In this document: in pieces, positions 1-64,000 of the stretch | Layout of the letters: every line of letters starts with the position of its first letter | How positions within the stretch are numbered: the first letter of the stretch is position 1 | Origin: Bacteroidaceae bacterium | GTDB lineage: Bacteria > Bacteroidota > Bacteroidia > Bacteroidales > Bacteroidaceae | Direction: 5' to 3' | DNA: 64,000 nucleotides | Assembly (NCBI GenBank): GCA_017428785.1 | Contig: JAFRQD010000054.1 | Span: forward strand, 1 to 64,000 | Made by a program: the position numbers and the translations under genes | The notes under the pieces: generated by a model | What the model was told of the DNA's origin: nothing | The model's database searches: none | The model's input: only the letters and a program-made list of their open reading frames with translations

Positions 1-43
1 CGGTGGGCGAAGCCCCCGGTATCAGCGGATATAATACTTTCTT

Positions 44-94
44 CTGCCTGGAAGGCAGTACAAAGAACCGCCCCTGGTACTGCCTTCCAGGCAG
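44..94. repeat. Perfect 18-bp inverted repeat
   Basis: Arms 44-61 (CTGCCTGGAAGGCAGTAC) and 77-94 are exact reverse complements separated by 15 bases. Each arm is itself partly palindromic (GCCTGGAAGGC). No T-tract follows on either strand, so a terminator is not obvious. It is probably an intergenic REP-like palindrome. Confidence 0.8.
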
Positions 95-155
95 GATTTG
101 GGAAGTGGTCTCTATGTTCTGTCCGAGGGCTTTGCCCTCGGTTACATCAAAGTAT

Positions 156-389
156 AGCCTTTCAGGCTTAACTCCCCTCCCATTCCATGAAGGGGAGGGG
201 CAGGGGGGGTAGAAATCCAGGCTGTTTTCCCTGAACACCAATAATGCGGCGTTCCCTGTTTCTCAATGCTCTATGCGGTGTTGAAAGCCTTTCAGGCTTA
301 ACTCCCCTCCCATTCCATGAAGGGGAGGGGTAGGGGTGGAGTAGAAATCCAGGCTGTTTTCCCTGAACACCAATAATGCGTCGTTCTCT
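156..389. repeat. 130-bp direct tandem duplication with GGGGAGGGG core
   Basis: The sequence from 156 recurs from 286 (period 130), including a shared start AGCCTTTCAGGCTTAACTCC, the hairpin-forming CCCCTCCC/GGGGAGGGG core and a following CCAGGCTGTTTTCCCTGAAC segment. The two copies differ by a few substitutions and a small indel. The C-rich/G-rich core is related to repeats at 46120, 46386 and 59095. Confidence 0.85.
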
Positions 390-526
390 GTCTTTCCACA
401 CTACGTCTTCAAACTCCAAGAGCGAAGACTTGAAACTCCTTATGCTGGGGGGCCGTTTCCCCATGCAGCGTTCCCTGCCTTTCTACGCTACGCCTCCAAA
501 CGCCGCATGCCATGTTCGTTGATTTA

Positions 527-586
527 TCATGACAAATCAATTGCTGCATCATGACAAATCAATTGCTGCATCATGACCAATCAATG
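527..586. repeat. 22-bp tandem repeat, about 2.7 copies
   Basis: A unit beginning TCATGACAAATCAATTGCTG occurs at 527-548 and 549-570. A partial, slightly changed copy (TCATGACCAATCAATG) follows at 571-586. It is intergenic, downstream of the minus-strand porin gene. Confidence 0.85.
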
Positions 587-655
587 AACGTCCCAGCCGG
601 AGTTGTGCATTTGGGCAGGCTAAGATGTCCGATTCTGGCTGTTGTGCGTATTAAC

Positions 656-688
656 AAAAAAGGGAGCGTGCCATCACGACACGCTCCC
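656..688 (-). terminator. Rho-independent terminator of the OmpA-like gene
   Basis: A perfect 9-bp stem (GGGAGCGTG 662-670 with CACGCTCCC 680-688) carries a 9-base loop. On the minus strand it is followed by a run of T (plus-strand A-run 656-661). It lies 44 bases past the stop of the minus-strand gene. Confidence 0.85.
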
Positions 689-731
689 CTCCTTGTAAAA
701 TGAAACTCTATTAGTTATTGGTTAACTCTTT

Positions 732-1793
732 TTACTTGATTGTAACGTAAACGATACGCTGAGATTCAGCACCTTCAGCACCGTGAGCGTTGACGTCAGC
801 AACCTTCACGCCGCGATCCTGCAGATAGCTCTTGACTGCATCGCAACGACGCTGTGACAGCTTCTGGTTGTAAGCCTTTGCACCTTCGGGAGAAGCATAG
901 CCGTCGAGAACAACGGTTGCATTCTTTTCGATAGTGTTCAGCTTAGCCTTAGCGGTGTTGGTGAGGTTAGCCTTGTTCTGTGCGAACTCAACGGTTACGC
1001 CGTTACCAACGTTCTTGGTGACAACCTTCTCGACAACCTTCTCGACAACCTTCTCGACGGGCTTCTCAACGGTCTTCTCTACGACCTTGGTAACCTCGAC
1101 GGGGCTGATGAGAGCGAAGTTCTGGTGTGTGCCCTGGCTGGTCTTGAAGTGATAGGTAACGCCAAGGGTAACCTGACCTACTGCGTTGTGGCCGTACTTG
1201 TCGCAACCACCATTGTCGCAGCCGAGGAATGCGGGAGAACCCTCATTCTTGCTGACACCCTTCAGGATAACTGCGGGACGGAGGCTGATTGTCCAAGCCT
1301 TTTCCTTACCAAGGTTGAAGTCGAAGTCGAGGCCGAACTTAGCAGCCATGCGGTTCAGGTCGTTGCCGCTGCTGGTTGGGTTGTTGTTGTAGTTGGGGTA
1401 GAAAAAGCGCATGTAGCCGAGACCGCCGCGAGCCTGAATCTCGAAGAGGCGACGAGCGCCCTTGTAGCCACCAAACCAGTTCATGAGGTTAATCTTGGTG
1501 TTGCCGAATACGCTGAGATTGTCAAGAACATTGCTGCTGTGAACCATGTTCCAATTAGCGTTGTTGTTGAAGCCACCCTGCAACTGGAATTCCAAGCTCA
1601 GCACGGGGGTAACGCCCTTTGTGAGGTTGATGCCTGCTACTGCACCATTGGGGGTGTCCCAGTCATGAAGGTTTGTGCTTACGCCACCTTCTACGCCGAG
1701 AGACCAGTTGTCGAAAAACTTTTGGCCAGCGTTCTGTGCACTGGCAGCCATTGCCATGGTAAACATAGCAATAACGAGAGTAATCTTTTTCAT
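732..1793 (-). CDS. OmpA-family outer-membrane porin
   Basis: This is a 353-residue protein taken from the ATG at 1791-1793, because it begins with a clean signal peptide (MKKITLVIAMFTMAMAASAQ). An upstream in-frame ATG at 1871 would add 26 charged residues before the signal and overlaps the promoter. The N-terminal two thirds look like an outer-membrane beta-barrel. Residues about 233-262 are a VEK/PVEK-rich repeat linker, and residues about 266-353 are an OmpA-like peptidoglycan-binding domain (VEFAQNKANL, DGYASPEG, SQRRCDAVKSYL). The expected role is to anchor the outer membrane to murein. It has its own promoter and a strong terminator, so it appears monocistronic. Confidence 0.9.
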   Translation of the reverse strand: MKKITLVIAMFTMAMAASAQNAGQKFFDNWSLGVEGGVSTNLHDWDTPNGAVAGINLTKGVTPVLSLEFQLQGGFNNNANWNMVHSSNVLDNLSVFGNTKINLMNWFGGYKGARRLFEIQARGGLGYMRFFYPNYNNNPTSSGNDLNRMAAKFGLDFDFNLGKEKAWTISLRPAVILKGVSKNEGSPAFLGCDNGGCDKYGHNAVGQVTLGVTYHFKTSQGTHQNFALISPVEVTKVVEKTVEKPVEKVVEKVVEKVVTKNVGNGVTVEFAQNKANLTNTAKAKLNTIEKNATVVLDGYASPEGAKAYNQKLSQRRCDAVKSYLQDRGVKVADVNAHGAEGAESQRIVYVTIK

Positions 1794-1868
1794 GTTCTTA
1801 AAATTGATTAACATTATTTTTGTCTTTTTCTTTGTTCTAATGGTTATTTGACACGCTTTATGTTGGCG

Positions 1869-1900
1869 CAAAGTTACGATTTTATTCTAATCCTTGCAAG
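1869..1900 (-). promoter_or_regulatory. Bacteroidota-type promoter for the OmpA-like gene
   Basis: Reading the minus strand, TAACTTTG (1876-1869) matches the TAnnTTTG -7 element. CTTG (1900-1897) sits 20 bases upstream as a weak -33 element. It is about 75 bases from the chosen ATG. Confidence 0.6.
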
Positions 1901-1992
1901 AAAATGGCCAATTTTTATTTGTTTTAGTTGAAAAACATGCACACTTTTGCCTTCTCTGTGTAAAAATAAGGGTTAAATACCACATAATGAAC

Positions 1993-2829
1993 TTAATCGG
2001 TCTCTGTCTTCGGTTTGTCTTTCACAACGAGGATTGAGAGCTCATAAAGCACATAAAGCGGGATGAAAACGAGCATGAGCGTGAAGGGGTCGCCGCTCGG
2101 GGTTATGATGGCGGCAGAGATGAGAAGCACAACAACTGCATGCTTCTTATACTCGCGCAGGAAACTCTTCTTGAGGATGCCCAGCAAACCCAATAGCCAG
2201 GCTAACAGCGGCATCTCGAAAACAATACCCATCACAAGGATGAGCATCGTGAAGTTGTCGATGTAGCTCTGCAGATTGATTTGGTTGGTGATGCTCGGGC
2301 TCAGATTATACTCGACGAGGAATCGGAAGGTAAAGGGAAAGACGAGCGTGTATCCGATGGCACAGCCGATGTAGAACATGACGGTGCCGCCGAAGAAGGC
2401 TGGCTTCAGATGCTTTACCTCATCCTCGAAAAGTGCGGGCTCGATAAACCTCCATACCTCCCATATAAAATAAGGGAAGGCGATGACGGCTGCCAGCGAG
2501 ATGGAGGTCGAGATGTGTGTCATGAACTGGCTGGCAACGTTGATGTTGATGATTTGCACATCGAAGTCGGGCGAGAGCTTCACAATGCCTCTGCCTATGG
2601 CGTTGAGCCAGCGATAAGTGAAGAAGTCGTTGTTTGTGGGGGCGAGGATGAAGCGGTCGAAGATGTAGGGCATCGCAATGAATGTGCCCACCATGATGAC
2701 GGCAAGCACACATGCACTACGGAACAACGCCCATCTTAGGACCTCAAGATGATCCCAGAAGGACATCGCGCCCTCTTGAGCCTCTTCCTCTTCTATCTGT
2801 TCTGTTTTGCTTTTGTCTTCTATCTCCAT
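1993..2829 (-). CDS. tatC: Sec-independent protein translocase TatC
   Basis: 278 residues, with the typical six-helix TatC layout. A cytoplasmic acidic N-terminus leads to the family signature SFWDHLEVLRWALFRS at about residues 23-38, followed by hydrophobic segments and a C-terminal helix pair. TatC binds twin-arginine signal peptides and, with TatA, forms the folded-protein export channel in the inner membrane. It is the last gene of a minus-strand cluster whose far end holds tatA. A 136-base spacer with an inverted repeat separates it from the isomerase gene, so co-transcription is likely but not certain. Confidence 0.95.
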   Translation of the reverse strand: MEIEDKSKTEQIEEEEAQEGAMSFWDHLEVLRWALFRSACVLAVIMVGTFIAMPYIFDRFILAPTNNDFFTYRWLNAIGRGIVKLSPDFDVQIININVASQFMTHISTSISLAAVIAFPYFIWEVWRFIEPALFEDEVKHLKPAFFGGTVMFYIGCAIGYTLVFPFTFRFLVEYNLSPSITNQINLQSYIDNFTMLILVMGIVFEMPLLAWLLGLLGILKKSFLREYKKHAVVVLLISAAIITPSGDPFTLMLVFIPLYVLYELSILVVKDKPKTETD

Positions 2830-2851
2830 AATCTTAAAAATGAAGAACTAT

Positions 2852-2962
2852 GAATGAAGAATGAAGAATCTGCTACCGCTTGGGGATGCCTTTCAAGCAT
2901 AGGAAACATAGTTCGTAGGGCGGTAGCAAATTCTTCATTCTTCACTCTTCATTCTTCATTCC
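2852..2962. repeat. Inverted repeat with GAATGAA heptads
   Basis: Arms 2859-2879 (GAATGAAGAATCTGCTACCGC-like) and 2920-2940 are reverse complements with one mismatch over 21 bases, around a 40-base loop. Both arms are extended by GAATGAA/TTCATTC heptad runs (2852-2870 and 2936-2962). It lies between the isomerase gene and tatC and may form a large stem in the polycistronic transcript. Confidence 0.75.
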
Positions 2963-2965
2963 TGT

Positions 2966-3853
2966 TTACTTGTTGTAAGTTGCCTTGACGAACTTTGCTG
3001 CTTTGAGGTAGTCGGCACACACCTTCATTCCGTCCAGAATGTTAGGTCTGTTGCTGCCTTCCAACTCGACAACCAGATGCTTCAGGCCTGCAACGTCGGC
3101 ATTGTTGAAGATGGCATCGAAGCCAACCATACCGCTTTCGCCGAATTCCTTGTGGTCCTTGATGTGGAGCAGGGTGAAGCGGCCGGGATACTTCTTGAAG
3201 TACTCGACAGGACTGACTTGTCCGCGAACTGCCCAATAGACATCCATCTCGAAGAACACTTTGTTGGGGTCGGTATGCTCGACCATGTAGTCGTACCAAA
3301 CCTTGTTCTCAACCTTACCGAATTCGTGGCTGTGGTTGTGGTAGCCGAACTTCATGCCTGCAGCATTCACCATCTCGCCCACCTTGTTCAGATACTTGCA
3401 GATAACATCTGCTTCTGCCAAGTTCTTGGGATAGTTTACGCCAGGATTCACGATGTACTTCATGCCGGCACGCTTGTGAGCGTCGATGCATTCAGCCCAC
3501 CACTTCAGGGCGCCGTCGAAATTGCCAGACTTCAGCTCGTTGTCGTTCAGGTTGTGGCCAACATGGCTTGAGAGCACCTCCATGCCAGCAGCCTCGATGT
3601 CGGCCTTGAACTGCTCGGGAGATACGCCATACAGCTTTCCGTCGCCATAGTTTGCAGCTTCTACGGCTGTGTAGCCCATCTGAGCCAGAGCCTTCAGCGT
3701 GCTTACATGATTCTGTGCATACTTGTCGGGATTGCCGATGAGCTCGCGAACAGAATACATCTGGAAGGCTATCTCTTTCTTCTTAGCATCCGCATTCGTG
3801 CCATACATGCAGAGTGTGGCAGCGAGGCAGATGAATATGAGAATCTTTTTCAT
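2966..3853 (-). CDS. Secreted sugar phosphate isomerase/epimerase-like TIM barrel
   Basis: 295 residues with an N-terminal signal peptide (MKKILIFICLAATLCMYGTNA). The rest is a xylose-isomerase-like TIM barrel. IAFQMYSVRELIG opens strand 1, and metal-site-type residues follow in GYHNHSHEF, FFEMDVYWAV and LLHIKDH. The signal peptide argues for a periplasmic sugar enzyme rather than a cytosolic phosphate isomerase. It lies 29 bases downstream of the DUF1080 gene. By analogy with characterised Bacteroides 3-keto-glycoside loci, it could act on the 3-keto sugar or enone released by its neighbours. That specific reaction is inference. Confidence 0.85.
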   Translation of the reverse strand: MKKILIFICLAATLCMYGTNADAKKKEIAFQMYSVRELIGNPDKYAQNHVSTLKALAQMGYTAVEAANYGDGKLYGVSPEQFKADIEAAGMEVLSSHVGHNLNDNELKSGNFDGALKWWAECIDAHKRAGMKYIVNPGVNYPKNLAEADVICKYLNKVGEMVNAAGMKFGYHNHSHEFGKVENKVWYDYMVEHTDPNKVFFEMDVYWAVRGQVSPVEYFKKYPGRFTLLHIKDHKEFGESGMVGFDAIFNNADVAGLKHLVVELEGSNRPNILDGMKVCADYLKAAKFVKATYNK

Positions 3854-3882
3854 CTTGTTACCTTATATTATAATATATAGAA

Positions 3883-4746
3883 CTATTTGAGCACTTTGAC
3901 GCGGATGTTGCGATACCATACTTCATCGCCGTGGTCCTGCATGCCGAAGTAACCTGGGTCTTTGCCGCAATCCTTCATAATCTCATAGGCAAGAGGCCAG
4001 TTCTTTTGGCTGAACTTGGAGGTCTGTACGAGATCGACCCAAGACTTGTCGGCCAGAGTATAGCTCAACACCTTCACGCCGTTCTGATAGTGAGTCACCT
4101 TGCCGTTCTTCACGACAATCTTCACCTTGTTCCATTGGCCTGCAGGGTTTGCGTTCTGTGGCTTTGCAACAATCATGTCATAGAGACTTGTGCTCTGACG
4201 GATGCCGAGAGTTGCGCCGAGCTTTGCGTCGGGATGGCGTTCGTTGTCGAGCACTTGGCACTCAGGACAGCTGATGTAGATGGGCTGATAGTTGAGCTTG
4301 CCGCGGTTGTCGATGGTCTGTGTGATGGTCACATTGCCGGCCTTCGTCTCCTCAGTCTTGGGAGCATCGTTGTTGATGGTAGCGGTTTCCTTGCCGAGAT
4401 AGAAGATGCCGGAGTTGCCGCCTTCTGCTATCTTCCACTCAATCTCGAAGAGGAAGTCCTTGAACTTGTGAGCGAAGATGATGTCGCCGCCTTCGCCCTG
4501 GGAGGTGCGGCCGTCGAAGTGGAGAGCACCGTCCTTGATGTTCCACTTGCTGGGGATGTGGTCTTTGCAGTAGCCGCGCCAACCATCGAGGCTTGTGCCG
4601 TCGAAGAGGACATAGTAGCCTTCCTTGTCAACCTTCAGCGTGCTGAGGTCAACCTGAGGGTTCTCGATAACGACGTACTGAGGCTGAGCCTGTACGCCAG
4701 CCGCAGCAGCCAGAGCTGCTGCGGCAAGGATGTTTCTTAGTTTCAT
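3883..4746 (-). CDS. DUF1080 (3-keto-disaccharide hydrolase/lyase family) protein
   Basis: 287 residues with a signal peptide (MKLRNILAAAALAAAAGVQA). The body matches the DUF1080 concanavalin-like fold: YYVLFDGTSLDGWRGY near residue 45, FLFEIEWKIAEGGNSGIFY around residues 98-117, and the C-terminal PGYFGMQDHGDEVWYRNIRV. Family members cleave 3-keto-glycosides, either by hydrolysis or by 1,2-elimination. Its position directly after a Gfo/Idh/MocA oxidoreductase fits a route in which a sugar is first oxidised at C3 and then cleaved. All partners carry export signals, so the pathway would run in the periplasm. Confidence 0.88.
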   Translation of the reverse strand: MKLRNILAAAALAAAAGVQAQPQYVVIENPQVDLSTLKVDKEGYYVLFDGTSLDGWRGYCKDHIPSKWNIKDGALHFDGRTSQGEGGDIIFAHKFKDFLFEIEWKIAEGGNSGIFYLGKETATINNDAPKTEETKAGNVTITQTIDNRGKLNYQPIYISCPECQVLDNERHPDAKLGATLGIRQSTSLYDMIVAKPQNANPAGQWNKVKIVVKNGKVTHYQNGVKVLSYTLADKSWVDLVQTSKFSQKNWPLAYEIMKDCGKDPGYFGMQDHGDEVWYRNIRVKVLK

Positions 4747-4766
4747 GTTGTAGAACTAAATGTGGT

Positions 4767-6287
4767 TTATGCAGGCATATCGGGCAGAACATAGCCGTTC
4801 TGGTACTTCGGCTTGATGAGTTCTGCTGCGAATTCGCGAGCGTTGACGGGTTCTGTGTAGGTCTTGTTGAATGTGGGGTGTCCATCGTGGATGGAGAAGC
4901 CGTCCTTCAACATTGCGCGAACGGTGGCCTTCTCGGGGATGTTGGTGAAGCGCATGTTCTCGCCGTCCCATTCCAGAGTCTGGTTCAGGCCCTGCAGACG
5001 TGTGGCGACAACGCCCATTGCAACCATTTCGTTGAAGGGACCTGCCTCGCTGAAGTCAGATGCTGTCCTTGTCCAGTCGGTCTTGCCTGCGCGGATTTCC
5101 TTGATGGCACGGATCCAGTCGCGCTGGTGGCTCTCGGTCACGCGGCGGCAAACCTTCGGTGCATTGGGCACGCGGCCGCTTACGAGGTAAGGCTTCTCAC
5201 CGTAGCAGCCTACGACGAGGATGTCCTTCGTTCCGTAGAAGATGGCGCCGCCACCGCTTACGTTGAGGTCCTTGCCTACGGGCAGGCCATCGGGACGGAA
5301 GGGAACGATACCGCCGTCGCTCCAAGTAACCACAACCTCAGGCATTGCTACCTTCGGACGGTTGGGACGAGCGGGATAAGTCAGCTTAACGACCTGAGCG
5401 CTTGGGCAGCAGTCGGACATAAGAGGAGTGGAGCTGCCTTCAGCCTTGATGGGATAGCCGAGGTCGAGAGCCTTGAAGACGGGATGCAGGATGTGGCAAG
5501 CCATGTCGCCGAGGGCGCCTGTGCCGAAGTCCCACCATCCGCGGAAGTTCCAGGGGTGATAGATGGAGTTGTAGGGGCGCTTGGGAGCCGGGCCGATGAA
5601 GGCATCCCAGTTCAGAGTGCTGGGAATCTCGTGTACCTCTTCGGGGCGCTCGAGGCCTTGTGGCCAGATGGGACGGTCTGTGAAGGCATCCACGCGAGTC
5701 ACCTCACCGATTTCGCCGTTCCATATCCATTCGCAAGTCAGGTTCACGCCTTCGCCGCTTGAACCCTGGTTGCCCATCTGAGTGGCAACGCCGGCTTTTG
5801 CAGCGAGCTTGGTGAGCAGACGAGATTCGTAAACGGTACGGGTCAGAGGCTTTTCGCAGTAAACATGCTTGCCTGCTGCCAGAGCTTCTGCGCAGATGAT
5901 TGCGTGTGTGTGGTCGGCTGTACCGCAGATAACAGCGTCTGCCTTGTCCAGCAACTCGGCATACATCGTCTTGTAGTCGTGATACATCTTGCAGTTGGGG
6001 AACAACTTCTGATATTCATCGAGCACGCCTTTAGCATACTTCCAGTCAACATCGGCTATGCCGATGAACTCGATATCGTCATATACTTCGCCTTTGCCTT
6101 TGTAAGTAACGCCGTTGATGTCAGCATGGCCACGACCGCCGACACCTACGCCGAGGAGTTTGATTTTGCCTGTCTGTACGGGTTTCTTTGCTTTAGCTTT
6201 GCCGAGTACATCGACGGGAGCCATAGCGAGAGCAGCGGTAGCTGCGGTTCCTGCCCTGAGGAACGATCTTCTTGACATGTCTTTCAT
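4767..6287 (-). CDS. Tat-exported Gfo/Idh/MocA-family oxidoreductase
   Basis: 506 residues. The N-terminus carries a twin-arginine signal (SRRSFLRAG at residues 5-13, then an Ala-rich h-region), so the enzyme is exported folded with its dinucleotide cofactor. A Rossmann fingerprint (GVGVGGRGH) follows at about residue 46, and the family motif CEKPL is near residue 144. The C-terminal half is the usual alpha/beta substrate domain. It probably oxidises the C3 hydroxyl of a glycoside for the DUF1080 enzyme encoded 20 bases downstream. An alternative ATG three codons in (MSRRSF) is equally good. The gene is flanked by tatA and, three genes on, tatC. Confidence 0.92.
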   Translation of the reverse strand: MKDMSRRSFLRAGTAATAALAMAPVDVLGKAKAKKPVQTGKIKLLGVGVGGRGHADINGVTYKGKGEVYDDIEFIGIADVDWKYAKGVLDEYQKLFPNCKMYHDYKTMYAELLDKADAVICGTADHTHAIICAEALAAGKHVYCEKPLTRTVYESRLLTKLAAKAGVATQMGNQGSSGEGVNLTCEWIWNGEIGEVTRVDAFTDRPIWPQGLERPEEVHEIPSTLNWDAFIGPAPKRPYNSIYHPWNFRGWWDFGTGALGDMACHILHPVFKALDLGYPIKAEGSSTPLMSDCCPSAQVVKLTYPARPNRPKVAMPEVVVTWSDGGIVPFRPDGLPVGKDLNVSGGGAIFYGTKDILVVGCYGEKPYLVSGRVPNAPKVCRRVTESHQRDWIRAIKEIRAGKTDWTRTASDFSEAGPFNEMVAMGVVATRLQGLNQTLEWDGENMRFTNIPEKATVRAMLKDGFSIHDGHPTFNKTYTEPVNAREFAAELIKPKYQNGYVLPDMPA

Positions 6288-6366
6288 AAAAGATGTTTTG
6301 ATTTAGATGGGTTAAACTTATGTTATTTGTTTTGTGTTTCTTTGATGCTTAGCACAAGGCGCGCTG

Positions 6367-6576
6367 TTATGGGCGCGGAACTTCCTTCTTTTCAGGCTCG
6401 GCATTGATTTCCTGTTCAATGTCGTTCATGCCTTTCTTGAACTGCGAGACGCCTTTGCCGAGGCCGCGCATGAGTTCGGGAATCTTCTTGCCTCCGAAGA
6501 GGAGCAGGATAACGAGGGCGATGATGATGATTTCCTGGCTGCCCAGAGAGCCGAGGAATAAGAGTTGATGTGTCAT
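6367..6576 (-). CDS. tatA: Twin-arginine translocase subunit TatA/TatE
   Basis: 69 residues with the standard TatA plan. A short periplasmic N-terminus leads to one membrane helix (EIIIIALVILLLFGGKKIPE), the FGGKKIPEL hinge motif, an amphipathic helix (MRGLGKGVSQFKKGMNDIE) and a charged tail. It oligomerises to form the pore recruited by TatC. The cargo gene begins 79 bases downstream, and tatC closes the cluster. Confidence 0.95.
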   Translation of the reverse strand: MTHQLLFLGSLGSQEIIIIALVILLLFGGKKIPELMRGLGKGVSQFKKGMNDIEQEINAEPEKKEVPRP

Positions 6577-6584
6577 GTTATGTG

Positions 6585-6622
6585 AGTTTAAAGTTTGGAG
6601 TTTAGAGTTTAGAGTTTAGAGT
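6585..6622. repeat. Heptanucleotide GAGTTTA tract
   Basis: AT-rich low-complexity sequence with 7-base period (GAGTTTAAAGTTTGGAGTTT, then GAGTTTA three times). It fills the spacer between tatA and the oxidoreductase gene. Confidence 0.75.
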
Positions 6623-6624
6623 GA

Positions 6625-7701
6625 TTATTTGTGCGGTCTGTCGATGAGTCCGTAGCCGTCGGTGGCATGGGCTCTGCGGTAGTGAATCTGTTCCAGTTCT
6701 TCGGGCGTGCCTTTCGATGGGAGGTCGTTGTGGCGGGCGTCATCGAGCATCTTCCATGCGTACTCGCTGGCGATGGCTGCATCGCGGAAGCGGGGTAGGG
6801 AGACCGGGCGTTTGCCGGTGAGGATTGCCTCGCCCATCAGCTTGCATAGACGGTCTATGTTCTTGTCGCCGTAGGGTTGCTCCAGTCGCTCTGTGACATG
6901 CTCGCCGTGCATCTCCACAACAGCCGTCTTGAAGTCGTGCGTCATGCGGACAAAGCCTTTGCTGCCGATGAGTTCGGTATAGGAGTTGTGTGTCTGGTCG
7001 AGTGCCAGCTGCCCATAGACGAAGCCCTGGGTGATGTCGTAGACGATGCCGTTCTCGAAGGTGCCATGGCATTGCAGCCACCACGGGTCTTTGTAGTCCC
7101 ACATGCGGATGGCCTGGGCGTGTCCCGTCTTATATTCCGAGTCGGCATACCAGCGGGCGATGTCCACATAGTGCATTCCGCAATCGTGGAAGGACGGGCC
7201 TTCGAACTCGTGCCCTTCGCCCGGAGAGAGGCCTGGCGTCATGTGGCAGATGCGGATGATGGCCAGTTCGCCTATCTCGCCACTTTTCACGAAGTCCTTC
7301 ATGGCTTGCGTGTACCAGGCATTTCGGAGGTAGAGGTTGACGGTGCAGAACTTGTCGGTCGATTCTTCGAGCTTCACCACATCCCATTCCTCGTTGAGCT
7401 TATAGGCGAGGGGTTTTTCGCAGATGACGTGCTTGCCGGCTTTGACAGCCTTCTCTATGCGGCTTGCGCGGGTGTCTGCCAATGCAAAAAGACCGACGCA
7501 CTCCACTTCGGGGTCGTCCCAGAGGTCTCGTTCGTCGGTTGTGAAGATGGCATCGGGTGCTATCTCATGTGAGTGCTTTGCCTTATCGGGGTTGATGTCG
7601 CAGGTGTATTTCACATCCCAGTACTCCGAGGCTACAAGTTCCTTGAGGTGCTTGCGTCCCATCCTGCCGAGTCCTATGATGCCTATTTTAATCCTGTTCA
7701 T
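6625..7701 (-). CDS. Cytosolic Gfo/Idh/MocA-family oxidoreductase
   Basis: 358 residues with no export signal. The Rossmann motif GIIGLGRMGRKH sits at residues 8-19 and CEKPLAYK at about residue 94. The C-terminal substrate domain carries HDCGMHYVDIARW (the His-containing helix common in this family). It is the first gene of the Tat/keto-sugar cluster. A plausible role is a second redox step inside the cell, either reducing an imported keto-sugar or oxidising a free sugar. Substrate cannot be read from the sequence. The minus-strand box TAACTTTA near 7758-7765 may be its promoter. Confidence 0.85.
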   Translation of the reverse strand: MNRIKIGIIGLGRMGRKHLKELVASEYWDVKYTCDINPDKAKHSHEIAPDAIFTTDERDLWDDPEVECVGLFALADTRASRIEKAVKAGKHVICEKPLAYKLNEEWDVVKLEESTDKFCTVNLYLRNAWYTQAMKDFVKSGEIGELAIIRICHMTPGLSPGEGHEFEGPSFHDCGMHYVDIARWYADSEYKTGHAQAIRMWDYKDPWWLQCHGTFENGIVYDITQGFVYGQLALDQTHNSYTELIGSKGFVRMTHDFKTAVVEMHGEHVTERLEQPYGDKNIDRLCKLMGEAILTGKRPVSLPRFRDAAIASEYAWKMLDDARHNDLPSKGTPEELEQIHYRRAHATDGYGLIDRPHK

Positions 7702-7837
7702 CGTTTCTTTTGCCTATTTTTGCCTCCTGATAGGCCATATTGCACATTTTCGTGTGTAAAGTTACGAATTATTCTTTACTCTGGCAAGGAATGCCTCTTG
7801 TTTTTAACCTTTTTTTACAGTACGGAAGCCTGTGACG

Positions 7838-7873
7838 CAAAAAAGGCCCACCATGCGCGTAGCACGATGGGCC
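7838..7873 (-). terminator. Terminator downstream of the TPR gene
   Basis: On the minus strand a 12-bp stem with G-U pairs (GGCCCATCGTGC with GCATGGTGGGCC, 7845-7873) is followed by a T-run (plus A-run 7839-7844). It lies 46 bases beyond the stop of the TPR-protein gene. Confidence 0.8.
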
Positions 7874-7918
7874 TTATGTAGCTTTGTTTTGTCTGGACTG
7901 TCATGCAGTCCGACGGCA

Positions 7919-9328
7919 CTATTTCTTTCCGCCGCTCCAGAAATCTTCCTCAGCCTTCTGGCGCTTCAGGTAGTCGTCGTAAGCCTTGCGGGCGGCAGCG
8001 TTTGCAGCCTGGCTGGCCTGGGCCTTCGAGATGCTTTCCTTCAGACGGTTGGCAGAGCCGCTGACTGTGATGTCGGCAGAGGCTGCCTTTCCGCAGTAGG
8101 CTGTGGCCTCGCTATACTGACCGAGGAGGGCGTAGATGTTGGCCATCTTGAGGTATGACTTGCCCGTCAGGTCGGCATTGTAGGCGATAGCCTTCTCGGC
8201 ATAGGTCAGGGCACCGGTGTACTGCTTGCTCTTTGTCAGGCCGTTGCAGATGTTGAGGCATATCTTGCCGCGGTTGGCGTCGCTCGAAGCGAGTTCCAGA
8301 GCCTTGTTGTAGTACTCCAGCATCTTGTCGAGCTGGCCGTCCTTCTGAGCCTTCTGTGCCAGACCGATGGCGCTGGTATAGGTGGGCTCGAGGGCGTAAG
8401 CAGCCTCGGCATACTGATAGTAGATGTCGCTCTCGTCGCAGTCGTTGTTCTGCATGATGGTCAGGCTGGAGTTGAGCTTGTTGATGTCCGTCTTATATCC
8501 ATCGAACTTCTTGGTGTAGATAGAGATGAGCTGTGCGCTGTCGGCAGCCCCGCTCTGTGAGAAGATCTGTTCGATGGCAGCCAGAGGAGCGTCGTAGGTT
8601 GCCACGAGCTGCTGGGCCTTGATGGTGTCGCCAGCCTCCTGCGCCTCCTTAGCCAGCTGGAGCATCTTCTCGCAGGCGTCCTTGCTGTCCAGGTAGTCCT
8701 GCAGATACTGTTCGCGCATGGTGTTGGGCATTGCCTTATAGACTGCGTCGCTCACCAGGAAGAAAGTCTGGAGGAAGGAGCCTGTGATTTCGCGGCCGCC
8801 CTGCTCGTTGACCATCTTGATGGCCTCGGCGAAGTTCTTGTACGAGCCACGAAGGTCGAAATTCTGCCCGAGGACAAGTGGAGCCGTCCAGTTGTAGTAC
8901 TCAGCCTTCACGCTCAGCACATCGCCCAGCGTACTCTTTGTCTTGGCGAAGGAGTTCAGGGCGTCGAGGTTCTTCTGGCGAAGCTCGAAGAGCTCCATCA
9001 TCTCGTCGAAGTACCTGCGCTTCTTGACGGGGTCCTGTTCTGCATTGATGAGGTTGTAGAACATGAACGGGCCTTGCGTATAGATACCGTTGACTGCGAA
9101 GGGTGCATACTTCTTCAGCCACTGGTAGTTGACATACATATCCTTCCAGTCCTTGTTGGCACCAGTCTGCTGGAACATCGTGATGTATCCTTTTGCGGTC
9201 TTGATGGTGTCTTCGGCGTTGCCGGTGGAGTGCGCGATGCGTTCTTCAACGGTGCTGCCTTCGAAATTCTGTGCCATTGCATTTGCCCCGATGAGCGCGA
9301 GCAACATGGCGAGAGTGAGTTTCTTCAT
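7919..9328 (-). CDS. Periplasmic tetratricopeptide-repeat protein
   Basis: 469 residues from the ATG at 9326-9328, chosen because it opens a signal peptide (MKKLTLAMLLALIGANAMAQ). A longer frame from 9409 has no signal. The body is alpha-helical with TPR-like repeats in the C-terminal half (for example AYALEPTYTSAIGLAQKAQK, then YNKALELASSDANRGKICLN and ALTYAEKAIAYNADLTGKSY). It ends in a charged tail (DDYLKRQKAEEDFWSGGKK). This resembles scaffold or complex-assembly proteins conserved in Bacteroidales. Function is unknown. It has its own promoter and terminator. Confidence 0.85.
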   Translation of the reverse strand: MKKLTLAMLLALIGANAMAQNFEGSTVEERIAHSTGNAEDTIKTAKGYITMFQQTGANKDWKDMYVNYQWLKKYAPFAVNGIYTQGPFMFYNLINAEQDPVKKRRYFDEMMELFELRQKNLDALNSFAKTKSTLGDVLSVKAEYYNWTAPLVLGQNFDLRGSYKNFAEAIKMVNEQGGREITGSFLQTFFLVSDAVYKAMPNTMREQYLQDYLDSKDACEKMLQLAKEAQEAGDTIKAQQLVATYDAPLAAIEQIFSQSGAADSAQLISIYTKKFDGYKTDINKLNSSLTIMQNNDCDESDIYYQYAEAAYALEPTYTSAIGLAQKAQKDGQLDKMLEYYNKALELASSDANRGKICLNICNGLTKSKQYTGALTYAEKAIAYNADLTGKSYLKMANIYALLGQYSEATAYCGKAASADITVSGSANRLKESISKAQASQAANAAARKAYDDYLKRQKAEEDFWSGGKK

Positions 9329-9379
9329 TTTTCTACTTATATTAAATAGTTCAACTTCCTGTTGTTTTCTTTTCAGCTG

Positions 9380-9410
9380 CAAAGGTAAGAAGAAAATGTA
9401 GAACTGCAAA
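9380..9410 (-). promoter_or_regulatory. Promoter of the TPR gene
   Basis: On the minus strand TACCTTTG (9387-9380) is a perfect TAnnTTTG box. TTTG (9410-9407) lies 19 bases upstream. The box is about 50 bases before the ATG. Confidence 0.75.
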
Positions 9411-9938
9411 AAGAAAGTGTCTTAACGAAACTTAAAAAGCGAATAATTGAACAATATAAGTCCTATATGGGTTCTTTTTGTTCCGTTTTGAAGGGAGAAA
9501 ATGGGTTTTTCTTGTCAAAAGGAAAGGCACGGGCACCCGAAAGTCCTCAGCCGGAAATGGGAGGAGACAGATATGACTGAAAGTGGTGCGCAAAAAAACT
9601 TTACATTTTTGGCGACAAAACGGGGCAGGTTTTCTGTCGCCTTGTGCCGCCCTTGCAAACGCAGGCAGCGGAATCGGCAAACGCCGCCTGCGGAATTGCC
9701 CATCGCCGCACGCGGAAATTGCAAACGCCGCTGCCTGCGTTTTGCGCTTTCGCATGTGGCTGTTTTTGAGGCCCTTGCAAAGGCGTAAAAATTGCGCTTC
9801 CCGTCTCGCTCATTGTCAAGAGCGTCAAAAGGCATTGCAGGGAATGGCGTGTTTTATCTTCGACCGAAATCTTTACATTTTGTGGCATTCTTGCTGATGT
9901 CCGGAGGCGGGCAATTGTCTAAAAACTTGCCTTTTCCT
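9411..9938. other. Intergenic region between divergent genes
   Basis: About 530 bases without a supported gene. The middle holds a 22-bp-period palindrome array (9661-9748), and the right end a plus-strand promoter. Short open frames here are by-products of the repeat. Confidence 0.7.
9661..9748. repeat. Palindrome array A, 22-bp period
   Basis: Four units start at 9661, 9683, 9705 and 9727, exactly 22 bases apart. Each begins with an 11-bp GC-rich near-palindrome (GCAGGCAGCGG, GCCGCCTGCGG, GCCGCACGCGG, GCCGCTGCCTG) followed by a looser AT-richer half (AATTGCCCATC type). This is one of seven such arrays in the window. Confidence 0.85.
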
Positions 9939-9969
9939 TTTGTCATGTCCAATCTTTTTCGTATATTTG
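9939..9969 (+). promoter_or_regulatory. Promoter of the Ca/Na exchanger gene
   Basis: TTTG at 9939-9942 and TATATTTG at 9962-9969 are separated by 19 bases, the standard Bacteroidota spacing. The leader to the ATG at 9986 is only about 10 bases. Confidence 0.75.
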
Positions 9970-9985
9970 CAGCGCATTATTATAT

Positions 9986-10963
9986 ATGGTACTCGAAATT
10001 ATCTTAATCATTGTGGGTATTGCGGTGGTGCTTTGGGGCGCCGACCGCTTTACTGACGGGGCTTGCAGTTTGGCCAGGATGCTGAATGTGAGCGAGCTTG
10101 TTATCGGTTTGACTATCGTTTCGCTCGGGACGAGTCTGCCGGAGTTTATCGTGAGCCTTATGAGCGTTTTGCGTCACAGCAGTGACATGAGCGTGGGAAA
10201 CATCCTGGGCAGCAACATCTTCAACATCCTTGTCATCATCGGCGCTTCGTCCGTCATGAGGACAATCAAGGTGAGGGACCTGCAGCTGCGCCAGCACTTC
10301 GCCACCTGCCTCCTCGTCTCCTGTGCGCTTTGGCTCTTCGCTTCCACGAATGGGACGATAGAGAGATGGGAAGGCTTCCTGCTCGCCGCGTTCTTCTGCG
10401 TCTATATCTACAAGACGTATAAGATTGCAGCGGACGACAAGAAGACAGCAGCCCAGGCCTCCGACACATCTCAATCTTCCTCTAAAGAAGAGAGCATGTG
10501 GAAGCCTATCGGCCTGATTGCCATCGGAATGGCGGCTCTGGTGATAGGGGGACGCGTATTGGTGGAGAATGCGGCTGCCTTTGCTCGCGAGATAGGCATC
10601 AGCGAGAGCGTCATCGGCATGACGATTCTGGCTGGCGGCACGAGTCTCCCCGAACTCGCAACAAGCGTCATCGCCGCTCGAAAAGGGAGCTACGGCCTGT
10701 CGCTGGGCAATGCCATCGGCAGCAATATCTTCAATGTGGCCTTCGTGATAGGCGCTTGCGCCACTATCCTCCCGATGCCCGTCACAGAGATAACGCTGGT
10801 GGACTGGTATGTGTTCGTGGGCAGCGTAGTGCTCACGTGGTTTGTGGCAAGCACAGGTCACAAACTCGAAAAGAAGGAAGGCGTCCTGCTCCTTATGGTC
10901 TATCTGGCCTACCTTATCTGGATTCTGTTTAATCCTCAAATAATTAAAATGTTGAACATATAA
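9986..10963 (+). CDS. Calcium/sodium antiporter (CaCA family, YrbG-like)
   Basis: 325 residues and about ten membrane segments in two homologous halves. Each half carries the alpha-repeat signature: GTSLPEFIVSLMSVLRH with SVGNILGSNIFNIL (about residues 49-85), and GGTSLPELATSVIAARKG with SLGNAIGSNIFNVAF (about residues 217-255). The acidic E in each SLPE is the ion ligand. It exchanges Na+ for Ca2+ across the inner membrane. A basic/polar loop (ADDKKTAAQASDTSQSSSKE) joins the halves. It precedes the M60 gene by 16 bases, though the two functions are not obviously linked. Confidence 0.92.
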   Translation: MVLEIILIIVGIAVVLWGADRFTDGACSLARMLNVSELVIGLTIVSLGTSLPEFIVSLMSVLRHSSDMSVGNILGSNIFNILVIIGASSVMRTIKVRDLQLRQHFATCLLVSCALWLFASTNGTIERWEGFLLAAFFCVYIYKTYKIAADDKKTAAQASDTSQSSSKEESMWKPIGLIAIGMAALVIGGRVLVENAAAFAREIGISESVIGMTILAGGTSLPELATSVIAARKGSYGLSLGNAIGSNIFNVAFVIGACATILPMPVTEITLVDWYVFVGSVVLTWFVASTGHKLEKKEGVLLLMVYLAYLIWILFNPQIIKMLNI

Positions 10964-10979
10964 CTAAAACTAACATGAT

Positions 10980-13900
10980 ATGAAAAGACTATTATCTATT
11001 ATCTGGTGTCTGATGTCCCTCGGTTTGGCATGGGCACAGACGAGTGATTTCTCGGGAAAGATTATCAATGTGGGAAATGCAGCCACGGAGCTTCAGACAG
11101 GCAAGTGGTATGTCCTCTACAATGATTTTAGCAAGGCTTATACGCTGGAAGGGGCAGACAACACGCTGGGCGTCTCTACAACCTCTCCCAGCGGAGCAGA
11201 TGCGCAGGCAAATGCCGGCTATCTCGTGCAATTGGAAGAAACGGGAACCTCAGGCCGTTATTATCTGAAGTCGGGCCTCGGCAACTACTATTGTAATGTC
11301 ATGGCGAGCAGGAACAACGGCACAAGCGCTGAGGTGCAGACCAAGTACTTCTTCGCCATAAACCAATTCAGCACGGCGGGGCATTGGTCGCTCCGCAGCA
11401 ACGGACAGTATTATTTGCAGAACAACGGCGGCAAGCTGTGCGGCGGCTCGAGCAGAGGCAGTGAAGGCGGCGACCGCGACTGGGCTTTCCTTGAAGTCTC
11501 CATCACCGACCTCGGCAGCCTCACAGGCAAAGACTACGTCAGCTTTGTGCTCGGCAAAAAAAACCTCGTCCGCCTCACAAACCGCCGCAGCACCAATTCG
11601 CGCCTCGCCGACAACGGCACAAGCACTGTGGGAGCAGCCAAGAATAACAACACACTGGCTCAGGTGTGGCTCCTCGATAAGTCGGGTAGCGGCTATACCC
11701 TTCGCAACGCCAACACGGGACGCTTCCTCAACGACGACGACAACTTCCGCAGCCCTTCTGCAACTGCTGCGAGAATCTTCATCCAGTTCAGCCCCAACAA
11801 CTCCGGAAGCCAGGCTTACATCAACCTCTCAGAGAAGGAAGACTTCTCGGGAAATGTCTGCCTGAACCTCAACGGCGACGGCACAACACTCTACAAGTGG
11901 ACTTGCCAGAACGACCAAGGCTCGGACTGGAGCATCGCACTTGCTGAGAACTTCACCATAGAGGAAGTGGAAGCTCACCTGCTTGAGCAGAGCGGACTCT
12001 ATGAGCCTCAGGAAGGAAAGTACTACCGCATCAAGAACATGGGCAAGTCCAATTATATCAACGAGGACATTGGGGCAAATGTCCTCACCTGCGAAAGCAA
12101 GGACGAGACAAAGCTCTCGCAGTACTGGACTCTCGTGAAGACCTCCGATGGCCGCTACAACGTCCAGAACCTCTGCACACAGCGGAACATTGTCCAAAAG
12201 AATGGCTCACTCAGCTCGCAATACACCACGAACTTTGGCAAGACAAACACATTCTCCATCCAAAGGACGAATGATGTAACAAACCTCACTTACTACATCC
12301 TCGACACCAGCAGCGTCGGCCTGCATTGCGACGCAAGCAATACAGTTGTGGGCTGGTACAGCAATGCCACCAACAGCGTCTGGGGCTTCGAGGAAGTGCA
12401 GCTGGACGAAGCCTTCATCGAGGAAGGTCGCGCAAGGCTCAATGCCTTTACTGATCTTCAGCGGCACGCCAACACCTACAAGGCTGCCCTCGCCAACCTC
12501 TTCCAGGATAAGGCATGCACCGAGCTCAAGGACGAGATACAAGCCCTCAGCGATGAGGCTTTGGCAGAGAACGCTGACTTCATCGCTCTCAATGACGACA
12601 TGAAGGCAATGGTGCTCAAGGTGAAGAACAATACTTGGGAAAGCTTCACATCCTCCACAGGCTATACGAGAGAAGGTTTCGAGAAGTTCTTCCGTGTTCG
12701 CGACGACTACAATGTGTACAGCCACTACCAGAAGATGACATGGAACGAGTATGCAGGCATGAGCAACTCCTTCGGCAAACTGTCAGGCCCGACAGGCATC
12801 GTCGGTAAGGCAGGCGACATCATCTACATCTATGTGGACAAGGAACCAAGCACCGACTGCACTTTGCAGGCAGAGATTGTGATGGATAGCGACAGTCCCG
12901 GCGACCATCAGACCGGCTCGACCACCACTCTGCATGCTGGCCTCAATACGATCTTGATAAGCACGCCCAGCACCGTTTACATCTTCTACCAGCTCAATGA
13001 TCCGGAGAAGTACCTTGCCAATTATCCCGCTGCCAAGATACATATCGAGGGCGGCGAGCTGCAAGGCTACTTCGACTACACGCGCGGCATGACCAATCAG
13101 GACTGGACGCTTCTTTACGAGAAGCTGCTCAAAGAGAGCAAGGTCATCAACCTTAAGTGCGACCGCGTTGTCTTTGCCATGCTTGCCAGCCTTGTGAAGA
13201 GCGCCATCGGCAAGACGGGCGAGGCTGAGGGCTTGATGCGCATCTGGAACAACTTCATAGAGTGTGAGGAGAACCTGATGGGCTTCAAGGAAGACCTCGC
13301 AGGAAGGTTCCGCAACGTCTGGAATGCTTTCTCGATTAACTACAACTACATGTTTGCCACGACATACGGCACCTACTATGAAAACAGCACCCTCTCTACG
13401 GTGATGAACTATAATGCGCTTACTTCGAGCGGCGGCGCCATCTGGGGACCGTCGCACGAGATTGGCCACAACCATCAGTCGTGCATCAACATCGTGGGTG
13501 CGACAGAGGTTAGCAACAACCTCTTCTCCAATGTCAACGTCTTCCTGCATGGCATTTCCACAACGCGAGGCTCGACGGTGACTAAGACGCTTGAGCATTT
13601 CGCAAATGGCACGGGGTGGTTCGGAATGGGCATTTGGGAACAGACCCGCATGTACTTCCAGCTCTACCTTTACTTCCATGCGCAGGGGCACAAGCCGGAC
13701 TTCTATCCCACGCTCTTCAAGATGCTTCGCAAAGACCCCATTCGGAAGCGGACAGGCCCATCCAGTTCATCGCTTGTCGATGGTGACGGCAACATTGTGT
13801 CGGGCGTCATCACTTACGGCAAGGACGACTATCTGCACTTGGCCAAGAAGATGTGCGACGCCGCTCAGCTCGACCTCAGCGAGTTCTTCGAGGTGAATGG

Positions 13901-15155
13901 TATGTTTGTGCCTTACGACAAATACTTCATCGGCGACTACAGTAACTATTGGGTGACGACGACTCAGGCGGACATTGATGCGGCCAAGGCTTACATGCAC
14001 CGCTATCCGAAGGCTCCCAGCATCTGCTTCATCGACGACCGTATCAAGGTTTCGCCCGCCACCTCCGACGGTCCTTTCGAGGGCAAGCCTAAGAGTACGA
14101 ATCGCGCCAACTATGACAGCGAGGTGTCTATCGGCTATGCTGATGTGGGCCAGTGGAGCGACTTTGTGGACGACTACCAGACCAATGGCTACTACTACAT
14201 CACGTCAACCAGCAGCGGCAAGACCACCTATGCCATCACCGGCACCGGAGCCATCGGCTTCAAGGTCTATGACAATGACGGCAACCTCATCTATCTCTCC
14301 AACAAGAAGAGGTTCACCATTCCCGCCAACATACAGGCGAAGATGGCGGACGGCTTCAAGATTGTGGCTTGCGAGGCAAACGGTTACGAAGTGCTCGTGC
14401 CATACGGCCCATCCACGAATCGTGGTGAGATGACGGCTTACTACGAAGGCAACCCCACGCCCCACACGCTCTATTATTATGGCACAGGAGCGGCAGGCGT
14501 CAGCGAGATGAATCCGCTTCCCGCCAACTCCATCGCATACGTCAAGCCTGGCCAAACAGAGCAGAAGCAGCCGACGGCAGAACTCCTGGCCAACGTCAAT
14601 GTGGTCGGTCCGGACAGTGTGGCCCGGTCCCTCGTCATCGACGGCGACAAGCCCTTCTTCATCCCGACGGAGTTTACCGCCGAGAACATCTCCTTCACCA
14701 AGAGTGGAGAAGGCTATCAGGCACTCCGCCTGCCCTTCGACACATGGGCAGGACTGGGAATCGTCAGGGAGGACGGAACAGTCGACAATGCTCCTGAGAC
14801 ATTTGCCGCAGGCGAGCCGGTTCTCTTCAAGGATGCTGTCAGCATCTCTGAGCCTTCCTCGGGAGATGCCCTCACACACGAAACATTTGGCAGACTGGTG
14901 CACGAAGGCACCTTCGCAGAGACCGAGAGCGGCTACATCTTCGACGGCTCCTCGTTCGTCCTTGCCGAGAACATCTCGCCCTTCACCTTCATCTGGGACG
15001 ATCCCAACGGCGTGCAAGACCTCAAGGAGGACTTCAAGGACCATACAGACCTTAAGAACCTTGACAACGCCTTCTACAACATGGCCGGTCAGCGTGTCGG
15101 CAAACCCTCGAAAGGCCTCTATATTAAAGGCGGCAGAAAGGTGTTGATAAAGTAG
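10980..15155 (+). CDS. Secreted M60-family (enhancin-like) zinc metallopeptidase
   Basis: 1391 residues with a signal peptide (MKRLLSIIWCLMSLGLAWAQ). Residues about 25-480 look like repeated ricin/lectin-like beta-trefoil modules (YLQNNGGKL, YRIKNMGKSNYIN). The catalytic gluzincin site is HEIGH at residues 826-830 with the third ligand probably E843 (GATEVSNN), matching HExxHx(8-28)E of M60 proteases that cut O-glycosylated mucins. The protein ends with YNMAGQRVGKPSKGLYIKGG, a Prevotella-type C-terminal motif. Likely a surface mucinase. Substrate is inferred from the family. Confidence 0.92.
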   Translation: MKRLLSIIWCLMSLGLAWAQTSDFSGKIINVGNAATELQTGKWYVLYNDFSKAYTLEGADNTLGVSTTSPSGADAQANAGYLVQLEETGTSGRYYLKSGLGNYYCNVMASRNNGTSAEVQTKYFFAINQFSTAGHWSLRSNGQYYLQNNGGKLCGGSSRGSEGGDRDWAFLEVSITDLGSLTGKDYVSFVLGKKNLVRLTNRRSTNSRLADNGTSTVGAAKNNNTLAQVWLLDKSGSGYTLRNANTGRFLNDDDNFRSPSATAARIFIQFSPNNSGSQAYINLSEKEDFSGNVCLNLNGDGTTLYKWTCQNDQGSDWSIALAENFTIEEVEAHLLEQSGLYEPQEGKYYRIKNMGKSNYINEDIGANVLTCESKDETKLSQYWTLVKTSDGRYNVQNLCTQRNIVQKNGSLSSQYTTNFGKTNTFSIQRTNDVTNLTYYILDTSSVGLHCDASNTVVGWYSNATNSVWGFEEVQLDEAFIEEGRARLNAFTDLQRHANTYKAALANLFQDKACTELKDEIQALSDEALAENADFIALNDDMKAMVLKVKNNTWESFTSSTGYTREGFEKFFRVRDDYNVYSHYQKMTWNEYAGMSNSFGKLSGPTGIVGKAGDIIYIYVDKEPSTDCTLQAEIVMDSDSPGDHQTGSTTTLHAGLNTILISTPSTVYIFYQLNDPEKYLANYPAAKIHIEGGELQGYFDYTRGMTNQDWTLLYEKLLKESKVINLKCDRVVFAMLASLVKSAIGKTGEAEGLMRIWNNFIECEENLMGFKEDLAGRFRNVWNAFSINYNYMFATTYGTYYENSTLSTVMNYNALTSSGGAIWGPSHEIGHNHQSCINIVGATEVSNNLFSNVNVFLHGISTTRGSTVTKTLEHFANGTGWFGMGIWEQTRMYFQLYLYFHAQGHKPDFYPTLFKMLRKDPIRKRTGPSSSSLVDGDGNIVSGVITYGKDDYLHLAKKMCDAAQLDLSEFFEVNGMFVPYDKYFIGDYSNYWVTTTQADIDAAKAYMHRYPKAPSICFIDDRIKVSPATSDGPFEGKPKSTNRANYDSEVSIGYADVGQWSDFVDDYQTNGYYYITSTSSGKTTYAITGTGAIGFKVYDNDGNLIYLSNKKRFTIPANIQAKMADGFKIVACEANGYEVLVPYGPSTNRGEMTAYYEGNPTPHTLYYYGTGAAGVSEMNPLPANSIAYVKPGQTEQKQPTAELLANVNVVGPDSVARSLVIDGDKPFFIPTEFTAENISFTKSGEGYQALRLPFDTWAGLGIVREDGTVDNAPETFAAGEPVLFKDAVSISEPSSGDALTHETFGRLVHEGTFAETESGYIFDGSSFVLAENISPFTFIWDDPNGVQDLKEDFKDHTDLKNLDNAFYNMAGQRVGKPSKGLYIKGGRKVLIK

Positions 15156-15174
15156 GCAGGCGAGGCTTGAAAAC

Positions 15175-15262
15175 GCCGGCTGCGGCGATTGCCAACGCCG
15201 CACGCGGAAATGCCCAACGCCGCACGCGGGGATTGCCATCGCCGCACGCGGCGTTTGGAAGG
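15175..15262. repeat. Palindrome array B, 22-bp period
   Basis: Units start at 15175, 15197, 15219 and 15241. Three of the four share GCCGCACGCGG, and the first has GCCGGCTGCGG. The array sits between the M60 stop and the next gene, where it could also form alternative stems in RNA. Confidence 0.88.
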
Positions 15263-15307
15263 CCCTAAGGCCATGATGGTAAATATACTGTAAACCTCAG
15301 AAAATGA

Positions 15308-16906
15308 ATGAGTAAGAAATCATTTAAACAGCCGCAGAAGCCGGCTCAGCAAAAGGTGGCAGCCGCTCCCCAAAAACGAGGGAAGCGACTGTTGCCCGTT
15401 CTGCCCATCTTCTTCCTCCTAACCTGGCTATGGGCAGCCTGGTACTATGGAAGCGTCTTCTATATCAGTCGTGAGTACAGCCTATGGTCGGCCGATACTC
15501 GCATCATGGGCTTCATTTTGTGTCAGCCCTATGGCATTCTCCGCTATATCGGTCGAGCGATGCTTCTGCTCTACAAGTATCCTTGGCTTGGCGGACTGCT
15601 TATGGCCGCGATGCTCACGGCCGGGAGCTGGCTCGTGGGCTACTGCATGCGCCTCAAGGCTACATGGCGCCCCGTCCAGTACCTGCCGGCGTTGCTTTAT
15701 ATGGCCATCGTCACATGGTACGGCCTCGACATCTTCTTCGAAGCGCGCACCGGCTTCATCTTCGGCATCCCGTTCGTCGCATTGGTAGTGCTCTGCATCT
15801 GGAGCATCATGATACGCAGCTTCAGCCGCAAGCCCGCACCAGCCTTCATAGGCATTCCCAAGGACGAGACGCCTCGGCAGAATGGCTTGCAGCTGCTTGT
15901 CATTGTCGTCGCGATGGCAGCCATCATCGGCTTCGACCTCTGGCAACGGCCCTATGTCAGAGTCATCTGCAAGCTCCTCGACATGGAGTACAGGCAGGAC
16001 TGGGCAGGCATCCAGAAGCTGGCCCGAGCCCATGCTACGATGAGCAACCGCCCGATGGCCTGCTCCTACGCCATCAGCCTGGTGCAGACAGGTCAGGTCT
16101 CGGAGCGTCTCTTCGAAATCCGCATGGACTACGACTCTCTCTACATTCACGGCATGGACGGGCACCACAACAATGCGAGCTCCCTTTATGTGCCGGAAGG
16201 CAACTACTTCGGAGGCTTCATCCAGTCCTCGCAGCATGCCTGCATGGAGCAGATGGTGATGACAGGACCAACCATCCGCCTGCTGAAACTCTCTACGAAG
16301 TGCGCACTGATGAACCAAGAGTGGGAACTGGCCGAGAAGTACCTGACGATATTGCGCAAGGTGCCTTTCGAAGGAGCCTTCTGCGAGAAGTACGGCAAGA
16401 TGGTCCGTCGCCTCGATTTGGTCAACGCCGACAAGGAAATGGCTATGATAAGGCTGACAGAACCCCTTCATGACAGCTTCGAGAACCAATACCAGCAGCC
16501 GCTCTTCATGGGCTACAATCTTATGCTTGTCGAGGGCCGCAGCCAAAATGCGCTCCTCAACAGCCTCGTTGTCTGTCTCTACACCAAGCTCATGCCACAG
16601 TTCATAGAGCGCCTCGAGCCTTTGGCCGGCTCCACTCCGCCCAGCATCATCATGGATGGCATATTGCTGGCAGAGAACAAACACCCGGGCATCGCCCAGA
16701 ACTTCAACGGACTCAACTTCCGTCAGCCGCAACTGCAGGCATTCATCCAGAACACACAGCCATACATGAGTGACCGTCCAGCCCATGCCTACGAACTCTT
16801 CCCCAAATACAAGGGATACTACCCGTACTATTATTTCTTTGGAAACCTTAAGGCAACCAGGAAGGGATATACCAGCCTGTCGTCAAGCAGCTCAGGCGTA
16901 AACTAA
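15308..16906 (+). CDS. DUF6057-type integral membrane protein
   Basis: 532 residues. The N-terminus is basic and Gln/Lys rich. Several transmembrane segments follow in the first 220 residues (PVLPIFFLLTWLWAAWYYG; YPWLGGLLMAAMLTAGSWLV; LPALLYMAIVTWYGLDIFF; IPFVALVVLCIWSIM; LQLLVIVVAMAAIIGFDLW), and then a long, probably periplasmic, helical region. It resembles Bacteroidales membrane proteins annotated DUF6057, usually found beside a TolB-like lipoprotein as here. Function is unknown. It ends 6 bases before the next gene, so the two are translated from one message. Confidence 0.75.
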   Translation: MSKKSFKQPQKPAQQKVAAAPQKRGKRLLPVLPIFFLLTWLWAAWYYGSVFYISREYSLWSADTRIMGFILCQPYGILRYIGRAMLLLYKYPWLGGLLMAAMLTAGSWLVGYCMRLKATWRPVQYLPALLYMAIVTWYGLDIFFEARTGFIFGIPFVALVVLCIWSIMIRSFSRKPAPAFIGIPKDETPRQNGLQLLVIVVAMAAIIGFDLWQRPYVRVICKLLDMEYRQDWAGIQKLARAHATMSNRPMACSYAISLVQTGQVSERLFEIRMDYDSLYIHGMDGHHNNASSLYVPEGNYFGGFIQSSQHACMEQMVMTGPTIRLLKLSTKCALMNQEWELAEKYLTILRKVPFEGAFCEKYGKMVRRLDLVNADKEMAMIRLTEPLHDSFENQYQQPLFMGYNLMLVEGRSQNALLNSLVVCLYTKLMPQFIERLEPLAGSTPPSIIMDGILLAENKHPGIAQNFNGLNFRQPQLQAFIQNTQPYMSDRPAHAYELFPKYKGYYPYYYFFGNLKATRKGYTSLSSSSSGVN

Positions 16907-16912
16907 CAGACT

Positions 16913-18541
16913 ATGCGCTATACATTATTATATATATATATAATAGCAGCATCCACCTTGCTGCTATCCGGTTGCAAGCCAAAGGCCGAGGTGCCGGCCC
17001 AGTTCGCGGAGGCTGATACAGAAGCCGCAATCTATCCCGACTACAAGGACATCGTGGTGCCTCCCAACATTGCGCCGCTCAACTTCCTCGTCAAAGACTC
17101 AATCGCCACTGCCTTTGTCGCCCGTCTTCACGGCAGTAAATCGGAAATCATTGCTGCATCGTCGGCAAACGACGCCATAAGGATGGACTCCACCCAATGG
17201 AGGGCATTGCTCACGGAGAACAAGGGAGGAGATATCTCCGTTGACATCTATGCCAAACGACCTGATGGCTGGGTGCACTTCAAACCCCATAAGATCAGTG
17301 TGGCAGAAGAGCCCATCGACGCCTTCCTCAGTTACCGTCTCATCGAGCCGGGCTATGAACTCTATCGTCAGCTGGGCATCTATCAGCGGAACCTCACGAC
17401 ATTCGAGGAAGTGCCGGTCTATGAGAACAATCGCGAGTACAACGACGGGGAGAATCACTGCGTCAACTGCCACAACTATCGCATGGGCAGCACAGAAAGC
17501 ATGGTGTTCCATGTCCGTTCCAATCACGGCGGAACCATCATCGTGCAGGACGGCAAAGCACATAAGATACAGCTGAAGGACAGCACCATCATCACGAGCG
17601 GTGTCTATCCCTCCTGGCATCCGACCGAGAACCTTCTGGCCTTCTCGACCAACAAGACCGGCCAGGCCTTCCATCTCTATCACCCGGAGAAACTCGAGGT
17701 GATGGACGAGAAGAGCGACCTCCTTCTCTATGACGTCACAAAGAACGAGGTGAGCCACATCATCCGCACTTCCGACGACTTGGAGACCTTCCCTTGCTGG
17801 AGCCCGGACGGACGCACGCTGTACTATTGCTCGGCCAAGCGAAACTACCTGCTCGACCCAACGGTGCCAGACACCCTCATCACCCAGCAGCTCCTCCTCA
17901 AGTTCGACAGCCTTCGATACAACCTGATGTCCATTCCTTTCGACCCCAAGACGCGCAGCTTCGGGCAGCCTCGGATGGAAGTCAATGCTGCTGCTGAAAG
18001 TAAGAGCATCGCCGTGCCTCGCGTCTCTCCCGACGGACGATATGTGCTCTACACAAGGGGCGACTACGGACAGTTCCATATATGGCACAAGTCCAGCGAC
18101 CTTTGGGTGAAAGACCTTCAGTCGGGCGATTGCTATCCCTTGACCGAAGCGAACTCTCCCGACGTGGACAGCTTCCATTCCTGGAGCAGCAACAGCCGAT
18201 GGTTCGTCTTCAGCTCTCGCAGGATGGACGGCAACTATACCCGTCCCTTCATTGCCTATTTCGATAAAGACGGCAAGGCTCATAAGCCATTCGTCATTCC
18301 ACAGGAAGATCCCGAGTGGAACATCCTTCTTTTGAAGAGCTATAATGTGCCGGAGCTAAGCCGCGATGCCGTTCGCATCTCAGAGAAAGACCTTCGCCAA
18401 TGCATCTACGAGACAGAGGGCGAGAATGCTGTCTATAAACCCAACCCCACGGCTATCGTTGTCCTTGATGGCATGACAGGCGCTTCACCCAGAAAGCCTG
18501 CCGATGGCACAACAGGAGCAAGCCCCAAGAAGCCAGAATGA
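16913..18541 (+). CDS. TolB-like beta-propeller lipoprotein with CxxCH haem motif
   Basis: 542 residues. The N-terminus is a lipoprotein signal (STLLLSGCKPKAE). A single c-type haem signature, C183-V-N-C186-H187, lies in NHCVNCHNYRMG. The C-terminal two thirds carry WD40/PD40 propeller blades (YPSWHPTENLLAFSTNK, FPCWSPDGRTLYYCSAK, VPRVSPDGRYVLYTRGDYG, FHSWSSNSRWFVFSSRR). A degenerate tail (GMTGASPRKPADGTTGASPK) is a recent repeat. It is translationally coupled to both neighbours. Role is unknown; a periplasmic sensor or electron-carrying partner of the DUF6057 protein is possible. Confidence 0.82.
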   Translation: MRYTLLYIYIIAASTLLLSGCKPKAEVPAQFAEADTEAAIYPDYKDIVVPPNIAPLNFLVKDSIATAFVARLHGSKSEIIAASSANDAIRMDSTQWRALLTENKGGDISVDIYAKRPDGWVHFKPHKISVAEEPIDAFLSYRLIEPGYELYRQLGIYQRNLTTFEEVPVYENNREYNDGENHCVNCHNYRMGSTESMVFHVRSNHGGTIIVQDGKAHKIQLKDSTIITSGVYPSWHPTENLLAFSTNKTGQAFHLYHPEKLEVMDEKSDLLLYDVTKNEVSHIIRTSDDLETFPCWSPDGRTLYYCSAKRNYLLDPTVPDTLITQQLLLKFDSLRYNLMSIPFDPKTRSFGQPRMEVNAAAESKSIAVPRVSPDGRYVLYTRGDYGQFHIWHKSSDLWVKDLQSGDCYPLTEANSPDVDSFHSWSSNSRWFVFSSRRMDGNYTRPFIAYFDKDGKAHKPFVIPQEDPEWNILLLKSYNVPELSRDAVRISEKDLRQCIYETEGENAVYKPNPTAIVVLDGMTGASPRKPADGTTGASPKKPE

Positions 18542-20037
18542 TCATGTCACATCGCACAACCCTCTTTGTTCTCTTTTCCCTCATCTCTGTTTCTTTCTTA
18601 GCCGAGCCTGTGCGCATCTACACGACGACTGCCGACGGCAAGAAGAAGCTGGAATATACGGCAGCACAAAGCGTTCGGACCAAGTCCTCAAGGCATATCA
18701 CGCTGAAGCCTGCTACGACTCATCAGGAGATGGACGGCTTTGGCTATGCCATTACCTATAGTGCCAGTTACAACCTCATGAAGATGGCTCCGGCGGACAG
18801 GAAGGCTTTCCTGACGAGAACCTATTCCCGCACCGAAGGCTATGGCGTCAGCTATGCCCGCATCAGCATCGGCTGCTCGGACTTCTCGAGCACAGAGTAT
18901 TCGCTTTGCGACGAGCCCGGGCTTGAGCATTTCCGCCTCTATACGGACGAAACGAACTACGTCATCCCCATCCTCAAGGAGATACTTGCCATCAATCCCG
19001 ACCTGAAGATTATGGCGGCGCCTTGGACTTGCCCAAAGTGGATGAAGATAAAGAGCCTGTCGAATCCCGTAGGCTATGACTCGTGGACAAGTGGCTCGCT
19101 CAATCCGGCATACTATGAGGCCTATGCTGAGTATTTCGTCCGTTTCGTTCAGGCTTTTGCTGCGGAGGGCATCCCCATCTATGCCATCACGCCTCAGAAC
19201 GAGCCCCTCAACCGTGGCAACTCTGCCAGCCTCTATATGCCTTGGGCAGAGGAAGCGGCCTTCGTCAACAAGCTTGCCCCTGCCTTTGCGCATGCTGGCA
19301 TCACGACGAAGATTTACTGCTTCGACCACAACTATAACTACGACAACATATCCGACCAGCAGGACTATCCCATCAACTTCTACAAAGCCCTCGACCCGGA
19401 CATGGATGGGCGTGAACTTGTTGTGGGAAGCGCTTGGCACGACTACGGAGGCAACGTCGCTGAGCTTGACGACATCAATCAGAAGGCTCCCGACAAGGAG
19501 GTCATCTTCACCGAGACCAGCATCGGCACTTGGAACGATGGGCGCAATCTCGCTACCCGCCTGCTTGCCGACATGAAGAACCTGGTATATAATACGGTGA
19601 CGCGTCAGAGCAAAGCCGTGATGGTGTGGAACTTCATGCTCGACCTCAATCGCGGTCCTAATCGCGACGGAGGCTGCCAGACTTGCTACGGTGCTGTGGA
19701 TATCGACCAGAACGACTACCATACGCTTTCCTACAACTCCCATTACTTTGTGATGGCTCATGCCAGCCTTGCCGCTCACCCGGGAGCAAAACGCATAGAC
19801 GCCAGCCTCACCGACGACGGTTCCGACATCAGCTATGTGGCTTTCCAGAACCCCGACGGCAGTTATGGCGCAGTCATTTTCAATCAGGGAAGCAACGACC
19901 AGCAGATGTCGCTGGCTGTTAAATCCACGGCCGTTGCCCGCTTCACCTTGCCGGCCAAAAGTATCGTGACGGTAGTGCTGGGCGGGAAAAAGCTGAAGGA
20001 TGCAAATCTCGGCTCGAACGCCATTCCTTCCACGTAG
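18538..20037 (+). CDS. Secreted glycoside hydrolase family 30 enzyme
   Basis: 499 residues as read, with a signal peptide (TTLFVLFSLISVSFLAEP). A GH30 (beta/alpha)8 barrel opens with MDGFGYAITYSASYNLMKM. The predicted acid/base is E222 in TPQNEPLN and the nucleophile E326 in FTETSIGTW. GH30 members hydrolyse beta-glucosyl, beta-xylosyl or beta-1,6-glucan linkages. The start overlaps the upstream stop (ATGA). The stop at 20037 appears premature, because the expected C-terminal tail continues in another frame (20046-20159). The barrel is complete, so the enzyme is probably active. Confidence 0.92.
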   Translation: MIMSHRTTLFVLFSLISVSFLAEPVRIYTTTADGKKKLEYTAAQSVRTKSSRHITLKPATTHQEMDGFGYAITYSASYNLMKMAPADRKAFLTRTYSRTEGYGVSYARISIGCSDFSSTEYSLCDEPGLEHFRLYTDETNYVIPILKEILAINPDLKIMAAPWTCPKWMKIKSLSNPVGYDSWTSGSLNPAYYEAYAEYFVRFVQAFAAEGIPIYAITPQNEPLNRGNSASLYMPWAEEAAFVNKLAPAFAHAGITTKIYCFDHNYNYDNISDQQDYPINFYKALDPDMDGRELVVGSAWHDYGGNVAELDDINQKAPDKEVIFTETSIGTWNDGRNLATRLLADMKNLVYNTVTRQSKAVMVWNFMLDLNRGPNRDGGCQTCYGAVDIDQNDYHTLSYNSHYFVMAHASLAAHPGAKRIDASLTDDGSDISYVAFQNPDGSYGAVIFNQGSNDQQMSLAVKSTAVARFTLPAKSIVTVVLGGKKLKDANLGSNAIPST

Positions 20038-20045
20038 CAAGTCGA

Positions 20046-20159
20046 GTGGTTTACGACCTGAGCGGCAGGCTAATCTCCGATTTCCGGCCTTCAATCTTAC
20101 CGCAAAGCATCTATATCAAGAAAGACAACAATACAATTCGGAAAATACTAAGACGATGA
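20046..20159 (+). pseudogene. Out-of-frame C-terminal tail of the GH30 gene
   Basis: In the frame starting at 20046 the DNA reads VVYDLSGRLI, then a linker, then QSIYIKKDNN and a basic end. This is the Prevotella-type C-terminal motif also seen at the ends of the M60 and GH2 proteins. The frame is offset by -1 from the GH30 frame, which stops at 20035-20037. The tail's stop (TGA 20157-20159) overlaps the ATG of the next gene as ATGA, as expected for the ancestral 3' end. A single-base indel near 20025-20045 would explain this. Confidence 0.75.
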
Positions 20160-20920
20160 AAAAGACAGCCATTATTATTGCCGGCTTGCTCTTGGCGGCA
20201 GGCGTGCAGACTACTTGGGCACAGAAGGTGGTCATAACGAAGTCCGACGACACCAAGATCGAGCTCGACCTCTCGGAGGTGAAGGAAATGATGTTCGAGG
20301 AGGAAGCAGAGCCGCATGAATGGGTCGATCTCGGTTTGCCCTCAGGCACCCTTTGGGCAACATGCAACATCGGAGCCGACAGTCCCGAAGAAAAAGGTGA
20401 TTACTTTGCATGGGGAGAGACAGAAACCAAGACTGGCAACAACTGGGCGAACTATGTGCTCTGCAATAAGGCCGAGAACACTCTGACCAGGTACTGCGCC
20501 CAGAGCGAATGGGGCAACGAGGGCTATACGGACAACCTGACTGAGCTCCTTCCGGAGGACGATGCCGCAACGGCTATCTGGGGCGCCAAATGGCAGATGC
20601 CCAGCCTGGAACAGGTGCAGGAACTGACTACATGCTCCTCCATCGCCACATCGCTCAATGGCGTTCCAGGCCGCAAGATATTCAGCAGACTCGACCCTCA
20701 AAATGTATGGATCTTCCTGCCTTATACGGGTTGGCGCCAAGCGAGAAACTACAACGACATGAGTTATGGCTACTATTGGGGACGAACCCTCTACTCGGGC
20801 AATTCCAACTATGCTACCGGCATATACGTCAACAACAGTTATGTCGGCACAGACAACGGCATCAACAACCCCAACAAGCGTTGTTATGGCCGCCCCATCC
20901 GGCCAGTCCGCGTAAAATAA
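20156..20920 (+). CDS. Secreted Fibrobacter-major-paralogue-like (C-type-lectin-fold) protein
   Basis: 254 residues from the ATG at 20156, which opens a signal peptide (MKKTAIIIAGLLLAAGVQTTWA). A longer frame from 20000 only reads the GH30 tail in a wrong frame. After a short beta region (KVVITKSDDTKIELDLSEVKE) comes the typical domain: EWVDLGLPSGTLWATCNIGA, YFAWGE, WQMPSLEQVQEL and RPIRPVRVK at the end. Such domains are abundant in Prevotella and Fibrobacter secretomes and are thought to bind ligands. Here it may help the co-encoded GH30 at the surface. Confidence 0.85.
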   Translation: MKKTAIIIAGLLLAAGVQTTWAQKVVITKSDDTKIELDLSEVKEMMFEEEAEPHEWVDLGLPSGTLWATCNIGADSPEEKGDYFAWGETETKTGNNWANYVLCNKAENTLTRYCAQSEWGNEGYTDNLTELLPEDDAATAIWGAKWQMPSLEQVQELTTCSSIATSLNGVPGRKIFSRLDPQNVWIFLPYTGWRQARNYNDMSYGYYWGRTLYSGNSNYATGIYVNNSYVGTDNGINNPNKRCYGRPIRPVRVK

Positions 20921-20994
20921 ACCCTCATTCCGACAGAGGGGAAAAGCGTCAGGGCGTACGGGATTTGCCCTGTTCCCATCCGGAATTGTAGAAA

Positions 20995-21072
20995 CGCAAG
21001 CTGCGAATGTAGAAACGCAGCTTGCGTTTCTTCGTACGCAGCCTGCGTCTGCAGATGCGCAGCTTGCGCAGG
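20995..21072. repeat. Palindrome array C, 21-bp period
   Basis: Units start at 20995, 21016, 21037 and 21058. Each opens with a near-palindrome: CGCAAGCTGCG, CGCAGCTTGCG, CGCAGCCTGCG, CGCAGCTTGCG. Located between convergent genes, it could act as a two-way transcription barrier, although no T-tract is present. Confidence 0.88.
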
Positions 21073-21121
21073 AAAAAGCATAAGCGCCCCGGATGGGATT
21101 TTTGTGCGGGGCGAGGAAGAA

Positions 21122-21760
21122 TCAAGCGTAGTAGTTGTGCTGTTTCTCCCAGCCGATAGTGGTCGAGGGGCCGTGTCCGCAGAGGACCGTCGTCTCGTCC
21201 GGCAGGCAGAAGAGCTTGTTTTGGATGCTGTCCAGCTCGGTTTCGAAATTGCCGCCAGGCAGGTCTGTCCTGCCGATGCTGCCTTGGAACAGGGTGTCGC
21301 CGCAGATTACAAATTCCTGGTCGGGACAATAGAAAGAGGAAGAGCCCGGCGTGTGGCCAGGTGTGTGGATGAGGCGGATGACTTTCTTTCCCAGCTTCAG
21401 CTCGTCGCCATCGTTCAGGAGTTGCTCGATAGGAGGCATTCCGCCACCGATGTTCAGCCCGAACTGTGCTGCCATGTTCGGCATCTGTCGGTAGGTCTCG
21501 GCTTCGTCGACATGAAAGATGGGCTTAAGCTTATAGGTGCGATACACGAAGGGAAGCCCGAAGGTGTGGTCGAAGTGGGCATGTGTCTGCAAGGCATATT
21601 TGAGCTTCAGGCCGTGAGCGGCTATGCTGCCTTCCAGCAATTGCTCTTCATGCCTGTTCCAGGCTCCGCAATCCACGATGGCAGCTTCGCGCGTCTCTTC
21701 ATCCCAAAGCAGGAATGTGTTCTCCTGAAGGGGGTTGCATGTAAAGGAAAGGTATTTCAT
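21122..21760 (-). CDS. MBL-fold metallo-hydrolase (glyoxalase II-like)
   Basis: 212 residues with no signal peptide. The metallo-beta-lactamase motif THAHFDHT gives H60, H62, D64 and H65. Further ligands are in HTPGHTPGSS (H about 132) and the D of VICGDTLF, with a final CGHGPSTT His. The small size and GDTLFQGSIGRTDLPGGN match the glyoxalase II-like hydroxyacylglutathione/thioester hydrolase subgroup common in Bacteroidales. The exact substrate is unknown. It follows rsmG by 30 bases on the same strand. Confidence 0.88.
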   Translation of the reverse strand: MKYLSFTCNPLQENTFLLWDEETREAAIVDCGAWNRHEEQLLEGSIAAHGLKLKYALQTHAHFDHTFGLPFVYRTYKLKPIFHVDEAETYRQMPNMAAQFGLNIGGGMPPIEQLLNDGDELKLGKKVIRLIHTPGHTPGSSSFYCPDQEFVICGDTLFQGSIGRTDLPGGNFETELDSIQNKLFCLPDETTVLCGHGPSTTIGWEKQHNYYA

Positions 21761-21765
21761 TAAGT

Positions 21766-21783
21766 GTTGAAAAGTTGAAAAGG
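21766..21783. repeat. Short GTTGAAAA heptad-type spacer tract
   Basis: GTTGAAAAGTTGAAAAGG lies between rsmG and the MBL gene. Its reverse complement (CCTTTTCAACTTTTCAAC) is nearly the same as sequence that encodes signal-peptide residues at 30805 and 53026. Confidence 0.6.
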
Positions 21784-21790
21784 TTATATG

Positions 21791-22408
21791 TTAAAGAGGG
21801 AGATATACCAGCTTCTTCGTCTGGAAGAACTCTTCCTCGAAGTACTCGCTGAGCGATGTGATTTGTGCTGCCTTGCCGAACGGTTTGGCTTCCTGCTCGA
21901 GCTCTCCGCCCTTGAGGCAGATGAGGCCGTTGGGCAAAGCGTTCAATTGCTCCTTGCTGATGCTCTTTCGGATGATCTTCACGAGGTCGGGCAGGGGCAT
22001 CACAGCTCTCGACACCACAAAATGGAACTGCTGCTTGACCTCTTCGGCCCGGCACCACTGAGTCGTGACATTCTCCAGCCCGAGCGCATTCCTGACCTCG
22101 TCGCAGACACGAATCTTCTTTCCGATGGAGTCCACAAGGTGGAACCTCGCCTCTGGGAACATGATGGCAAGCGGAATGCCGGGGAAGCCGCCACCTGTGC
22201 CGAGGTCCATGATGCTGGTGCCTGGCTTGAAGCGAATCAGCTCGGCAATGGCGAGGCTGTGCAGGACATGATGCTCGTAGAGATTGTCGATGTCCTTGCG
22301 CGAAATGACGTTTATCTTGCTGTTCCAGTCGCGATAGAGTGCGTCGAGAGCCTCGAACTGCTGCTTCTGCCGGTCCGTCAGGCTGAAATACTTGTTGATG
22401 AGTTGCAT
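21791..22408 (-). CDS. rsmG: 16S rRNA (guanine-N7) methyltransferase RsmG
   Basis: 205 residues. A class I SAM-dependent methyltransferase with motif I IMDLGTGGGFPGIPLAI at about residues 65-81, then HLVDSIGKKIRVCDEV and the RsmG-specific VVSRAVMPLPDLV. It methylates G527 of 16S rRNA in the decoding region. Its start overlaps the 3' end of the nhaC gene by 31 bases, so translation is coupled. Confidence 0.94.
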   Translation of the reverse strand: MQLINKYFSLTDRQKQQFEALDALYRDWNSKINVISRKDIDNLYEHHVLHSLAIAELIRFKPGTSIMDLGTGGGFPGIPLAIMFPEARFHLVDSIGKKIRVCDEVRNALGLENVTTQWCRAEEVKQQFHFVVSRAVMPLPDLVKIIRKSISKEQLNALPNGLICLKGGELEQEAKPFGKAAQITSLSEYFEEEFFQTKKLVYLPL

Positions 22409-23688
22409 TCTTTACGGGGAATTATGATGTATATGAGTGCCGCTGCTCCGAGAATGTATGGATAGTAAAGGTAAGGTATGATGTCGAGGGGGTCGATGAG
22501 AGCGAGGCCGCTGGCAATGAGCATCTGAGCTCCATAGGGAATGATGCCCTGGGCAAAGCAGCTGAAGGTGTCGAGGATGCTTGCGGCACGCTTCGCAGGG
22601 ATGTCGTAACGCAAAGCCAGGTAGCGGGCCAACGGACCGACACTGAGGATGGCAATCGTGTTGTTGGCCGTGCAGAAGTCCGTCAGCACTACCATTCCGG
22701 CCATGCTCAGCTCGGCTTTCTTCCGGCTTCCTCTCCGACTGTTGAACAATTGCATGAGCCAATCGATGCCGCCTGCCTGGCGGATGACTTGCATCAGCCC
22801 CGCAGCCAGAAGCGTCACGATGATGAGTTCGCTCATGCCCATGATGCCGTCGTTCATCGCCTTCAGCCATCCAAAGGGAGTCAGGGTGCCGGAAAAGATG
22901 CCCATCAAGCCTGCCAATATCGTTGCTGTAGCAAGCACAAGCAAGACATTCATGCCGCAAAGTGCTGCCACTATAATATAAATATAAGGTATGATAGCCG
23001 GGTAGAATACTTCTCCCAGGTTGTCGGGCTTGACATTGACGGCAGGCAGGCAAGCGTAGAGCGCAAGACAGATGAGGGCAGCAGGAAGAGCTATCCAGAT
23101 GTTCGCATGGAACTTGTCCTTCATCTCGCAGCCCTGGGTCTGTGTCGCCACAATCGTTGTGTCGGAGATAAAGCTGAGGTTGTCGCCGAAGTAAGCTCCG
23201 CCCACCACTATCGCTACCATCATTGCCGCATTGCTCCCTGTCTGCTCGGCCATGCTTCCTGCAATGGGAACAAGGGCAGCAATCGTGCCGACACTGGTGC
23301 CTGTGGCAAGCGAGATGAAGCAGGCTGCAAGGAACAGACTGCTCAACACAAAACCGGGCGGTACGGCAGAAAGCGCCAGGCGAATCGTAGCGTCAATCGC
23401 TCCCATCTGCTTGGCGGTAGCAGCAAAGGCCCCTGCCAGGATGAATATCCAGAGCATCTGCATCACTCCGGGCGAGGCAGCGCCTTCTGCCAATCTCTCG
23501 AAGCGCTTTCCGATGCTAAGCCCCTGCATGATGAAAAGGCTGTAGAGGGAAGCGGCAAGAAAGGCAACGGTAAGCGGAACGGCATAGAAGTCGTCTGCCG
23601 CTAGACTCAGGAACAAATAAAGCAGCAGGAAAACAATGAGCGGACTCAACGCAAGGAGTCCTTTCTTACTTGATATCGGGCCATTCAT
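22378..23688 (-). CDS. NhaC-family Na+/H+ antiporter
   Basis: 436 residues with about eleven hydrophobic segments. Characteristic stretches are ATGTSVGTIAALVPI and GGAYFGDNLSFISDTTIVAT (polar residues in unwound helices), repeated later as LTDFCTANNTIAILSVG with FAQGIIPYGAQMLIASGLA. It exports Na+ (or exchanges carboxylates) using the proton gradient. A TAACTTCG box (minus, 23700-23693) lies only 4 bases before the ATG, which would make a leaderless message if used. Confidence 0.88.
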   Translation of the reverse strand: MNGPISSKKGLLALSPLIVFLLLYLFLSLAADDFYAVPLTVAFLAASLYSLFIMQGLSIGKRFERLAEGAASPGVMQMLWIFILAGAFAATAKQMGAIDATIRLALSAVPPGFVLSSLFLAACFISLATGTSVGTIAALVPIAGSMAEQTGSNAAMMVAIVVGGAYFGDNLSFISDTTIVATQTQGCEMKDKFHANIWIALPAALICLALYACLPAVNVKPDNLGEVFYPAIIPYIYIIVAALCGMNVLLVLATATILAGLMGIFSGTLTPFGWLKAMNDGIMGMSELIIVTLLAAGLMQVIRQAGGIDWLMQLFNSRRGSRKKAELSMAGMVVLTDFCTANNTIAILSVGPLARYLALRYDIPAKRAASILDTFSCFAQGIIPYGAQMLIASGLALIDPLDIIPYLYYPYILGAAALIYIIIPRKECNSSTSISA

Positions 23689-23844
23689 GCTGCGAAGTTA
23701 CATCTTTTTCTTCAACTTTCTCCCTTTTTGGTGTAAAAAAGCGATAATCTTGAATTTATTTCCCTCTTCTCGTCCTTTCTTTCAATAAAAAGATATAACT
23801 TCGCAATCGTTAAATGCAGAATTAACACATAGGAAAAGTAAGAT

Positions 23845-24867
23845 ATGGCAAAGGTAATCACAATGGGAGAGATCATGCTACGTCTCTCCTCACCAGGCAA
23901 TAGCAGGTTCGTTCAGTCGGACAGTTTTGATGTCAACTATGGAGGTGGCGAGGCCAACGTGGCTGTCAGCCTGCAGCACTATGGCAATGAGGCCTTCTTC
24001 GTAAGCAAGGTGCCCGAACATGAGATAGGGCAAGCCGCTATCAACAGCTTGCGCCGCTTTGGCGTACACGTGGACTTCGTGGCTCGTGGCGGCGAGCGTC
24101 TCGGCATCTACTATCTTGAGACGGGAAGCAGCGTGCGTCCCAGCAAAGTCATCTACGACCGAGCTCACAGCAGCATCAGCGAGGCAACGCCTGACGACTT
24201 CGACTTCGATGCGATATTCCGTGAGGCGGACTGGTTCCATTGGAGCGGCATCACGCCTGCTTTGAGCAAGAACATGTCGGAATGTGTCCGTCGGGCTTGC
24301 ATTGCGGCAAAGAAAGCAGGCGTCACTGTCAGCTGCGACCTCAATTACCGCAAGAAGTTGTGGAGTCCCGAGGAGGCGCAGAAAGTGATGTGTCCTCTGA
24401 TGGAGTATGTTGACGTCTGCATCGGCAACGAGGAAGATGCTGAGAAGTGTCTGGGCTTCCGTCCGGATGCGGATGTCGAGAGCGGCAACACAGATGCGGA
24501 CGGCTACAAGAACATCTGTCGGGGTATGGTCAAGGCGTATGGCTTCAAGTACGTCGTGAGCACGCTTCGCGAGAGTTTTAGCGCCTCGCATAACGGCTGG
24601 AAGGCAATGATATATGACGGCAAGGAGTTCTACAAGAGCCGCCGTTACGAGATTAGCCCCATCGTGGACCGTGTGGGCGGTGGCGACAGCTTCAGTGCCG
24701 GCATCATTCATGGCTTGGCAAACGGCAGGCCGATGGATTGGGCCTTGGAGTTCGCGGTGGCTGCAAGTGCCCTGAAGCACACGATTCCCGGTGATGTCAA
24801 TATGGTCTCTCTCTCCGAAGTGGAGAGTCTCATGAAAGGCAGCGGCAACGGAAGAGTGGAGCGTTAG
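23845..24867 (+). CDS. kdgK: 2-dehydro-3-deoxygluconokinase (PfkB family)
   Basis: 340 residues. It is a ribokinase-fold sugar kinase with N-terminal GEIMLRLSSPG and NYGGGEANVAVSLQHYG (substrate lid) and the C-terminal anion-hole motif RVGGGDSFSAGIIHGL containing the catalytic Asp. With the adjacent aldolase it converts KDG to KDPG and then to pyruvate plus glyceraldehyde-3-phosphate, the final steps of hexuronate (pectin or alginate) breakdown. A TAACTTCG box at 23796-23803 may be the promoter, but no clear -33 element is seen. Confidence 0.93.
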   Translation: MAKVITMGEIMLRLSSPGNSRFVQSDSFDVNYGGGEANVAVSLQHYGNEAFFVSKVPEHEIGQAAINSLRRFGVHVDFVARGGERLGIYYLETGSSVRPSKVIYDRAHSSISEATPDDFDFDAIFREADWFHWSGITPALSKNMSECVRRACIAAKKAGVTVSCDLNYRKKLWSPEEAQKVMCPLMEYVDVCIGNEEDAEKCLGFRPDADVESGNTDADGYKNICRGMVKAYGFKYVVSTLRESFSASHNGWKAMIYDGKEFYKSRRYEISPIVDRVGGGDSFSAGIIHGLANGRPMDWALEFAVAASALKHTIPGDVNMVSLSEVESLMKGSGNGRVER

Positions 24868-24905
24868 TTCATAGTTGATAGTTGATAGTTAATAGTTCAT
24901 AGTTG
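24868..24905. repeat. Heptanucleotide GTTGATA/GTTCATA tract
   Basis: A 7-base-period tract (GTTGATA GTTGATA GTTAATA GTTCATA) fills the entire kdgK-kdgA gap and runs to the kdgA start codon. The ribosome-binding region of kdgA is therefore made of this repeat, and no purine-rich Shine-Dalgarno is visible. Confidence 0.8.
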
Positions 24906-25577
24906 ATGGCAAGTTTCGATAAGATGCAAGTCCTGCAGAAGATGCAGGCAACAGGCATGGTGCCTGTGTTCTATCACAAAGACGCTGAGGTTGCAAAGCA
25001 AGTGATAAAGGCCTGTTACGACGGTGGCGTGTGGGCTTTCGAGTTTACCAACAGGGGCGACTTCGCCCACGAGGTCTTCGCCGAGTGCATGAAGTATGCG
25101 GCGAAGGAGTGCCCGGAGATGGCGATGGGCGTCGGCTCTGTTGTAGATGCTCCCACGGCAGCCCTCTATATCCAGCTTGGCGCCTGTTTCGTGGTAGGTC
25201 CTTTGCTCAATCCCGACATCGCGAAGGTCTGCAACCGTCGGCTCGTTCCTTATTGTCCGGGATGTGGCACGGTAAGCGAGATCGGTGTGGCTCAGGAGTT
25301 GGGATGCGACCTGACGAAGGTCTTCCCGGGCGACGTCTATGGCCCGTCGTTTGTGAAGGGCATGATGGCTCCCTGTCCGTGGAGCAAGATAATGGTGACT
25401 GGCGGCGTCTCTCCCGACGAAGAGAACCTGACGGCTTGGTTCAAGGCTGGTGTCTTCTGCGTAGGCATGGGCAGCAAGCTCTTCCCGAAGGACAAGGTGC
25501 AAGCCCAGGACTGGCAGTACATCTCGGATATGTGCCGCCGCTCGCTGGAGTACATAGCAAAGGCAAAACAAGGATAA
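24906..25577 (+). CDS. kdgA: 2-dehydro-3-deoxy-phosphogluconate aldolase
   Basis: 223 residues from the ATG at 24906 (a TTG one codon earlier is part of the spacer repeat). A class I KDPG/KHG aldolase TIM barrel: MVPVFYHKD, then [17 protein letters not shown] (catalytic Glu region). The Schiff-base Lys is probably in [17 protein letters not shown], and the phosphate site in [11 protein letters not shown]. It cleaves KDPG made by the upstream kinase. Confidence 0.93.
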
Positions 25578-25895
25578 GACAGCTTCCCTCCTAATCTTTG
25601 GAGGAGGGGCAGTGATAAGGAAGAACGGCTCGAGTCAGACTCGGGCTGTTCTGCTTTTATGTCTATGCATAGAGAATTCCCTCTCTGCCGCAGCCGGATT
25701 CTGCTTCAGCTGCTTCCGATATCTGTATTTGCAAGCTGCGAATGCAGAAATGCAGGCTGTAAATGCAGAGACGCAGGCCGCGAATGTTGATACGCAGGCT
25801 GCGTACCAACAACCGGCTGTGCTGTGGAAGAATATTCGTCCTGCGGGAAAACGGGATTCCTTCTGCCGGAAAAAATGTTATTGAATTCGGAAATA
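25578..25895. other. Intergenic region with a GC hairpin and array D
   Basis: A C-rich/G-rich hairpin (CCTCCTAATCTTTGGAGGAGG, 25588-25608 region) follows kdgA. Then comes a degenerate region and the 21-bp-period array at 25731-25814. I see no gene. Confidence 0.65.
25731..25814. repeat. Palindrome array D, 21-bp period
   Basis: Units start at 25731, 25752, 25773 and 25794, with the core forms GCAAGCTGCG, GCAGGCTGTA, GCAGGCCGCG and GCAGGCTGCG. It lies about 80 bases upstream of the sigma-factor promoter. Confidence 0.85.
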
Positions 25896-25927
25896 TTTGG
25901 CATTTCGTTCGCTAATTCGTAACTTTG
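25896..25927 (+). promoter_or_regulatory. Promoter of the sigma-factor operon
   Basis: TTTG at 25896-25899 and TAACTTTG at 25920-25927 with a 20-base spacer form a near-consensus Bacteroidota housekeeping promoter. The transcript would have a leader of about 65 bases before the ATG at 26001. Confidence 0.78.
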
Positions 25928-26000
25928 CAAAAAAAAGTAGGCTTTTCCTGTTACAAAACGACACCTTTGGCGTTATATTAGCAGAGAGCGTATGTGAGAA

Positions 26001-26477
26001 ATGAGCAAGGACTTCCTGATAGCAGCCTACAAGAAGTTGCAACAGAGGTTGCGATACGGCCTGTCACATTCAGAAGCTGACGCCCTGAACGACGCCTTCT
26101 GCAATCTGTGGGGCGGCAGATACGACCCTGCGACTAAGGAGGAAGGCGAGAGGCTGCTCTATCAGGCTCTGCGACGCAGACAGATAAGCCTCTGGCGAAA
26201 CGAACAGCGACACCCGAAGGTGCCTCACACCGATGCTCATATCGCCGAGCCGCCGTCCGACGATGACTTCGACGAGGCATTCCGACAGATAAGCGAGCTC
26301 ATCAGGACACAGCTGACGCCTCTGCAACAGGACATCCTCATGCGCCACGACGTCAACGACGAGACATACAGCGAGATAGCCGAAAGTCTCGGGATGGAGG
26401 AAGCCGCCGTCAGGATGCAACTGAGCAGAGCGAGAAAGAAGATAAGGGAAGTCTATAAAATGAAGAATAAGAGATAA
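26001..26477 (+). CDS. Small sigma-70-like (ECF-type) RNA polymerase sigma factor
   Basis: 158 residues. The N-terminal region 2 is short and divergent (SEADALNDAFCNLWGGRY). The C-terminal region 4 helix-turn-helix is clear: LTPLQQDILMRHDVNDETYSEIAESLGMEEAAVRMQLSRARKKIREVY (residues about 105-152, quoted in pieces; the recognition helix is EAAVRMQLSRARKK). ECF sigma factors in Bacteroidales often control surface genes through a membrane anti-sigma factor. The next gene encodes a single-span membrane protein and two large envelope proteins follow, consistent with that logic. Confidence 0.85.
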   Translation: MSKDFLIAAYKKLQQRLRYGLSHSEADALNDAFCNLWGGRYDPATKEEGERLLYQALRRRQISLWRNEQRHPKVPHTDAHIAEPPSDDDFDEAFRQISELIRTQLTPLQQDILMRHDVNDETYSEIAESLGMEEAAVRMQLSRARKKIREVYKMKNKR

Positions 26478-26580
26478 AGCCCTCTCTGACTCCCCCCTCT
26501 GTTGGGAGAATCCCAGGCCAGGACGGTCTCGCCCAAGAAGAAGAGGATGGAGAGGAACAGTAAATGGTAAATGTATTATG

Positions 26581-26982
26581 ATGTACCGCGACCTATCTTA
26601 TTGGGAAGAATTGGCAGAACGCTACTTCCAGGCGGAAACCTCCGAAGCGGACGAGGCCCGGCTGCGCAGGTTCCTCTGTAGCAGCGAAGGGCAAGACTCG
26701 CGCTTCGACGAGGTAAGAGCCACGATGTCCTACCTGCACGCCTGTCGTCAGCAGAGACATCCGGACAAGGGAAGCCTCTCCATAGAGGTGGATGTTTGGA
26801 GAAGGTCTCGGTTCCTCCTCGCCCTTGCTGCATGCCTCTGCCTTGCAGCTTTCCTCGGATGGCATCAATACCAGCAGCACAACATCAGCAGTGTGCGCAT
26901 AGCTGGTCAGGATGTAGAGGCAGATGCTTCCCTCTTGATGCAAAAGCAAATGGCAGAAATGTTCAATCCACTCGACCACTAA
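26581..26982 (+). CDS. Single-span membrane protein, possible anti-sigma factor
   Basis: 133 residues from the second of two adjacent ATGs (26578 and 26581). The first 75 residues are charged and helical (SYWEELAERYFQAETSEADE). One membrane segment spans about residues 78-95 (FLLALAACLCLAAFLGW), with a short periplasmic tail. The topology and position directly after a sigma-factor gene fit an anti-sigma factor, but no zinc or FecR-type motif is visible, so this is inference from context. Confidence 0.6.
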   Translation: MYRDLSYWEELAERYFQAETSEADEARLRRFLCSSEGQDSRFDEVRATMSYLHACRQQRHPDKGSLSIEVDVWRRSRFLLALAACLCLAAFLGWHQYQQHNISSVRIAGQDVEADASLLMQKQMAEMFNPLDH

Positions 26983-26989
26983 GAGAGCG

Positions 26990-27412
26990 ATGAAAAGGAT
27001 ACTCCCCATCATACTGATACTCCTTGGCGCGTGCACTGCGGTGCATGCCCAGAAAGGTCTTGCCATACAGTCTGCTTTCGACGAGCTGGCTGTGAAGCAG
27101 AACGCTACGGAGGTGGTGATGGGAGCCGGAAGACTGAAGAAGTATAGCCTGAGCCTCTTCCATAGCCTCGAGATACAGAGCCCGTCGGCCTCAGAACAGC
27201 AGCGCATAGAAACCCTCGTGCAGACGGATGCGAAGCAGGCAATACTGCACGAGGAACATGGCGGGCACAAACTCTACGAGCTCCCTGGGCGCAAAGGCAT
27301 GCACTACTACATCTTCTATCGATGCACCAGCCAGTCCCTTGTCCTTATCTATATAGAAGGGAAAGCCAGCCTCAGGCAAATCGAGTCTCAATTCCTGAAG
27401 AAACAAAACTAA
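26990..27412 (+). CDS. Small secreted protein of unknown function
   Basis: 140 residues with a signal peptide (MKRILPIILILLGACTAVHA). The mature part is alpha/beta with KYSLSLFHSLEIQSPS and MHYYIFYRCTSQSLVLIYIEG. It resembles small Bacteroidales periplasmic proteins found next to sigma factors (possibly DUF6108-type), but I cannot assign a family with confidence. It is 7 bases after the membrane protein and 4 bases before the large envelope gene, so clearly in the operon. Confidence 0.7.
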   Translation: MKRILPIILILLGACTAVHAQKGLAIQSAFDELAVKQNATEVVMGAGRLKKYSLSLFHSLEIQSPSASEQQRIETLVQTDAKQAILHEEHGGHKLYELPGRKGMHYYIFYRCTSQSLVLIYIEGKASLRQIESQFLKKQN

Positions 27413-27416
27413 GCTC

Positions 27417-30400
27417 ATGAAACATATCAGCATCCCATACATACTCTTCGTTGCGATGACTCTCTGCCCGTTTTTCCTGACGGCCCAGGACGACAGTCTG
27501 AATTGGGACTTCAGCGACATCTTCCAAGGCACAAAGGCAAACCCTGCGCTGCCCTCTTCCCTGGAAGGCTGGAAGGAACACCTTGAACTCTTCGGCAGAA
27601 ACATCCCGCAGGAAGAGGTGTTCCTCCACATGGACAACACTTGCTACTTTGCCGGCGACACGCTCTTCTTCAAGGCATACGTGCGCCGGAGCGACACAGG
27701 CAAGCTCACCAACCTGAGCCAGCTGCTCTATGCCGAACTGTGGAACCAGGAAGGCTATATGCTGGAGCGGCATCTGGTAAAACTGAAGGACGGGCAAGGC
27801 ACGGGCTCCTTCGTCTTGAACGATTCCCTCTATGGAGGCTTCTATGAGCTGCGAGCCTATACGCGCTGGCAGCTGAACTGGGGCGAATATCAGCACCCGC
27901 ATACCTGGCCAGCCGAGCAGTGGTTCTTCAACAAGAAGATGGCCAAGGAATTCTATCGCGACTACGAGAAGCTCTACTGCCGCATCTTCCCCCTCTACAA
28001 CAAACCCGAAGTGCCTGGCACCTATTACCACGATATGACCGAACGCCCCCACATGCGCTATTATCGCACCGAGGTGAAGAAAGAACCTCCTGTCGTGAAC
28101 CTCTATCCCGAAGGCGGCGTGATTGTGGAAGGCACAAGGGCGCGTGTGGCATTCGAGGCAAACGAGGCCGACGGCGAGCACTTGTCGGGCATAATGCGGC
28201 TCTATGGAAAGGGAGGACGCCTGCTGCAGGAACAACGGACAGAGAACCGAGGACGCGGGACGCTGGAGTTCGACTATGAGCACGGCGTCACCTATTCCAC
28301 CATCTTCACCAGCGACAGCAATGTCGTGATACGTAAGCGAATGCCAAAGGCAGAAGAGAGCGGATGCGCCGTGCGAGCCGACGTGATGGACGACCGGCTG
28401 CTGCTCACCCTGCAACCGCGTGGCGAGGCTGCCAACGAGACCTTGGGCGTAACCGTCATGGTGGGCGGCGCCCTGCATTACTTCCAGAAGTTCCGAGCGC
28501 AAGACACGCAGATAAGCATTCCCTCGGACTCGCTTCCCACCGGCGTGGCTCAGATAACGGTGTACAACGCACAGGGACGCGTCTATAGCGACAGGCTCTG
28601 CTTTGTGCGGCATCAAAAGGACATCGAGGATGCTGGCGTGCGTTTCGGTGACATCAAGACAAGCTATGAGCCGTTCGACTCCATACATCTCTCCGTCGAG
28701 AACCCGCTGGCAGCAGGCTCCACCATATCCCTTGCCGTACGCGATGCCTCAACTTCCGAGTACCTCTACGACAGCAGCAACATCCTGACAGAGATGCTCT
28801 TGTGCAGCCAGATACGAGGCTTCGTGGAGCAGCCGCACTATTACTTCGAGGCGAACGACGAGGAGCACCGCCGCCACCTTGACCTCTTGCTGATGGTGCA
28901 GGGATGGCGTCGCCACAACTGGATAACGATGGCCACGCCCGGCATCTTCCGCATCAACCATCCCATCGAGAAGACGCCCGTCTATTTCGGTGCCGTCTAT
29001 CGCTACGTTGCCATAGGTCACGAAGGCTGGGACGGCTGGGGAAACATGACAGACCAGGAGATAAAGAAGTACGACTTCTCGCGTCCCGAAGGCGGCGAGT
29101 GGTTCTCTCGGAGGAACAAGAAGCCTCAGGGCATCATCCCCCTTTTGGGCAATGCCGGCGAGGAGCGCGACAAGCACAATGCCTACAGCTATCTGCTGAA
29201 GGACAACGAGTCGGCTTCCTTCGACGGACGCAACTACTACGACGAGGGCAACCTGCGGCGTGAGGTGCGCGTCCATGCTGAGTATCGGCAGAACTCGGAC
29301 ATCGGTTTGAAGAGCGTCTATGGTGATGTCACGACGAAGAACGGACGCTTTGTGCTGGAGCTGCCCGGCTTCTATCACGACTGCATCATGGACTTGTCGG
29401 CTTCCGATACGACGAAATGGAAGCTGAACAAGCCGGAGAGCAGGAAGACGAAGCGCATGCTTCGCAAACGCAAGAAGAAACTCGACAAGGGGCAAGCCGT
29501 TCCTTCGCTTGAACATCAGTGGATAAAGCCGACCGAAACGGATTATCCCGAGTTCTATGTGCGTCTTACCCCCTATTATCCTCGCTTCTGCAAGCCCTTC
29601 AGCTTTTACCATACGCATGTGGCACCGCCTCGCGAAGGCACAGTCCTGATACCTTCACTCCGCGACGGCCAGACGCTTGCCCAGGTGACGATACGCACCA
29701 AGCATGGTGGCCTGCGAGACTACGACCCCTCGCATCCTGCGTTGGTGCGCGATGCCTACGAGACATTCAATGATTGCATCGATGCCGGCTTCACGCCCGG
29801 TTGGTTCCCAGGCTCTCAATCCTTTGCCGAGTGGACTAAGCGCCTGTTGGTTGGCGACATGAACATGCATCGCGATTACATGACATACGAGGAGTATGTT
29901 CATCCCCACTTTGACTATGGTGGTTGGGGCGGTTCCTATGGCAATGGGGAATATTCAAGGTTCGGCCGTAGTCAGACAGGAGGTCCCCCGAGTGACCGTT
30001 ATCATGGCGCAGGTCGCTTTGGCGGAACCGTGCTCGACAATGAACAGTATCTTTCTCTTAAACCCGATTACTCGTGGTCTGCTCGTAACAGATGGTCAGA
30101 CCCTGCCGACATTACATGGCCTTCCTTAGGTGGCTATTCCCTTCGCGGTGGCGGTTGGAGCACTTCAAACAGGGTAGCGTTCTCTTATACAGGCCTCGAC
30201 AACACGACACAGTCGCTCAACTTCCTGCGTTCGCTCCGCTCTATCAGTCTCATCACGGACTATGCACCTCGCATGGAAGGCAGCCGCCGGTATATGGGAG
30301 CCAATCAGCCGACTGTAGATATCGGCTTCAATAACCTGACCGACGGCGTCCGTCCCACCTATCGCGACCGTCACTTCGTCCTGCATGGCTATGATGTCAG

Positions 30401-30623
30401 CGAGGAGTTCTACAGCCCCTGCTACCGCCAGCGCCCCTTGCCGTCGCTCAAGGACTATCGCCGCACCCTCTACTGGAACCCCAACCTGGAGCTCGACGAG
30501 AACGGACGAGCCGACGTCGTTCTTTGGAACAATTGCCTCTCCACAAGCATCACCGTTAGTGCAGAGGGTATAACACCAACGGGAAAGATATTGACAGGCA
30601 TCAGCTATCCCGAAGACCGTTGA
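27417..30623 (+). CDS. Large secreted protein with macroglobulin-like (MG2-type) domains
   Basis: 1068 residues with a signal peptide (YILFVAMTLCPFFLTAQDD). EEVFLHMDNTCYFAGDTLFF with KAYVRR (about residues 64-90) is the hallmark of alpha-2-macroglobulin-like MG2 domains in Bacteroidota TonB-associated envelope proteins. Further beta-sandwich domains follow (VNLYPEGGVIVEGTRARVAF near residue 226). The C-terminal 200 residues are Gly/Tyr/Arg rich (YGGWGGSYGNGEYSRFGRSQ). The very end (LDENGRADVVLWNNC) is typical of the same family. It probably works at the outer membrane with the next protein. Function is unknown. Confidence 0.78.
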   Translation: MKHISIPYILFVAMTLCPFFLTAQDDSLNWDFSDIFQGTKANPALPSSLEGWKEHLELFGRNIPQEEVFLHMDNTCYFAGDTLFFKAYVRRSDTGKLTNLSQLLYAELWNQEGYMLERHLVKLKDGQGTGSFVLNDSLYGGFYELRAYTRWQLNWGEYQHPHTWPAEQWFFNKKMAKEFYRDYEKLYCRIFPLYNKPEVPGTYYHDMTERPHMRYYRTEVKKEPPVVNLYPEGGVIVEGTRARVAFEANEADGEHLSGIMRLYGKGGRLLQEQRTENRGRGTLEFDYEHGVTYSTIFTSDSNVVIRKRMPKAEESGCAVRADVMDDRLLLTLQPRGEAANETLGVTVMVGGALHYFQKFRAQDTQISIPSDSLPTGVAQITVYNAQGRVYSDRLCFVRHQKDIEDAGVRFGDIKTSYEPFDSIHLSVENPLAAGSTISLAVRDASTSEYLYDSSNILTEMLLCSQIRGFVEQPHYYFEANDEEHRRHLDLLLMVQGWRRHNWITMATPGIFRINHPIEKTPVYFGAVYRYVAIGHEGWDGWGNMTDQEIKKYDFSRPEGGEWFSRRNKKPQGIIPLLGNAGEERDKHNAYSYLLKDNESASFDGRNYYDEGNLRREVRVHAEYRQNSDIGLKSVYGDVTTKNGRFVLELPGFYHDCIMDLSASDTTKWKLNKPESRKTKRMLRKRKKKLDKGQAVPSLEHQWIKPTETDYPEFYVRLTPYYPRFCKPFSFYHTHVAPPREGTVLIPSLRDGQTLAQVTIRTKHGGLRDYDPSHPALVRDAYETFNDCIDAGFTPGWFPGSQSFAEWTKRLLVGDMNMHRDYMTYEEYVHPHFDYGGWGGSYGNGEYSRFGRSQTGGPPSDRYHGAGRFGGTVLDNEQYLSLKPDYSWSARNRWSDPADITWPSLGGYSLRGGGWSTSNRVAFSYTGLDNTTQSLNFLRSLRSISLITDYAPRMEGSRRYMGANQPTVDIGFNNLTDGVRPTYRDRHFVLHGYDVSEEFYSPCYRQRPLPSLKDYRRTLYWNPNLELDENGRADVVLWNNCLSTSITVSAEGITPTGKILTGISYPEDR

Positions 30624-30637
30624 AGCATACGACAAAC

Positions 30638-32062
30638 ATGATCCCAGCACAGTATATTTCCCATCCTGCCGCAGATAATTCTTCGTACGCAACTTGCGTA
30701 CGTGCATCTGCAAGCTGCGTACGAACATTTGCAACTTCCGAATGTTCATTTGCAACTTTCGTACGAAGAATCTGGTACGTGGTCTTGTTTTTTTCCTTTC
30801 CCTCTCTTCAACTTTTCACCTTTTCGCAGGACACTTTGACCGCTGTCGTCGTGGATGCCGCGACGGGAGAGCCTGTGCCATACGCCAGCGTCTATGTCTC
30901 TTCCTCGTGTGGCACCATCAGCAACTACGACGGCGAGTTCTCGCTCGAGTGCCTCCCCAACGATGTGCTCCGCATATCGAGCATCGGCTATCAGCGCGTC
31001 AGCCATCAGGCATCGCAACTCCCCGACACCATCCTCATGAAGCCCATCTCCTCCACTCTGCGCGAGCTGACTGTCTTAGGAACAGACGACCTCCTGTACC
31101 GCCTGGTGCGCAAGATGCAGAAGGAGACCAAGAAGTACAAGAAGACGGAGAGCAACTACTTCTTCCGCCTCACCACGCAGTACCCGGGGACCGACGAGCT
31201 GGCCGAGGCTTTCCTAAGCGCCAAGTCGTGCGTCCAGCTGCGCGACATGACCTTTCATAGCGGCAATCGAGGCGTGCTGAAAGAGTCCGGCGTGTTCGAC
31301 AGTCCCGACCTCAAGGGCTTGGGACGCACAAACCTGCACGTCTTCCTCCGTCTCGCTCCTATTCTTACATACTACAACGAGTGGGACTTCGCCATCGTTC
31401 CGGCCGACATCGTGCTGAGCAGGAGGGGAAAGCTCTACGACGTCTCGAGTACGGCATTCACGGAAGAAGACGGCACGGAGATACGCAGGATCCACGTCAC
31501 TGGGAAGCCCGCCAGTTCCGGCTACGTTATCCTCGAGGGGACGCTCTATGTCGATTACAAGAAGTGCCGGCTGCTGCGCTTCGACGGACAGATGCGAGGC
31601 TTGTATCTTAGGATGTACGACAATGCCCGGATGCGAACGTCCATCGATACCGTCAGCTACGACATGCATGTCGATTACCGTCACGACCACGGCTTCACCG
31701 AGATAGCCAACATGTCGGGCACTGTCATAAAGGACAAAGTGATGCTGAGATACCTGCTCTTCAACCTTGGAGATAAGGAGATGGCCTTCAAGAAGTCTGT
31801 TCGAGTGGGCAGCAACATGCTGCAAACTATCGATAAAGTTGGCTACGACTCCTTGCTATGGACTACAACAGGTATCGTGAAGCGCACCCAACTGGAGGAG
31901 CGCATTGCTTTCAGGGACAGCAGTTTCCGTATGGCCAACAAGTCGAATTACAATGTCCCTCCCTCCGAACAGGAGCGCAGCGCCAACAAATACTTGAGAG
32001 ACGCCCTTCGTCAGCTTAAAGGGAATGCCATGCAGCTGCATCGAGGCCTGCCTGGAAAGTAG
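30638..32062 (+). CDS. CarboxypepD-reg-like domain envelope protein
   Basis: About 474 residues from the ATG at 30638. A TTG at 30620 overlapping the previous stop and a GTG at 30779 are alternatives. The GTG start would give a compact signal peptide (VVLFFSFPSLQLFTFSQ), whereas the ATG adds about 47 residues translated from a 21-bp repeat array, so I favour 30779 as the functional start. Residues after the signal form a carboxypeptidase-regulatory-like beta-sandwich (VVDAATGEPVPYASVYV, SNYDGEFSLECL, ISSIGYQRV, then TLRELTVLG), followed by a large uncharacterised domain. The family assists TonB-dependent or surface assembly functions. Confidence 0.78.
   Translation: MIPAQYISHPAADNSSYATCVRASASCVRTFATSECSFATFVRRIWYVVLFFSFPSLQLFTFSQDTLTAVVVDAATGEPVPYASVYVSSSCGTISNYDGEFSLECLPNDVLRISSIGYQRVSHQASQLPDTILMKPISSTLRELTVLGTDDLLYRLVRKMQKETKKYKKTESNYFFRLTTQYPGTDELAEAFLSAKSCVQLRDMTFHSGNRGVLKESGVFDSPDLKGLGRTNLHVFLRLAPILTYYNEWDFAIVPADIVLSRRGKLYDVSSTAFTEEDGTEIRRIHVTGKPASSGYVILEGTLYVDYKKCRLLRFDGQMRGLYLRMYDNARMRTSIDTVSYDMHVDYRHDHGFTEIANMSGTVIKDKVMLRYLLFNLGDKEMAFKKSVRVGSNMLQTIDKVGYDSLLWTTTGIVKRTQLEERIAFRDSSFRMANKSNYNVPPSEQERSANKYLRDALRQLKGNAMQLHRGLPGK
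30689..30772. repeat. Palindrome array E, 21-bp period, at the start of a CDS
   Basis: Units start at 30689, 30710, 30731 and 30752 (GCAACTTGCG, GCAAGCTGCG, GCAACTTCCG, GCAACTTTCG). CGTACG separates several units. The array lies immediately before the likely GTG start at 30779 and is in frame with the downstream gene. Confidence 0.85.
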
Positions 32063-32107
32063 CCAGCAGCCTTCTTATGCGGCTTGCTCAATTGTGTGGC
32101 TGTCAAG

Positions 32108-33220
32108 TCATGAGAGCCTTTCGTAGCCCCATTCGTCGAGCACTTCGCCCCAATGTTCGTTCACAAGGCGGATGGTGCGGGAGTTGTACTGGTACTTGTT
32201 CTTCTTGTAGCTTTTCTTGCTCTGTATGTACTTCTCGATGGCTGGCTTTGCTTCTTCCCAACCAGGCAGGTTGAGCTTGCGGTAGATGTCCTCAGTGATG
32301 TTGAGTGCGTCCTTCTCGATGTCCTCGAAATGCACTTCATAGAGCCTTCCCTCGGGTAGAGTGGCTTTCTGCTCTTTGTAGGCGTGGTAGAGCTCCATGT
32401 AGTTGCGCAGGATGTTCTGCTCCATCTCTTCGTCTGTGATGGTGTGGAACTCAAGCGGTTTGATGGTGCTGAGATAGAAGGAGCGTGTGCTCTCGAAGAC
32501 GGTGTAGGGATTGCGCATCAGAAAGACGAACTTGGCGTTGGGAAAGAGTTCTGTGAGGGCTTTGATGCGGCTTGTGTGAGGCGGGTTCTTGCTCAAGTAT
32601 TGTGTGCCGCCTGTGTTCCAAAGGCTTATCTTGACGAGCTTCTCGAAGGTCTGCTTGAACTCCTGCAGCTCGTCTTCTGTGATGTCCTTGAAGGTGAGGA
32701 AACGGTCGCACCATTCCTGCATCCTTTCGGGGAAGAACCAGAAGTTGTAGTAGTTGCAGAAGGTCATGTTGGCGAGCGAGAACTCTTCTTCTTGGGGAAG
32801 GTCTGGGGCAAGCTCCATGTTGTCGGTGGGACGTTTGTTGGGCATCACCAGCTTCATGATGGGCTTGAAGAGTCCCTGCATGGCCATGATGTAGTGCGGG
32901 AAGACGGTCTGATAGGTGGTGGTGTAGCCGAAATGCTTGTCCTGAGCGAAGATGTTGTGGACGAAGGTCGTGCCGCTCCTCCAATGCCCGAGGATGAAGA
33001 GCGGGTCGTTCTCTAAGGGTTTATTGGCCAAGAGCTTTCGGTACTTTCGCTCTTGTAAGGCCACAAACGGACTGAGAATGCGGCAAATGCTTTTCGTCAG
33101 CCGATAGCTTGCCTTCTTGTCCTTTGCAATATGCTGTCCTTCGGTCAGTCTCTTGAATGTCTTCCAGTCTGCTCCTACAAGGGTATTGACAGGAAGCTGA
33201 CTATAATTAAACAATCCCAT
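32108..33220 (-). CDS. PAPS-dependent sulfotransferase
   Basis: 370 residues. The 5'-phosphosulfate loop is GHWRSGTTFVHN (residues 78-89). The 3'-phosphate site is in FVFLMRNPYTVFESTRSF (about residues 236-253). No signal peptide is present, so it is cytosolic. It follows cysN by one base and would use the PAPS made by cysD, cysN and cysC. Similar sulfotransferases beside sulfate-activation genes in gut Bacteroides sulfonate steroids such as cholesterol. Whether this one does so is untested. Confidence 0.9.
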   Translation of the reverse strand: MGLFNYSQLPVNTLVGADWKTFKRLTEGQHIAKDKKASYRLTKSICRILSPFVALQERKYRKLLANKPLENDPLFILGHWRSGTTFVHNIFAQDKHFGYTTTYQTVFPHYIMAMQGLFKPIMKLVMPNKRPTDNMELAPDLPQEEEFSLANMTFCNYYNFWFFPERMQEWCDRFLTFKDITEDELQEFKQTFEKLVKISLWNTGGTQYLSKNPPHTSRIKALTELFPNAKFVFLMRNPYTVFESTRSFYLSTIKPLEFHTITDEEMEQNILRNYMELYHAYKEQKATLPEGRLYEVHFEDIEKDALNITEDIYRKLNLPGWEEAKPAIEKYIQSKKSYKKNKYQYNSRTIRLVNEHWGEVLDEWGYERLS

Positions 33221-33221
33221 A

Positions 33222-34655
33222 TTACTTCTTAATTACAATCTCTAAACCTTGTTTATTAAGCTCTTTCACGGCTTTCTCGATGGCCTCGTAGTGCTCGGGT
33301 GCGATGCCGAGCTTTGGAAGGTCGAGTGTCGGCAGGTCTTCTTGCAGGAGGTCTGCCTCGTCGAGCTGCTTCTCTATCATGCCCACGGCACAGGTGTTGT
33401 TTGTGATGGGGTCGATGAGGATGAAGGCTCCTGTGGCTCTGTTCTTCTTGTAAGCGTCGAAGAAGAGCGTCTTGGCCGTCGTAATCTGCACCTGGCCTAT
33501 TTCGTTAAGCTTGAAGTCCTTGCCTTCTAAGTGTTCCATCGTGTTGACATCGATGCGGTAATCGATGGCGTTGATGGTGGCTCGAGTGGTGTTTGTGTTT
33601 GCTTTGAGGAAGAACTGCTTGCTGCGGTCCATCGGCTCCTCGTCCATCCAAACGAGCTTAGTCTGTAAGTGACGGCCAATGAAGGGCAGATTGTCGGGCT
33701 TGACTAGCATTTCGCCTCGGGAGATGTCTATCTCGTCCTCGAGTGTGATGGTGACGCATTGGGGGCAGAAGGCATAGTCGAGCTCGCCATCATAGGTGAC
33801 GATGCTCTTCACGCGACTTGTCTTCCTGCTTGGCAGAGCCATGATTGGGTCGCCCTTGCGGATGATGCCGCTTGCCACCTTGCCCGAGAAGCCGCGGAAG
33901 TCGAGGTTGGGACGCAGGACATACTGGACGGGGAAGCGGAAGTCCTGCATGTTCCGGTCTTGGTCGATGGGCACCGTTTCGAGGTACTGGAGTAGGGAAG
34001 TGCCCTCGAACCAAGGTGTCCTGTCGCTCTTCTCCACCACATTGTCGCCCTCTTTTGCCGAGAGGGGGAAGCATGTGACGTCCTCTATGCCAAGCTGATT
34101 CGTGAGCGCAAGGTACTCGTCCTTAATCTTGCGGAAGACCTCTTCGGAGAAGTCCACGAGATCCATCTTGTTGACGGCAAGGACGATGTGCTTGATGCCG
34201 AGCAGGGAGACGAGGAAGGTGTGGCGGCGTGTCTGTGTGATGACGCCGGTTCGTGCATCAACAAGGATGATGGCGAGGTTGGCAGTCGAGCCGCCTGTTA
34301 TCATGTTTCGCGTGTATTGCTCGTGTCCAGGGGTGTCGGCGATGATGAACTTTCGCAGGTTTGTCGAGAAGTAGCGGTAGGCAACATCGATGGTGATGCC
34401 TTCCTCGCGCTCAGCCTTCAGTCCGTCGAGCAGCAGGGCATAGTCAATCTCTCCGGCACCAGCATTTCCCACGCGCTTTGAGTCGCGCTCCAGGGCCTGC
34501 AATTGGTCTTCGTAGAGCTTCTTGCTGTCAAAGAGCAAGCGCCCGATAAGCGTTGACTTGCCGTCATCGACAGAGCCAGCAGTAAGTAGTCTGAGGAGCG
34601 ACTTCCGCTCGTCAGCATCAAGATAAGCCTTAATATTTAAACTATTTTCTTCCAC
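33222..34655 (-). CDS. cysN: Sulfate adenylyltransferase, large (GTPase) subunit CysN
   Basis: 477 residues. It is an EF-Tu-like GTPase with P-loop GSVDDGKST (residues 27-35), DTPGHEQ (107-113) and NKMD (162-165), followed by two beta-barrel domains. It couples GTP hydrolysis to APS synthesis by CysD, encoded just upstream. There is no fused C-terminal APS-kinase domain, consistent with a separate cysC gene at 42638. Confidence 0.96.
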
Positions 34656-34732
34656 GATTATTTCTGTTATTTCGTTGCCGCGATGTTTCGTTATGTCGTC
34701 ATAACGTTATATCGACATTATTGTTGAGTCTA

Positions 34733-34778
34733 AACTATGAACTATGGACTATGGACTATGAACTATGGACTATGGACT
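34733..34778. repeat. Heptanucleotide ACTATGG/ACTATGA tract
   Basis: About six 7-base units (ACTATGA ACTATGG ACTATGG ACTATGA ACTATGG ACTATGG) end directly at the stop codon of cysD. They occupy part of the 124-base cysD-cysN spacer. Confidence 0.85.
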
Positions 34779-34779
34779 C

Positions 34780-35688
34780 TCAGAAGTATCCTTCGCGTTT
34801 CTTCTGCTCCATGCTTGCTTCCTGGTCGAAGTCGATGACGCGGGTTGTGCGTTCGCTCTTGGTTGTTGTCATCATCTCCTCCACAATCTCCTCGATGGTG
34901 GTGGCGTTGCTTTCAACAGCGCCCGTTAGCGGCCAGCAGCCAAGGGTGCGGAAGCGGACCATGCGCATGTGAATCTTCGGTACAAGCTCCTTTGGCAGGC
35001 GGTCGTCGTCGGCCATGATGAGGTTGCCGTCTATCTCTACGCATGGCCTTTCCTTTGCGAAATAGAGGGGCACGATGGGGATGTTCTCGAGGCGGATGTA
35101 CTGCCAGATGTCGAGTTCTGTCCAGTTTGATAGGGGGAAGACGCGGATGCTTTCGCCCTTGTGGACGCGGCTATTGTAGATGTCCCAGAGCTCGGGGCGC
35201 TGGTTCTTGGGGTCCCACTGGTTGAACTGGTCGCGGAAACTGAAGATGCGCTCCTTTGCCCTCGATTTCTCTTCGTCTCGACGCGCTCCACCGAAAGCGG
35301 CATCGAACTTCCATTTGTTCAAGGCGTCGAGCAGAGCCTTTGTCTTCATCAGGTCGGTGTGCACCTTGCTGCCATGCGTGAAAGGCCCTACGCCAGCGCG
35401 GAAGGCCTCCATGTTGCTCTCTACAATCAAGTTCCAGCCGTGCTCCTTTGCATAGCGGTCGCGGAACTCAATCATCTCGCGGAACTTCCATTTGCTGTCG
35501 ATGTGCATCAAGGGGAAGGGCACTTTGCCTGGAGCAAATGCTTTCTCTGCAAGGCGCACCATCACGCTGCTGTCCTTGCCGATGCTGTAAAGCATAACGG
35601 GGTTCTCGAATTCAGCAGCCACCTCTCGGATGATATGGATGCTTTCCGCTTCCAGTTCCTGAAGGTGACTCAAACGATATTCTTCCAT
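34780..35688 (-). CDS. cysD: Sulfate adenylyltransferase, small subunit CysD
   Basis: 302 residues. A PAPS-reductase-like ATP pyrophosphatase with the PP-loop [20 protein letters not shown] (about residues 33-52), then [12 protein letters not shown] and [20 protein letters not shown]. It makes APS from ATP and sulfate with CysN. The 114-base gap to the divergent truncated DUF3667 gene must hold its promoter, so it begins a transcription unit (cysD-cysN-sulfotransferase) that no longer continues from cysC. Confidence 0.96.
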
Positions 35689-35767
35689 TAATTATATAAT
35701 CATTTACATTTTCAGGGGACAAAATTACAAAAAAGTGAGCAAAAAGCCAAATTTATTGAAAATTTCG

Positions 35768-35775
35768 TACCTTTG
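35768..35775 (+). promoter_or_regulatory. Candidate -7 element upstream of the DUF3667 remnant
   Basis: TACCTTTG matches TAnnTTTG and lies 27 bases before the ATG at 35803. The -33 element is weak. It suggests that the truncated gene is still transcribed toward the inserted element. Confidence 0.45.
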
Positions 35776-35802
35776 CAGTCGGTTTCATTACAAAACAAAC
35801 CC

Positions 35803-36105
35803 ATGATTAGTTTGAAAGGAAAGTGGCAACAGTTCTGCCGGTGGCAGCGTAATCCGATACAATATAAGCCTTTGACAGACGAAAAGCATGTCTGCCTGAA
35901 CTGCGGACAGGAGTTCAAGGGCGATTATTGCCCTCGCTGTTCTCAATCGAAGAATGTTGAGAAGAAGATAAGTTGGAGCACTATCAGCAGCGGCTTCTTG
36001 GAGGCCTTCAATATTGAGGGGCGCTCTTTTCCCCGTGCACTTTGGCATCTGATCTGTCGTCCGGGCTACATGATAGGCGACTATATCAGCGGGCATCGCC
36101 GATAA
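35803..36105 (+). pseudogene. DUF3667 membrane-protein gene truncated by the 36-41 kb element
   Basis: The 100 residues that remain hold the N-terminal zinc-ribbon-like motif (CLNCGQEFKGDYCPRCSQ) and the conserved segment RSFPRALWHLICRPGYMIGDYISGHRR (in parts) that normally precedes several transmembrane helices. The frame then meets the element's inverted repeat and stops (TAA at 36103-36105). The family is usually well over 200 residues, so the membrane part is lost. The missing 3' portion is not found at the other end of the element. Confidence 0.85.
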
Positions 36106-36190
36106 AAGGAAAGCCCCCACGGGCGAAAATTTGGGGGCTTTCTCAAAAAAGGGATGCTTTCTGTCTTTTCCAACAATGTTGAAAATGTTT
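36091..36190. repeat. Left terminal inverted repeat
   Basis: 100 bases. From outside in: GGGCATCGC, CGATAAAAGG, a terminator-like hairpin (36110-36141), GGGATGCTTTCTGTCTTTTC, and the inner motif CAACAATGTTGAAAATG. It pairs with 41286-41383. It differs by C/A at 36099 and two extra A residues near 36150. Confidence 0.92.
36110..36141. terminator. Hairpin terminator inside the left terminal repeat
   Basis: The stem AAAGCCCCCA (36110-36119)/TGGGGGCTTT (36132-36141) has a 12-base loop, with U-rich flanks in both directions. It would stop transcription leaving or entering the element. A copy in the right repeat is at 41333-41364. Confidence 0.75.
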
Positions 36191-36200
36191 CTTTGTTGAA

Positions 36201-36329
36201 TCAGCTCAATGTAGGCACGGGAAAGGGACCGTGCCCCATGCAGCTCGTCGTAGTGATGGCGGTGAGGGCTGCCGTGATGGCTGCCACCAGCATCTTGAGT
36301 AGCACCTCCCAGATGTTCTTGCTTTTCAT
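36201..36329 (-). CDS. 42-residue single-span peptide (smalltalk-type)
   Basis: MKSKNIWEVLLKMLVAAITA followed by more hydrophobic residues, then TTTSCMGHGPFPVPT. One membrane helix is followed by a possible lipobox-like SC. It matches the tiny proteins annotated smalltalk in Bacteroidales, which always sit just downstream of an HU-like and a murein-hydrolase gene. The start overlaps the hydrolase stop as ATGA. The stop is 11 bases from the left terminal repeat. A holin- or spanin-like role is conceivable but unproven. Confidence 0.75.
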   Translation of the reverse strand: MKSKNIWEVLLKMLVAAITAALTAITTTSCMGHGPFPVPTLS

Positions 36330-36742
36330 AATTTTTCGTTTTTGATTTTTTCGTAGAGCGCATAGCCGTCGGCGATTACTCCTGCTGGCAGCAGCGCCCC
36401 GCATTCTATCATGGCCATTGCCCTGACGAGATTTGGCCAGTCTCTTTCGCTCAGCCTTTCTTTTCCGCCGTAGCCTGTGAGCCTGCAAACACCGTTGATG
36501 TATTCGGCGGTATTGTTTTCTGTGCTTGGTGCCCATCTTCCGATAATAGCCTCTATGCATGTAGCGTCGTATTTTCTGCGGTACGTCTGTAGGATGGCAA
36601 AGGCGGCTCTGATGCCCCAATCGAGCGATGCGAACTGCACGAACTTCGGGTCGTTCTGCTCTACGGTCTGCCCCTTCCAGACGGTGCCAACAACCCGCCG
36701 AATGTTCAGCGGGTTGTTATTGCGGAGTCCACGCGGGTTCAT
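36326..36742 (-). CDS. Phage-type murein hydrolase
   Basis: 138 residues from an ATG that overlaps the HU-like stop by one base (TAATG). It begins MNPRGLRNNNPLNIRRVV, the RGxRNNNPxNI signature of small phage lysozyme/virion-associated murein hydrolases, then WGIRAAFAILQTY and NGVCRLTGYG. There is no signal peptide, so access to murein would need a membrane partner, possibly the 42-residue peptide encoded next. The neighbouring genes fit a phage-derived cassette. Confidence 0.78.
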   Translation of the reverse strand: MNPRGLRNNNPLNIRRVVGTVWKGQTVEQNDPKFVQFASLDWGIRAAFAILQTYRRKYDATCIEAIIGRWAPSTENNTAEYINGVCRLTGYGGKERLSERDWPNLVRAMAMIECGALLPAGVIADGYALYEKIKNEKL

Positions 36743-37203
36743 TATTCGAGGCCGTGGATGGTGTCGGTGTTCCTGATCACTTCGACGGCATCGGCCTGTG
36801 CAGCGCGGCTGGGTACGAGCTGGAAGGTGGCTTCGTCGCGGAGGTTCTTGAAGCGCTTGCTGGGCGTCCAGCGGACGTTCACTGCCTTGATGTTGTCGGC
36901 GCTGAAATCGTCGGTGGTGACGGCTCCCTCGCAAGCGAGTTCCACATGGAAGTTGCCCATGTCGCCGAGTTGCACGGAATTGCCTGCCAACATCTGCTCG
37001 CGGAGGCACGCCACGGCGTCGGTGAGGATGCCCTTGATGGTGCCCTTCGAGAAGGGTGAGTTGTGGTCGGCGATGTGCTTGCAGAAATCGTCGAACGAGA
37101 GTTTCTCGTGAATCTGCGCCGTGCCGTAGGCCTTGGTCTGGGTGATATTCTCTTTCTTCGTGCCGGGCTTCGTGCCCATAATGCAAATACTGTAGTTAAT
37201 CAT
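36742..37203 (-). CDS. HU-like DNA-binding protein of the element
   Basis: 153 residues, longer than canonical HU (about 90). It begins MINYSICIMGTKPGTKKEN, with central HIADHNSPFSKGTIKGILTDAVACLREQ and VQLGDMGNFHVELAC, and carries the HU beta-arm region (NVRWTPSKRFKNL). It belongs to the HU-related proteins that accompany a murein hydrolase and a smalltalk peptide in Bacteroidales. It could bend DNA at the central repeat region or at the ends. A minus-strand TATCTTTG box at 37328-37321 is a candidate promoter. Confidence 0.82.
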   Translation of the reverse strand: MINYSICIMGTKPGTKKENITQTKAYGTAQIHEKLSFDDFCKHIADHNSPFSKGTIKGILTDAVACLREQMLAGNSVQLGDMGNFHVELACEGAVTTDDFSADNIKAVNVRWTPSKRFKNLRDEATFQLVPSRAAQADAVEVIRNTDTIHGLE

Positions 37204-37360
37204 GGTCTTAGATTTTTAAGGTTCATTTCTCAGGTGTAATTGTCCGACTATTGCTGTTAACTTGTCGAACTTCACTCGTGAAATTGCGCACTTTCGCGTG
37301 CGAAGTTTTCAATCACGCTGCAAAGATACGAAGAAAAGGGGCGAAAAGAAAATACAAGTT

Positions 37361-37405
37361 CCCTGCATTTTCCATGCAGATGGAAAATGCAGGGAAAATG
37401 CAGGG
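37361..37405. repeat. 15-bp palindrome plus direct repeat (CCCTGCATTTTCC family)
   Basis: CCCTGCATTTTCCAT (37361-37375) and ATGGAAAATGCAGGG (37380-37394) form a perfect 15-bp stem with a 4-base loop. A further AAAATGCAGGG follows at 37395-37405. A 28-bp stretch (37377-37404) is repeated inverted at 38165-38192. Confidence 0.88.
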
Positions 37406-37410
37406 AAAAA

Positions 37411-37755
37411 TCAAAAGTGGCGCTTTATGCCGTCGATGTCGCTGCGGTAGTTTTCGGAGCGGCTGAGGTAATAGTCGTAGTTCGAGCGGAGGCCGATTTC
37501 GGGAAACTCGCTTTTCAATGCTCCGTAGGTGGGTTTTCTGAGCACGCCTGCCTCGATGGCTGCGATGATGGTCAGGGCGCAGACTTTCGGGCGCATGCCG
37601 TCTATCATGCTGTGCAGGCGGGCGAGCAGGGCGTCTGCCTGACTTTGGTCGATGAAGAATTCCTGAAAAGAAGAGGGCGGCCGCTTAGGCTGCTGCTCTG
37701 CGGCTGCTGGGCGTTCCCTGATGCGCAATGTGAGGCCTGCGCCCTCGATGTTCAC
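37411..37755 (-). CDS. Unknown element protein (114 aa)
   Basis: I do not recognise this protein. It is soluble. Its N-terminal third is Pro/Ala/Gln rich, and the C-terminal part is helical (QADALLARLHSMIDGMRPKV, CALTIIAAIEAGVLRKPTYG, then YDYYLSRSENYRSD). It starts within the stop of the 37752 gene (ATGA overlap). The pair is bracketed by inverted copies of the CCTGCATTTTCC repeat. Its position resembles small accessory proteins near HU/VirE-N modules in Bacteroidales. Confidence 0.65.
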   Translation of the reverse strand: MNIEGAGLTLRIRERPAAAEQQPKRPPSSFQEFFIDQSQADALLARLHSMIDGMRPKVCALTIIAAIEAGVLRKPTYGALKSEFPEIGLRSNYDYYLSRSENYRSDIDGIKRHF

Positions 37756-37988
37756 GATAAAGCATCCCTCTCGCTGGGGGGGGGTAACTCGATGTCAATC
37801 AGCGAGTTATACTCGGCTTTTATTTTCATAAGTATGTCGTTTGTGAGTAAATCCCATTCTTCGAGTGCTTCGATGGGCGAGCAGAACTTTGCACGCGCGA
37901 ACATATATTCTTTCAGGAAGCCGTGCTGGCGGGCATGCTCCCTGCACAGCCTTGCGATGCGCCTTTTTCGCCTGAACCACTCAAACAT
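37752..37988 (-). CDS. Unknown small basic/acidic element protein (78 aa)
   Basis: I cannot assign a family. The N-terminus is strongly basic (FEWFRRKRRIARLCREHARQ), a potential nucleic-acid-binding helix, and the C-terminus acidic. A minus-strand TAATTTTG box (38000-37993) lies 5 bases before the ATG, implying a leaderless or nearly leaderless message. It is the first gene of the leftward operon. Confidence 0.6.
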   Translation of the reverse strand: MFEWFRRKRRIARLCREHARQHGFLKEYMFARAKFCSPIEALEEWDLLTNDILMKIKAEYNSLIDIELPPPSERDALS

Positions 37989-38310
37989 GCCGCAAAATTA
38001 CGAAACTTTCAACAAATCAACAAGAAAAACATTGTTTTTTTTCGGGAAAGGTTTCGCTATTTTACTATATATAAATTATTCATGATTCGATAATTATATA
38101 ATATACAGCGGCTTATGTGACATTTTCAACAATGTTTCCGTTGTTGGATAGTTGAACATTCTTTCCTGCATTTTCCCTGCATTTTCCATCTGTCGTGATT
38201 TTGCAGGGAACATTTTTTTTCGCCGCTCGTCTTATCTTCTTACCTTTGCAGCGATGAAAGTCGACAATCATCAATCAACCTAAGGTTTAACATCAAAAAA
38301 TTTCAACATT
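37989..38310. other. Origin-like central intergenic region of the element
   Basis: 322 bases between divergent operons, AT-rich on the left (TATATATAAATTATTCATGA area 38065-38105). It holds TGTTGAAAATGT on the minus strand (38131-38120), the same 12-mer found at the inner end of both terminal repeats. It also holds the 28-bp CCTGCATTTTCC inverted repeat copy (38165-38192), another TTTCAACATT (38301-38310) and a plus-strand TACCTTTG box (38241-38248). AT-rich DNA plus repeats beside an SSB-like/helicase-like operon suggests a replication origin. This is inference. Confidence 0.55.
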
Positions 38311-38589
38311 ATGTTTTTGGAAAAAATCAAAATCGTAACCGTCGGGGACGTGAAGAGCGGCGTCTCCACCACCACGGGCAAGCCCTGGGCAACCCGCAAC
38401 ATTCTGCTCGGCTTCGAAGACGAGACCGGCGAGAGCTACTTGAGCGTCGCCGTTGACAGCGACGTTTGGCAGCGCCTCGGCTATGCGCAGGGCGACATTG
38501 CAAATCTGCATATCCGCTTCCGAACCAGGCGCTTCAACAACGGCTTTCTTGCCAACGACCTCCGTATTGTTTCACCCGAAAACCAGTAG
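38311..38589 (+). CDS. DUF3127/SSB-like OB-fold protein of the element
   Basis: 92 residues. The pattern KIVTVGDVKSG, TGKPWATRNILLGF, then a long gap to NNGFLANDLRIVSP parallels the chromosomal DUF3127 protein at 49314-49709 (TGNEWKAKSYVLEV ... NGRWFNDVRAFRI), including the Gly-x-x-Trp and the NG/ND positions. These are OB-fold, SSB-like proteins. It lacks the Pro/Ala acidic tail of the chromosomal protein. It probably coats single-stranded DNA during replication or transfer of the element. Confidence 0.7.
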   Translation: MFLEKIKIVTVGDVKSGVSTTTGKPWATRNILLGFEDETGESYLSVAVDSDVWQRLGYAQGDIANLHIRFRTRRFNNGFLANDLRIVSPENQ

Positions 38590-38593
38590 AGCC

Positions 38594-38932
38594 ATGAATG
38601 TACATCTAAAAGGCGTGAACCTTTCGGTCACATCGAAGACCAACAGCATGCCGACGAGCAAGCCTGTGGCTGGGCGCTTCCGTATGTCGCCCGACTGGGA
38701 AAACGCTTCGTTCGTCGAGGAAGATGCAACCGTCATCTATGGCGACCCGAAGGCGAAGTGCCTCAAGCGCGGCCGCTTGTGCTCGGTTTGGTGGCATCCC
38801 GAGAAGAAACAGTACAAAATCTCCCTCCGCATCGTCCCGGCTGAAAGTCCGCAGATGCCGGAATGGGCGTTTGAAGATTGCATGAACTTTATCAGAAGGA
38901 GGATAAAGAATGGAACCGACAAAGCCCTATAG
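38594..38932 (+). CDS. Unknown element protein (112 aa)
   Basis: I do not recognise a family. The protein is beta-rich (ATVIYGDPKAKCLKRGRLCS, VWWHPEKKQYKISLRIVPAE) with a helical, basic C-terminus (EDCMNFIRRRIKNGT). It starts 4 bases after the SSB-like gene and overlaps the VirE-N start by 23 bases, so it belongs to the replication-like operon. Confidence 0.65.
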   Translation: MNVHLKGVNLSVTSKTNSMPTSKPVAGRFRMSPDWENASFVEEDATVIYGDPKAKCLKRGRLCSVWWHPEKKQYKISLRIVPAESPQMPEWAFEDCMNFIRRRIKNGTDKAL

Positions 38933-39551
38933 CCCTTGCGACTATGTGAACAAGGCTCGCGACAATCGGCCCAAGCCGCTGACCCGCGAATATTTCGCCA
39001 CGCTGCTCGAGGACATGAACGTGCGCTTTCTCTGCGAGAAGGTCAGGGAGCACAAGCCCGATGCCGAGCGCTACAAGATCATGCTGCCCGCCATCACATG
39101 GCAGAGCTACTTCGACGGCAAGTTGCGCACCGACGCGAACGCCAGCCCGACGGGGCTCTTCTGCCTCGACGTGGATATCCACCATGAAGAGAACTTCAAG
39201 AGCATCCTGAAGATGTCGGGAGCGGAAACCGCCATGAAGTGGGCTGAAATCGAAGCCCGGGACCGTGCCTGCCGATGGGCGGCCATGCAGGTGGAGCAGG
39301 ACCAGACGGGATGCAACCCCGTCGACGACCTCGCCATCCTCGGCATCCACATCTCGCCAAGCGGCATGGGCGTGCATGTCATCGCATGCTGCAACGAATT
39401 CTGCAAGAGCATCGAGGAGAATCAAGCCCGCCTTGCGCGGCTGCTCGGCACCAGCTACGATGCCGTGTGCAAGGACTGGGCGCGCATCTTCTTCATGACG
39501 CCGAAGGAGGATTGGACATACCTGGACATTAAATCATTATTCCCAGAATGA
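38910..39551 (+). CDS. VirE N-terminal-domain (BT4734-like) protein
   Basis: 213 residues. LPAITWQSYFDGKLRTDANA and TGLFCLDVDIHHEENFK (acidic cluster DVD) match the BT4734-like/VirE-N family, which is related to primase-type nucleotidyl-transfer folds. HISPSGMGVHVIACC follows. In most relatives this domain is fused or adjacent to DUF3987, exactly as here (4-base ATGA overlap). The likely role is initiation or priming of element replication. That function is inferred. Confidence 0.78.
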   Translation: MEPTKPYSPCDYVNKARDNRPKPLTREYFATLLEDMNVRFLCEKVREHKPDAERYKIMLPAITWQSYFDGKLRTDANASPTGLFCLDVDIHHEENFKSILKMSGAETAMKWAEIEARDRACRWAAMQVEQDQTGCNPVDDLAILGIHISPSGMGVHVIACCNEFCKSIEENQARLARLLGTSYDAVCKDWARIFFMTPKEDWTYLDIKSLFPE

Positions 39552-41287
39552 AAAAGAAGAAATTAATCGACAAGCAGGAGGCGGCGCAAGGCGTCGCCTC
39601 CATTCTCCCCACGAAAGGGGACGGAGCGTCATTCCCCGACAACTACAACGGCATCCCCTATGCCGTCATCGTCAACGCCCTGCTTTCTGCATTCGGCTTC
39701 AAGGACGGCCATGTGCCCGAGGGCGCAAGAAACACGACGCTCTATCGGCTGGCAAGGCAGCTCCGATACATCTGCGACTTCAATCCTGCCTACATTCGGA
39801 GCGTCGTGCCCGATTGGGGGCTGGGCGAGGAAGAAATCAGGCAGACCATCTCGTCGGCCATCACGAGCACGCGAATGGCAAACATGCCCTTCGAGCTGAG
39901 GCAGGCCATCGACGGCATCACAAAGCCCGACCTCTCCACGACCGCCAAGCGGCAGGAATACCTCCAGCGGCTCAACCCGCTGCCACGCAAGATGCCTTTC
40001 CTCCTGAGATATATCTTCAGAAGATACGGGCGCAACGGGCGCTCGGCTCTGGTGGCCGCCCTGCCCATGCTCGGCACTTTGCTGGGGCGCTTCGAGAGCA
40101 AATACCTCGACGGCCGCAGGCACCGACCCGTCTTCATGGTGGTGGTGGCTGGCCATGCAGGAAGCGGCAAGGGCTTTATTGCCGACATGCAGGAATGGCT
40201 CTTGAAGCCCATTCTCGCCGACGATGAGAAAGGCCGCGAACAGTTGGAGGAATATGCCCGCGAACGCGAGAAGAAGAAAGGCGCAAAGCAGCTGCCCGAC
40301 AAGCCCACACCCTGCATGCGCGTCCTTTCGGCCACCAGCTCGAACGGCATGCTGCTCGAAAGAGCCAAAGCCAGCCTCGGCCAGCCCATTTGCGTCATTT
40401 CAGAAGAAATCGACGAAGCCCTGAGAGCCAACAGGAACGGCGCATGGGCTGACAAGAGCGACATCTACCGAAAGGCTTTCGACGGAGCCAGCTGGGGACA
40501 GGACTACATGATTTATTCAGGGAACGTGCGCATCTACATGAACCTGCTCTTTGCAGGAACCTACGTGAGCGTCCGCAACTTCTTCACCAACGTGGAGAAT
40601 GGCCTCATGACGCGATTCTTCTTCACCGAAATGGCCCGCGACCTCGGCAAGAATGTGGAAATGCGCTGGGACGACGAGACAAAGGACGACCGCCATGCTG
40701 CCGAAATCGTGCAGAACCTCTACGAGCAGGGCTGCACCATCGACATCCCAGCACCCGAGAACATCATATCGTTCGGCCTTCCAAAAGCCAAGAACGAAGC
40801 CTAGCGCTTCAACGAAGAGAAGATTGCGGAATGGGAAGCCAGCGGCCCCGACGAAGACCACCGCGACAATGCCATCGACCTCTTGCGCCGGCGCGCTGCC
40901 GTGGTCATCTTCCGTGCGGCGCAAGTCATGTACGCGCTGGAAGGCAACAAAGAGACGGCCATCGGCAGCGAAATGGCAAAATGGTACGGAAACGAAAGCT
41001 TCCTCAACCAGTACATCATGTTCGCCGATGCCATCAACGAAAGCGCACGCGCCAACGATGCCATCCAACGCAAACAGGACATAGCCGCCAGCCGAGTGGC
41101 AAGAAGCAACGCCCTGTTCCGGCTGCTCGATGCCCTGCCCGATGAATTCTCGAAAGAGGACATTCAAAAGGTTCTTGCAGATAACAAGATGGCTGAAAAA
41201 GGATATTCAACCTACCTCAGGCGCATGGAAGCACGCGAGTTGATCATGCGGCAAGGCAAAGGCTGGAAGAAAATCTTCAACAATTAA
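39548..41287 (+). pseudogene. DUF3987 helicase-like gene with internal amber stop
   Basis: The reading frame is 579 codons long with one interruption, TAG at 40802-40804 (codon 419). Residues 1-418 include the Walker A motif AGHAGSGKGF (about 201-210) and a Walker-B-like CVISEEIDEAL. After the stop the same frame continues with RFNEEKIAEWEASGPDEDHR and ends at TAA 41285-41287 inside the right terminal repeat. A CAG-to-TAG change (Gln, one base) would explain it. The 418-residue product keeps the ATPase core but loses the C-terminal winged-helix-like part. It may be inactive or suppressed. Confidence 0.8.
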
Positions 41288-42627
41288 ACATTTTCAACAT
41301 TGTTGGAAAAGACAGAAAGCATCCCTTTTGAGAAAGCCCCCAAATTTTCGCCCGTGGGGGCTTTCCTTTTATCGTCGATGCCCATCGCCTTGTAAGCCAT
41401 CTCGGCAAATGGCATCACGACGCCCTTCGTGCCTTCGTACATTCCGATAACTGTACCCCAATAGGGACGCATCTGTGCACCAAGAGCTGGTTCCGTCATC
41501 AGCCAAGCACGGGAATCGGAATAGTAGTATCCGCTGGAGCCATAGTGGTAGTTCGTCCAAGGCAGTCCCTCCGTGCTCTGGGTCTGCGCTGCCACATATT
41601 CGATGCCAGCAGCCAGGCGGTGGTTCATGTATGCAAACAGGTCGTCGCCCTGATTGTAGGCAACTTTGGCAATGTCAACAGCCAACCCCAACGCCAACGA
41701 CGAGTGACCGGTGTCGCGCCCGCTTTCATTCATCTGACCCAATTGGCCATAGGCTCCAGTCTCCAGTTCGCTCTCTATGGCTGTTACAATAAGGTTCCCC
41801 CAAAACTCCGTCAGCCCGTCGTTGTGAATAGCCTTCACGGTTGTTCCGTCGGGACCCGTTGCATCATGCAATGTGGGCGGTTCTGTGTAGTTGCCCACCT
41901 GATCGTATTTAATAAAGGAAACTCCCTCGTTGTATATCTGAACATTGTCGCAAAGAATGCCGATTGACATTACGCACAAGACATTGCACAGTCCCCAGTT
42001 CGACCAGTAATGGCCAGGGGCTTGCCACCACTTCCCGCTGTTCTCCCAAGTCCCGTTTCTGCCTCGCAAGAAACCGATGGCTTTGGGATACCATAGTGTA
42101 AGCATCCATTGGCGGAACTGCTCGAATTCCTCTGCCTTCCATCCTTCGTAGTCGCGCATAAGTTCGGCTGCCTGCGCAAACTGATAACCATAAAGGCCAG
42201 CAGCCAGACACTGATCGCTGGTGCCGCTGATGGCAGTCGTCTTGTTGCACCACGCCATGAGGATGCGGACTGCGGCCTTCGCATTGGCAGCCGTGCCGCC
42301 TATCTTCCAGCGCAATGCATTCTGATAAGCCATCGTAGCCCCACGAGCCGCATTGATGTAGTTTTCGCCAGAGCCACCACGCACAATGGTCTCGACGGGA
42401 GAAGTTTGCACAGAGCTTTGGGCATACTCGGCATTCCTCAGCTTGTTCCAGGCTTTCAAGATGGTCGAGTTCTTTGCAGCAATCTGCGCCTTTACCCTGT
42501 CGAAATCGGCCTGCGTGTGCAGCCCTCCGGGGTGAATGAAACCTCGGTCGGTGTTGATGGCCGTGGCTTGTGCGCCAGCCGTCATACTGACGAGCAACAG
42601 CGCGAGGGTAAGAAGTTTTGTTTTCAT
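41284..42627 (-). pseudogene. Alginate-lyase-family gene with 3' end replaced by the element repeat
   Basis: From the ATG at 42627 the protein has a signal peptide (MKTKLLTLALLLVSMTAGAQ) and an alpha/alpha-toroid alginate-lyase-like domain (FIHPGGLHTQADFDRVKAQI; WENSGKWWQAPGHYWSNWGL; ESGRDTGHSSLALGLAVDIA, with Asn, His and Tyr candidates). The native frame runs to about EMAYKAMGIDD. The last 25 or so residues (KRKAPTGENLGAFSKGMLSV and on) are translated terminal repeat. How many native residues are lost is unclear, and the catalytic domain looks nearly intact. It is 10 bases downstream of cysC. Confidence 0.75.
41286..41383. repeat. Right terminal inverted repeat
   Basis: 98 bases, the reverse complement of 36091-36190 with one substitution and a 2-base deletion. 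It overlaps the DUF3987 stop codon on its inner side and the 3' end of the alginate-lyase-like gene on its outer side. The hairpin copy is 41333-41364. Confidence 0.92.
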
Positions 42628-42637
42628 ATGTATTGTT

Positions 42638-43231
42638 TTAGGAAAGACAAAGTGCCACAACAGCTTCAACTTCGTCCTTGAGCGTCATCTGGCTGGTGTC
42701 GAGGCTGAGGTCGGGATGCGTTGGGGCTTCGAACGGGGCGCTAATGCCTGTGAAGTCCTTCACCTCACCACGGCGGGCACGGGCATAGAGGCCCTTCACA
42801 TCGCGGCGCTCGCATTCCTCTAAAGGCGTGGCAATATAGACCTCGCGGAAGTCCTTCTCGCCGATTATCTCGCGAGCCATCTGCCGAAGTTCAAGGGTAG
42901 GGGAGACGAAGCAGGCTATTGTGACGATGCCCGTATCCACAAAGAGCTTGCCTATCTCGGCGATGCGTCGGATGTTCTCCCTTCTGTCTTCTGCAGAGAA
43001 GCCAAGATTGGAGTTGATGCCGGCGCGGATGTTGTCGCCGTCGAGGATGCGGCAGAGGATGCCTCGCTTGTGCAGCTCGCGCTCCACGCCGATGGCTACG
43101 GTGCTCTTGCCGCTGCCACTCAAGCCGGTCATCCATATCATGATGCCCCGTTGATGGAGCAACTGTTCTTTGTCCTCGCGGGAAAGCATCTTGTCGAAGA
43201 TGGGGTAGATAGTATTAAGTTCAGAGTTCAT
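42638..43231 (-). CDS. cysC: Adenylylsulfate kinase CysC
   Basis: 197 residues. The P-loop GLSGSGKST is at residues 36-44, with ILDGDNIRAGINSNLGFS (APS-binding DGDxxR) and FREVYIATPLEECERRDVKG. It phosphorylates APS to PAPS. It is separated from cysD and cysN by the alginate-lyase-like gene and the 5.3-kb element, although these genes are normally adjacent in Bacteroides. Confidence 0.95.
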   Translation of the reverse strand: MNSELNTIYPIFDKMLSREDKEQLLHQRGIMIWMTGLSGSGKSTVAIGVERELHKRGILCRILDGDNIRAGINSNLGFSAEDRRENIRRIAEIGKLFVDTGIVTIACFVSPTLELRQMAREIIGEKDFREVYIATPLEECERRDVKGLYARARRGEVKDFTGISAPFEAPTHPDLSLDTSQMTLKDEVEAVVALCLS

Positions 43232-43363
43232 AGTTTAGGGTTTAGAGTCAGTATGCTTCGCAAATAGTTTAGAGTTTATAAGTTATGGAGAACTCCGCTA
43301 AGGCGGTACTATTAACTTGTTCAACTGTCTTTCAACTCTAAACTATCAACTTTTAACTATAAT
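43232..43363. repeat. Heptad-rich spacer between SLC13 gene and cysC
   Basis: AT-rich tracts (AGTTTAGGGTTTAGAG at about 43231; GTTTAGAGTTTATAAG; CTCTAAACTATCAACTTTTA at about 43336) of the 7-base-period family surround a CTCCGCTAAGGCGG hairpin (43291-43304). Confidence 0.65.
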
Positions 43364-44926
43364 TCATCTTATCGGCCATATTATTGGAATTACGAATACG
43401 CTTATGATGAATACGATGATGTTGAGGGGCAGGCCGACCTTCACATAATCCGTGAAACGATAGCCTCCGATGCCTTGCACGAGGAGGTTGGTCTGGTAAC
43501 CGATGGGTGTCGAGAAGGCGGCGCTGGCTGCCACGCAAATGCAGATGAAGAAGGGCATCGGGTTGACGCCAAGCTTCTCTGCAACAGCCAATGCCAGCGG
43601 GAAGGCGAGGGCTGCAGCTGCATTGTTCGTGATGAGCTCGGTGAAGAGGTTCGTGATGAGGAACAGAATGGCAAGCATGGCATAGGGCCCGTGCTCCGTC
43701 TGTCCGATTGCGTCGGCACAGGCAATGATGATGTCGGCTATCTGGTCGGCAAAGCCTGAGTTCTGCATGCCTTTCGAAATGGCAAAGGCACAGGCAATCG
43801 TGACCAGGACATCCCAGCTGATGTATTTGCTGTACCTTCTCGGATTGAATATCTTTGCCCAAGCCATGATGACGGTCGTGACGCAGACGAAGAAGAACAT
43901 GTCGAACTTGAAGCCTGGCACAGCTTCACGGACGAAAGGCAACTCGCCAACTGTGGCTCCCACTATCATCAGGACAAGCAGGATGAGGGCAAGATAGCGT
44001 TTCTTGTGGTCGAGGGGTTGGTTGTCGGCATCGTAACTGGAAATGAGGAAGGCCGTGGTTTCCTGATAGGTTTGCACGAACTTCTCGTCTGTGGCAAGCA
44101 GCAAGGTGTCGTGGTTCTGCAAAGGCATGTTCTGCCAGTCGCCATTAAGCAGGACACCGCTTCTGTGGATGGAATGGACATGCGCTCCATAATGACGATA
44201 GAAGTCGAACTCTCGCAAGGTCTTCCCTATGCCGGGGAAACGGCTTCGGAGCACAATCTCGACAAGGTGAACACCAGCCGACTTGTATTCCTCTTCGTCA
44301 TGCTCTGTCTCACGCACATCGGGCAAGAGGTAGTGACTATAAAATATAAGGTATGCGAGGCCGACAAGGCAGATGATGATGCCCACCTTTCCCAGCTCGA
44401 ACATCGACATGCCTTCTCTGCCAGATTCTTGAATCAGACCGTCCACCACAAGGTTCGTGCTCGTGCCAATCAGAGTGCAGATACCGCCAAGCACGGTGGC
44501 GTAGCTTAGCGGGATGAGGAACTTTGTGTGCGAAAGGCCGACCTTTCTTGCCCAGTTCTTGATGATGGGAGCGAAGATGACGACAACAGGGGTGTTGTTC
44601 AGGAATGCTGAGAGCGCTGCAATTGTTGGCAGGAGCTTTGCATTGGCTTTTGTTACTGTCGTGTGTTTCTGAGGCAAAAGGTTCAGGATGATGCGTTCCA
44701 GAATGCCGCTCCTTCTCACGCCCTCGCTGACGAGGAAGAGTAGGGCAACGGTTATCATTCCCTTGTTCGAGAAACCTTCCAGGCACTCTTTAGGGCTCAA
44801 AATACCAGCGCAAAGCATCATCACAACGCAAGTGAACAGGATGAGCCCCGGCTTCAATCGGTCTGCTATGAGTGCCCATACCATGAACACCAAGCAAAAT
44901 GCTACAAATAATACACTGAATTCCAT
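43364..44926 (-). CDS. SLC13/DASS-family anion permease with TrkA-C domain
   Basis: 520 residues. Two homologous membrane halves surround a cytosolic domain (about residues 205-300, VLRSRFPGIGKTLREFDFYR, typical of RCK/TrkA-C). The transport signatures are FLNNTPVVVIFAPI and the later TELITNNAAAALAFPLALAV. Position beside cysC supports sulfate uptake. The first base of its start overlaps the last base of the upstream radA gene. Confidence 0.9.
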   Translation of the reverse strand: MEFSVLFVAFCLVFMVWALIADRLKPGLILFTCVVMMLCAGILSPKECLEGFSNKGMITVALLFLVSEGVRRSGILERIILNLLPQKHTTVTKANAKLLPTIAALSAFLNNTPVVVIFAPIIKNWARKVGLSHTKFLIPLSYATVLGGICTLIGTSTNLVVDGLIQESGREGMSMFELGKVGIIICLVGLAYLIFYSHYLLPDVRETEHDEEEYKSAGVHLVEIVLRSRFPGIGKTLREFDFYRHYGAHVHSIHRSGVLLNGDWQNMPLQNHDTLLLATDEKFVQTYQETTAFLISSYDADNQPLDHKKRYLALILLVLMIVGATVGELPFVREAVPGFKFDMFFFVCVTTVIMAWAKIFNPRRYSKYISWDVLVTIACAFAISKGMQNSGFADQIADIIIACADAIGQTEHGPYAMLAILFLITNLFTELITNNAAAALAFPLALAVAEKLGVNPMPFFICICVAASAAFSTPIGYQTNLLVQGIGGYRFTDYVKVGLPLNIIVFIISVFVIPIIWPIR

Positions 44927-46299
44927 TATCCAAATAACTCTCTTACAGCTTCTACTACTCTGCGGACGGGCACGAGTTCTATCTTGTATTGTTTCTTGTC
45001 GAGCCCGTTCATGTTGTGTGAGGGGATGAGGATGCGCTTGAAACCGAGCTTCTGTGCCTCCGTGATTCTCTGTTCTATTCGTGATACAGGCCTTATCTCG
45101 CCGCTCAATCCAACCTCGCCAGCCATGCAGACATCGCCTTCGATGGGCATGTCGCCGTTGCTGGAAAGCACAGCGGCTATCACGCTGAGGTCGATGGCGG
45201 GGTCGGTGACGCGCAGTCCTCCAGCTATGTTCAGGAAGACATCTTTCTGGGCAAGTTTGAAGCCGACACGCTTTTCCAGTACTGCCAGAAGCATGTTCAG
45301 GCGTCGGCCATCAAAGCCAGTCGTGCTTCTTTGAGCGGTTCCGTAGGCTGCCGTGCTGACCAAAGCCTGCGTCTCTATCAGGAAAGGCCGCACACCTTCT
45401 ATTGAGCAGGAGATGGCCACGCCTGAGAGTCCTTCGCGATTGTCTGTGAGGAGCAGTTCGCTTGGGTTACTTACCTGCCGGAGTCCGTCGTGTCGCATCT
45501 CATAAATGCCCAGTTCGCTTGTGCTTCCGAAGCGGTTCTTCATGCTTCGAAGGATGCGGTAGAGGTGGTGCTGGTCGCCTTCGAACTGCAAGACGACATC
45601 CACGATGTGCTCCAAGACCTTTGGTCCTGCCAGCGAGCCTTCCTTATTTATATGGCCGATGAGCAGAATGGATGTGCCGCCTGCCTTGGCATATCTGAGC
45701 AGAGCAGCCGCACATTCCCTGATCTGGGCAAGCGAGCCAGCCGACGACTCGACGGTTTCTGTCTGTATGGTTTGTATGGAGTCGATGACAACGAGGTCGG
45801 GCTGCATCTCCTCAATGTGCTGGAAGATGGTTTCGAGGGATGTTTCGCAAAGGACATAGAGCCCCTCGTTCTTTGGTCCAAGCCTGTCCGCTCTCAGCTT
45901 AATCTGCCTGGCGCTTTCTTCTCCGCTGACATAAAGGATGCGTCGTCCTTGCAGTTGAAGCACCGTTTGAAGCGTGAGAGTACTCTTGCCGATACCAGGC
46001 TCGCCACCAAGCAGAACGAGGCTTCCCGGCACGAGGCCTCCGCCAAGTACGCGGTTCAGTTCGCCATCGTTCATGTCGATGCGCGGCTCGGCCCCGGCTT
46101 CAATCTCGTGTAGAGGGACAGCCCCCTCACCGCTCCCCCTTTTGGGGAGTGCTTTCGAAACTGCAGACTTTGCCGATGGGGCCGCAATCTTCATCTCTTT
46201 CATCGTGCCCCAGCGGTTGCAAGCAGGGCATTTGCCCATCCACTTCACGCTTTCTTGCCCGCAATAGTCGCAGACATATACTGTCTTATCTTTTGCCAC
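44926..46299 (-). CDS. radA: DNA repair protein RadA (Sms)
   Basis: 457 residues. A C4 zinc finger (C10, C13, C24, C27) leads to a RecA-like core with Walker A GGEPGIGKST (98-107), the RadA-specific MKNRFGST and a C-terminal Lon-like domain (DLSVIAAVLSSNGDMPIEGD). It is a branch-migration helicase in homologous recombination. Residues about 48-63 (KALPKRGSGEGAVPLH) are encoded by a GC-rich intergenic-type repeat (46120-46143) lying in the linker between zinc finger and core. Confidence 0.95.
   Translation of the reverse strand: MAKDKTVYVCDYCGQESVKWMGKCPACNRWGTMKEMKIAAPSAKSAVSKALPKRGSGEGAVPLHEIEAGAEPRIDMNDGELNRVLGGGLVPGSLVLLGGEPGIGKSTLTLQTVLQLQGRRILYVSGEESARQIKLRADRLGPKNEGLYVLCETSLETIFQHIEEMQPDLVVIDSIQTIQTETVESSAGSLAQIRECAAALLRYAKAGGTSILLIGHINKEGSLAGPKVLEHIVDVVLQFEGDQHHLYRILRSMKNRFGSTSELGIYEMRHDGLRQVSNPSELLLTDNREGLSGVAISCSIEGVRPFLIETQALVSTAAYGTAQRSTTGFDGRRLNMLLAVLEKRVGFKLAQKDVFLNIAGGLRVTDPAIDLSVIAAVLSSNGDMPIEGDVCMAGEVGLSGEIRPVSRIEQRITEAQKLGFKRILIPSHNMNGLDKKQYKIELVPVRRVVEAVRELFG
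46120..46143. repeat. GC-rich hairpin repeat inside radA
   Basis: AGCCCCCTCACCGCTCCCCC followed by TTTT and GGGGAG has the same plan as the intergenic repeat at 46386-46407 (reverse complement AGCCCCCTCTAACTCCCCCT). It lies in frame in the radA linker. Confidence 0.7.
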
Positions 46300-46383
46300 C
46301 TTGACTATTTACGATTTAATCATTTACCATTTACTATTTAATAGTTGGCATATCCTTCGGTCGCCGACCTTCGGTTCTCCCCA
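46300..46383. repeat. Heptad tract between tex and radA
   Basis: TTACCATTTACTATTTAATA-type 7-base-period sequence (46303-46345) is followed by a CGGTCGCCGACCTTCGG hairpin (46359-46375). It fills the spacer downstream of tex. Confidence 0.65.
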
Positions 46384-48516
46384 TTAAGGGGGAGTTAGAG
46401 GGGGCTTCTTCATGCTTAACGAGATGCGCTCTCTCTGGAGGTCCACTCCTACGACGCGAACCATGACTTGTTGCTGCACTTTTACCACTGTCGTAGGGTC
46501 TTTTACATAATGGTCTGCGAGTTGTGAGACATGCACCAAGCCTTTGACATGCACGCCGATATCGACGAAAGCGCCAAAGTCTGTGATGTTTGTCACGATG
46601 CCTGGCAGCACCATTCCCTCGCGAAGGTCGCCTATCTCGTGAACTGTCGGATCGAAAGCAAAGGCATGCAGGGGCTGACGAGGGTCGAGACCAGGCTTGT
46701 CGAGCTCAGTCATGATGTCGCGAAGGGTAGGGAGTCCCACCTCATCACTCACATACTTCTGCACATCTATCTTGTCCCTGAGCTCTTTGCTGGCCATGAG
46801 TTCCGCCACGGAACACTTCTGGTCGCGAGCCATCCTTTCCACCAACTCGTATCTCTCGGGGTGAACTGCGCTGTTGTCCAGCGGCTCTGTCCCGCCTTTA
46901 ATGCGAAGGAAGCCAGCCGACTGCTCGAAGGCTTTGGCACCGAGTCGCGGCACTTTCATCAACTCTTTTCGAGAGCGGAAAGGCCCGTTCTCACGGCGAT
47001 AGCGCACGATATTCTGGGCAAGCGAAGGTCCGAGGCCGCTCACATAAGTCAGGAGCCATTGCGAAGCCGTATTGAGATTCACGCCAACTCTGTTCACGCA
47101 GTTGACGACGGTCTCCTCGAGGCTCTTCCTGAGGGCCGTCTGATTGACGTCTTTCTGGTACTGACCCACGCCAATGCTGGACGGATCTATCTTGACGAGT
47201 TCTGCCAGAGGGTCCATCAGGCGCCGACCTATGCTGACAGCTCCGCGGACGGTCACATCCTCGTTTGGGAACTCTTCCCGTGCAATCTCGCTGGCACTAT
47301 AGATGCTGGCGCCGTCTTCGCTCACGCTATAAACCTCCACATTATCGGGAAGGTCGAGGTGACGCACGAAGTCCTCCGTCTCGCGACCAGCTGTTCCGTT
47401 GCCGATACTGATGGCCTGCACGCCATATTTCTCAACAAGATTCTGGACGGTCAGCATCGCCTTAACGCGCTCAGCACGAGGAGGATGCGGGAAGATGACA
47501 TCATGATGCAGGAGATTGCCTTCCGCATCGAGGCAGACCACCTTGCAGCCTGTTCGGAAGCCCGGGTCAATCGCCATCACACGCTTCTGTCCGAGGGGCG
47601 ATGCCATGAGCAGTTGTTCCAGATTACTTACGAAGACTCGGATGGCTTCGGCATCGGCTTTCTGCTTGGACGAAGCACCAAACTCGTTCGAGATGCTGGG
47701 CTCGAGGAGTCGCTTGTAACCGTCCTCGACGGCTTCCTGCACGGCTCTGCTGCACTCGCTGTTGCCTCTGACGAACTGGCGGGCGATTCGTTCCATAGCC
47801 GGCTCATCGTGTACACTGATGCTTACACGCAGGATGCCTTCAGCCTCACCTCGCCGCATAGCCAGCAGGCGATGGCTGGAACAGCGTTTCAGGGGTTCCG
47901 TCCAGTCGAAGTAATCGCGATAATTCTGCCCTTCCACGTCTTTGCCTTTGATGACTTTGCTCTGTATCTGAGCATGAATCGAGAAGGTAGTTCGCAGAGT
48001 CTGTCGGGCATGTTCGTCCTCGCTCACGCGTTCAGCGATAATGTCCTTTGCCCCCTGAAGAGCCTCCTCCTCGCTAAGATTAACGATGGACTCAAAACTA
48101 TGGACTATGGACTTTAGTGGTGTTGAGGGTTGTCGCAGGATGGCATCGGCAAGCGGCTCCAGTCCGGCTTCCCGAGCGACCTGAGCACGCGTGCGACGCT
48201 TCTGTTTGTAGGGCAGATAGATGTCTTCCAGAGTCGTCTCGTCCCAACACTCCTCGATACGGCTTCGCAGTTCGGGCGTGAGCTTTCCCTGCGCCTCTAT
48301 GGTATTGAGAATGAACTCCTTGCGGTGCTCCAGCTCGGTCACATTATCGAGCTCTGCAGCCACATGGGCCACCTCTACATCCGTCATGCCGCCCGTCGCT
48401 TCCTTGCGATAGCGGCTGATGAAGGGAACCGTAGCCCCCTCTTGCAGCAAATCCACCACTTGCCGCACATATTTTTCCTTGAGCCCCGTTCGCTCAGCTA
48501 TCAGGTTGTAGTTCAT
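46384..48516 (-). CDS. tex: Tex-family S1 RNA-binding transcription accessory protein
   Basis: 710 residues. It contains the N-terminal Tex helical domain, a YqgF-like RNase-H fold (RVMAIDPGFRTGCKVVCLDA), a helix-hairpin-helix pair (YVSGLGPSLAQNIVRYRREN) and a C-terminal S1 domain (GIVTNITDFGAFVDIGVHVK). Residues about 134-147 (LKSIVHSFESIVN) are encoded by the heptad repeat TCCATAGTCCATAG (48094-48110), an insertion relative to the usual compact sequence. The C-terminal PPLTPP comes from the GC-rich repeat at 46386-46407. A TAACTTTG box (minus, 48546-48539) is the likely promoter. Confidence 0.94.
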   Translation of the reverse strand: MNYNLIAERTGLKEKYVRQVVDLLQEGATVPFISRYRKEATGGMTDVEVAHVAAELDNVTELEHRKEFILNTIEAQGKLTPELRSRIEECWDETTLEDIYLPYKQKRRTRAQVAREAGLEPLADAILRQPSTPLKSIVHSFESIVNLSEEEALQGAKDIIAERVSEDEHARQTLRTTFSIHAQIQSKVIKGKDVEGQNYRDYFDWTEPLKRCSSHRLLAMRRGEAEGILRVSISVHDEPAMERIARQFVRGNSECSRAVQEAVEDGYKRLLEPSISNEFGASSKQKADAEAIRVFVSNLEQLLMASPLGQKRVMAIDPGFRTGCKVVCLDAEGNLLHHDVIFPHPPRAERVKAMLTVQNLVEKYGVQAISIGNGTAGRETEDFVRHLDLPDNVEVYSVSEDGASIYSASEIAREEFPNEDVTVRGAVSIGRRLMDPLAELVKIDPSSIGVGQYQKDVNQTALRKSLEETVVNCVNRVGVNLNTASQWLLTYVSGLGPSLAQNIVRYRRENGPFRSRKELMKVPRLGAKAFEQSAGFLRIKGGTEPLDNSAVHPERYELVERMARDQKCSVAELMASKELRDKIDVQKYVSDEVGLPTLRDIMTELDKPGLDPRQPLHAFAFDPTVHEIGDLREGMVLPGIVTNITDFGAFVDIGVHVKGLVHVSQLADHYVKDPTTVVKVQQQVMVRVVGVDLQRERISLSMKKPPLTPP
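46386..46407. repeat. GC-rich repeat forming the Tex C-terminus
   Basis: AAGGGGGAGTTAGAGGGGGC, the reverse complement of the AGCCCCCTCTAACTCCCCC family common in Bacteroidales intergenic DNA, encodes the final PPLTPP and runs past the stop codon. Confidence 0.7.
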
Positions 48517-49082
48517 ATATTGTCACTTCTTCGAAGTGCAAAGTTAAGAAAAAAATGGGAAATACATCATAAATCCGTGAGAAAAATGCCAAAACTTGTA
48601 GGTTGCCGACTCATAAACGCCTGAAATGACAACACAAGGAACACATCCAAATCCTTTACAAACTGCAGTTCGCGAATCGACGCAAAATTTTGTAAAGATT
48701 TTGGAAAAACGCGTGATTTGGTCGTTCGAAATGAGGAAAATCTGAACGCCGGCAGCGAAGTTTGTCAACTTAACAGGCGAAGTTTGTCAACTTAGCAGGC
48801 GGGGATTGGCATTTCCGCAGCCTGCGATGGGGCATGAAACAGGCTGTTTTGCCTCTTTTTCCATAAAGTTTACGACAGCCAGTCGTGTTAAGTCTGTGAG
48901 GTACAGCCACATAGTAAATCGCCCAAAATCGCGATAATTTCGTCCGCGGCACAGTCCGGCTCCAAATAAGGCCAGGAAAACGGGTCAGAATCTGGAAATT
49001 TCACGACAAACTCCCCTCTATTGCAGGACGATTCTTTCCTTTGCCGCAACAGACTATAGTTACCTCCATTACCCATAAACGC
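48517..49082. other. Intergenic region upstream of tex
   Basis: About 570 bases with no gene that I can support. It contains the tex promoter box, array F and an AT/GC mixed stretch (48840-49080) without an evident function. Confidence 0.6.
48748..48829. repeat. Palindrome array F, 22-bp period
   Basis: Units start at 48748, 48770, 48792 and 48814. Two units share CAGGCGAAGTTTGTCAAC-like halves, and the last has CCGCAGCCTGCG. It is the most AT-rich member of the array family. Confidence 0.78.
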
Positions 49083-49116
49083 AATAAGGGCTGCAGTGTT
49101 TTGCTGCAGCCCTTAT
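49083..49116. terminator. Strong hairpin downstream of the tRNA gene
   Basis: ATAAGGGCTGCAG pairs with CTGCAGCCCTTAT around a 7-base loop. It lies 29 bases past the 3' end of the minus-strand tRNA, with weak T-richness after it. Probably a terminator, usable in both directions. Confidence 0.7.
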
Positions 49117-49144
49117 ACATTATTATATTGGTGGTTTACCTTAG

Positions 49145-49218
49145 TGACTCCGGAGGGATTCTAACCCTCGACCTTCAGAACCGGAATCTGACGCTCTATA
49201 CAGCTAAGCTACGGAGCC
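49145..49218 (-). tRNA. tRNA-Arg (anticodon CCG)
   Basis: 74 bases on the minus strand. The acceptor stem GGCTCCG pairs with CGGAGTC, and the discriminator is A. The D-stem is GCTT/GAGC. The anticodon arm TCAGA-TTCCGGT-TCTGA puts CCG at positions 34-36, reading CGG. The T-arm is GAGGG-TTAGAAT-CCCTC. The 3' CCA is not encoded. Confidence 0.93.
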
Positions 49219-49259
49219 GTTTCTATAGTTCAAAGTTCATAATATTTGTTTCAACCTTA

Positions 49260-49313
49260 TTCCTTGATGGAAAGTTCAAGCAAAACTATGGACTATGGAC
49301 TATTGACTATGCA
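49260..49313. repeat. ACTATGG heptad tract at the DUF3127 stop
   Basis: ACTATGGACTATGGACTATT-type sequence (49285-49313) abuts the stop codon of the minus-strand DUF3127 gene. The stop itself (TAG) lies at the edge of the CATAGT-type repeat. Confidence 0.7.
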
Positions 49314-49709
49314 CTAAAATGGCAGTTCGTCTGTTGGGGCAGGTGCCTCGAAAGGAATGGGAGCAGGCTCGGCCATCGGAGCAGCTGGAGCAGCTTCCGG
49401 AGCAGGAGCGCCCTCGGCAGCAGGTGCCGGAGCAGTCTGTCCGCGGTCAATTCGGAAAGCACGGACATCGTTGAACCAGCGGCCATTGTATTCGTGGGCA
49501 TCAATATCGAAGTGAACGGTCAGCGTCTCGCCAATCTGAATGTTGAAAGCTTGCAGGCGGTCGACACCAAAAACATCGAACACCATCTTTCTGGGATAAT
49601 CTCCCGGCACCTCTAAAACATAAGACTTGGCTTTCCATTCGTTGCCAGTCCTGTTGCTGACTCCACCTCTTTCGTTGAACTCTGCAATAATCTTTCCTGT
49701 TAGTTCCAT
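49314..49709 (-). CDS. DUF3127 (SSB-like) protein
   Basis: 131 residues from the ATG at 49709; an upstream ATG at 49739 overlaps the promoter. The N-terminal OB-fold-like domain (MELTGKIIAEFNERGGVSNR, TGNEWKAKSYVLEVPGDYPR, NGRWFNDVRAFRI) is followed by a Pro/Ala/Glu-rich tail ending DELPF, resembling the acidic protein-interaction tip of SSB. It probably binds single-stranded DNA. A related protein is encoded in the 36-41 kb element. Confidence 0.85.
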   Translation of the reverse strand: MELTGKIIAEFNERGGVSNRTGNEWKAKSYVLEVPGDYPRKMVFDVFGVDRLQAFNIQIGETLTVHFDIDAHEYNGRWFNDVRAFRIDRGQTAPAPAAEGAPAPEAAPAAPMAEPAPIPFEAPAPTDELPF

Positions 49710-49736
49710 ATTGTTTGTTTTAATCAAATTTGGCTG

Positions 49737-49744
49737 CAAAGGTA
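49737..49744 (-). promoter_or_regulatory. -7 element upstream of the DUF3127 gene
   Basis: On the minus strand TACCTTTG is a consensus TAnnTTTG box 28 bases before the ATG. The -33 region lies in heptad repeat sequence (GTTTAAAGTGTAAAGTTTAG, about 49753-49772) and is poorly defined. Confidence 0.6.
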
Positions 49745-49816
49745 CGAAATAAAGTTTAAAGTGTAAAGTTTAGAGTTTAATGTTTTTGTTTTTGTGTGTT
49801 TTTTTCTCTTCTTTTC

Positions 49817-49847
49817 TTTGTCATGGCACGAAAAAAGGCTATCTTTG
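49817..49847 (+). promoter_or_regulatory. Promoter of the dnaN operon
   Basis: TTTG (49817-49820), 19 bases, then TATCTTTG (49840-49847): full match to the Bacteroidota promoter. The leader is about 50 bases before the dnaN ATG. Confidence 0.78.
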
Positions 49848-49902
49848 TCGAGCGAAATTGTATTTAAAAGTATAATGTATATCGTCAAATAGAAGTAAAT
49901 TT

Positions 49903-51027
49903 ATGAATTTCAAAGTATCTAGTACGGCACTTTATGCCCGTCTGACTGCTGCCAGCAAGGTGATGGCAAGCAAAAACTCTATGCCGATTTTGGATTGTTT
50001 CCTGCTCGATGTGGCAGGTGGGACCATTACCATTACAGCTTCCGACAGTGAGAAGTACTTTATCACGACGGTTCCTGCCATCGAGCAAAGCGGAGAAGCA
50101 CGTTTCTGTATCCCTGCAAAGACCTTGATCGAGTCGATGAAGGAACTTGCCGAGCAGCCTCTCAACATTGGCTACAACCAGGACACTCAGGAGGTGAAGG
50201 TGGTTCACAACTCCGGTTCGTTCGTCGTGATGGCGATGGATGCTGCTCCTTATCCAATGGCAAAGACAGTGGGCGACGACGCCACTCGCATCGAGATGCC
50301 TGCAAGCGTACTGCTCAACGGCATCAATCGTTGCCTCTTCGCCACTGCCAACGATGAGATACGCCTCGTGATGAATGGCATCTATGTTGACATCAAGCCC
50401 GACTGCATCGTGTTTGCAGGCACCGATGGCCGCAAGCTGGTTCGCAATACGAATCGCACGGTCAAGAGCGGTCTTACGGCAGGTTTCATCCTTCAGAAGA
50501 AGGTGTCTGCCATCCTGAAGGCCGTCCTGACAAAGGACGAGGAAAACATCACCATCGCTTTCGACAACGAGAAGGCTACCATTACTTCTGCCGACATGAC
50601 GATGCACTTCCGCCTCATCGAAGGTCGCTACCCGAACTACAACGCCGTCATCCCCGAGAACAATCCCTTCTCGGCCAATGTGGACCGCGCAGCCTTGATC
50701 AGCGCCCTGAAGCGTGTCAGCGTCTTCTGCAACCAGAGCAGCGGCCTCGTCAAGCTCGAACTTGCTAACAACAACATCAAGCTTACAGGTCAGGACAACG
50801 AATACTCTACTCGCGCTGAAGAATTCATCCTTTGCGAATACACGAACAATCCCATCAGCATTGGCTTCAGCTGCCCGTATCTGATTGAGATTGCAGGCAT
50901 CCTCGACGGCGAAATGCTCAAGATAGAACTGGCCGACCCGAGTCGTCCTGGTGTGATTCGTCCTGCCGACGAGAACACGGAAGACGAGGTGCTGATGCTT
51001 CTCATGCCAATGCGCATAGAAGACTAA
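49903..51027 (+). CDS. dnaN: DNA polymerase III beta sliding clamp
   Basis: 374 residues, the normal length for the three-domain clamp. Recognisable elements are the N-terminal SKNSMPILDCFLLDV, TDGRKLVRNTNRTV, IEGRYPNYNAVIPENN and the C-terminal VLMLLMPMRIED. It tethers the replicative polymerase to DNA. A 3'-5' exonuclease gene follows after 3 bases, and coaBC and DUF4835 continue the operon. Confidence 0.96.
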   Translation: MNFKVSSTALYARLTAASKVMASKNSMPILDCFLLDVAGGTITITASDSEKYFITTVPAIEQSGEARFCIPAKTLIESMKELAEQPLNIGYNQDTQEVKVVHNSGSFVVMAMDAAPYPMAKTVGDDATRIEMPASVLLNGINRCLFATANDEIRLVMNGIYVDIKPDCIVFAGTDGRKLVRNTNRTVKSGLTAGFILQKKVSAILKAVLTKDEENITIAFDNEKATITSADMTMHFRLIEGRYPNYNAVIPENNPFSANVDRAALISALKRVSVFCNQSSGLVKLELANNNIKLTGQDNEYSTRAEEFILCEYTNNPISIGFSCPYLIEIAGILDGEMLKIELADPSRPGVIRPADENTEDEVLMLLMPMRIED

Positions 51028-51030
51028 AAG

Positions 51031-51798
51031 ATGAAACTCAAGCTCGAGAAGCCAATCATCTTCTTCGATCTCGAGACGACGGGCCTGATAATTGGCAAGG
51101 ACCATATCGTAGAGCTGTGCTATATCCGTCTCGAGCCGAATGGATGTGAACGCGCAGAGACCTTGCGCTTCAATCCAGGCATGCCTATTCCCAAAGAGGC
51201 AAGTGCAGTTCATGGCATAACGGACAAGGACGTGAAGGACTGTCCCACCTTTGCCGAAAAGGCCGAGGAACTGGCGAAAGTCTTCGAAGGCTGCGACCTC
51301 GCAGGCTATAACAGCAATCGTTTCGACATTCCCATGCTTGCCGAGGAGTTTGCGCTTTGCGGCATCGACATCCGTGTCTACGAAAAGAAGATGGTGGATG
51401 TGCAGAACATTTTCCACAAGATGGAACAGCGTACGCTTGTGGCTGCCTATAAGTTCTATTGCGGGAAGAACCTCGAAAATGCCCATAGCGCTTTGGCCGA
51501 CACAAGAGCTACCCTCGAAGTCCTCGAAGCACAACTCGACCGCTATCCCGACCTGAAGAACGATGTGGCCTATCTTGCCGACTTCAGCCAGATACAGAAG
51601 GGCGTCGACCTGGCCTGCCGCTTCGTCTATGACGAGAAAGGCGTCGAGATTGTAAACTTCGGGAAGTACAAAGGCCAGGCCCTCAAGGATGTCCTCAAGA
51701 AAGACCCTAACTACAAGGTATGGATGCTGCAAGGCGACTTCACGCAGAACACAAAACAAACACTTGAGAGACTCGCGTTGAAATATGCTTCAAAATAA
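51031..51798 (+). CDS. DnaQ-like 3'-5' exonuclease
   Basis: 255 residues. DEDDh motifs: Exo I FFDLETTG (D13, E15), Exo II LAGYNSNRFDIPML (Asp), and Exo III ENAHSALADTRAT (H and D). The C-terminal 60 residues (VNFGKYKGQALKDVLKKDPN) form a small domain common in Bacteroidota homologues. It probably supplies proofreading or repair trimming with the clamp encoded upstream. Its 3' end overlaps coaBC by 14 bases. Confidence 0.92.
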   Translation: MKLKLEKPIIFFDLETTGLIIGKDHIVELCYIRLEPNGCERAETLRFNPGMPIPKEASAVHGITDKDVKDCPTFAEKAEELAKVFEGCDLAGYNSNRFDIPMLAEEFALCGIDIRVYEKKMVDVQNIFHKMEQRTLVAAYKFYCGKNLENAHSALADTRATLEVLEAQLDRYPDLKNDVAYLADFSQIQKGVDLACRFVYDEKGVEIVNFGKYKGQALKDVLKKDPNYKVWMLQGDFTQNTKQTLERLALKYASK

Positions 51799-52984
51799 GA
51801 AGATAGTACTTGGCATAACGGGAAGCATTGCTGCCTATAAAGCATGCATCCTCGTTCGACTCCTCATCAAGAAAGGTGCAGAAGTGCAAGTCGTAATGAC
51901 GCCTTCAGCAAAGGAGTTCGTCACGCCGCTCACGCTTGCCACGCTGACGCAGAAGCCTGTCGTCAGCGAGTTCTTCGACAGAAGAGACGGCAGCTGGCAT
52001 TCCCATGTCAGCCTCGGGCTGTGGGCAGACGCCATGATTGTCGCTCCTGCTTCAGCAAGTACCATAGGGAAGATGGCAAACGGCATAGCCGACAATATGC
52101 TTGTCACCACTTATTTGAGTATGAGGGCGCCTGTCTTTGTGGCTCCGGCAATGGACCTCGACATGTATGCCCATCCCTCTACGCAAGCCAATCTGCAGAA
52201 GTTACAAAGCTATGGCAACCATATCATCGAGCCAGGTACAGGCTTCCTTGCCTCAAAGCTCGAAGGCAAAGGCCGTATGGAAGAGCCGGAGAAGATTGTG
52301 GAGGCACTTGAGCAGTACTTCGCTAAGCAACAGAAGCTTTTGGGAAAGAAGGTGCTCATCACGGCTGGACCTACTTACGAGAAGATAGACCCCGTTCGCT
52401 TCATAGGCAATTACAGTAGCGGGAAGATGGGCTTTGCACTTGCAGAGGTGTGTGCCGAGCAGGGAGCCGAGGTGATACTCGTCAGCGGCCCTGTCATGCT
52501 CTCGACCAAGCATCCGGGCATCAAAAGGATTGATGTGGAGAGCGCTCAGCAGATGTACGAGGCGGCGACGAAGCACTTCCCCCAAGCCGACATCGCTATC
52601 CTTTGTGCTGCGGTTGCGGACTTCACACCAAAGACGACTGCCGACAAGAAAATAAAGCGCAAGGGCGACAACCTGAAGCTCGAGTTGCAGCCCACACAAG
52701 ACATCGCCGCTGCTCTTGGCGCCGTCAAGAAAAAGAAGCAAGTGCTCGTGGGCTTCGCGCTTGAGACCAACGACGAACTGAAGAATGCCCAGGATAAGCT
52801 GGAACGCAAGAACTTCGACTTCATTGTCTTGAACAGCCTTCAGGACAAAGGGGCAGGTTTTCGTGTTGACACAAACAAAGTGACCATCATTGACCGTCAT
52901 CATGGCATAACCGCTTACGACACTAAGTCAAAACGGGAAGTGGCAGAAGACATCATCGAAAAAGTTGAGGAACTAAAGAGTTAA
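51785..52984 (+). CDS. coaBC: Bifunctional phosphopantothenoylcysteine decarboxylase/synthase
   Basis: 399 residues. The N-terminal CoaC flavodoxin-like domain has GSIAAYKACILVRLL, the catalytic His in WHSHVSLG, PASASTIGKMANGIADNML and PAMDLDMY. The C-terminal CoaB domain starts at about residue 190 (VLITAGPTYEKIDPVRFIGN) with FVGFALETND-like segments. It catalyses two steps of coenzyme A synthesis in the cytosol. Confidence 0.96.
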   Translation: MLQNKKIVLGITGSIAAYKACILVRLLIKKGAEVQVVMTPSAKEFVTPLTLATLTQKPVVSEFFDRRDGSWHSHVSLGLWADAMIVAPASASTIGKMANGIADNMLVTTYLSMRAPVFVAPAMDLDMYAHPSTQANLQKLQSYGNHIIEPGTGFLASKLEGKGRMEEPEKIVEALEQYFAKQQKLLGKKVLITAGPTYEKIDPVRFIGNYSSGKMGFALAEVCAEQGAEVILVSGPVMLSTKHPGIKRIDVESAQQMYEAATKHFPQADIAILCAAVADFTPKTTADKKIKRKGDNLKLELQPTQDIAAALGAVKKKKQVLVGFALETNDELKNAQDKLERKNFDFIVLNSLQDKGAGFRVDTNKVTIIDRHHGITAYDTKSKREVAEDIIEKVEELKS

Positions 52985-52990
52985 ATAGAG

Positions 52991-53905
52991 ATGAAACATC
53001 GTGTGTTATTTATCATATTTCTGGCTTTCACCTTTTCACCCTTTCAGCTTTTCACCTTCTCGCAGGAGCTTGATGCTCGCGTGACAGTCAATTCCACGAA
53101 GATAGAAGGAACAAGAACCGAGGTGTTCGATGCCTTGCAGTCAAAGCTTGAGGACTTCCTGAACAACCAGAAATGGACAGAAATACCGTTCCGCGAGAAC
53201 GAGAAGATACAGTGCAACTTCAATATCACCGTCAACACATACAAGCCAGACGAGAATACCTTCGAGTGCACATTGCTCATGAATAGCAGCCGTCCCGTTT
53301 ATGGTAGCACATATAACACTGTGGCTTATGCCGTGAACGATGGAAACTTCACCTTCGAATTCACAGAGTTCGACCAATTACAATACCAAGATAATCAGAT
53401 AGACAATAACCTCATAGCGCTCCTCGCATATTATGCCTACATGATAATCGGCATGGATCTCGACACGATGGCTCCCAAGGGCGGAACCGACTGCTTCCAT
53501 ATCGCAGAGGACATCGTGACAGCAGGCGAGAACATGGGCTTCCCGGGCTGGAAGGCCTTTGGCGACAGTGGTAACCGTTTTGCCCTGCTGAACGACTACA
53601 TGGACGGCTCGATGGAGTGTATGCGCGAGTTCAACTATGTCTATCATCGCAAGGGGCTCGACCGCATGTCGGAAGTCCCAGACAGTGCGCGTGCTACAAT
53701 ATGCGATGCTCTTGAACTGCTTCATGAGGCCAATACGGCAAAGAACATGACCAAGGTGGCGCAACTCTTCACTGAGTACAAGCGCGACGAGCTTGTCAAC
53801 ATCTTTGCGAAGAAAGGCACAAACGACGAAAAGGATAGAGCCTACGAGATCCTCTTCGCCATCGATGCATCACAGCAGAACACTTGGGAGAAGATAAAGA
53901 AGTAA
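52991..53905 (+). CDS. DUF4835 family protein (PorD-like)
   Basis: 304 residues. The family has SQELDARVTVNSTKIEGTRT, FNITVNTY and IALLAYYAYMIIGMDLDTMA, and is conserved downstream of coaBC in Bacteroidales. Relatives are associated with type IX secretion in Porphyromonas, but that role is family knowledge, not shown here. The signal peptide (FLAFTFSPFQLFTFSQE) is encoded by a CTTTTCACC heptad-like repeat (53026-53064), which is unusual. Confidence 0.87.
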   Translation: MKHRVLFIIFLAFTFSPFQLFTFSQELDARVTVNSTKIEGTRTEVFDALQSKLEDFLNNQKWTEIPFRENEKIQCNFNITVNTYKPDENTFECTLLMNSSRPVYGSTYNTVAYAVNDGNFTFEFTEFDQLQYQDNQIDNNLIALLAYYAYMIIGMDLDTMAPKGGTDCFHIAEDIVTAGENMGFPGWKAFGDSGNRFALLNDYMDGSMECMREFNYVYHRKGLDRMSEVPDSARATICDALELLHEANTAKNMTKVAQLFTEYKRDELVNIFAKKGTNDEKDRAYEILFAIDASQQNTWEKIKK

Positions 53906-53929
53906 ACCCTATACATTATAATATATATT

Positions 53930-55636
53930 ATGTCTTTACTTGTCGTTTTTAAGTTACTGGGTTCTCTCGCCCTGCTCATGTTCGGTATGAAGTCCATGAG
54001 CGAGGCTTTGCAGAAGATGGCTGGCCCGCAATTGCGTCATGTCCTTGGAGCAATGACAACGAACCGCTTCACGGGAGCCTTGACGGGTATGTTTGTAACC
54101 GCTGCCGTACAAAGCTCAACGGCCACGACGCTGATGACCGTTTCCTTCGTGAATGCAGGCCTTCTGACGCTCGTTCAGGCCATCTCGGTCATCATGGGTG
54201 CCAACATCGGAACCACCCTTACGGCTTGGATTATGTCGCTTGGCATGGGATTCAACATCTCGGACTTCGTTTATCCAGCCTTCTTCATAGGCATTATCCT
54301 TATATATATGAAGAAGCGTCGCATCGTGGGCGACTTCCTCTTCGGCGTAGCATTCCTTTTCCTGGGCTTGGCCACACTGAAAGAGACGGGCTTCTCGCTC
54401 GTTGATAGCCAGGAATCAAAGGAAGCCATCTCAGCCTTCTTTGCAGAATACAGCAACGGAGGCTTCCTGGTCAACTTGCTATTCTTGCTGATGGGCACAG
54501 TGCTGACTCTATGCGTGCAGTCCTCGGCAGCCATTATGGCCATCACGATGATGCTTTGCTCGACGGGCGTTCTGCATATAGAACAAGGCGTGATGCTTGT
54601 ATTGGGCGAGAACGTAGGCACCACCATCACCTCGAACATCGTGGCTCTCAGTGCCAACACACAAGCTCGACGGGCCGCCTTTGCTCACTTGAGCTTCAAT
54701 GCTGTCGGCGTCTTCTGGGTCTTGCTTCTGATGAAACCATTCTTCGAGGTGGTATGCAAAATCTCTGGTTTCGACCCCCAAATGAATCCCGGGGATACAG
54801 GTTTTGCCATCAAGGCAAGCGTTGCTCTTGCCACTTTCCACTCCGCCTTCAACATCAGCAACACCCTGTTGCTCATTTGGTTTATCCCGCAGATAGAGAA
54901 GTTCGTGTGCTGGGCTATCCAACCCAAGAGTGCTGGCGAGGAAGAAGACTTCCGCCTGCGCTTCATCACCTCTGGTATCATGAAGACGCCCGAGCTCTCT
55001 GTCCTCGAGGCACACAAGGAGATTTCGTCCTTTAGCATACGCATTCAGCGCATGTTCGGCATGGTTCAGGATTTGCTTACGGAAAAAGACCAGAACAAGT
55101 TCAGCAAGCTCTTCAGCCGAATCGAGAAGTATGAGAACATTGCCGACAACATGGAAATCAGCATTGCAGAGTACCTCGACCAGGTGAGCGATGCGCATCT
55201 GAGCGACGAAACTAAAGCCAAGATTCGCGCTATGCTTCGAGAGATATCGGAAGTGGAAAGCATTGGTGACTCCTGCTACCACATGGCTCAAACCATAAAC
55301 TCTAAGGTTCAGGGCAAGAAAGAGCACTTCACCGAGGAGCAATACCAGCATCTGCATGCAATGATGAACCTGACGAATCAGGCATTAACTCAGATGAACC
55401 AGCTCGTTAGCGGCAGGAAAGACGCGTTCGATGTTTACCGTTGCTACAATACGGAAACAGAGATAAACAACTATCGCGACCAGCTAAAGTCGCAAAACAT
55501 CATAGATATCAATAATCACAAGTACACCTACGGCATAGGCACCATATATATGGACCTCATCAATTCTTGCGAAAGATTGGGCGACTATGTGGTTAACGTG
55601 GTAGAAGCTCGCACTGGCACAAGGATGAAGCATTAA
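53930..55636 (+). CDS. Na/Pi cotransporter family protein with PhoU-like domain
   Basis: 568 residues. Two inverted membrane repeats carry the QSSTATTLMTVSFVNAG and later QSSAAIMAITMMLC motifs (QSSxx is the Na/Pi signature) and GANIGTTLTAW/GENVGTTITSN. The C-terminal 200 residues are a helical PhoU-like domain (IADNMEISIAEYLDQVSDAH). It takes up phosphate with Na+ at the inner membrane. Confidence 0.93.
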   Translation: MSLLVVFKLLGSLALLMFGMKSMSEALQKMAGPQLRHVLGAMTTNRFTGALTGMFVTAAVQSSTATTLMTVSFVNAGLLTLVQAISVIMGANIGTTLTAWIMSLGMGFNISDFVYPAFFIGIILIYMKKRRIVGDFLFGVAFLFLGLATLKETGFSLVDSQESKEAISAFFAEYSNGGFLVNLLFLLMGTVLTLCVQSSAAIMAITMMLCSTGVLHIEQGVMLVLGENVGTTITSNIVALSANTQARRAAFAHLSFNAVGVFWVLLLMKPFFEVVCKISGFDPQMNPGDTGFAIKASVALATFHSAFNISNTLLLIWFIPQIEKFVCWAIQPKSAGEEEDFRLRFITSGIMKTPELSVLEAHKEISSFSIRIQRMFGMVQDLLTEKDQNKFSKLFSRIEKYENIADNMEISIAEYLDQVSDAHLSDETKAKIRAMLREISEVESIGDSCYHMAQTINSKVQGKKEHFTEEQYQHLHAMMNLTNQALTQMNQLVSGRKDAFDVYRCYNTETEINNYRDQLKSQNIIDINNHKYTYGIGTIYMDLINSCERLGDYVVNVVEARTGTRMKH

Positions 55637-55829
55637 GGACAACACTGACTGTTTTGTCGTACCTTAGCCGGCGAAATAAGAAAGCTCACCACAAACCGAA
55701 CTTCTTAGCGAATGGGCATTCGCTCCCCTTTGTGGGGCCGCAGTGGCATTCGGTCGCTGCTCTCGGGCCCATGCCGCTTCGAGGAGAGATGGGAGATAAA
55801 GAGTAAATCGTTGTAAAGTTATAAATAAG

Positions 55830-57194
55830 ATGTTAAAACTAGACTATTCAAAGGCTCTGCTGAGTGCGGAGCAGATTGCAGCCTTCGCACCGAAGGCAGA
55901 AGAGGCACAGAAGGCTCTCGAGGCCGGTACATGTGCAGGTAATGATTTCCTTGGCTGGCTCCACTTGCCCAGCAGCATCACGGCTGAGTTCATGACGCGC
56001 CTTCAGGCTTGCGTGCAGACGCTCCGCGAGAACTGCGACACCGTGGTTGTGGCTGGCATCGGCGGCTCTTATCTTGGCGCCCGCGCCATCATCGAGGCTC
56101 TCGGCAACAGCTTCCAGTGGCTCATAAACAAGGAGCAAGGAGCTGGGGGCAAGGGACAGGAGAATCCCAACATCCTCTTTGCCGGCAACAACATCGGCGA
56201 GGATTATCTCTACGAGCTCACTGAGTACTTGAAGGACCGTCGCTTCGGCGTCATCAATATCTCCAAGAGCGGCACCACGACCGAGACGGCGCTTGCTTTC
56301 CGTCTGCTGAAGAAGCAGTGCGAGCAGCAGCGTGGTAAGGAGATGGCTCGCAAGGTCATCGTGGCCATTACCGATGCCAAGAAGGGTGCAGCCCGCACTT
56401 GTGCCGATAAGGAAGGCTACACATCCTTCGTCATTCCCGACAATGTGGGCGGCCGCTTCAGCGTGCTCACTCCCGTCGGCCTGTTGCCCATTGCAGTTGC
56501 CGGTTTCGATATTGCCAAGCTCGTCAAGGGAGCTGCCGATATGGAGAAGGCAGTGGGTACCGATGTGCCTTTCGAACAGAACATCTGCCTGCAATATGCA
56601 GCCGTTCGCAACGCTCTGTATGCTCAGGGCAAGAAGATTGAGATTCTTGTCAACTTCCAGCCGAAGCTCCATTACATGAACGAGTGGTGGAAGCAGCTCT
56701 ACGGCGAGAGCGAGGGCAAGGACCACAAGGGCATCTTCACGGCTGCTGTTGACTTCTCGACCGACCTGCACTCGATGGGTCAGTGGATTCAGGAAGGCGA
56801 GCGCACCATCTTCGAGACCGTTGTCAGCGTAGAAGAGACAGAGCACAAGCTGCTCTTCCCGAGCGACGAGGAGAACCTCGACGGCCTGAACTTCCTGGCC
56901 GGCAAGCGCGTGGACGAGGTGAACAAGATGGCAGAGCTCGGCACACAGCTGGCTCATGTGGATGGCGGCGTGCCCAATATGCGCGTCAGCATGCCTCGCC
57001 TTGACGAGTACAACATCGGCCAGCTCATTTACTTCTTCGAGAAGGCTTGTGGCGTGAGCGGCCTCATCCTCGGCGTCAATCCCTTCAACCAGCCTGGCGT
57101 TGAGGCATACAAGAAGAATATGTTCGCCCTGCTCGGCAAACCCGGCTACGAGGCCGAGACGGCTGCCATTCGCAAACGTTTGGCAGAGGAATAA
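55830..57194 (+). CDS. pgi: Glucose-6-phosphate isomerase
   Basis: 454 residues. SIS domains carry [16 protein letters not shown] (sugar-phosphate loop), [20 protein letters not shown] and the C-terminal [18 protein letters not shown] signature. It interconverts glucose-6-phosphate and fructose-6-phosphate. Residues about 102-112 ([12 protein letters not shown]) look like a low-complexity insertion before [12 protein letters not shown], compared with the usual compact sequence. Confidence 0.96.
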
Positions 57195-57209
57195 CATAAA
57201 TATTTTTTA

Positions 57210-57294
57210 TAACCACGAATTGCACGAATTACACGAATTGGCTACGCCCTTGATGGCATCATTATAATTCGTGTAATTCGTGTAATTCGTGGTA
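57210..57294. repeat. Long CACGAATT palindrome between pgi and the HAD gene
   Basis: Left arm 57210-57239 contains CCACGAATTGCACGAATTAC. Right arm 57266-57294 is its reverse complement (GTAATTCGTGTAATTCGTGG) with one mismatch, around a 26-base loop. Each arm is made of a GTGTAATTC 9-10-base unit. It could terminate pgi transcription or form a cruciform. The right arm contains the likely start codon of the next gene. Confidence 0.88.
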
Positions 57295-57984
57295 AAAAGT
57301 AATTGTCTGTTGAATACTGATAGTATTAAAGCAGTTCTTTTCGACATGGACGGTGTGCTGTTCGACAGTATGCCGAACCATGCATACGCCTGGTCGCATG
57401 CCATGACGCAGTTCGGGCTCGAGATGACGGCATACGAAGCCTATCTCCACGAAGGCCGCACGGGCAGCGGCACCGTCAACATCCTTGCCCAGCGTTATTG
57501 GGGGCGCGATGCGACGGCGGAGGAGATAGAGCGCATCTATGCGGCCAAGGCAGCTTTGTTCAACACCCTGCCCGAGCCCAAACCCATGCCAGGAGCCCTC
57601 GAAGCCCTCACTGCTGCCAAGAATCTCGGCTGCAAGATTGTACTTGTGACGGGCAGCGGACAGGCCAAGCTGCTTGAGAGTCTGGAGCAGCATTACCCTG
57701 GCTTCTTCTGCGAGGAGCTGATGGTGACGGGCTTCGACGTCAAGCGCGGCAAGCCAGACCCCGAGCCTTATCTCATGGGCTTGCAGAAGGCGGAAGTCAA
57801 GGCCGGAGAGGCTGTTGTCGTGGAGAATGCTCCGCTCGGCGTGGAATCGGCCAAGGGAGCCGGCATCTTCACCATTGCTGCCAACACAGGCCCCCTGGAG
57901 GACAGCATCCTCAAAGAGGCAGGGGCAGACATCGTGGTTCCAGGCTTGAAGGAAGTTGCCGACCTCCTCAATGGCATGAAATAG
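57289..57984 (+). CDS. HAD-superfamily sugar-phosphate phosphatase / phosphoglucomutase-like
   Basis: 231 residues if started at GTG 57289. TTG 57310 is the other option. No ATG precedes the catalytic motif, so the start must be non-AUG. Motif I is FDMDGVLFDS (D19 and D21), followed by a helical cap domain, motif II VTGSGQ, then KPDPEPYL (Lys) and EDSIL/VVENAPLGVESA. It resembles beta-phosphoglucomutase and related phosphatases. The exact substrate is unknown. Confidence 0.87.
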   Translation: MVKSNCLLNTDSIKAVLFDMDGVLFDSMPNHAYAWSHAMTQFGLEMTAYEAYLHEGRTGSGTVNILAQRYWGRDATAEEIERIYAAKAALFNTLPEPKPMPGALEALTAAKNLGCKIVLVTGSGQAKLLESLEQHYPGFFCEELMVTGFDVKRGKPDPEPYLMGLQKAEVKAGEAVVVENAPLGVESAKGAGIFTIAANTGPLEDSILKEAGADIVVPGLKEVADLLNGMK

Positions 57985-57989
57985 CGTTC

Positions 57990-58901
57990 CTATTTGAATG
58001 CCGACAATACCGGACGGCCTACCCACGAGCGGGGTGGGGTAAGTCCGAGTATGTGGGCTATGGTGGCTGCGGTGTCGTACTGCATCATCGGTTCAGTAAT
58101 CACGCCTCCCTGTTTGATGCGTTTACCGCAAATGATGAAGGGAATCTCCATTTCGGCGAGCGTCTTGCCCCCGTGTCCCTTTTTGATGCCGCCATGGTCG
58201 GCGGTGACGATGATGACTGTGTCGTCGTAGATGCCTGCATCCTTCAGCGTCTGAATGAGTCGTCCGATTTGGCCGTCCAGTCGGGCCAGCGTCTGATAGT
58301 ATTCCGGCGTATCGTGCCCTATCTCGTGCCCGGTGTGGTCCAGTTGGTCCCAGCAGACGGCAAAGAGCGTAGGCTTCTTCTCCAGGATGAATCGCTCGGC
58401 CATCTCGCAGAGCCGCTCTGAATGGTGTTCCCAGTCGGGGGCCACGTCGAAATTGTCGATGGCCATCGAATCGACCACATGCTTGATGCCGTCCCACTCG
58501 GCCATGCAGCCCGTCACAGCATTCGGGCGCGCCTCGCGAAGCAATGAGAAGACGGTGGGGAAGATGCCGTGATTGTTGAGCTCCACAGACGGAATCTCGG
58601 GCGTGCGTGAGCCCCATTCCGTGTATCCATGCAGTTCCGGACAGGAGCCATTGAACATCGAAGCCCAATTGACGGCAGAACTCGAGGGCAGTACGGAGCG
58701 CTTATGCACGGTGTAGCTGCCATGCTGCATGAGCGAGCGCAGATTGGGAATGTCGTTGGCTTTAGGCAGGCTATAGCTACCCCAGCCATCGATACCGATG
58801 ACCAGCACATGGCCAGCCTTAGGTTTGGGGCGCGAAGCAGTGACGGACGAAGGGATGGCAGCCAGCATGAGGCACAGCAGCAATAGGAAATTTCTTTTCA
58901 T
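57990..58901 (-). CDS. Secreted alkaline-phosphatase-superfamily phosphodiesterase
   Basis: 303 residues from the ATG at 58901, which opens a signal peptide (MKRNFLLLLCLMLAAIPSSVTA). The upstream frame from 59027 is unlikely. Metal ligands and nucleophile region: VLVIGIDGWGSYSL, SSSAVNWASMFNG (nucleophile Ser/Thr region), CWDQLDHTGHEIGHD, and VTADHGGIKKGHGG. Such nucleotide pyrophosphatase-like enzymes hydrolyse phosphate diesters in the periplasm. The lipid or nucleotide target is not evident. Confidence 0.88.
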   Translation of the reverse strand: MKRNFLLLLCLMLAAIPSSVTASRPKPKAGHVLVIGIDGWGSYSLPKANDIPNLRSLMQHGSYTVHKRSVLPSSSAVNWASMFNGSCPELHGYTEWGSRTPEIPSVELNNHGIFPTVFSLLREARPNAVTGCMAEWDGIKHVVDSMAIDNFDVAPDWEHHSERLCEMAERFILEKKPTLFAVCWDQLDHTGHEIGHDTPEYYQTLARLDGQIGRLIQTLKDAGIYDDTVIIVTADHGGIKKGHGGKTLAEMEIPFIICGKRIKQGGVITEPMMQYDTAATIAHILGLTPPRSWVGRPVLSAFK

Positions 58902-59087
58902 AACGGGTCTGGTTTTAGTCGTTCTGTGCGCAGTCACAAGGGTGAAATGCGCTGAGATGATGGATCTTCTTGGGCAAAGATACAAAAAAATGAGGATGTA
59001 TAGTGCTTTTGAGTTAAAAAATAGCACTTTGCACTCATGTTTTGTATTGTTGCAGTCCGGCAGAAAGGTCTGCTCCTTGCATTTATA

Positions 59088-59155
59088 AGTCTCCTCCCAA
59101 CCCCACCCCTCGCTTCGCTCTGCCCCTCCCTTTCAGGGAATGGGAGGGGAGTGGG
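59088..59155. repeat. C-rich/G-rich intergenic hairpin repeat
   Basis: CTCCTCCCAACCCCACCCCT is followed by CTGCCCCTCCC and the reverse GGGAATGGGAGGGGAG. It belongs to the same broad family as 156-389. Confidence 0.65.
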
Positions 59156-59247
59156 GAAAGTCCGGGGCAGAGTTTTATGCGGACAGCAATAGTTTTTTAT
59201 TACGTTTGCAACGATGATTGGAATCGCCCCTAAGGGGGCTTCCAAAC

Positions 59248-59335
59248 GCCAGCTGCGGCGATTGCAATCCCCGCGTGCGGCGATGACCATTTCCGCGTGC
59301 GGCGTTGGCAATCCCCGCAGGCGGAATTTTTCGCT
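59248..59335. repeat. Palindrome array G, 22-bp period
   Basis: Units start at 59248, 59270, 59292 and 59314. The cores are GCCAGCTGCGG, CCCGCGTGCGG, TCCGCGTGCGG and CCCGCAGGCGG. It lies about 150 bases upstream of the next promoter. Confidence 0.85.
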
Positions 59336-59479
59336 CTCGCAACCGGCAGAAAATGAGCCCGTTAGAAAAGCCGCTTTGTTTGCCATTGGCAACCGCCATT
59401 TTCTCTTCGGAATGCATGACAATTTCTCCCTCGTGAATAGGGATTCGCTCGAACCCTTTTTGATTTTTCTGTATGGCCA

Positions 59480-59510
59480 TTTGGCGTTTTCAGAAAAAGT
59501 CGTAACTTTG
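59480..59510 (+). promoter_or_regulatory. Promoter of the rhodanese-MBL gene
   Basis: TTTG (59480-59483), 19-base spacer, TAACTTTG (59503-59510). The leader is about 90 bases to the ATG at 59607. Confidence 0.75.
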
Positions 59511-59606
59511 TGCCGTGATTTATAAAGCAATGCTATTGCAGATGGCATCATCCCCGAGGTGAGGGGAAAATGATAATGTATGGCGCTAAGGTTTAAAGAT
59601 ATTGTT

Positions 59607-60659
59607 ATGAAAAAGATTATCACTTGCTTATTGGCTATGTTTGGCCTGACAACGGCTTGTGGCCAACAGAGTTATGTAAATGCGGACGTGAACGGATTCG
59701 CTGAGTTGATATCCCGCCCTGATGTGGTGCTGCTGGATGTTCGCACGGCAGAGGAGTTCGCTGAAGGCCACATCGCAGGTGCCGTGAACATCGACCAGGC
59801 TCAAGGCGATTTCATTCAAAAGGCAAAGGCTGCTCTGTCGCCCGATAAGACGGTTGCAGTATATTGCAGAAGCGGTCGTCGCTCGGCCAATGCAGCAAAC
59901 AGACTGGCTGCAGAGGGCTATAAGTGCGTGAACCTGGAAGGTGGCATCCTCGCTTGGAAGGAAGCCGACAAAGCAGTCTCCACCGACGCCTACGAGGTGG
60001 ATGTCTTCCAGACGAAGAGCGGAAAGCAGGTGAAGTTCCATGCCTTGGTTCATGCCAGCATCCGCATTGAATTCGACGGTCGGGAGATAGAGATAGACCC
60101 TGTGACTAAGCTCGGAAACAAGTTTGTCAACTATTCCGCTATGCCGAAGGCCGACTTCCTCTTCATCACTCACGAACACGGCGACCACTTCGACAAGGAG
60201 GCAATCAGAATCCTTTCGAAGGACGCGACCAAGCTCGTCATGAACAAACGATGTGCCGAGATGTACGGCTCAGGCTTGACGATGGAGAACGGACAGACCT
60301 ATCTGCTCGACGACATCAAGGTGGAGGCAGTCCCTGCCTACAACACGACAGAGGGCCGTCAGCGCTTCCATCCGCAGGGTAGGGACAACGGCTATATCCT
60401 GACCCTCGACGGCTTGCGCATCTACATCGCCGGCGATACGGAGGACATCCCGGAGATGGCGTCAATCAAGAACATCGACATCGCTTTCCTGCCTTGCAAT
60501 CAGCCCTATACGATGACTCCGGAGCAATTGGTCAAGGCTGCGAAGACCATCAAGCCCAAGGTTCTTTTCCCGTATCATTATGGGCAGACGGATGTGAGCG
60601 GCATCCCATCACAACTCAAAGAGTCGGGCATCGAGGTCAGAATCAGACATTACGAATGA
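59607..60659 (+). CDS. Rhodanese-MBL (UlaG-like) fusion lipoprotein
   Basis: 350 residues from the ATG at 59607, which opens a lipoprotein signal (CLLAMFGLTTAC, Cys18). An ATG nine codons earlier would spoil the signal. Residues about 20-125 are a rhodanese domain with active-site C87 in YCRSGRRSA. Residues about 140-350 are a UlaG-like metallo-beta-lactamase domain (THEHGDHFD, H189/H191/D193/H194; then IAGDTEDIPE and PYHYG). Rhodanese plus MBL suggests persulfide or sulfur-compound handling, but the domain order is the reverse of the better known MBL-rhodanese persulfide dioxygenases. Confidence 0.87.
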   Translation: MKKIITCLLAMFGLTTACGQQSYVNADVNGFAELISRPDVVLLDVRTAEEFAEGHIAGAVNIDQAQGDFIQKAKAALSPDKTVAVYCRSGRRSANAANRLAAEGYKCVNLEGGILAWKEADKAVSTDAYEVDVFQTKSGKQVKFHALVHASIRIEFDGREIEIDPVTKLGNKFVNYSAMPKADFLFITHEHGDHFDKEAIRILSKDATKLVMNKRCAEMYGSGLTMENGQTYLLDDIKVEAVPAYNTTEGRQRFHPQGRDNGYILTLDGLRIYIAGDTEDIPEMASIKNIDIAFLPCNQPYTMTPEQLVKAAKTIKPKVLFPYHYGQTDVSGIPSQLKESGIEVRIRHYE

Positions 60660-60668
60660 TGATAAACA

Positions 60669-60702
60669 ATAAAGGCAGTCTCGGTCGAGGCTGCCTTTAT
60701 TG
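60669..60702. terminator. Bidirectional terminator between convergent genes
   Basis: AATAAAGGCAG and CTGCCTTTATT form an 11-bp stem around a 12-base loop that is itself partly paired (TCTCG/CGAGG). A/T-rich flanks on both sides suit termination of both the plus-strand and the minus-strand gene. Confidence 0.85.
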
Positions 60703-60721
60703 TTCTTGTCGTTTATAGGTG

Positions 60722-63700
60722 TCAGTACAGAATCTTCTTCCCGTTGATGATATTGATGCCCTGTCTGGGCGAACTGAGTCGCTGGCCTATAAGATTGTAA
60801 GTCCCGCCATTTCCTGTTGTCCGTTGGCTGCTGTCAACAGCCTTGACCCCTGTAGGGATAGGACGGATGCCTGTGAGGCCGAAGTCGATATACTGGCCGC
60901 CTCCTTTATTCGTGCACTCGATGGCAATAACGTTTGTGTCGTCGGGAGTAAGTGCGTCCAATGCCTCCTTGTTGATGGGAATGTACTTGTAGGCAGTGAG
61001 ATAGCCGCTCTCTTTGAAGGCTTCCACACCATTGAAATATACCGTAACGTCCTCGTCGTGATGAATCCTCGCCGAAAGGGCAGCCATTTGCTCAGGCGTG
61101 TATCCGGTCAGGTCGAGGTGATAGCGAAGGCGTATGACAGAGGAATTCCATGAAGTGTGCACGAAGCTTCCAGGAGGATTGCCTGCGCCAAAGCCGGACA
61201 AGCCTTCGCTCCATGAGTTGTCGCGGAAGGTCTGCTTTGTCCAGTTTGTGCTTGTGGCTGTGCTCGAAGCAGTCAGATATTTCCATTTCTGCGGCTCTTT
61301 CTCTGCAGTGGGCAGTACGTCGCATTCCTCATAGAAGAAGTTGCTCAACAGGTTCTGCAGTTCGCTCGCTTTGATGACCAGCACCGACCCTTCCTGCGCC
61401 TCTTCCGGCAGTTGGAGCTCGTACTCGTTGCAAGGATACCATTTGCACTCGGCAGCATTCCCGCTCTTGCTCATGGCTTGCCTGTTCTTCTCTGTCGAAT
61501 TATAGAGCAGGAACCAGCCTGAACCGTCGAGGGCAGGGAAGGTCTGCGGCCCCCGGCTCTTGGGTATCTGTGAGCTGAAGATGCGTTGTGGCTCCGAGAA
61601 GGTTGTCCCCGCCACCTTCAAGGCGTTGGTCTGCGTCTGCATGATGTTTCTGTCGGAGTTATAGAAGATGCCGCTATATGTGTCGCCCGTTTTCTCGAAA
61701 TGCATGTCGTGGACAGAATAGGTGTTGGAATAGATGACGCGTGGCGAGATGAACTTCTTCCAGTCGCTCGTCGTGGTGAGGTAAATGTTGTTCTTGTCAC
61801 CACTTTTAGCACTCCAGTAGATGAAGAACTTTGATGTAGCTTCGTCGTAGATCCATTCCGGCGACTCTGCCTTGCTTATGCTTGAGGAAGAAGGCTTTAC
61901 CTTTATGTCTCCATTCTCTCCAGGCTGCCAGTTGACGAGGTCTTCGCTCTGCAAATGGAAGAAGCCCGTTTGGCTGTCGTCTGTATAACCGGCAACGAGA
62001 TGGAAGACATCCTTTCCGTCGATGGTGGCACGGCGAATGAAAGGCGCCTTCATTTCTATATCAGCATATTCGCCTCGAAGGATGGGACGATTGCCATTGA
62101 CAGTAGTCCATTTCGCTCCGTCCAGACTATATGCGTAATGCAGTTGCTGGCTTGTCGGCAGCGTGTAGGTCATCAGATAGGCTTTGTCGCTGACACTCGT
62201 GAATTCAGGAGCAGGAGTCCTCTCTGGCATCGGCTCTACTTGTATGTCGTCAAGGGAAGTGTAGTTGCGCATCTTAAGTCCGCAATCGATGAACTGGCCG
62301 CCTGTCGTCTGCTTGCAATGGATGGCGATGGTGTTGTCCGAGCCGTCCAGCTTCAGCGCCTGGAGTCCAGCAGGCAGGAGTGGCCATTGCTCGTATTTGG
62401 TGTTGTAGCCGGTCACTTTGAGCGTGAGCTTTCCGTTGATGTATATCTCAGCATCCTCGTCATGGAAGAGCCAGAGACGAAGGTCTTGAATCCTGCTGGC
62501 ATCGAAATCGTTGATTTGGAAGGTGCGCCTTATCCAGATGTCGCTGCTTGTCCATGATGTCCTTCCGCCTCCACCGAAACCAGCTGCGCCAGTCCTCCAG
62601 CCGGAAGCGTCGAAGCTCGTTGTGTACCAATCTTCTGCAGGCTCCGTTGTGGTGTATTTCCATTGGATGCCCGACTTCTCGTCGCCAGCTGCCACAATGG
62701 TCGTGGCGTCGTTATAACGGCTGTTGACGGTTCTCAGAATCTTTGCTCTCATGGCTTCCTGCTGAGCCGGCGAGACTTTCAGGACTTTACGGTCGTACGT
62801 CAGGATGCCATTGCATTCCTGCTCCACATCGGTGATTTGCGTGTAGACTGACATCCAAAGGCCTTTGTTCTTTTGGAGTTCCTGCAGGCGGTCGGTGTAG
62901 TGGTCGTAGAGGTTGGTGTAGGTGTCGGCATCATCCACAGTCGTGTAGTTCACGTCGGAACCTGCCCACATGTGCCCTTTAATAAAGAGGTTGATGCCGC
63001 CGAACTCGCCACAAGAGGCCACGCGCTCGTTTACAGGATTCGTGGCAGCATTGGGAGAGGGGTAGGAGTGAACATCCAGGAAGTCGCCCATCTCCACATC
63101 CGTCCAACCCGTCACTGCATGTACGAATCGGCCTGGGTCATGATTGGCATTGATGACGCTGTTCACGGCTCTGTGGGTGTGGCCCATGCCTTGTTCGGTA
63201 TGCTGACCCCAACCTTCGTTGATTACCACCCAGGCACCGATACAGGGATGTTGGCGAGTGGCATCGATGAGCATTTCGTTCTCATGGTAGAAGTTCTGCA
63301 TAGCATAGTCGATATTGCCAATTGCTCCGCTTCCACATCCCGATGGCATATCCTGCCAGACAACCAGCCCGTGCCTGTCGCACCACTCGAACCAAAGGTC
63401 GTTCTCCAGTTTGATGTGTTTGCGCACCATATTCATGCCAAAGTCTTTCATGACTTGCAGGTCATAAACCATTGCTTCGTAGGAAGGGGGAGTGAGGAGG
63501 CCGTCGGGCCACCAGCCTTGGTCGAGAGGACCGTACATATAAAGGGGCTTGTTGTTGAGGAGCACAGCAGGATGTCCGTCCACCATTCCGCGAGAGAACT
63601 TCCTCATGCCAAAGTATCCGCTAACCTTGTCCGTCTCCTGTCCCCCCTCGTTTGCTTTAATCTCCAGATTGTAGAGGTTAGGCTCGTCCGGGCTCCATAG

Positions 63701-64000
63701 TTTTGCGGAAGGGATGGGCAGGATGAAGGTGTCGTCCGAGCTTCCTGTCTGCTCGGCAATCACATTGTCTCCGTCTTTTACAGTTAATGACACGGAACAT
63801 GGTGCAGAGGTCTTTACCTTTACTGAAACGGTGGAGTTGTCGATGTCGGGAATCGGCTCGTAGCTTTCAATATGCGTGGGGCTGACAGGCTCCAGCCAGA
63901 CTGTTTGCCAGATGCCGCTATTGGGCGTGTACCAGATGCCGCTTGGCGAAACGCTCTGCTTTCCGTTGGGTTGTCCGCCGTCCGTCGGGTCCCAAACGGC
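60722..64000 (-). CDS. Multidomain GH2-family glycosidase, 5' end outside the window
   Basis: 1092 codons are visible and the frame is open to the window edge. The order is: GH2 sugar-binding domain (PSGIWYTPNSGIWQTVWLEP at about 20-40); Ig-like and TIM-barrel domains with acid/base E262 (INEGWGQ) and nucleophile E332 (CGEFGG); a galactose-binding-like beta-sandwich (WLFHDEDAEIYINGKLTL); a five-bladed GH43-like propeller (FHLQSEDLVNWQPGENG; ESPEWIYDEATSKFFIYWSA); a second beta-sandwich (RIHHDEDVTVYFNGVEAF); and a C-terminal YNLIGQRLSSPRQGINIING motif. The internal GTG at 63793 is not the true start. Confidence 0.88.
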   Translation of the reverse strand, partial: AVWDPTDGGQPNGKQSVSPSGIWYTPNSGIWQTVWLEPVSPTHIESYEPIPDIDNSTVSVKVKTSAPCSVSLTVKDGDNVIAEQTGSSDDTFILPIPSAKLWSPDEPNLYNLEIKANEGGQETDKVSGYFGMRKFSRGMVDGHPAVLLNNKPLYMYGPLDQGWWPDGLLTPPSYEAMVYDLQVMKDFGMNMVRKHIKLENDLWFEWCDRHGLVVWQDMPSGCGSGAIGNIDYAMQNFYHENEMLIDATRQHPCIGAWVVINEGWGQHTEQGMGHTHRAVNSVINANHDPGRFVHAVTGWTDVEMGDFLDVHSYPSPNAATNPVNERVASCGEFGGINLFIKGHMWAGSDVNYTTVDDADTYTNLYDHYTDRLQELQKNKGLWMSVYTQITDVEQECNGILTYDRKVLKVSPAQQEAMRAKILRTVNSRYNDATTIVAAGDEKSGIQWKYTTTEPAEDWYTTSFDASGWRTGAAGFGGGGRTSWTSSDIWIRRTFQINDFDASRIQDLRLWLFHDEDAEIYINGKLTLKVTGYNTKYEQWPLLPAGLQALKLDGSDNTIAIHCKQTTGGQFIDCGLKMRNYTSLDDIQVEPMPERTPAPEFTSVSDKAYLMTYTLPTSQQLHYAYSLDGAKWTTVNGNRPILRGEYADIEMKAPFIRRATIDGKDVFHLVAGYTDDSQTGFFHLQSEDLVNWQPGENGDIKVKPSSSSISKAESPEWIYDEATSKFFIYWSAKSGDKNNIYLTTTSDWKKFISPRVIYSNTYSVHDMHFEKTGDTYSGIFYNSDRNIMQTQTNALKVAGTTFSEPQRIFSSQIPKSRGPQTFPALDGSGWFLLYNSTEKNRQAMSKSGNAAECKWYPCNEYELQLPEEAQEGSVLVIKASELQNLLSNFFYEECDVLPTAEKEPQKWKYLTASSTATSTNWTKQTFRDNSWSEGLSGFGAGNPPGSFVHTSWNSSVIRLRYHLDLTGYTPEQMAALSARIHHDEDVTVYFNGVEAFKESGYLTAYKYIPINKEALDALTPDDTNVIAIECTNKGGGQYIDFGLTGIRPIPTGVKAVDSSQRTTGNGGTYNLIGQRLSSPRQGINIINGKKILY

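Follow-up and report, generated by a model that had tools for sequence, protein, structure and literature searches.

A repeat-bounded Bacteroidales island with a primase-helicase module, and probable recognition of its ends by the DUF3987 winged helix

The window analyzed here, a 64-kb stretch of DNA from a Bacteroidaceae genome, contains a unit of ~5.3 kb in which two divergent operons are enclosed by long inverted repeats, situated between the sulfate genes cysD and cysC. Its features and immediate surroundings are listed below in order of position, with strand where one applies.

35689..42637: segment missing from relatives, between cysD and cysC, from the cysC-cysD gaps of relatives
35812..36102, plus strand: DUF3667 gene, 5' part only, truncated at the left end, from relatives and a Pfam profile match
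36103..36200, plus strand: left terminal inverted repeat, consisting of a hairpin and TGTTGAA-type iterons
36110..36141: left-tip hairpin, terminator-like, read from the sequence
36201..36329, minus strand: smalltalk peptide (DUF6486), 42 aa, family profile match
36326..36742, minus strand: phage endolysin-like murein hydrolase, 138 aa (phrog_873, 1.3e-35)
36742..37203, minus strand: HU-HIG DNA-binding protein (1.8e-21)
37313..37411, minus strand: putative promoter/operator copy preceding the HU gene (promoter identified by eye)
37411..37755, minus strand: 114-aa protein, no family matched in profile searches
37752..37988, minus strand: 78-aa protein, no family matched in profile searches
38008..38160: central region where iterons of the terminal type occur again, from inverted-repeat and TGTTGAA counts
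38158..38257, plus strand: putative promoter/operator copy preceding the SSB-primase-helicase operon (promoter identified by eye)
38311..38589, plus strand: DUF3127, SSB-like (8.7e-4, under the Pfam cut-off)
38594..38932, plus strand: 112-aa protein, no family matched, conserved in the subfamily and found in 10 loci
38910..39551, plus strand: BT4734-like_N (VirE_N) primase domain with AEP-type motifs (7.5e-6)
39548..41287, plus strand: DUF3987 helicase gene (PF13148, 2.4e-8)
41108..41287, plus strand: winged-helix segment at the C-terminus, lying beyond the stop in the window copy
41276..41371, minus strand: right terminal inverted repeat, with a hairpin at 41333-41364
41372..42636, minus strand: alginate lyase gene, 5' part only, truncated at the right end, from the alignment of relatives

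Protein family profile searches bear out the two-operon gene list drawn up in the sequence-only reading of this DNA, with smalltalk, the endolysin-like hydrolase, HU-HIG and the 114- and 78-aa proteins leftward, and DUF3127, the 112-aa protein, BT4734-like_N and DUF3987 rightward. The hydrolase matched no model in Pfam or NCBIfam, and the assignment of DUF3127 is clear in a relative (L081, 1.8e-20). Relatives of the 114-aa and of the 78-aa protein were each found in 2 of 58 other loci scanned, and also in L217. Read by eye, the VirE_N proteins contain the putative AEP motifs LDVD, GVH and RIFFMTPKED, the motifs described for BT4734-like AEP primases being hhhDhD, sxH and hD/E; in the portion of that account available to us, the DUF3987 ATPase that accompanies these primases of mobile elements is predicted to be a helicase, and terminal iterons or element borders do not figure (PMC5862659). 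The primase, the DUF3987 helicase (P-loop GHAGSGKG), the SSB-like protein and the HU-like protein would constitute a replication module. The same reading had found no transposase, integrase, relaxase or capsid gene, and this stands: no member of the first three classes was matched in family searches with 10 protein queries, and the only head or tail matches were to large PHROGs that share the hydrolase region. No ICE or IME hallmark (relaxase or integrase) was matched among the element's proteins, no AlpA regulator at E-values up to 0.1, and no restriction- or Fic-type cargo was recognized in the family searches.

The DUF3987 gene contains an in-frame TAG at 40802-40804, which is absent at that position in all 11 close relatives examined. 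As this interrupts the helicase gene, the window copy is probably not autonomous as assembled. The winged-helix fold of the DUF3987 C-terminus was taken from an intact relative, L007.

The two arms, 36091-36200 and 41276-41383, align in inverted orientation over 110 bp with 95.5% identity and are the top-scoring inverted pair of the whole window; the alignment reproduces the single substitution and single 2-base indel previously counted in the first ~98 bases. Each arm begins on its outer side with 12 bases (GGGCATCG[C/A]CGA) that belong to the reading frame of the adjacent flanking gene, which places the element proper at approximately 36103-41371. TGTTGAA occurs eight times in the element, twice at each end and four times within 38008-38539, where one copy falls within the gene for the SSB-like protein; the remaining 58.7 kb of the window has 16 copies. 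A second inverted pair, 80% identical over 106 bp, is formed by 37313-37411 and 38158-38257. This pair and the central iterons lie at the divergent promoters, and the arrays at the operon ends adjoin terminator-like hairpins, as would be expected if the locus were resident and non-mobile, its iterons serving co-regulated operons as operators and terminators, with gene conversion maintaining their similarity. The position beside a PFOR gene that is common to three related loci (L093, L095, L097) also fits such a locus. We nevertheless regard it as unlikely, in view of the comparison with related genomes.

The genomes of the genus, the window's own included, are draft assemblies; the region was compared with 61 genomes, again counting its own, and 11 stretches were picked by hand among the matches listed and fetched. 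Eight relatives, chosen by hand, have cysC and cysD together on a single fetched stretch. Five of these (G005, G127, G035, G034, G111) have an empty site, the coding parts of the two genes aligning 27-123 bases apart, compared with a gap of 6.95 kb in the window that comprises a 5' gene fragment, the element and a second 5' fragment. In G066, cysC and cysD are adjacent, and the interval from cysC to an SLC13 gene is occupied by an element carrying restriction-modification cargo. G008 has a 742-aa gene in the gap. In G020 the same place is occupied by a quite different element, whose HU, VirE_N (over the last 81 residues) and DUF3987 proteins are 65%, 33% and 23% identical to those of the window, and whose own TTAATG-headed iterons follow the helicase gene and match arrays in its center. 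A second contrast was found at L060, where an element with arms at 6156-12718 lies within a 7.6-kb segment of G139; the site is empty in the sister species G101, in which the same two flanking genes, 84-85% identical in DNA, are ~164 bp apart. The comparison of occupied and empty sites that had been called for thus gives contrasts at two loci; in both, the missing segment (6.95 and 7.6 kb) exceeds the unit bounded by repeats. These contrasts, the presence of different elements at one site, and the several DUF3987 copies held by many genomes of the genus (relatives of the gene occur in 96 of the 139 searched) all argue against a resident locus.

The junctions point in the same direction, both flanking genes being truncated at the element ends. 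The Pfam profile match of the DUF3667 fragment ends at position 28 of 45, and the alignment of the alginate lyase to its relatives, the closest of which among those listed have open frames of at least 624 aa, extends to ~41372, from which it follows that both neighbors have lost their 3' parts at the element ends. A lyase relative at L116, 91% identical, reads GGGCATCGACGA and thereafter departs from the window. Although the flanking genes are unrelated, both junctions read GGGCATCG[C/A]CGA, a match of 11 in 12 bases, which would fit either a short target sequence common to the two or microhomology-guided repair. No clean target-site duplication was found at the cysC-cysD gap or at the L060 site, where the flanks are two-gene or intergenic and diverged. 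Two unrelated truncated genes with junctions alike in 11 of 12 bases, in an assembly that is 84% complete and in 71 contigs, could also be produced by chimeric assembly of the draft genome; given that the same architecture is seen in other assemblies and that the surrounding sulfate genes keep the order of the relatives, we consider an artifact of this kind highly improbable.

That the architecture recurs is evident from the related loci, of which 58 were first fetched from the upper part of the list of DUF3987 relatives. Long, near-perfect arms of unrelated sequence are present in L047 (108 bp, 98%), L074 (189 bp, 95%), L060 (three blocks of 42-75 bp), L052 (48-51 bp) and L100 (156 bp, 88%). 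The inner part of an arm consists of 3-4 short iterons, and a terminator-like hairpin frequently makes up its outer part; in several loci the iterons are echoed centrally. Arrays of the fused-gene branch frequently start with TTAATG, inverted pairs bound an operon, neighboring units are ~100-140 bp apart, and iterons can occur inside the linker of the fused gene (L075, L087, L166, L167, L168, L170). When the 150 bases at the 3' end of DUF3987 were used as a query, with a threshold of at least 37 bits, an inverted match elsewhere in the locus was obtained in 24 of 70 loci, compared with 17 of 278 for the ends of other ORFs of at least 200 aa. A longer 3'-end query, searched only against upstream regions, matched that of its own locus in 24 of 56 loci and that of another locus in 4 of 280 cross-locus controls (p 2e-17), which indicates that the inverted-array match is element-specific; in the other 32 of the 56, matched arms were absent.

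The gene neighborhood itself (VirE_N, DUF3987, HU, smalltalk) was already known, and it recurs in Bacteroidales, as stated in the sequence-only reading. A Bacteroides block, L152 (NZ_OY725914.1), encoding BT4734, DUF3987, DUF4248, HU, smalltalk and amidase, has the core genes of the window element; it differs in having an amidase in place of the lysozyme-like hydrolase, in carrying every core gene except DUF4248 on one strand, and in adjoining polysaccharide genes. No bracketing repeat was found there, which shows that this neighborhood does not always come with such borders, and no inverted match was obtained for five copies on one contig of a genome from another family (L153-L157). The terminal repeat of the window has no further match in its own assembly and matches three of the 61 genomes, one being its own and the other two containing fragments of ~40-46 bases at 80-83%. 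It had been proposed that a repeat confined to this place would make the ends a local duplication: the exact repeat is indeed private to this element, whereas the architecture recurs with other repeat sequences. Together with the empty sites in relatives, this led us to reject local duplication and to retain the view of a discrete unit with defined ends. In the literature searched, the genes are mentioned, but the architecture of iteron-bearing ends was not found and no role is assigned to the neighborhood.

A candidate for the protein that recognizes these ends is the helicase. With iterons labeled by eye, unblinded, the C-terminal winged helix of DUF3987 covaries with the iterons across loci, an association that is new here and from which we infer that the winged helix probably reads the ends of its own element. 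Automated, rule-based iteron checks were mixed and weaker than the labels made by eye: p-values were 0.008 (anchored, n 13) and 0.50 (unanchored, n 15) for family 1; 0.007, 0.036 and 0.105 (n 15) and 0.21 (n 7) for family 2; and 0.26 (n 8) for the family of the window. In a sliding-window analysis, the correlation with the iterons peaks at 0.64 in the helicase body (columns 761-840) and not in the winged helix, with 0.58 over the last 80 columns and 0.03 at 881-960. Since the iterons adjoin the 3' end of DUF3987, their association with the C-terminal half of the protein could be due to linked inheritance alone.

Multiple binding sites at both ends with an internal copy, and a Rep-like enzyme, would be features in common with Mu-type transposons and AAV-type inverted terminal repeats; unlike these, the window element has no recognized DDE transposase or HUH nuclease. 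As in a DNA transposon, terminal inverted repeats are present, and the missing transposase could be supplied in trans by a helper element, with the multi-site repeats, central array and HU then resembling, by analogy, the layout of Mu ends and enhancer. We judge a transposon of known type improbable: the repeat lies nowhere else in the assembly, no helper that shares it was found among the 61 genomes, two others having short fragments only, and the iterons, as labeled by eye, track the element's own helicase. Within Bacteroidales, the BrickBuilt MITE of Porphyromonas gingivalis likewise joins tandem repeats to small inverted-repeat ends but is an intergenic repeat that carries no genes, is built on one 23-nt unit and is present in 19 copies, and the part of its description that we consulted makes no link to a primase-helicase (PMC4596501).

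Cargo was scanned in 20 proteins from 10 related loci, three of which have restriction or Fic genes between the iteron arrays: a type I methyltransferase and specificity subunit in L075, a type IIG enzyme (834 bits) and a Fic/Bro-N candidate defense protein in L092, and Fic with a type II methyltransferase in L078. Such defense cargo, like the endolysin-like hydrolase, would suit a phage satellite that uses its hydrolase and smalltalk for lysis and relies on a helper phage both for packaging and, through the helper's recombinase, for movement. In the portion of the account available to us, DUF3987 is one of the defining primase models of the PICMI satellites of Vibrionaceae, which resemble the window element in this primase and in their size of ~6 kb, and some of which carry restriction systems; their model requires an integrase, AlpA and a site at fis, none of which was found in the window element (PMC10803314). 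Set against satellites of the integrase type, the element thus has the DUF3987/DUF5906 primase (PF13148, 2.4e-8) without a recognized integrase or AlpA, and works like a PICMI in part. No capsid or packaging gene was recognized either; of the viral contig scans, one gave no relative and another a single distant one (25%), and a phage collection gave two distant matches, an integrated-type fragment and a scaffold fragment, both lacking the layout and ends of the element. A phage satellite is therefore a rather doubtful reading, if less so than a resident locus.

The explanation we favor, by a modest degree, is that the unit belongs to a family of chromosomal islands that are, or once were, mobile, with its own primase-helicase module and with helicase-bound iterons at its ends and center. 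The ends, the iterons, the occupied and empty sites and the helix-iteron covariation are seen in the sequences; binding, copying and integration are inferred. Once the operons fire, the helicase would dock on the terminal and central iterons through its C-terminal winged helix, HU would bend and synapse these sites, primase and helicase would copy the unit, and the host or a helper would provide the strand exchange or end-repair that inserts the copy at another place. Entry and exit may depend on host repair, on the recombinase of a helper or on an unrecognized activity of one of the small proteins; the sequence collections searched contained neither a circular nor a packaged form. A bolder version, possible but tentative, is an integrase-less class of Bacteroidales islands in which a winged helix with a residue-to-base code finds the ends and the copied unit is inserted by replication-linked repair. 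If this is true, changes in the code would make elements mutually independent, so that several could share one genome and carry defense genes around. The helix-iteron pairing would account for ends that differ between elements yet match within one, and it gives the VirE_N/DUF3987/HU/smalltalk neighborhood a testable biochemical function, own-end recognition. With cargo in three of the 10 loci scanned and DUF3987 in 96 of 139 genomes, these islands may carry phage defense between gut bacteria.

Within the element, a promoter-like stretch is present in two inverted copies on either side of the pair of genes encoding 114-aa and 78-aa proteins, which have no assigned family:

37313-37411, promoter-like stretch, one copy
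37411..37755, minus strand, 114-aa gene
37752..37988, minus strand, 78-aa gene
38158-38257, promoter-like stretch, copy inverted relative to the first

Both copies contain GCAGGGAA operators, and an equivalent promoter-like pair occupies the same place in two related loci, L047 and L052. The two copies are likely to answer to a common regulator, which is perhaps the 114-aa or the 78-aa protein itself.

Elsewhere in the window, a dispersed repeat of ~97 bp occurs in inverted copies at 15170-15265 and 59235-59330, which are 89% identical and span 44 kb. A third, weaker copy lies at 9677-9742.

Among the loci fetched around DUF3987 relatives, L188 carries an iteron-bearing repeat in its DUF3987 unit (102-339 and 4570-4661), multiplied into a 66-bp tandem array close to one end of the unit and with inverted copies 3' of the DUF3987 gene. 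At a matching site, an AAA_14/DUF4143 gene is present in L100 (4931-6098) and missing from L074 (5332-5341), the alignment blocks overlapping there by 10 bases, as if the gene had been inserted. L093 and L095, from two species, have both flanks in common, with the VirE-DUF3987 gene reversed in orientation between them.

In L167, L168, L170 and L087, iterons lie 3' of the fused gene and also in the coding linker that joins its VirE_N and DUF3987 domains. The two halves of the protein look to have been swapped between elements within the genus.
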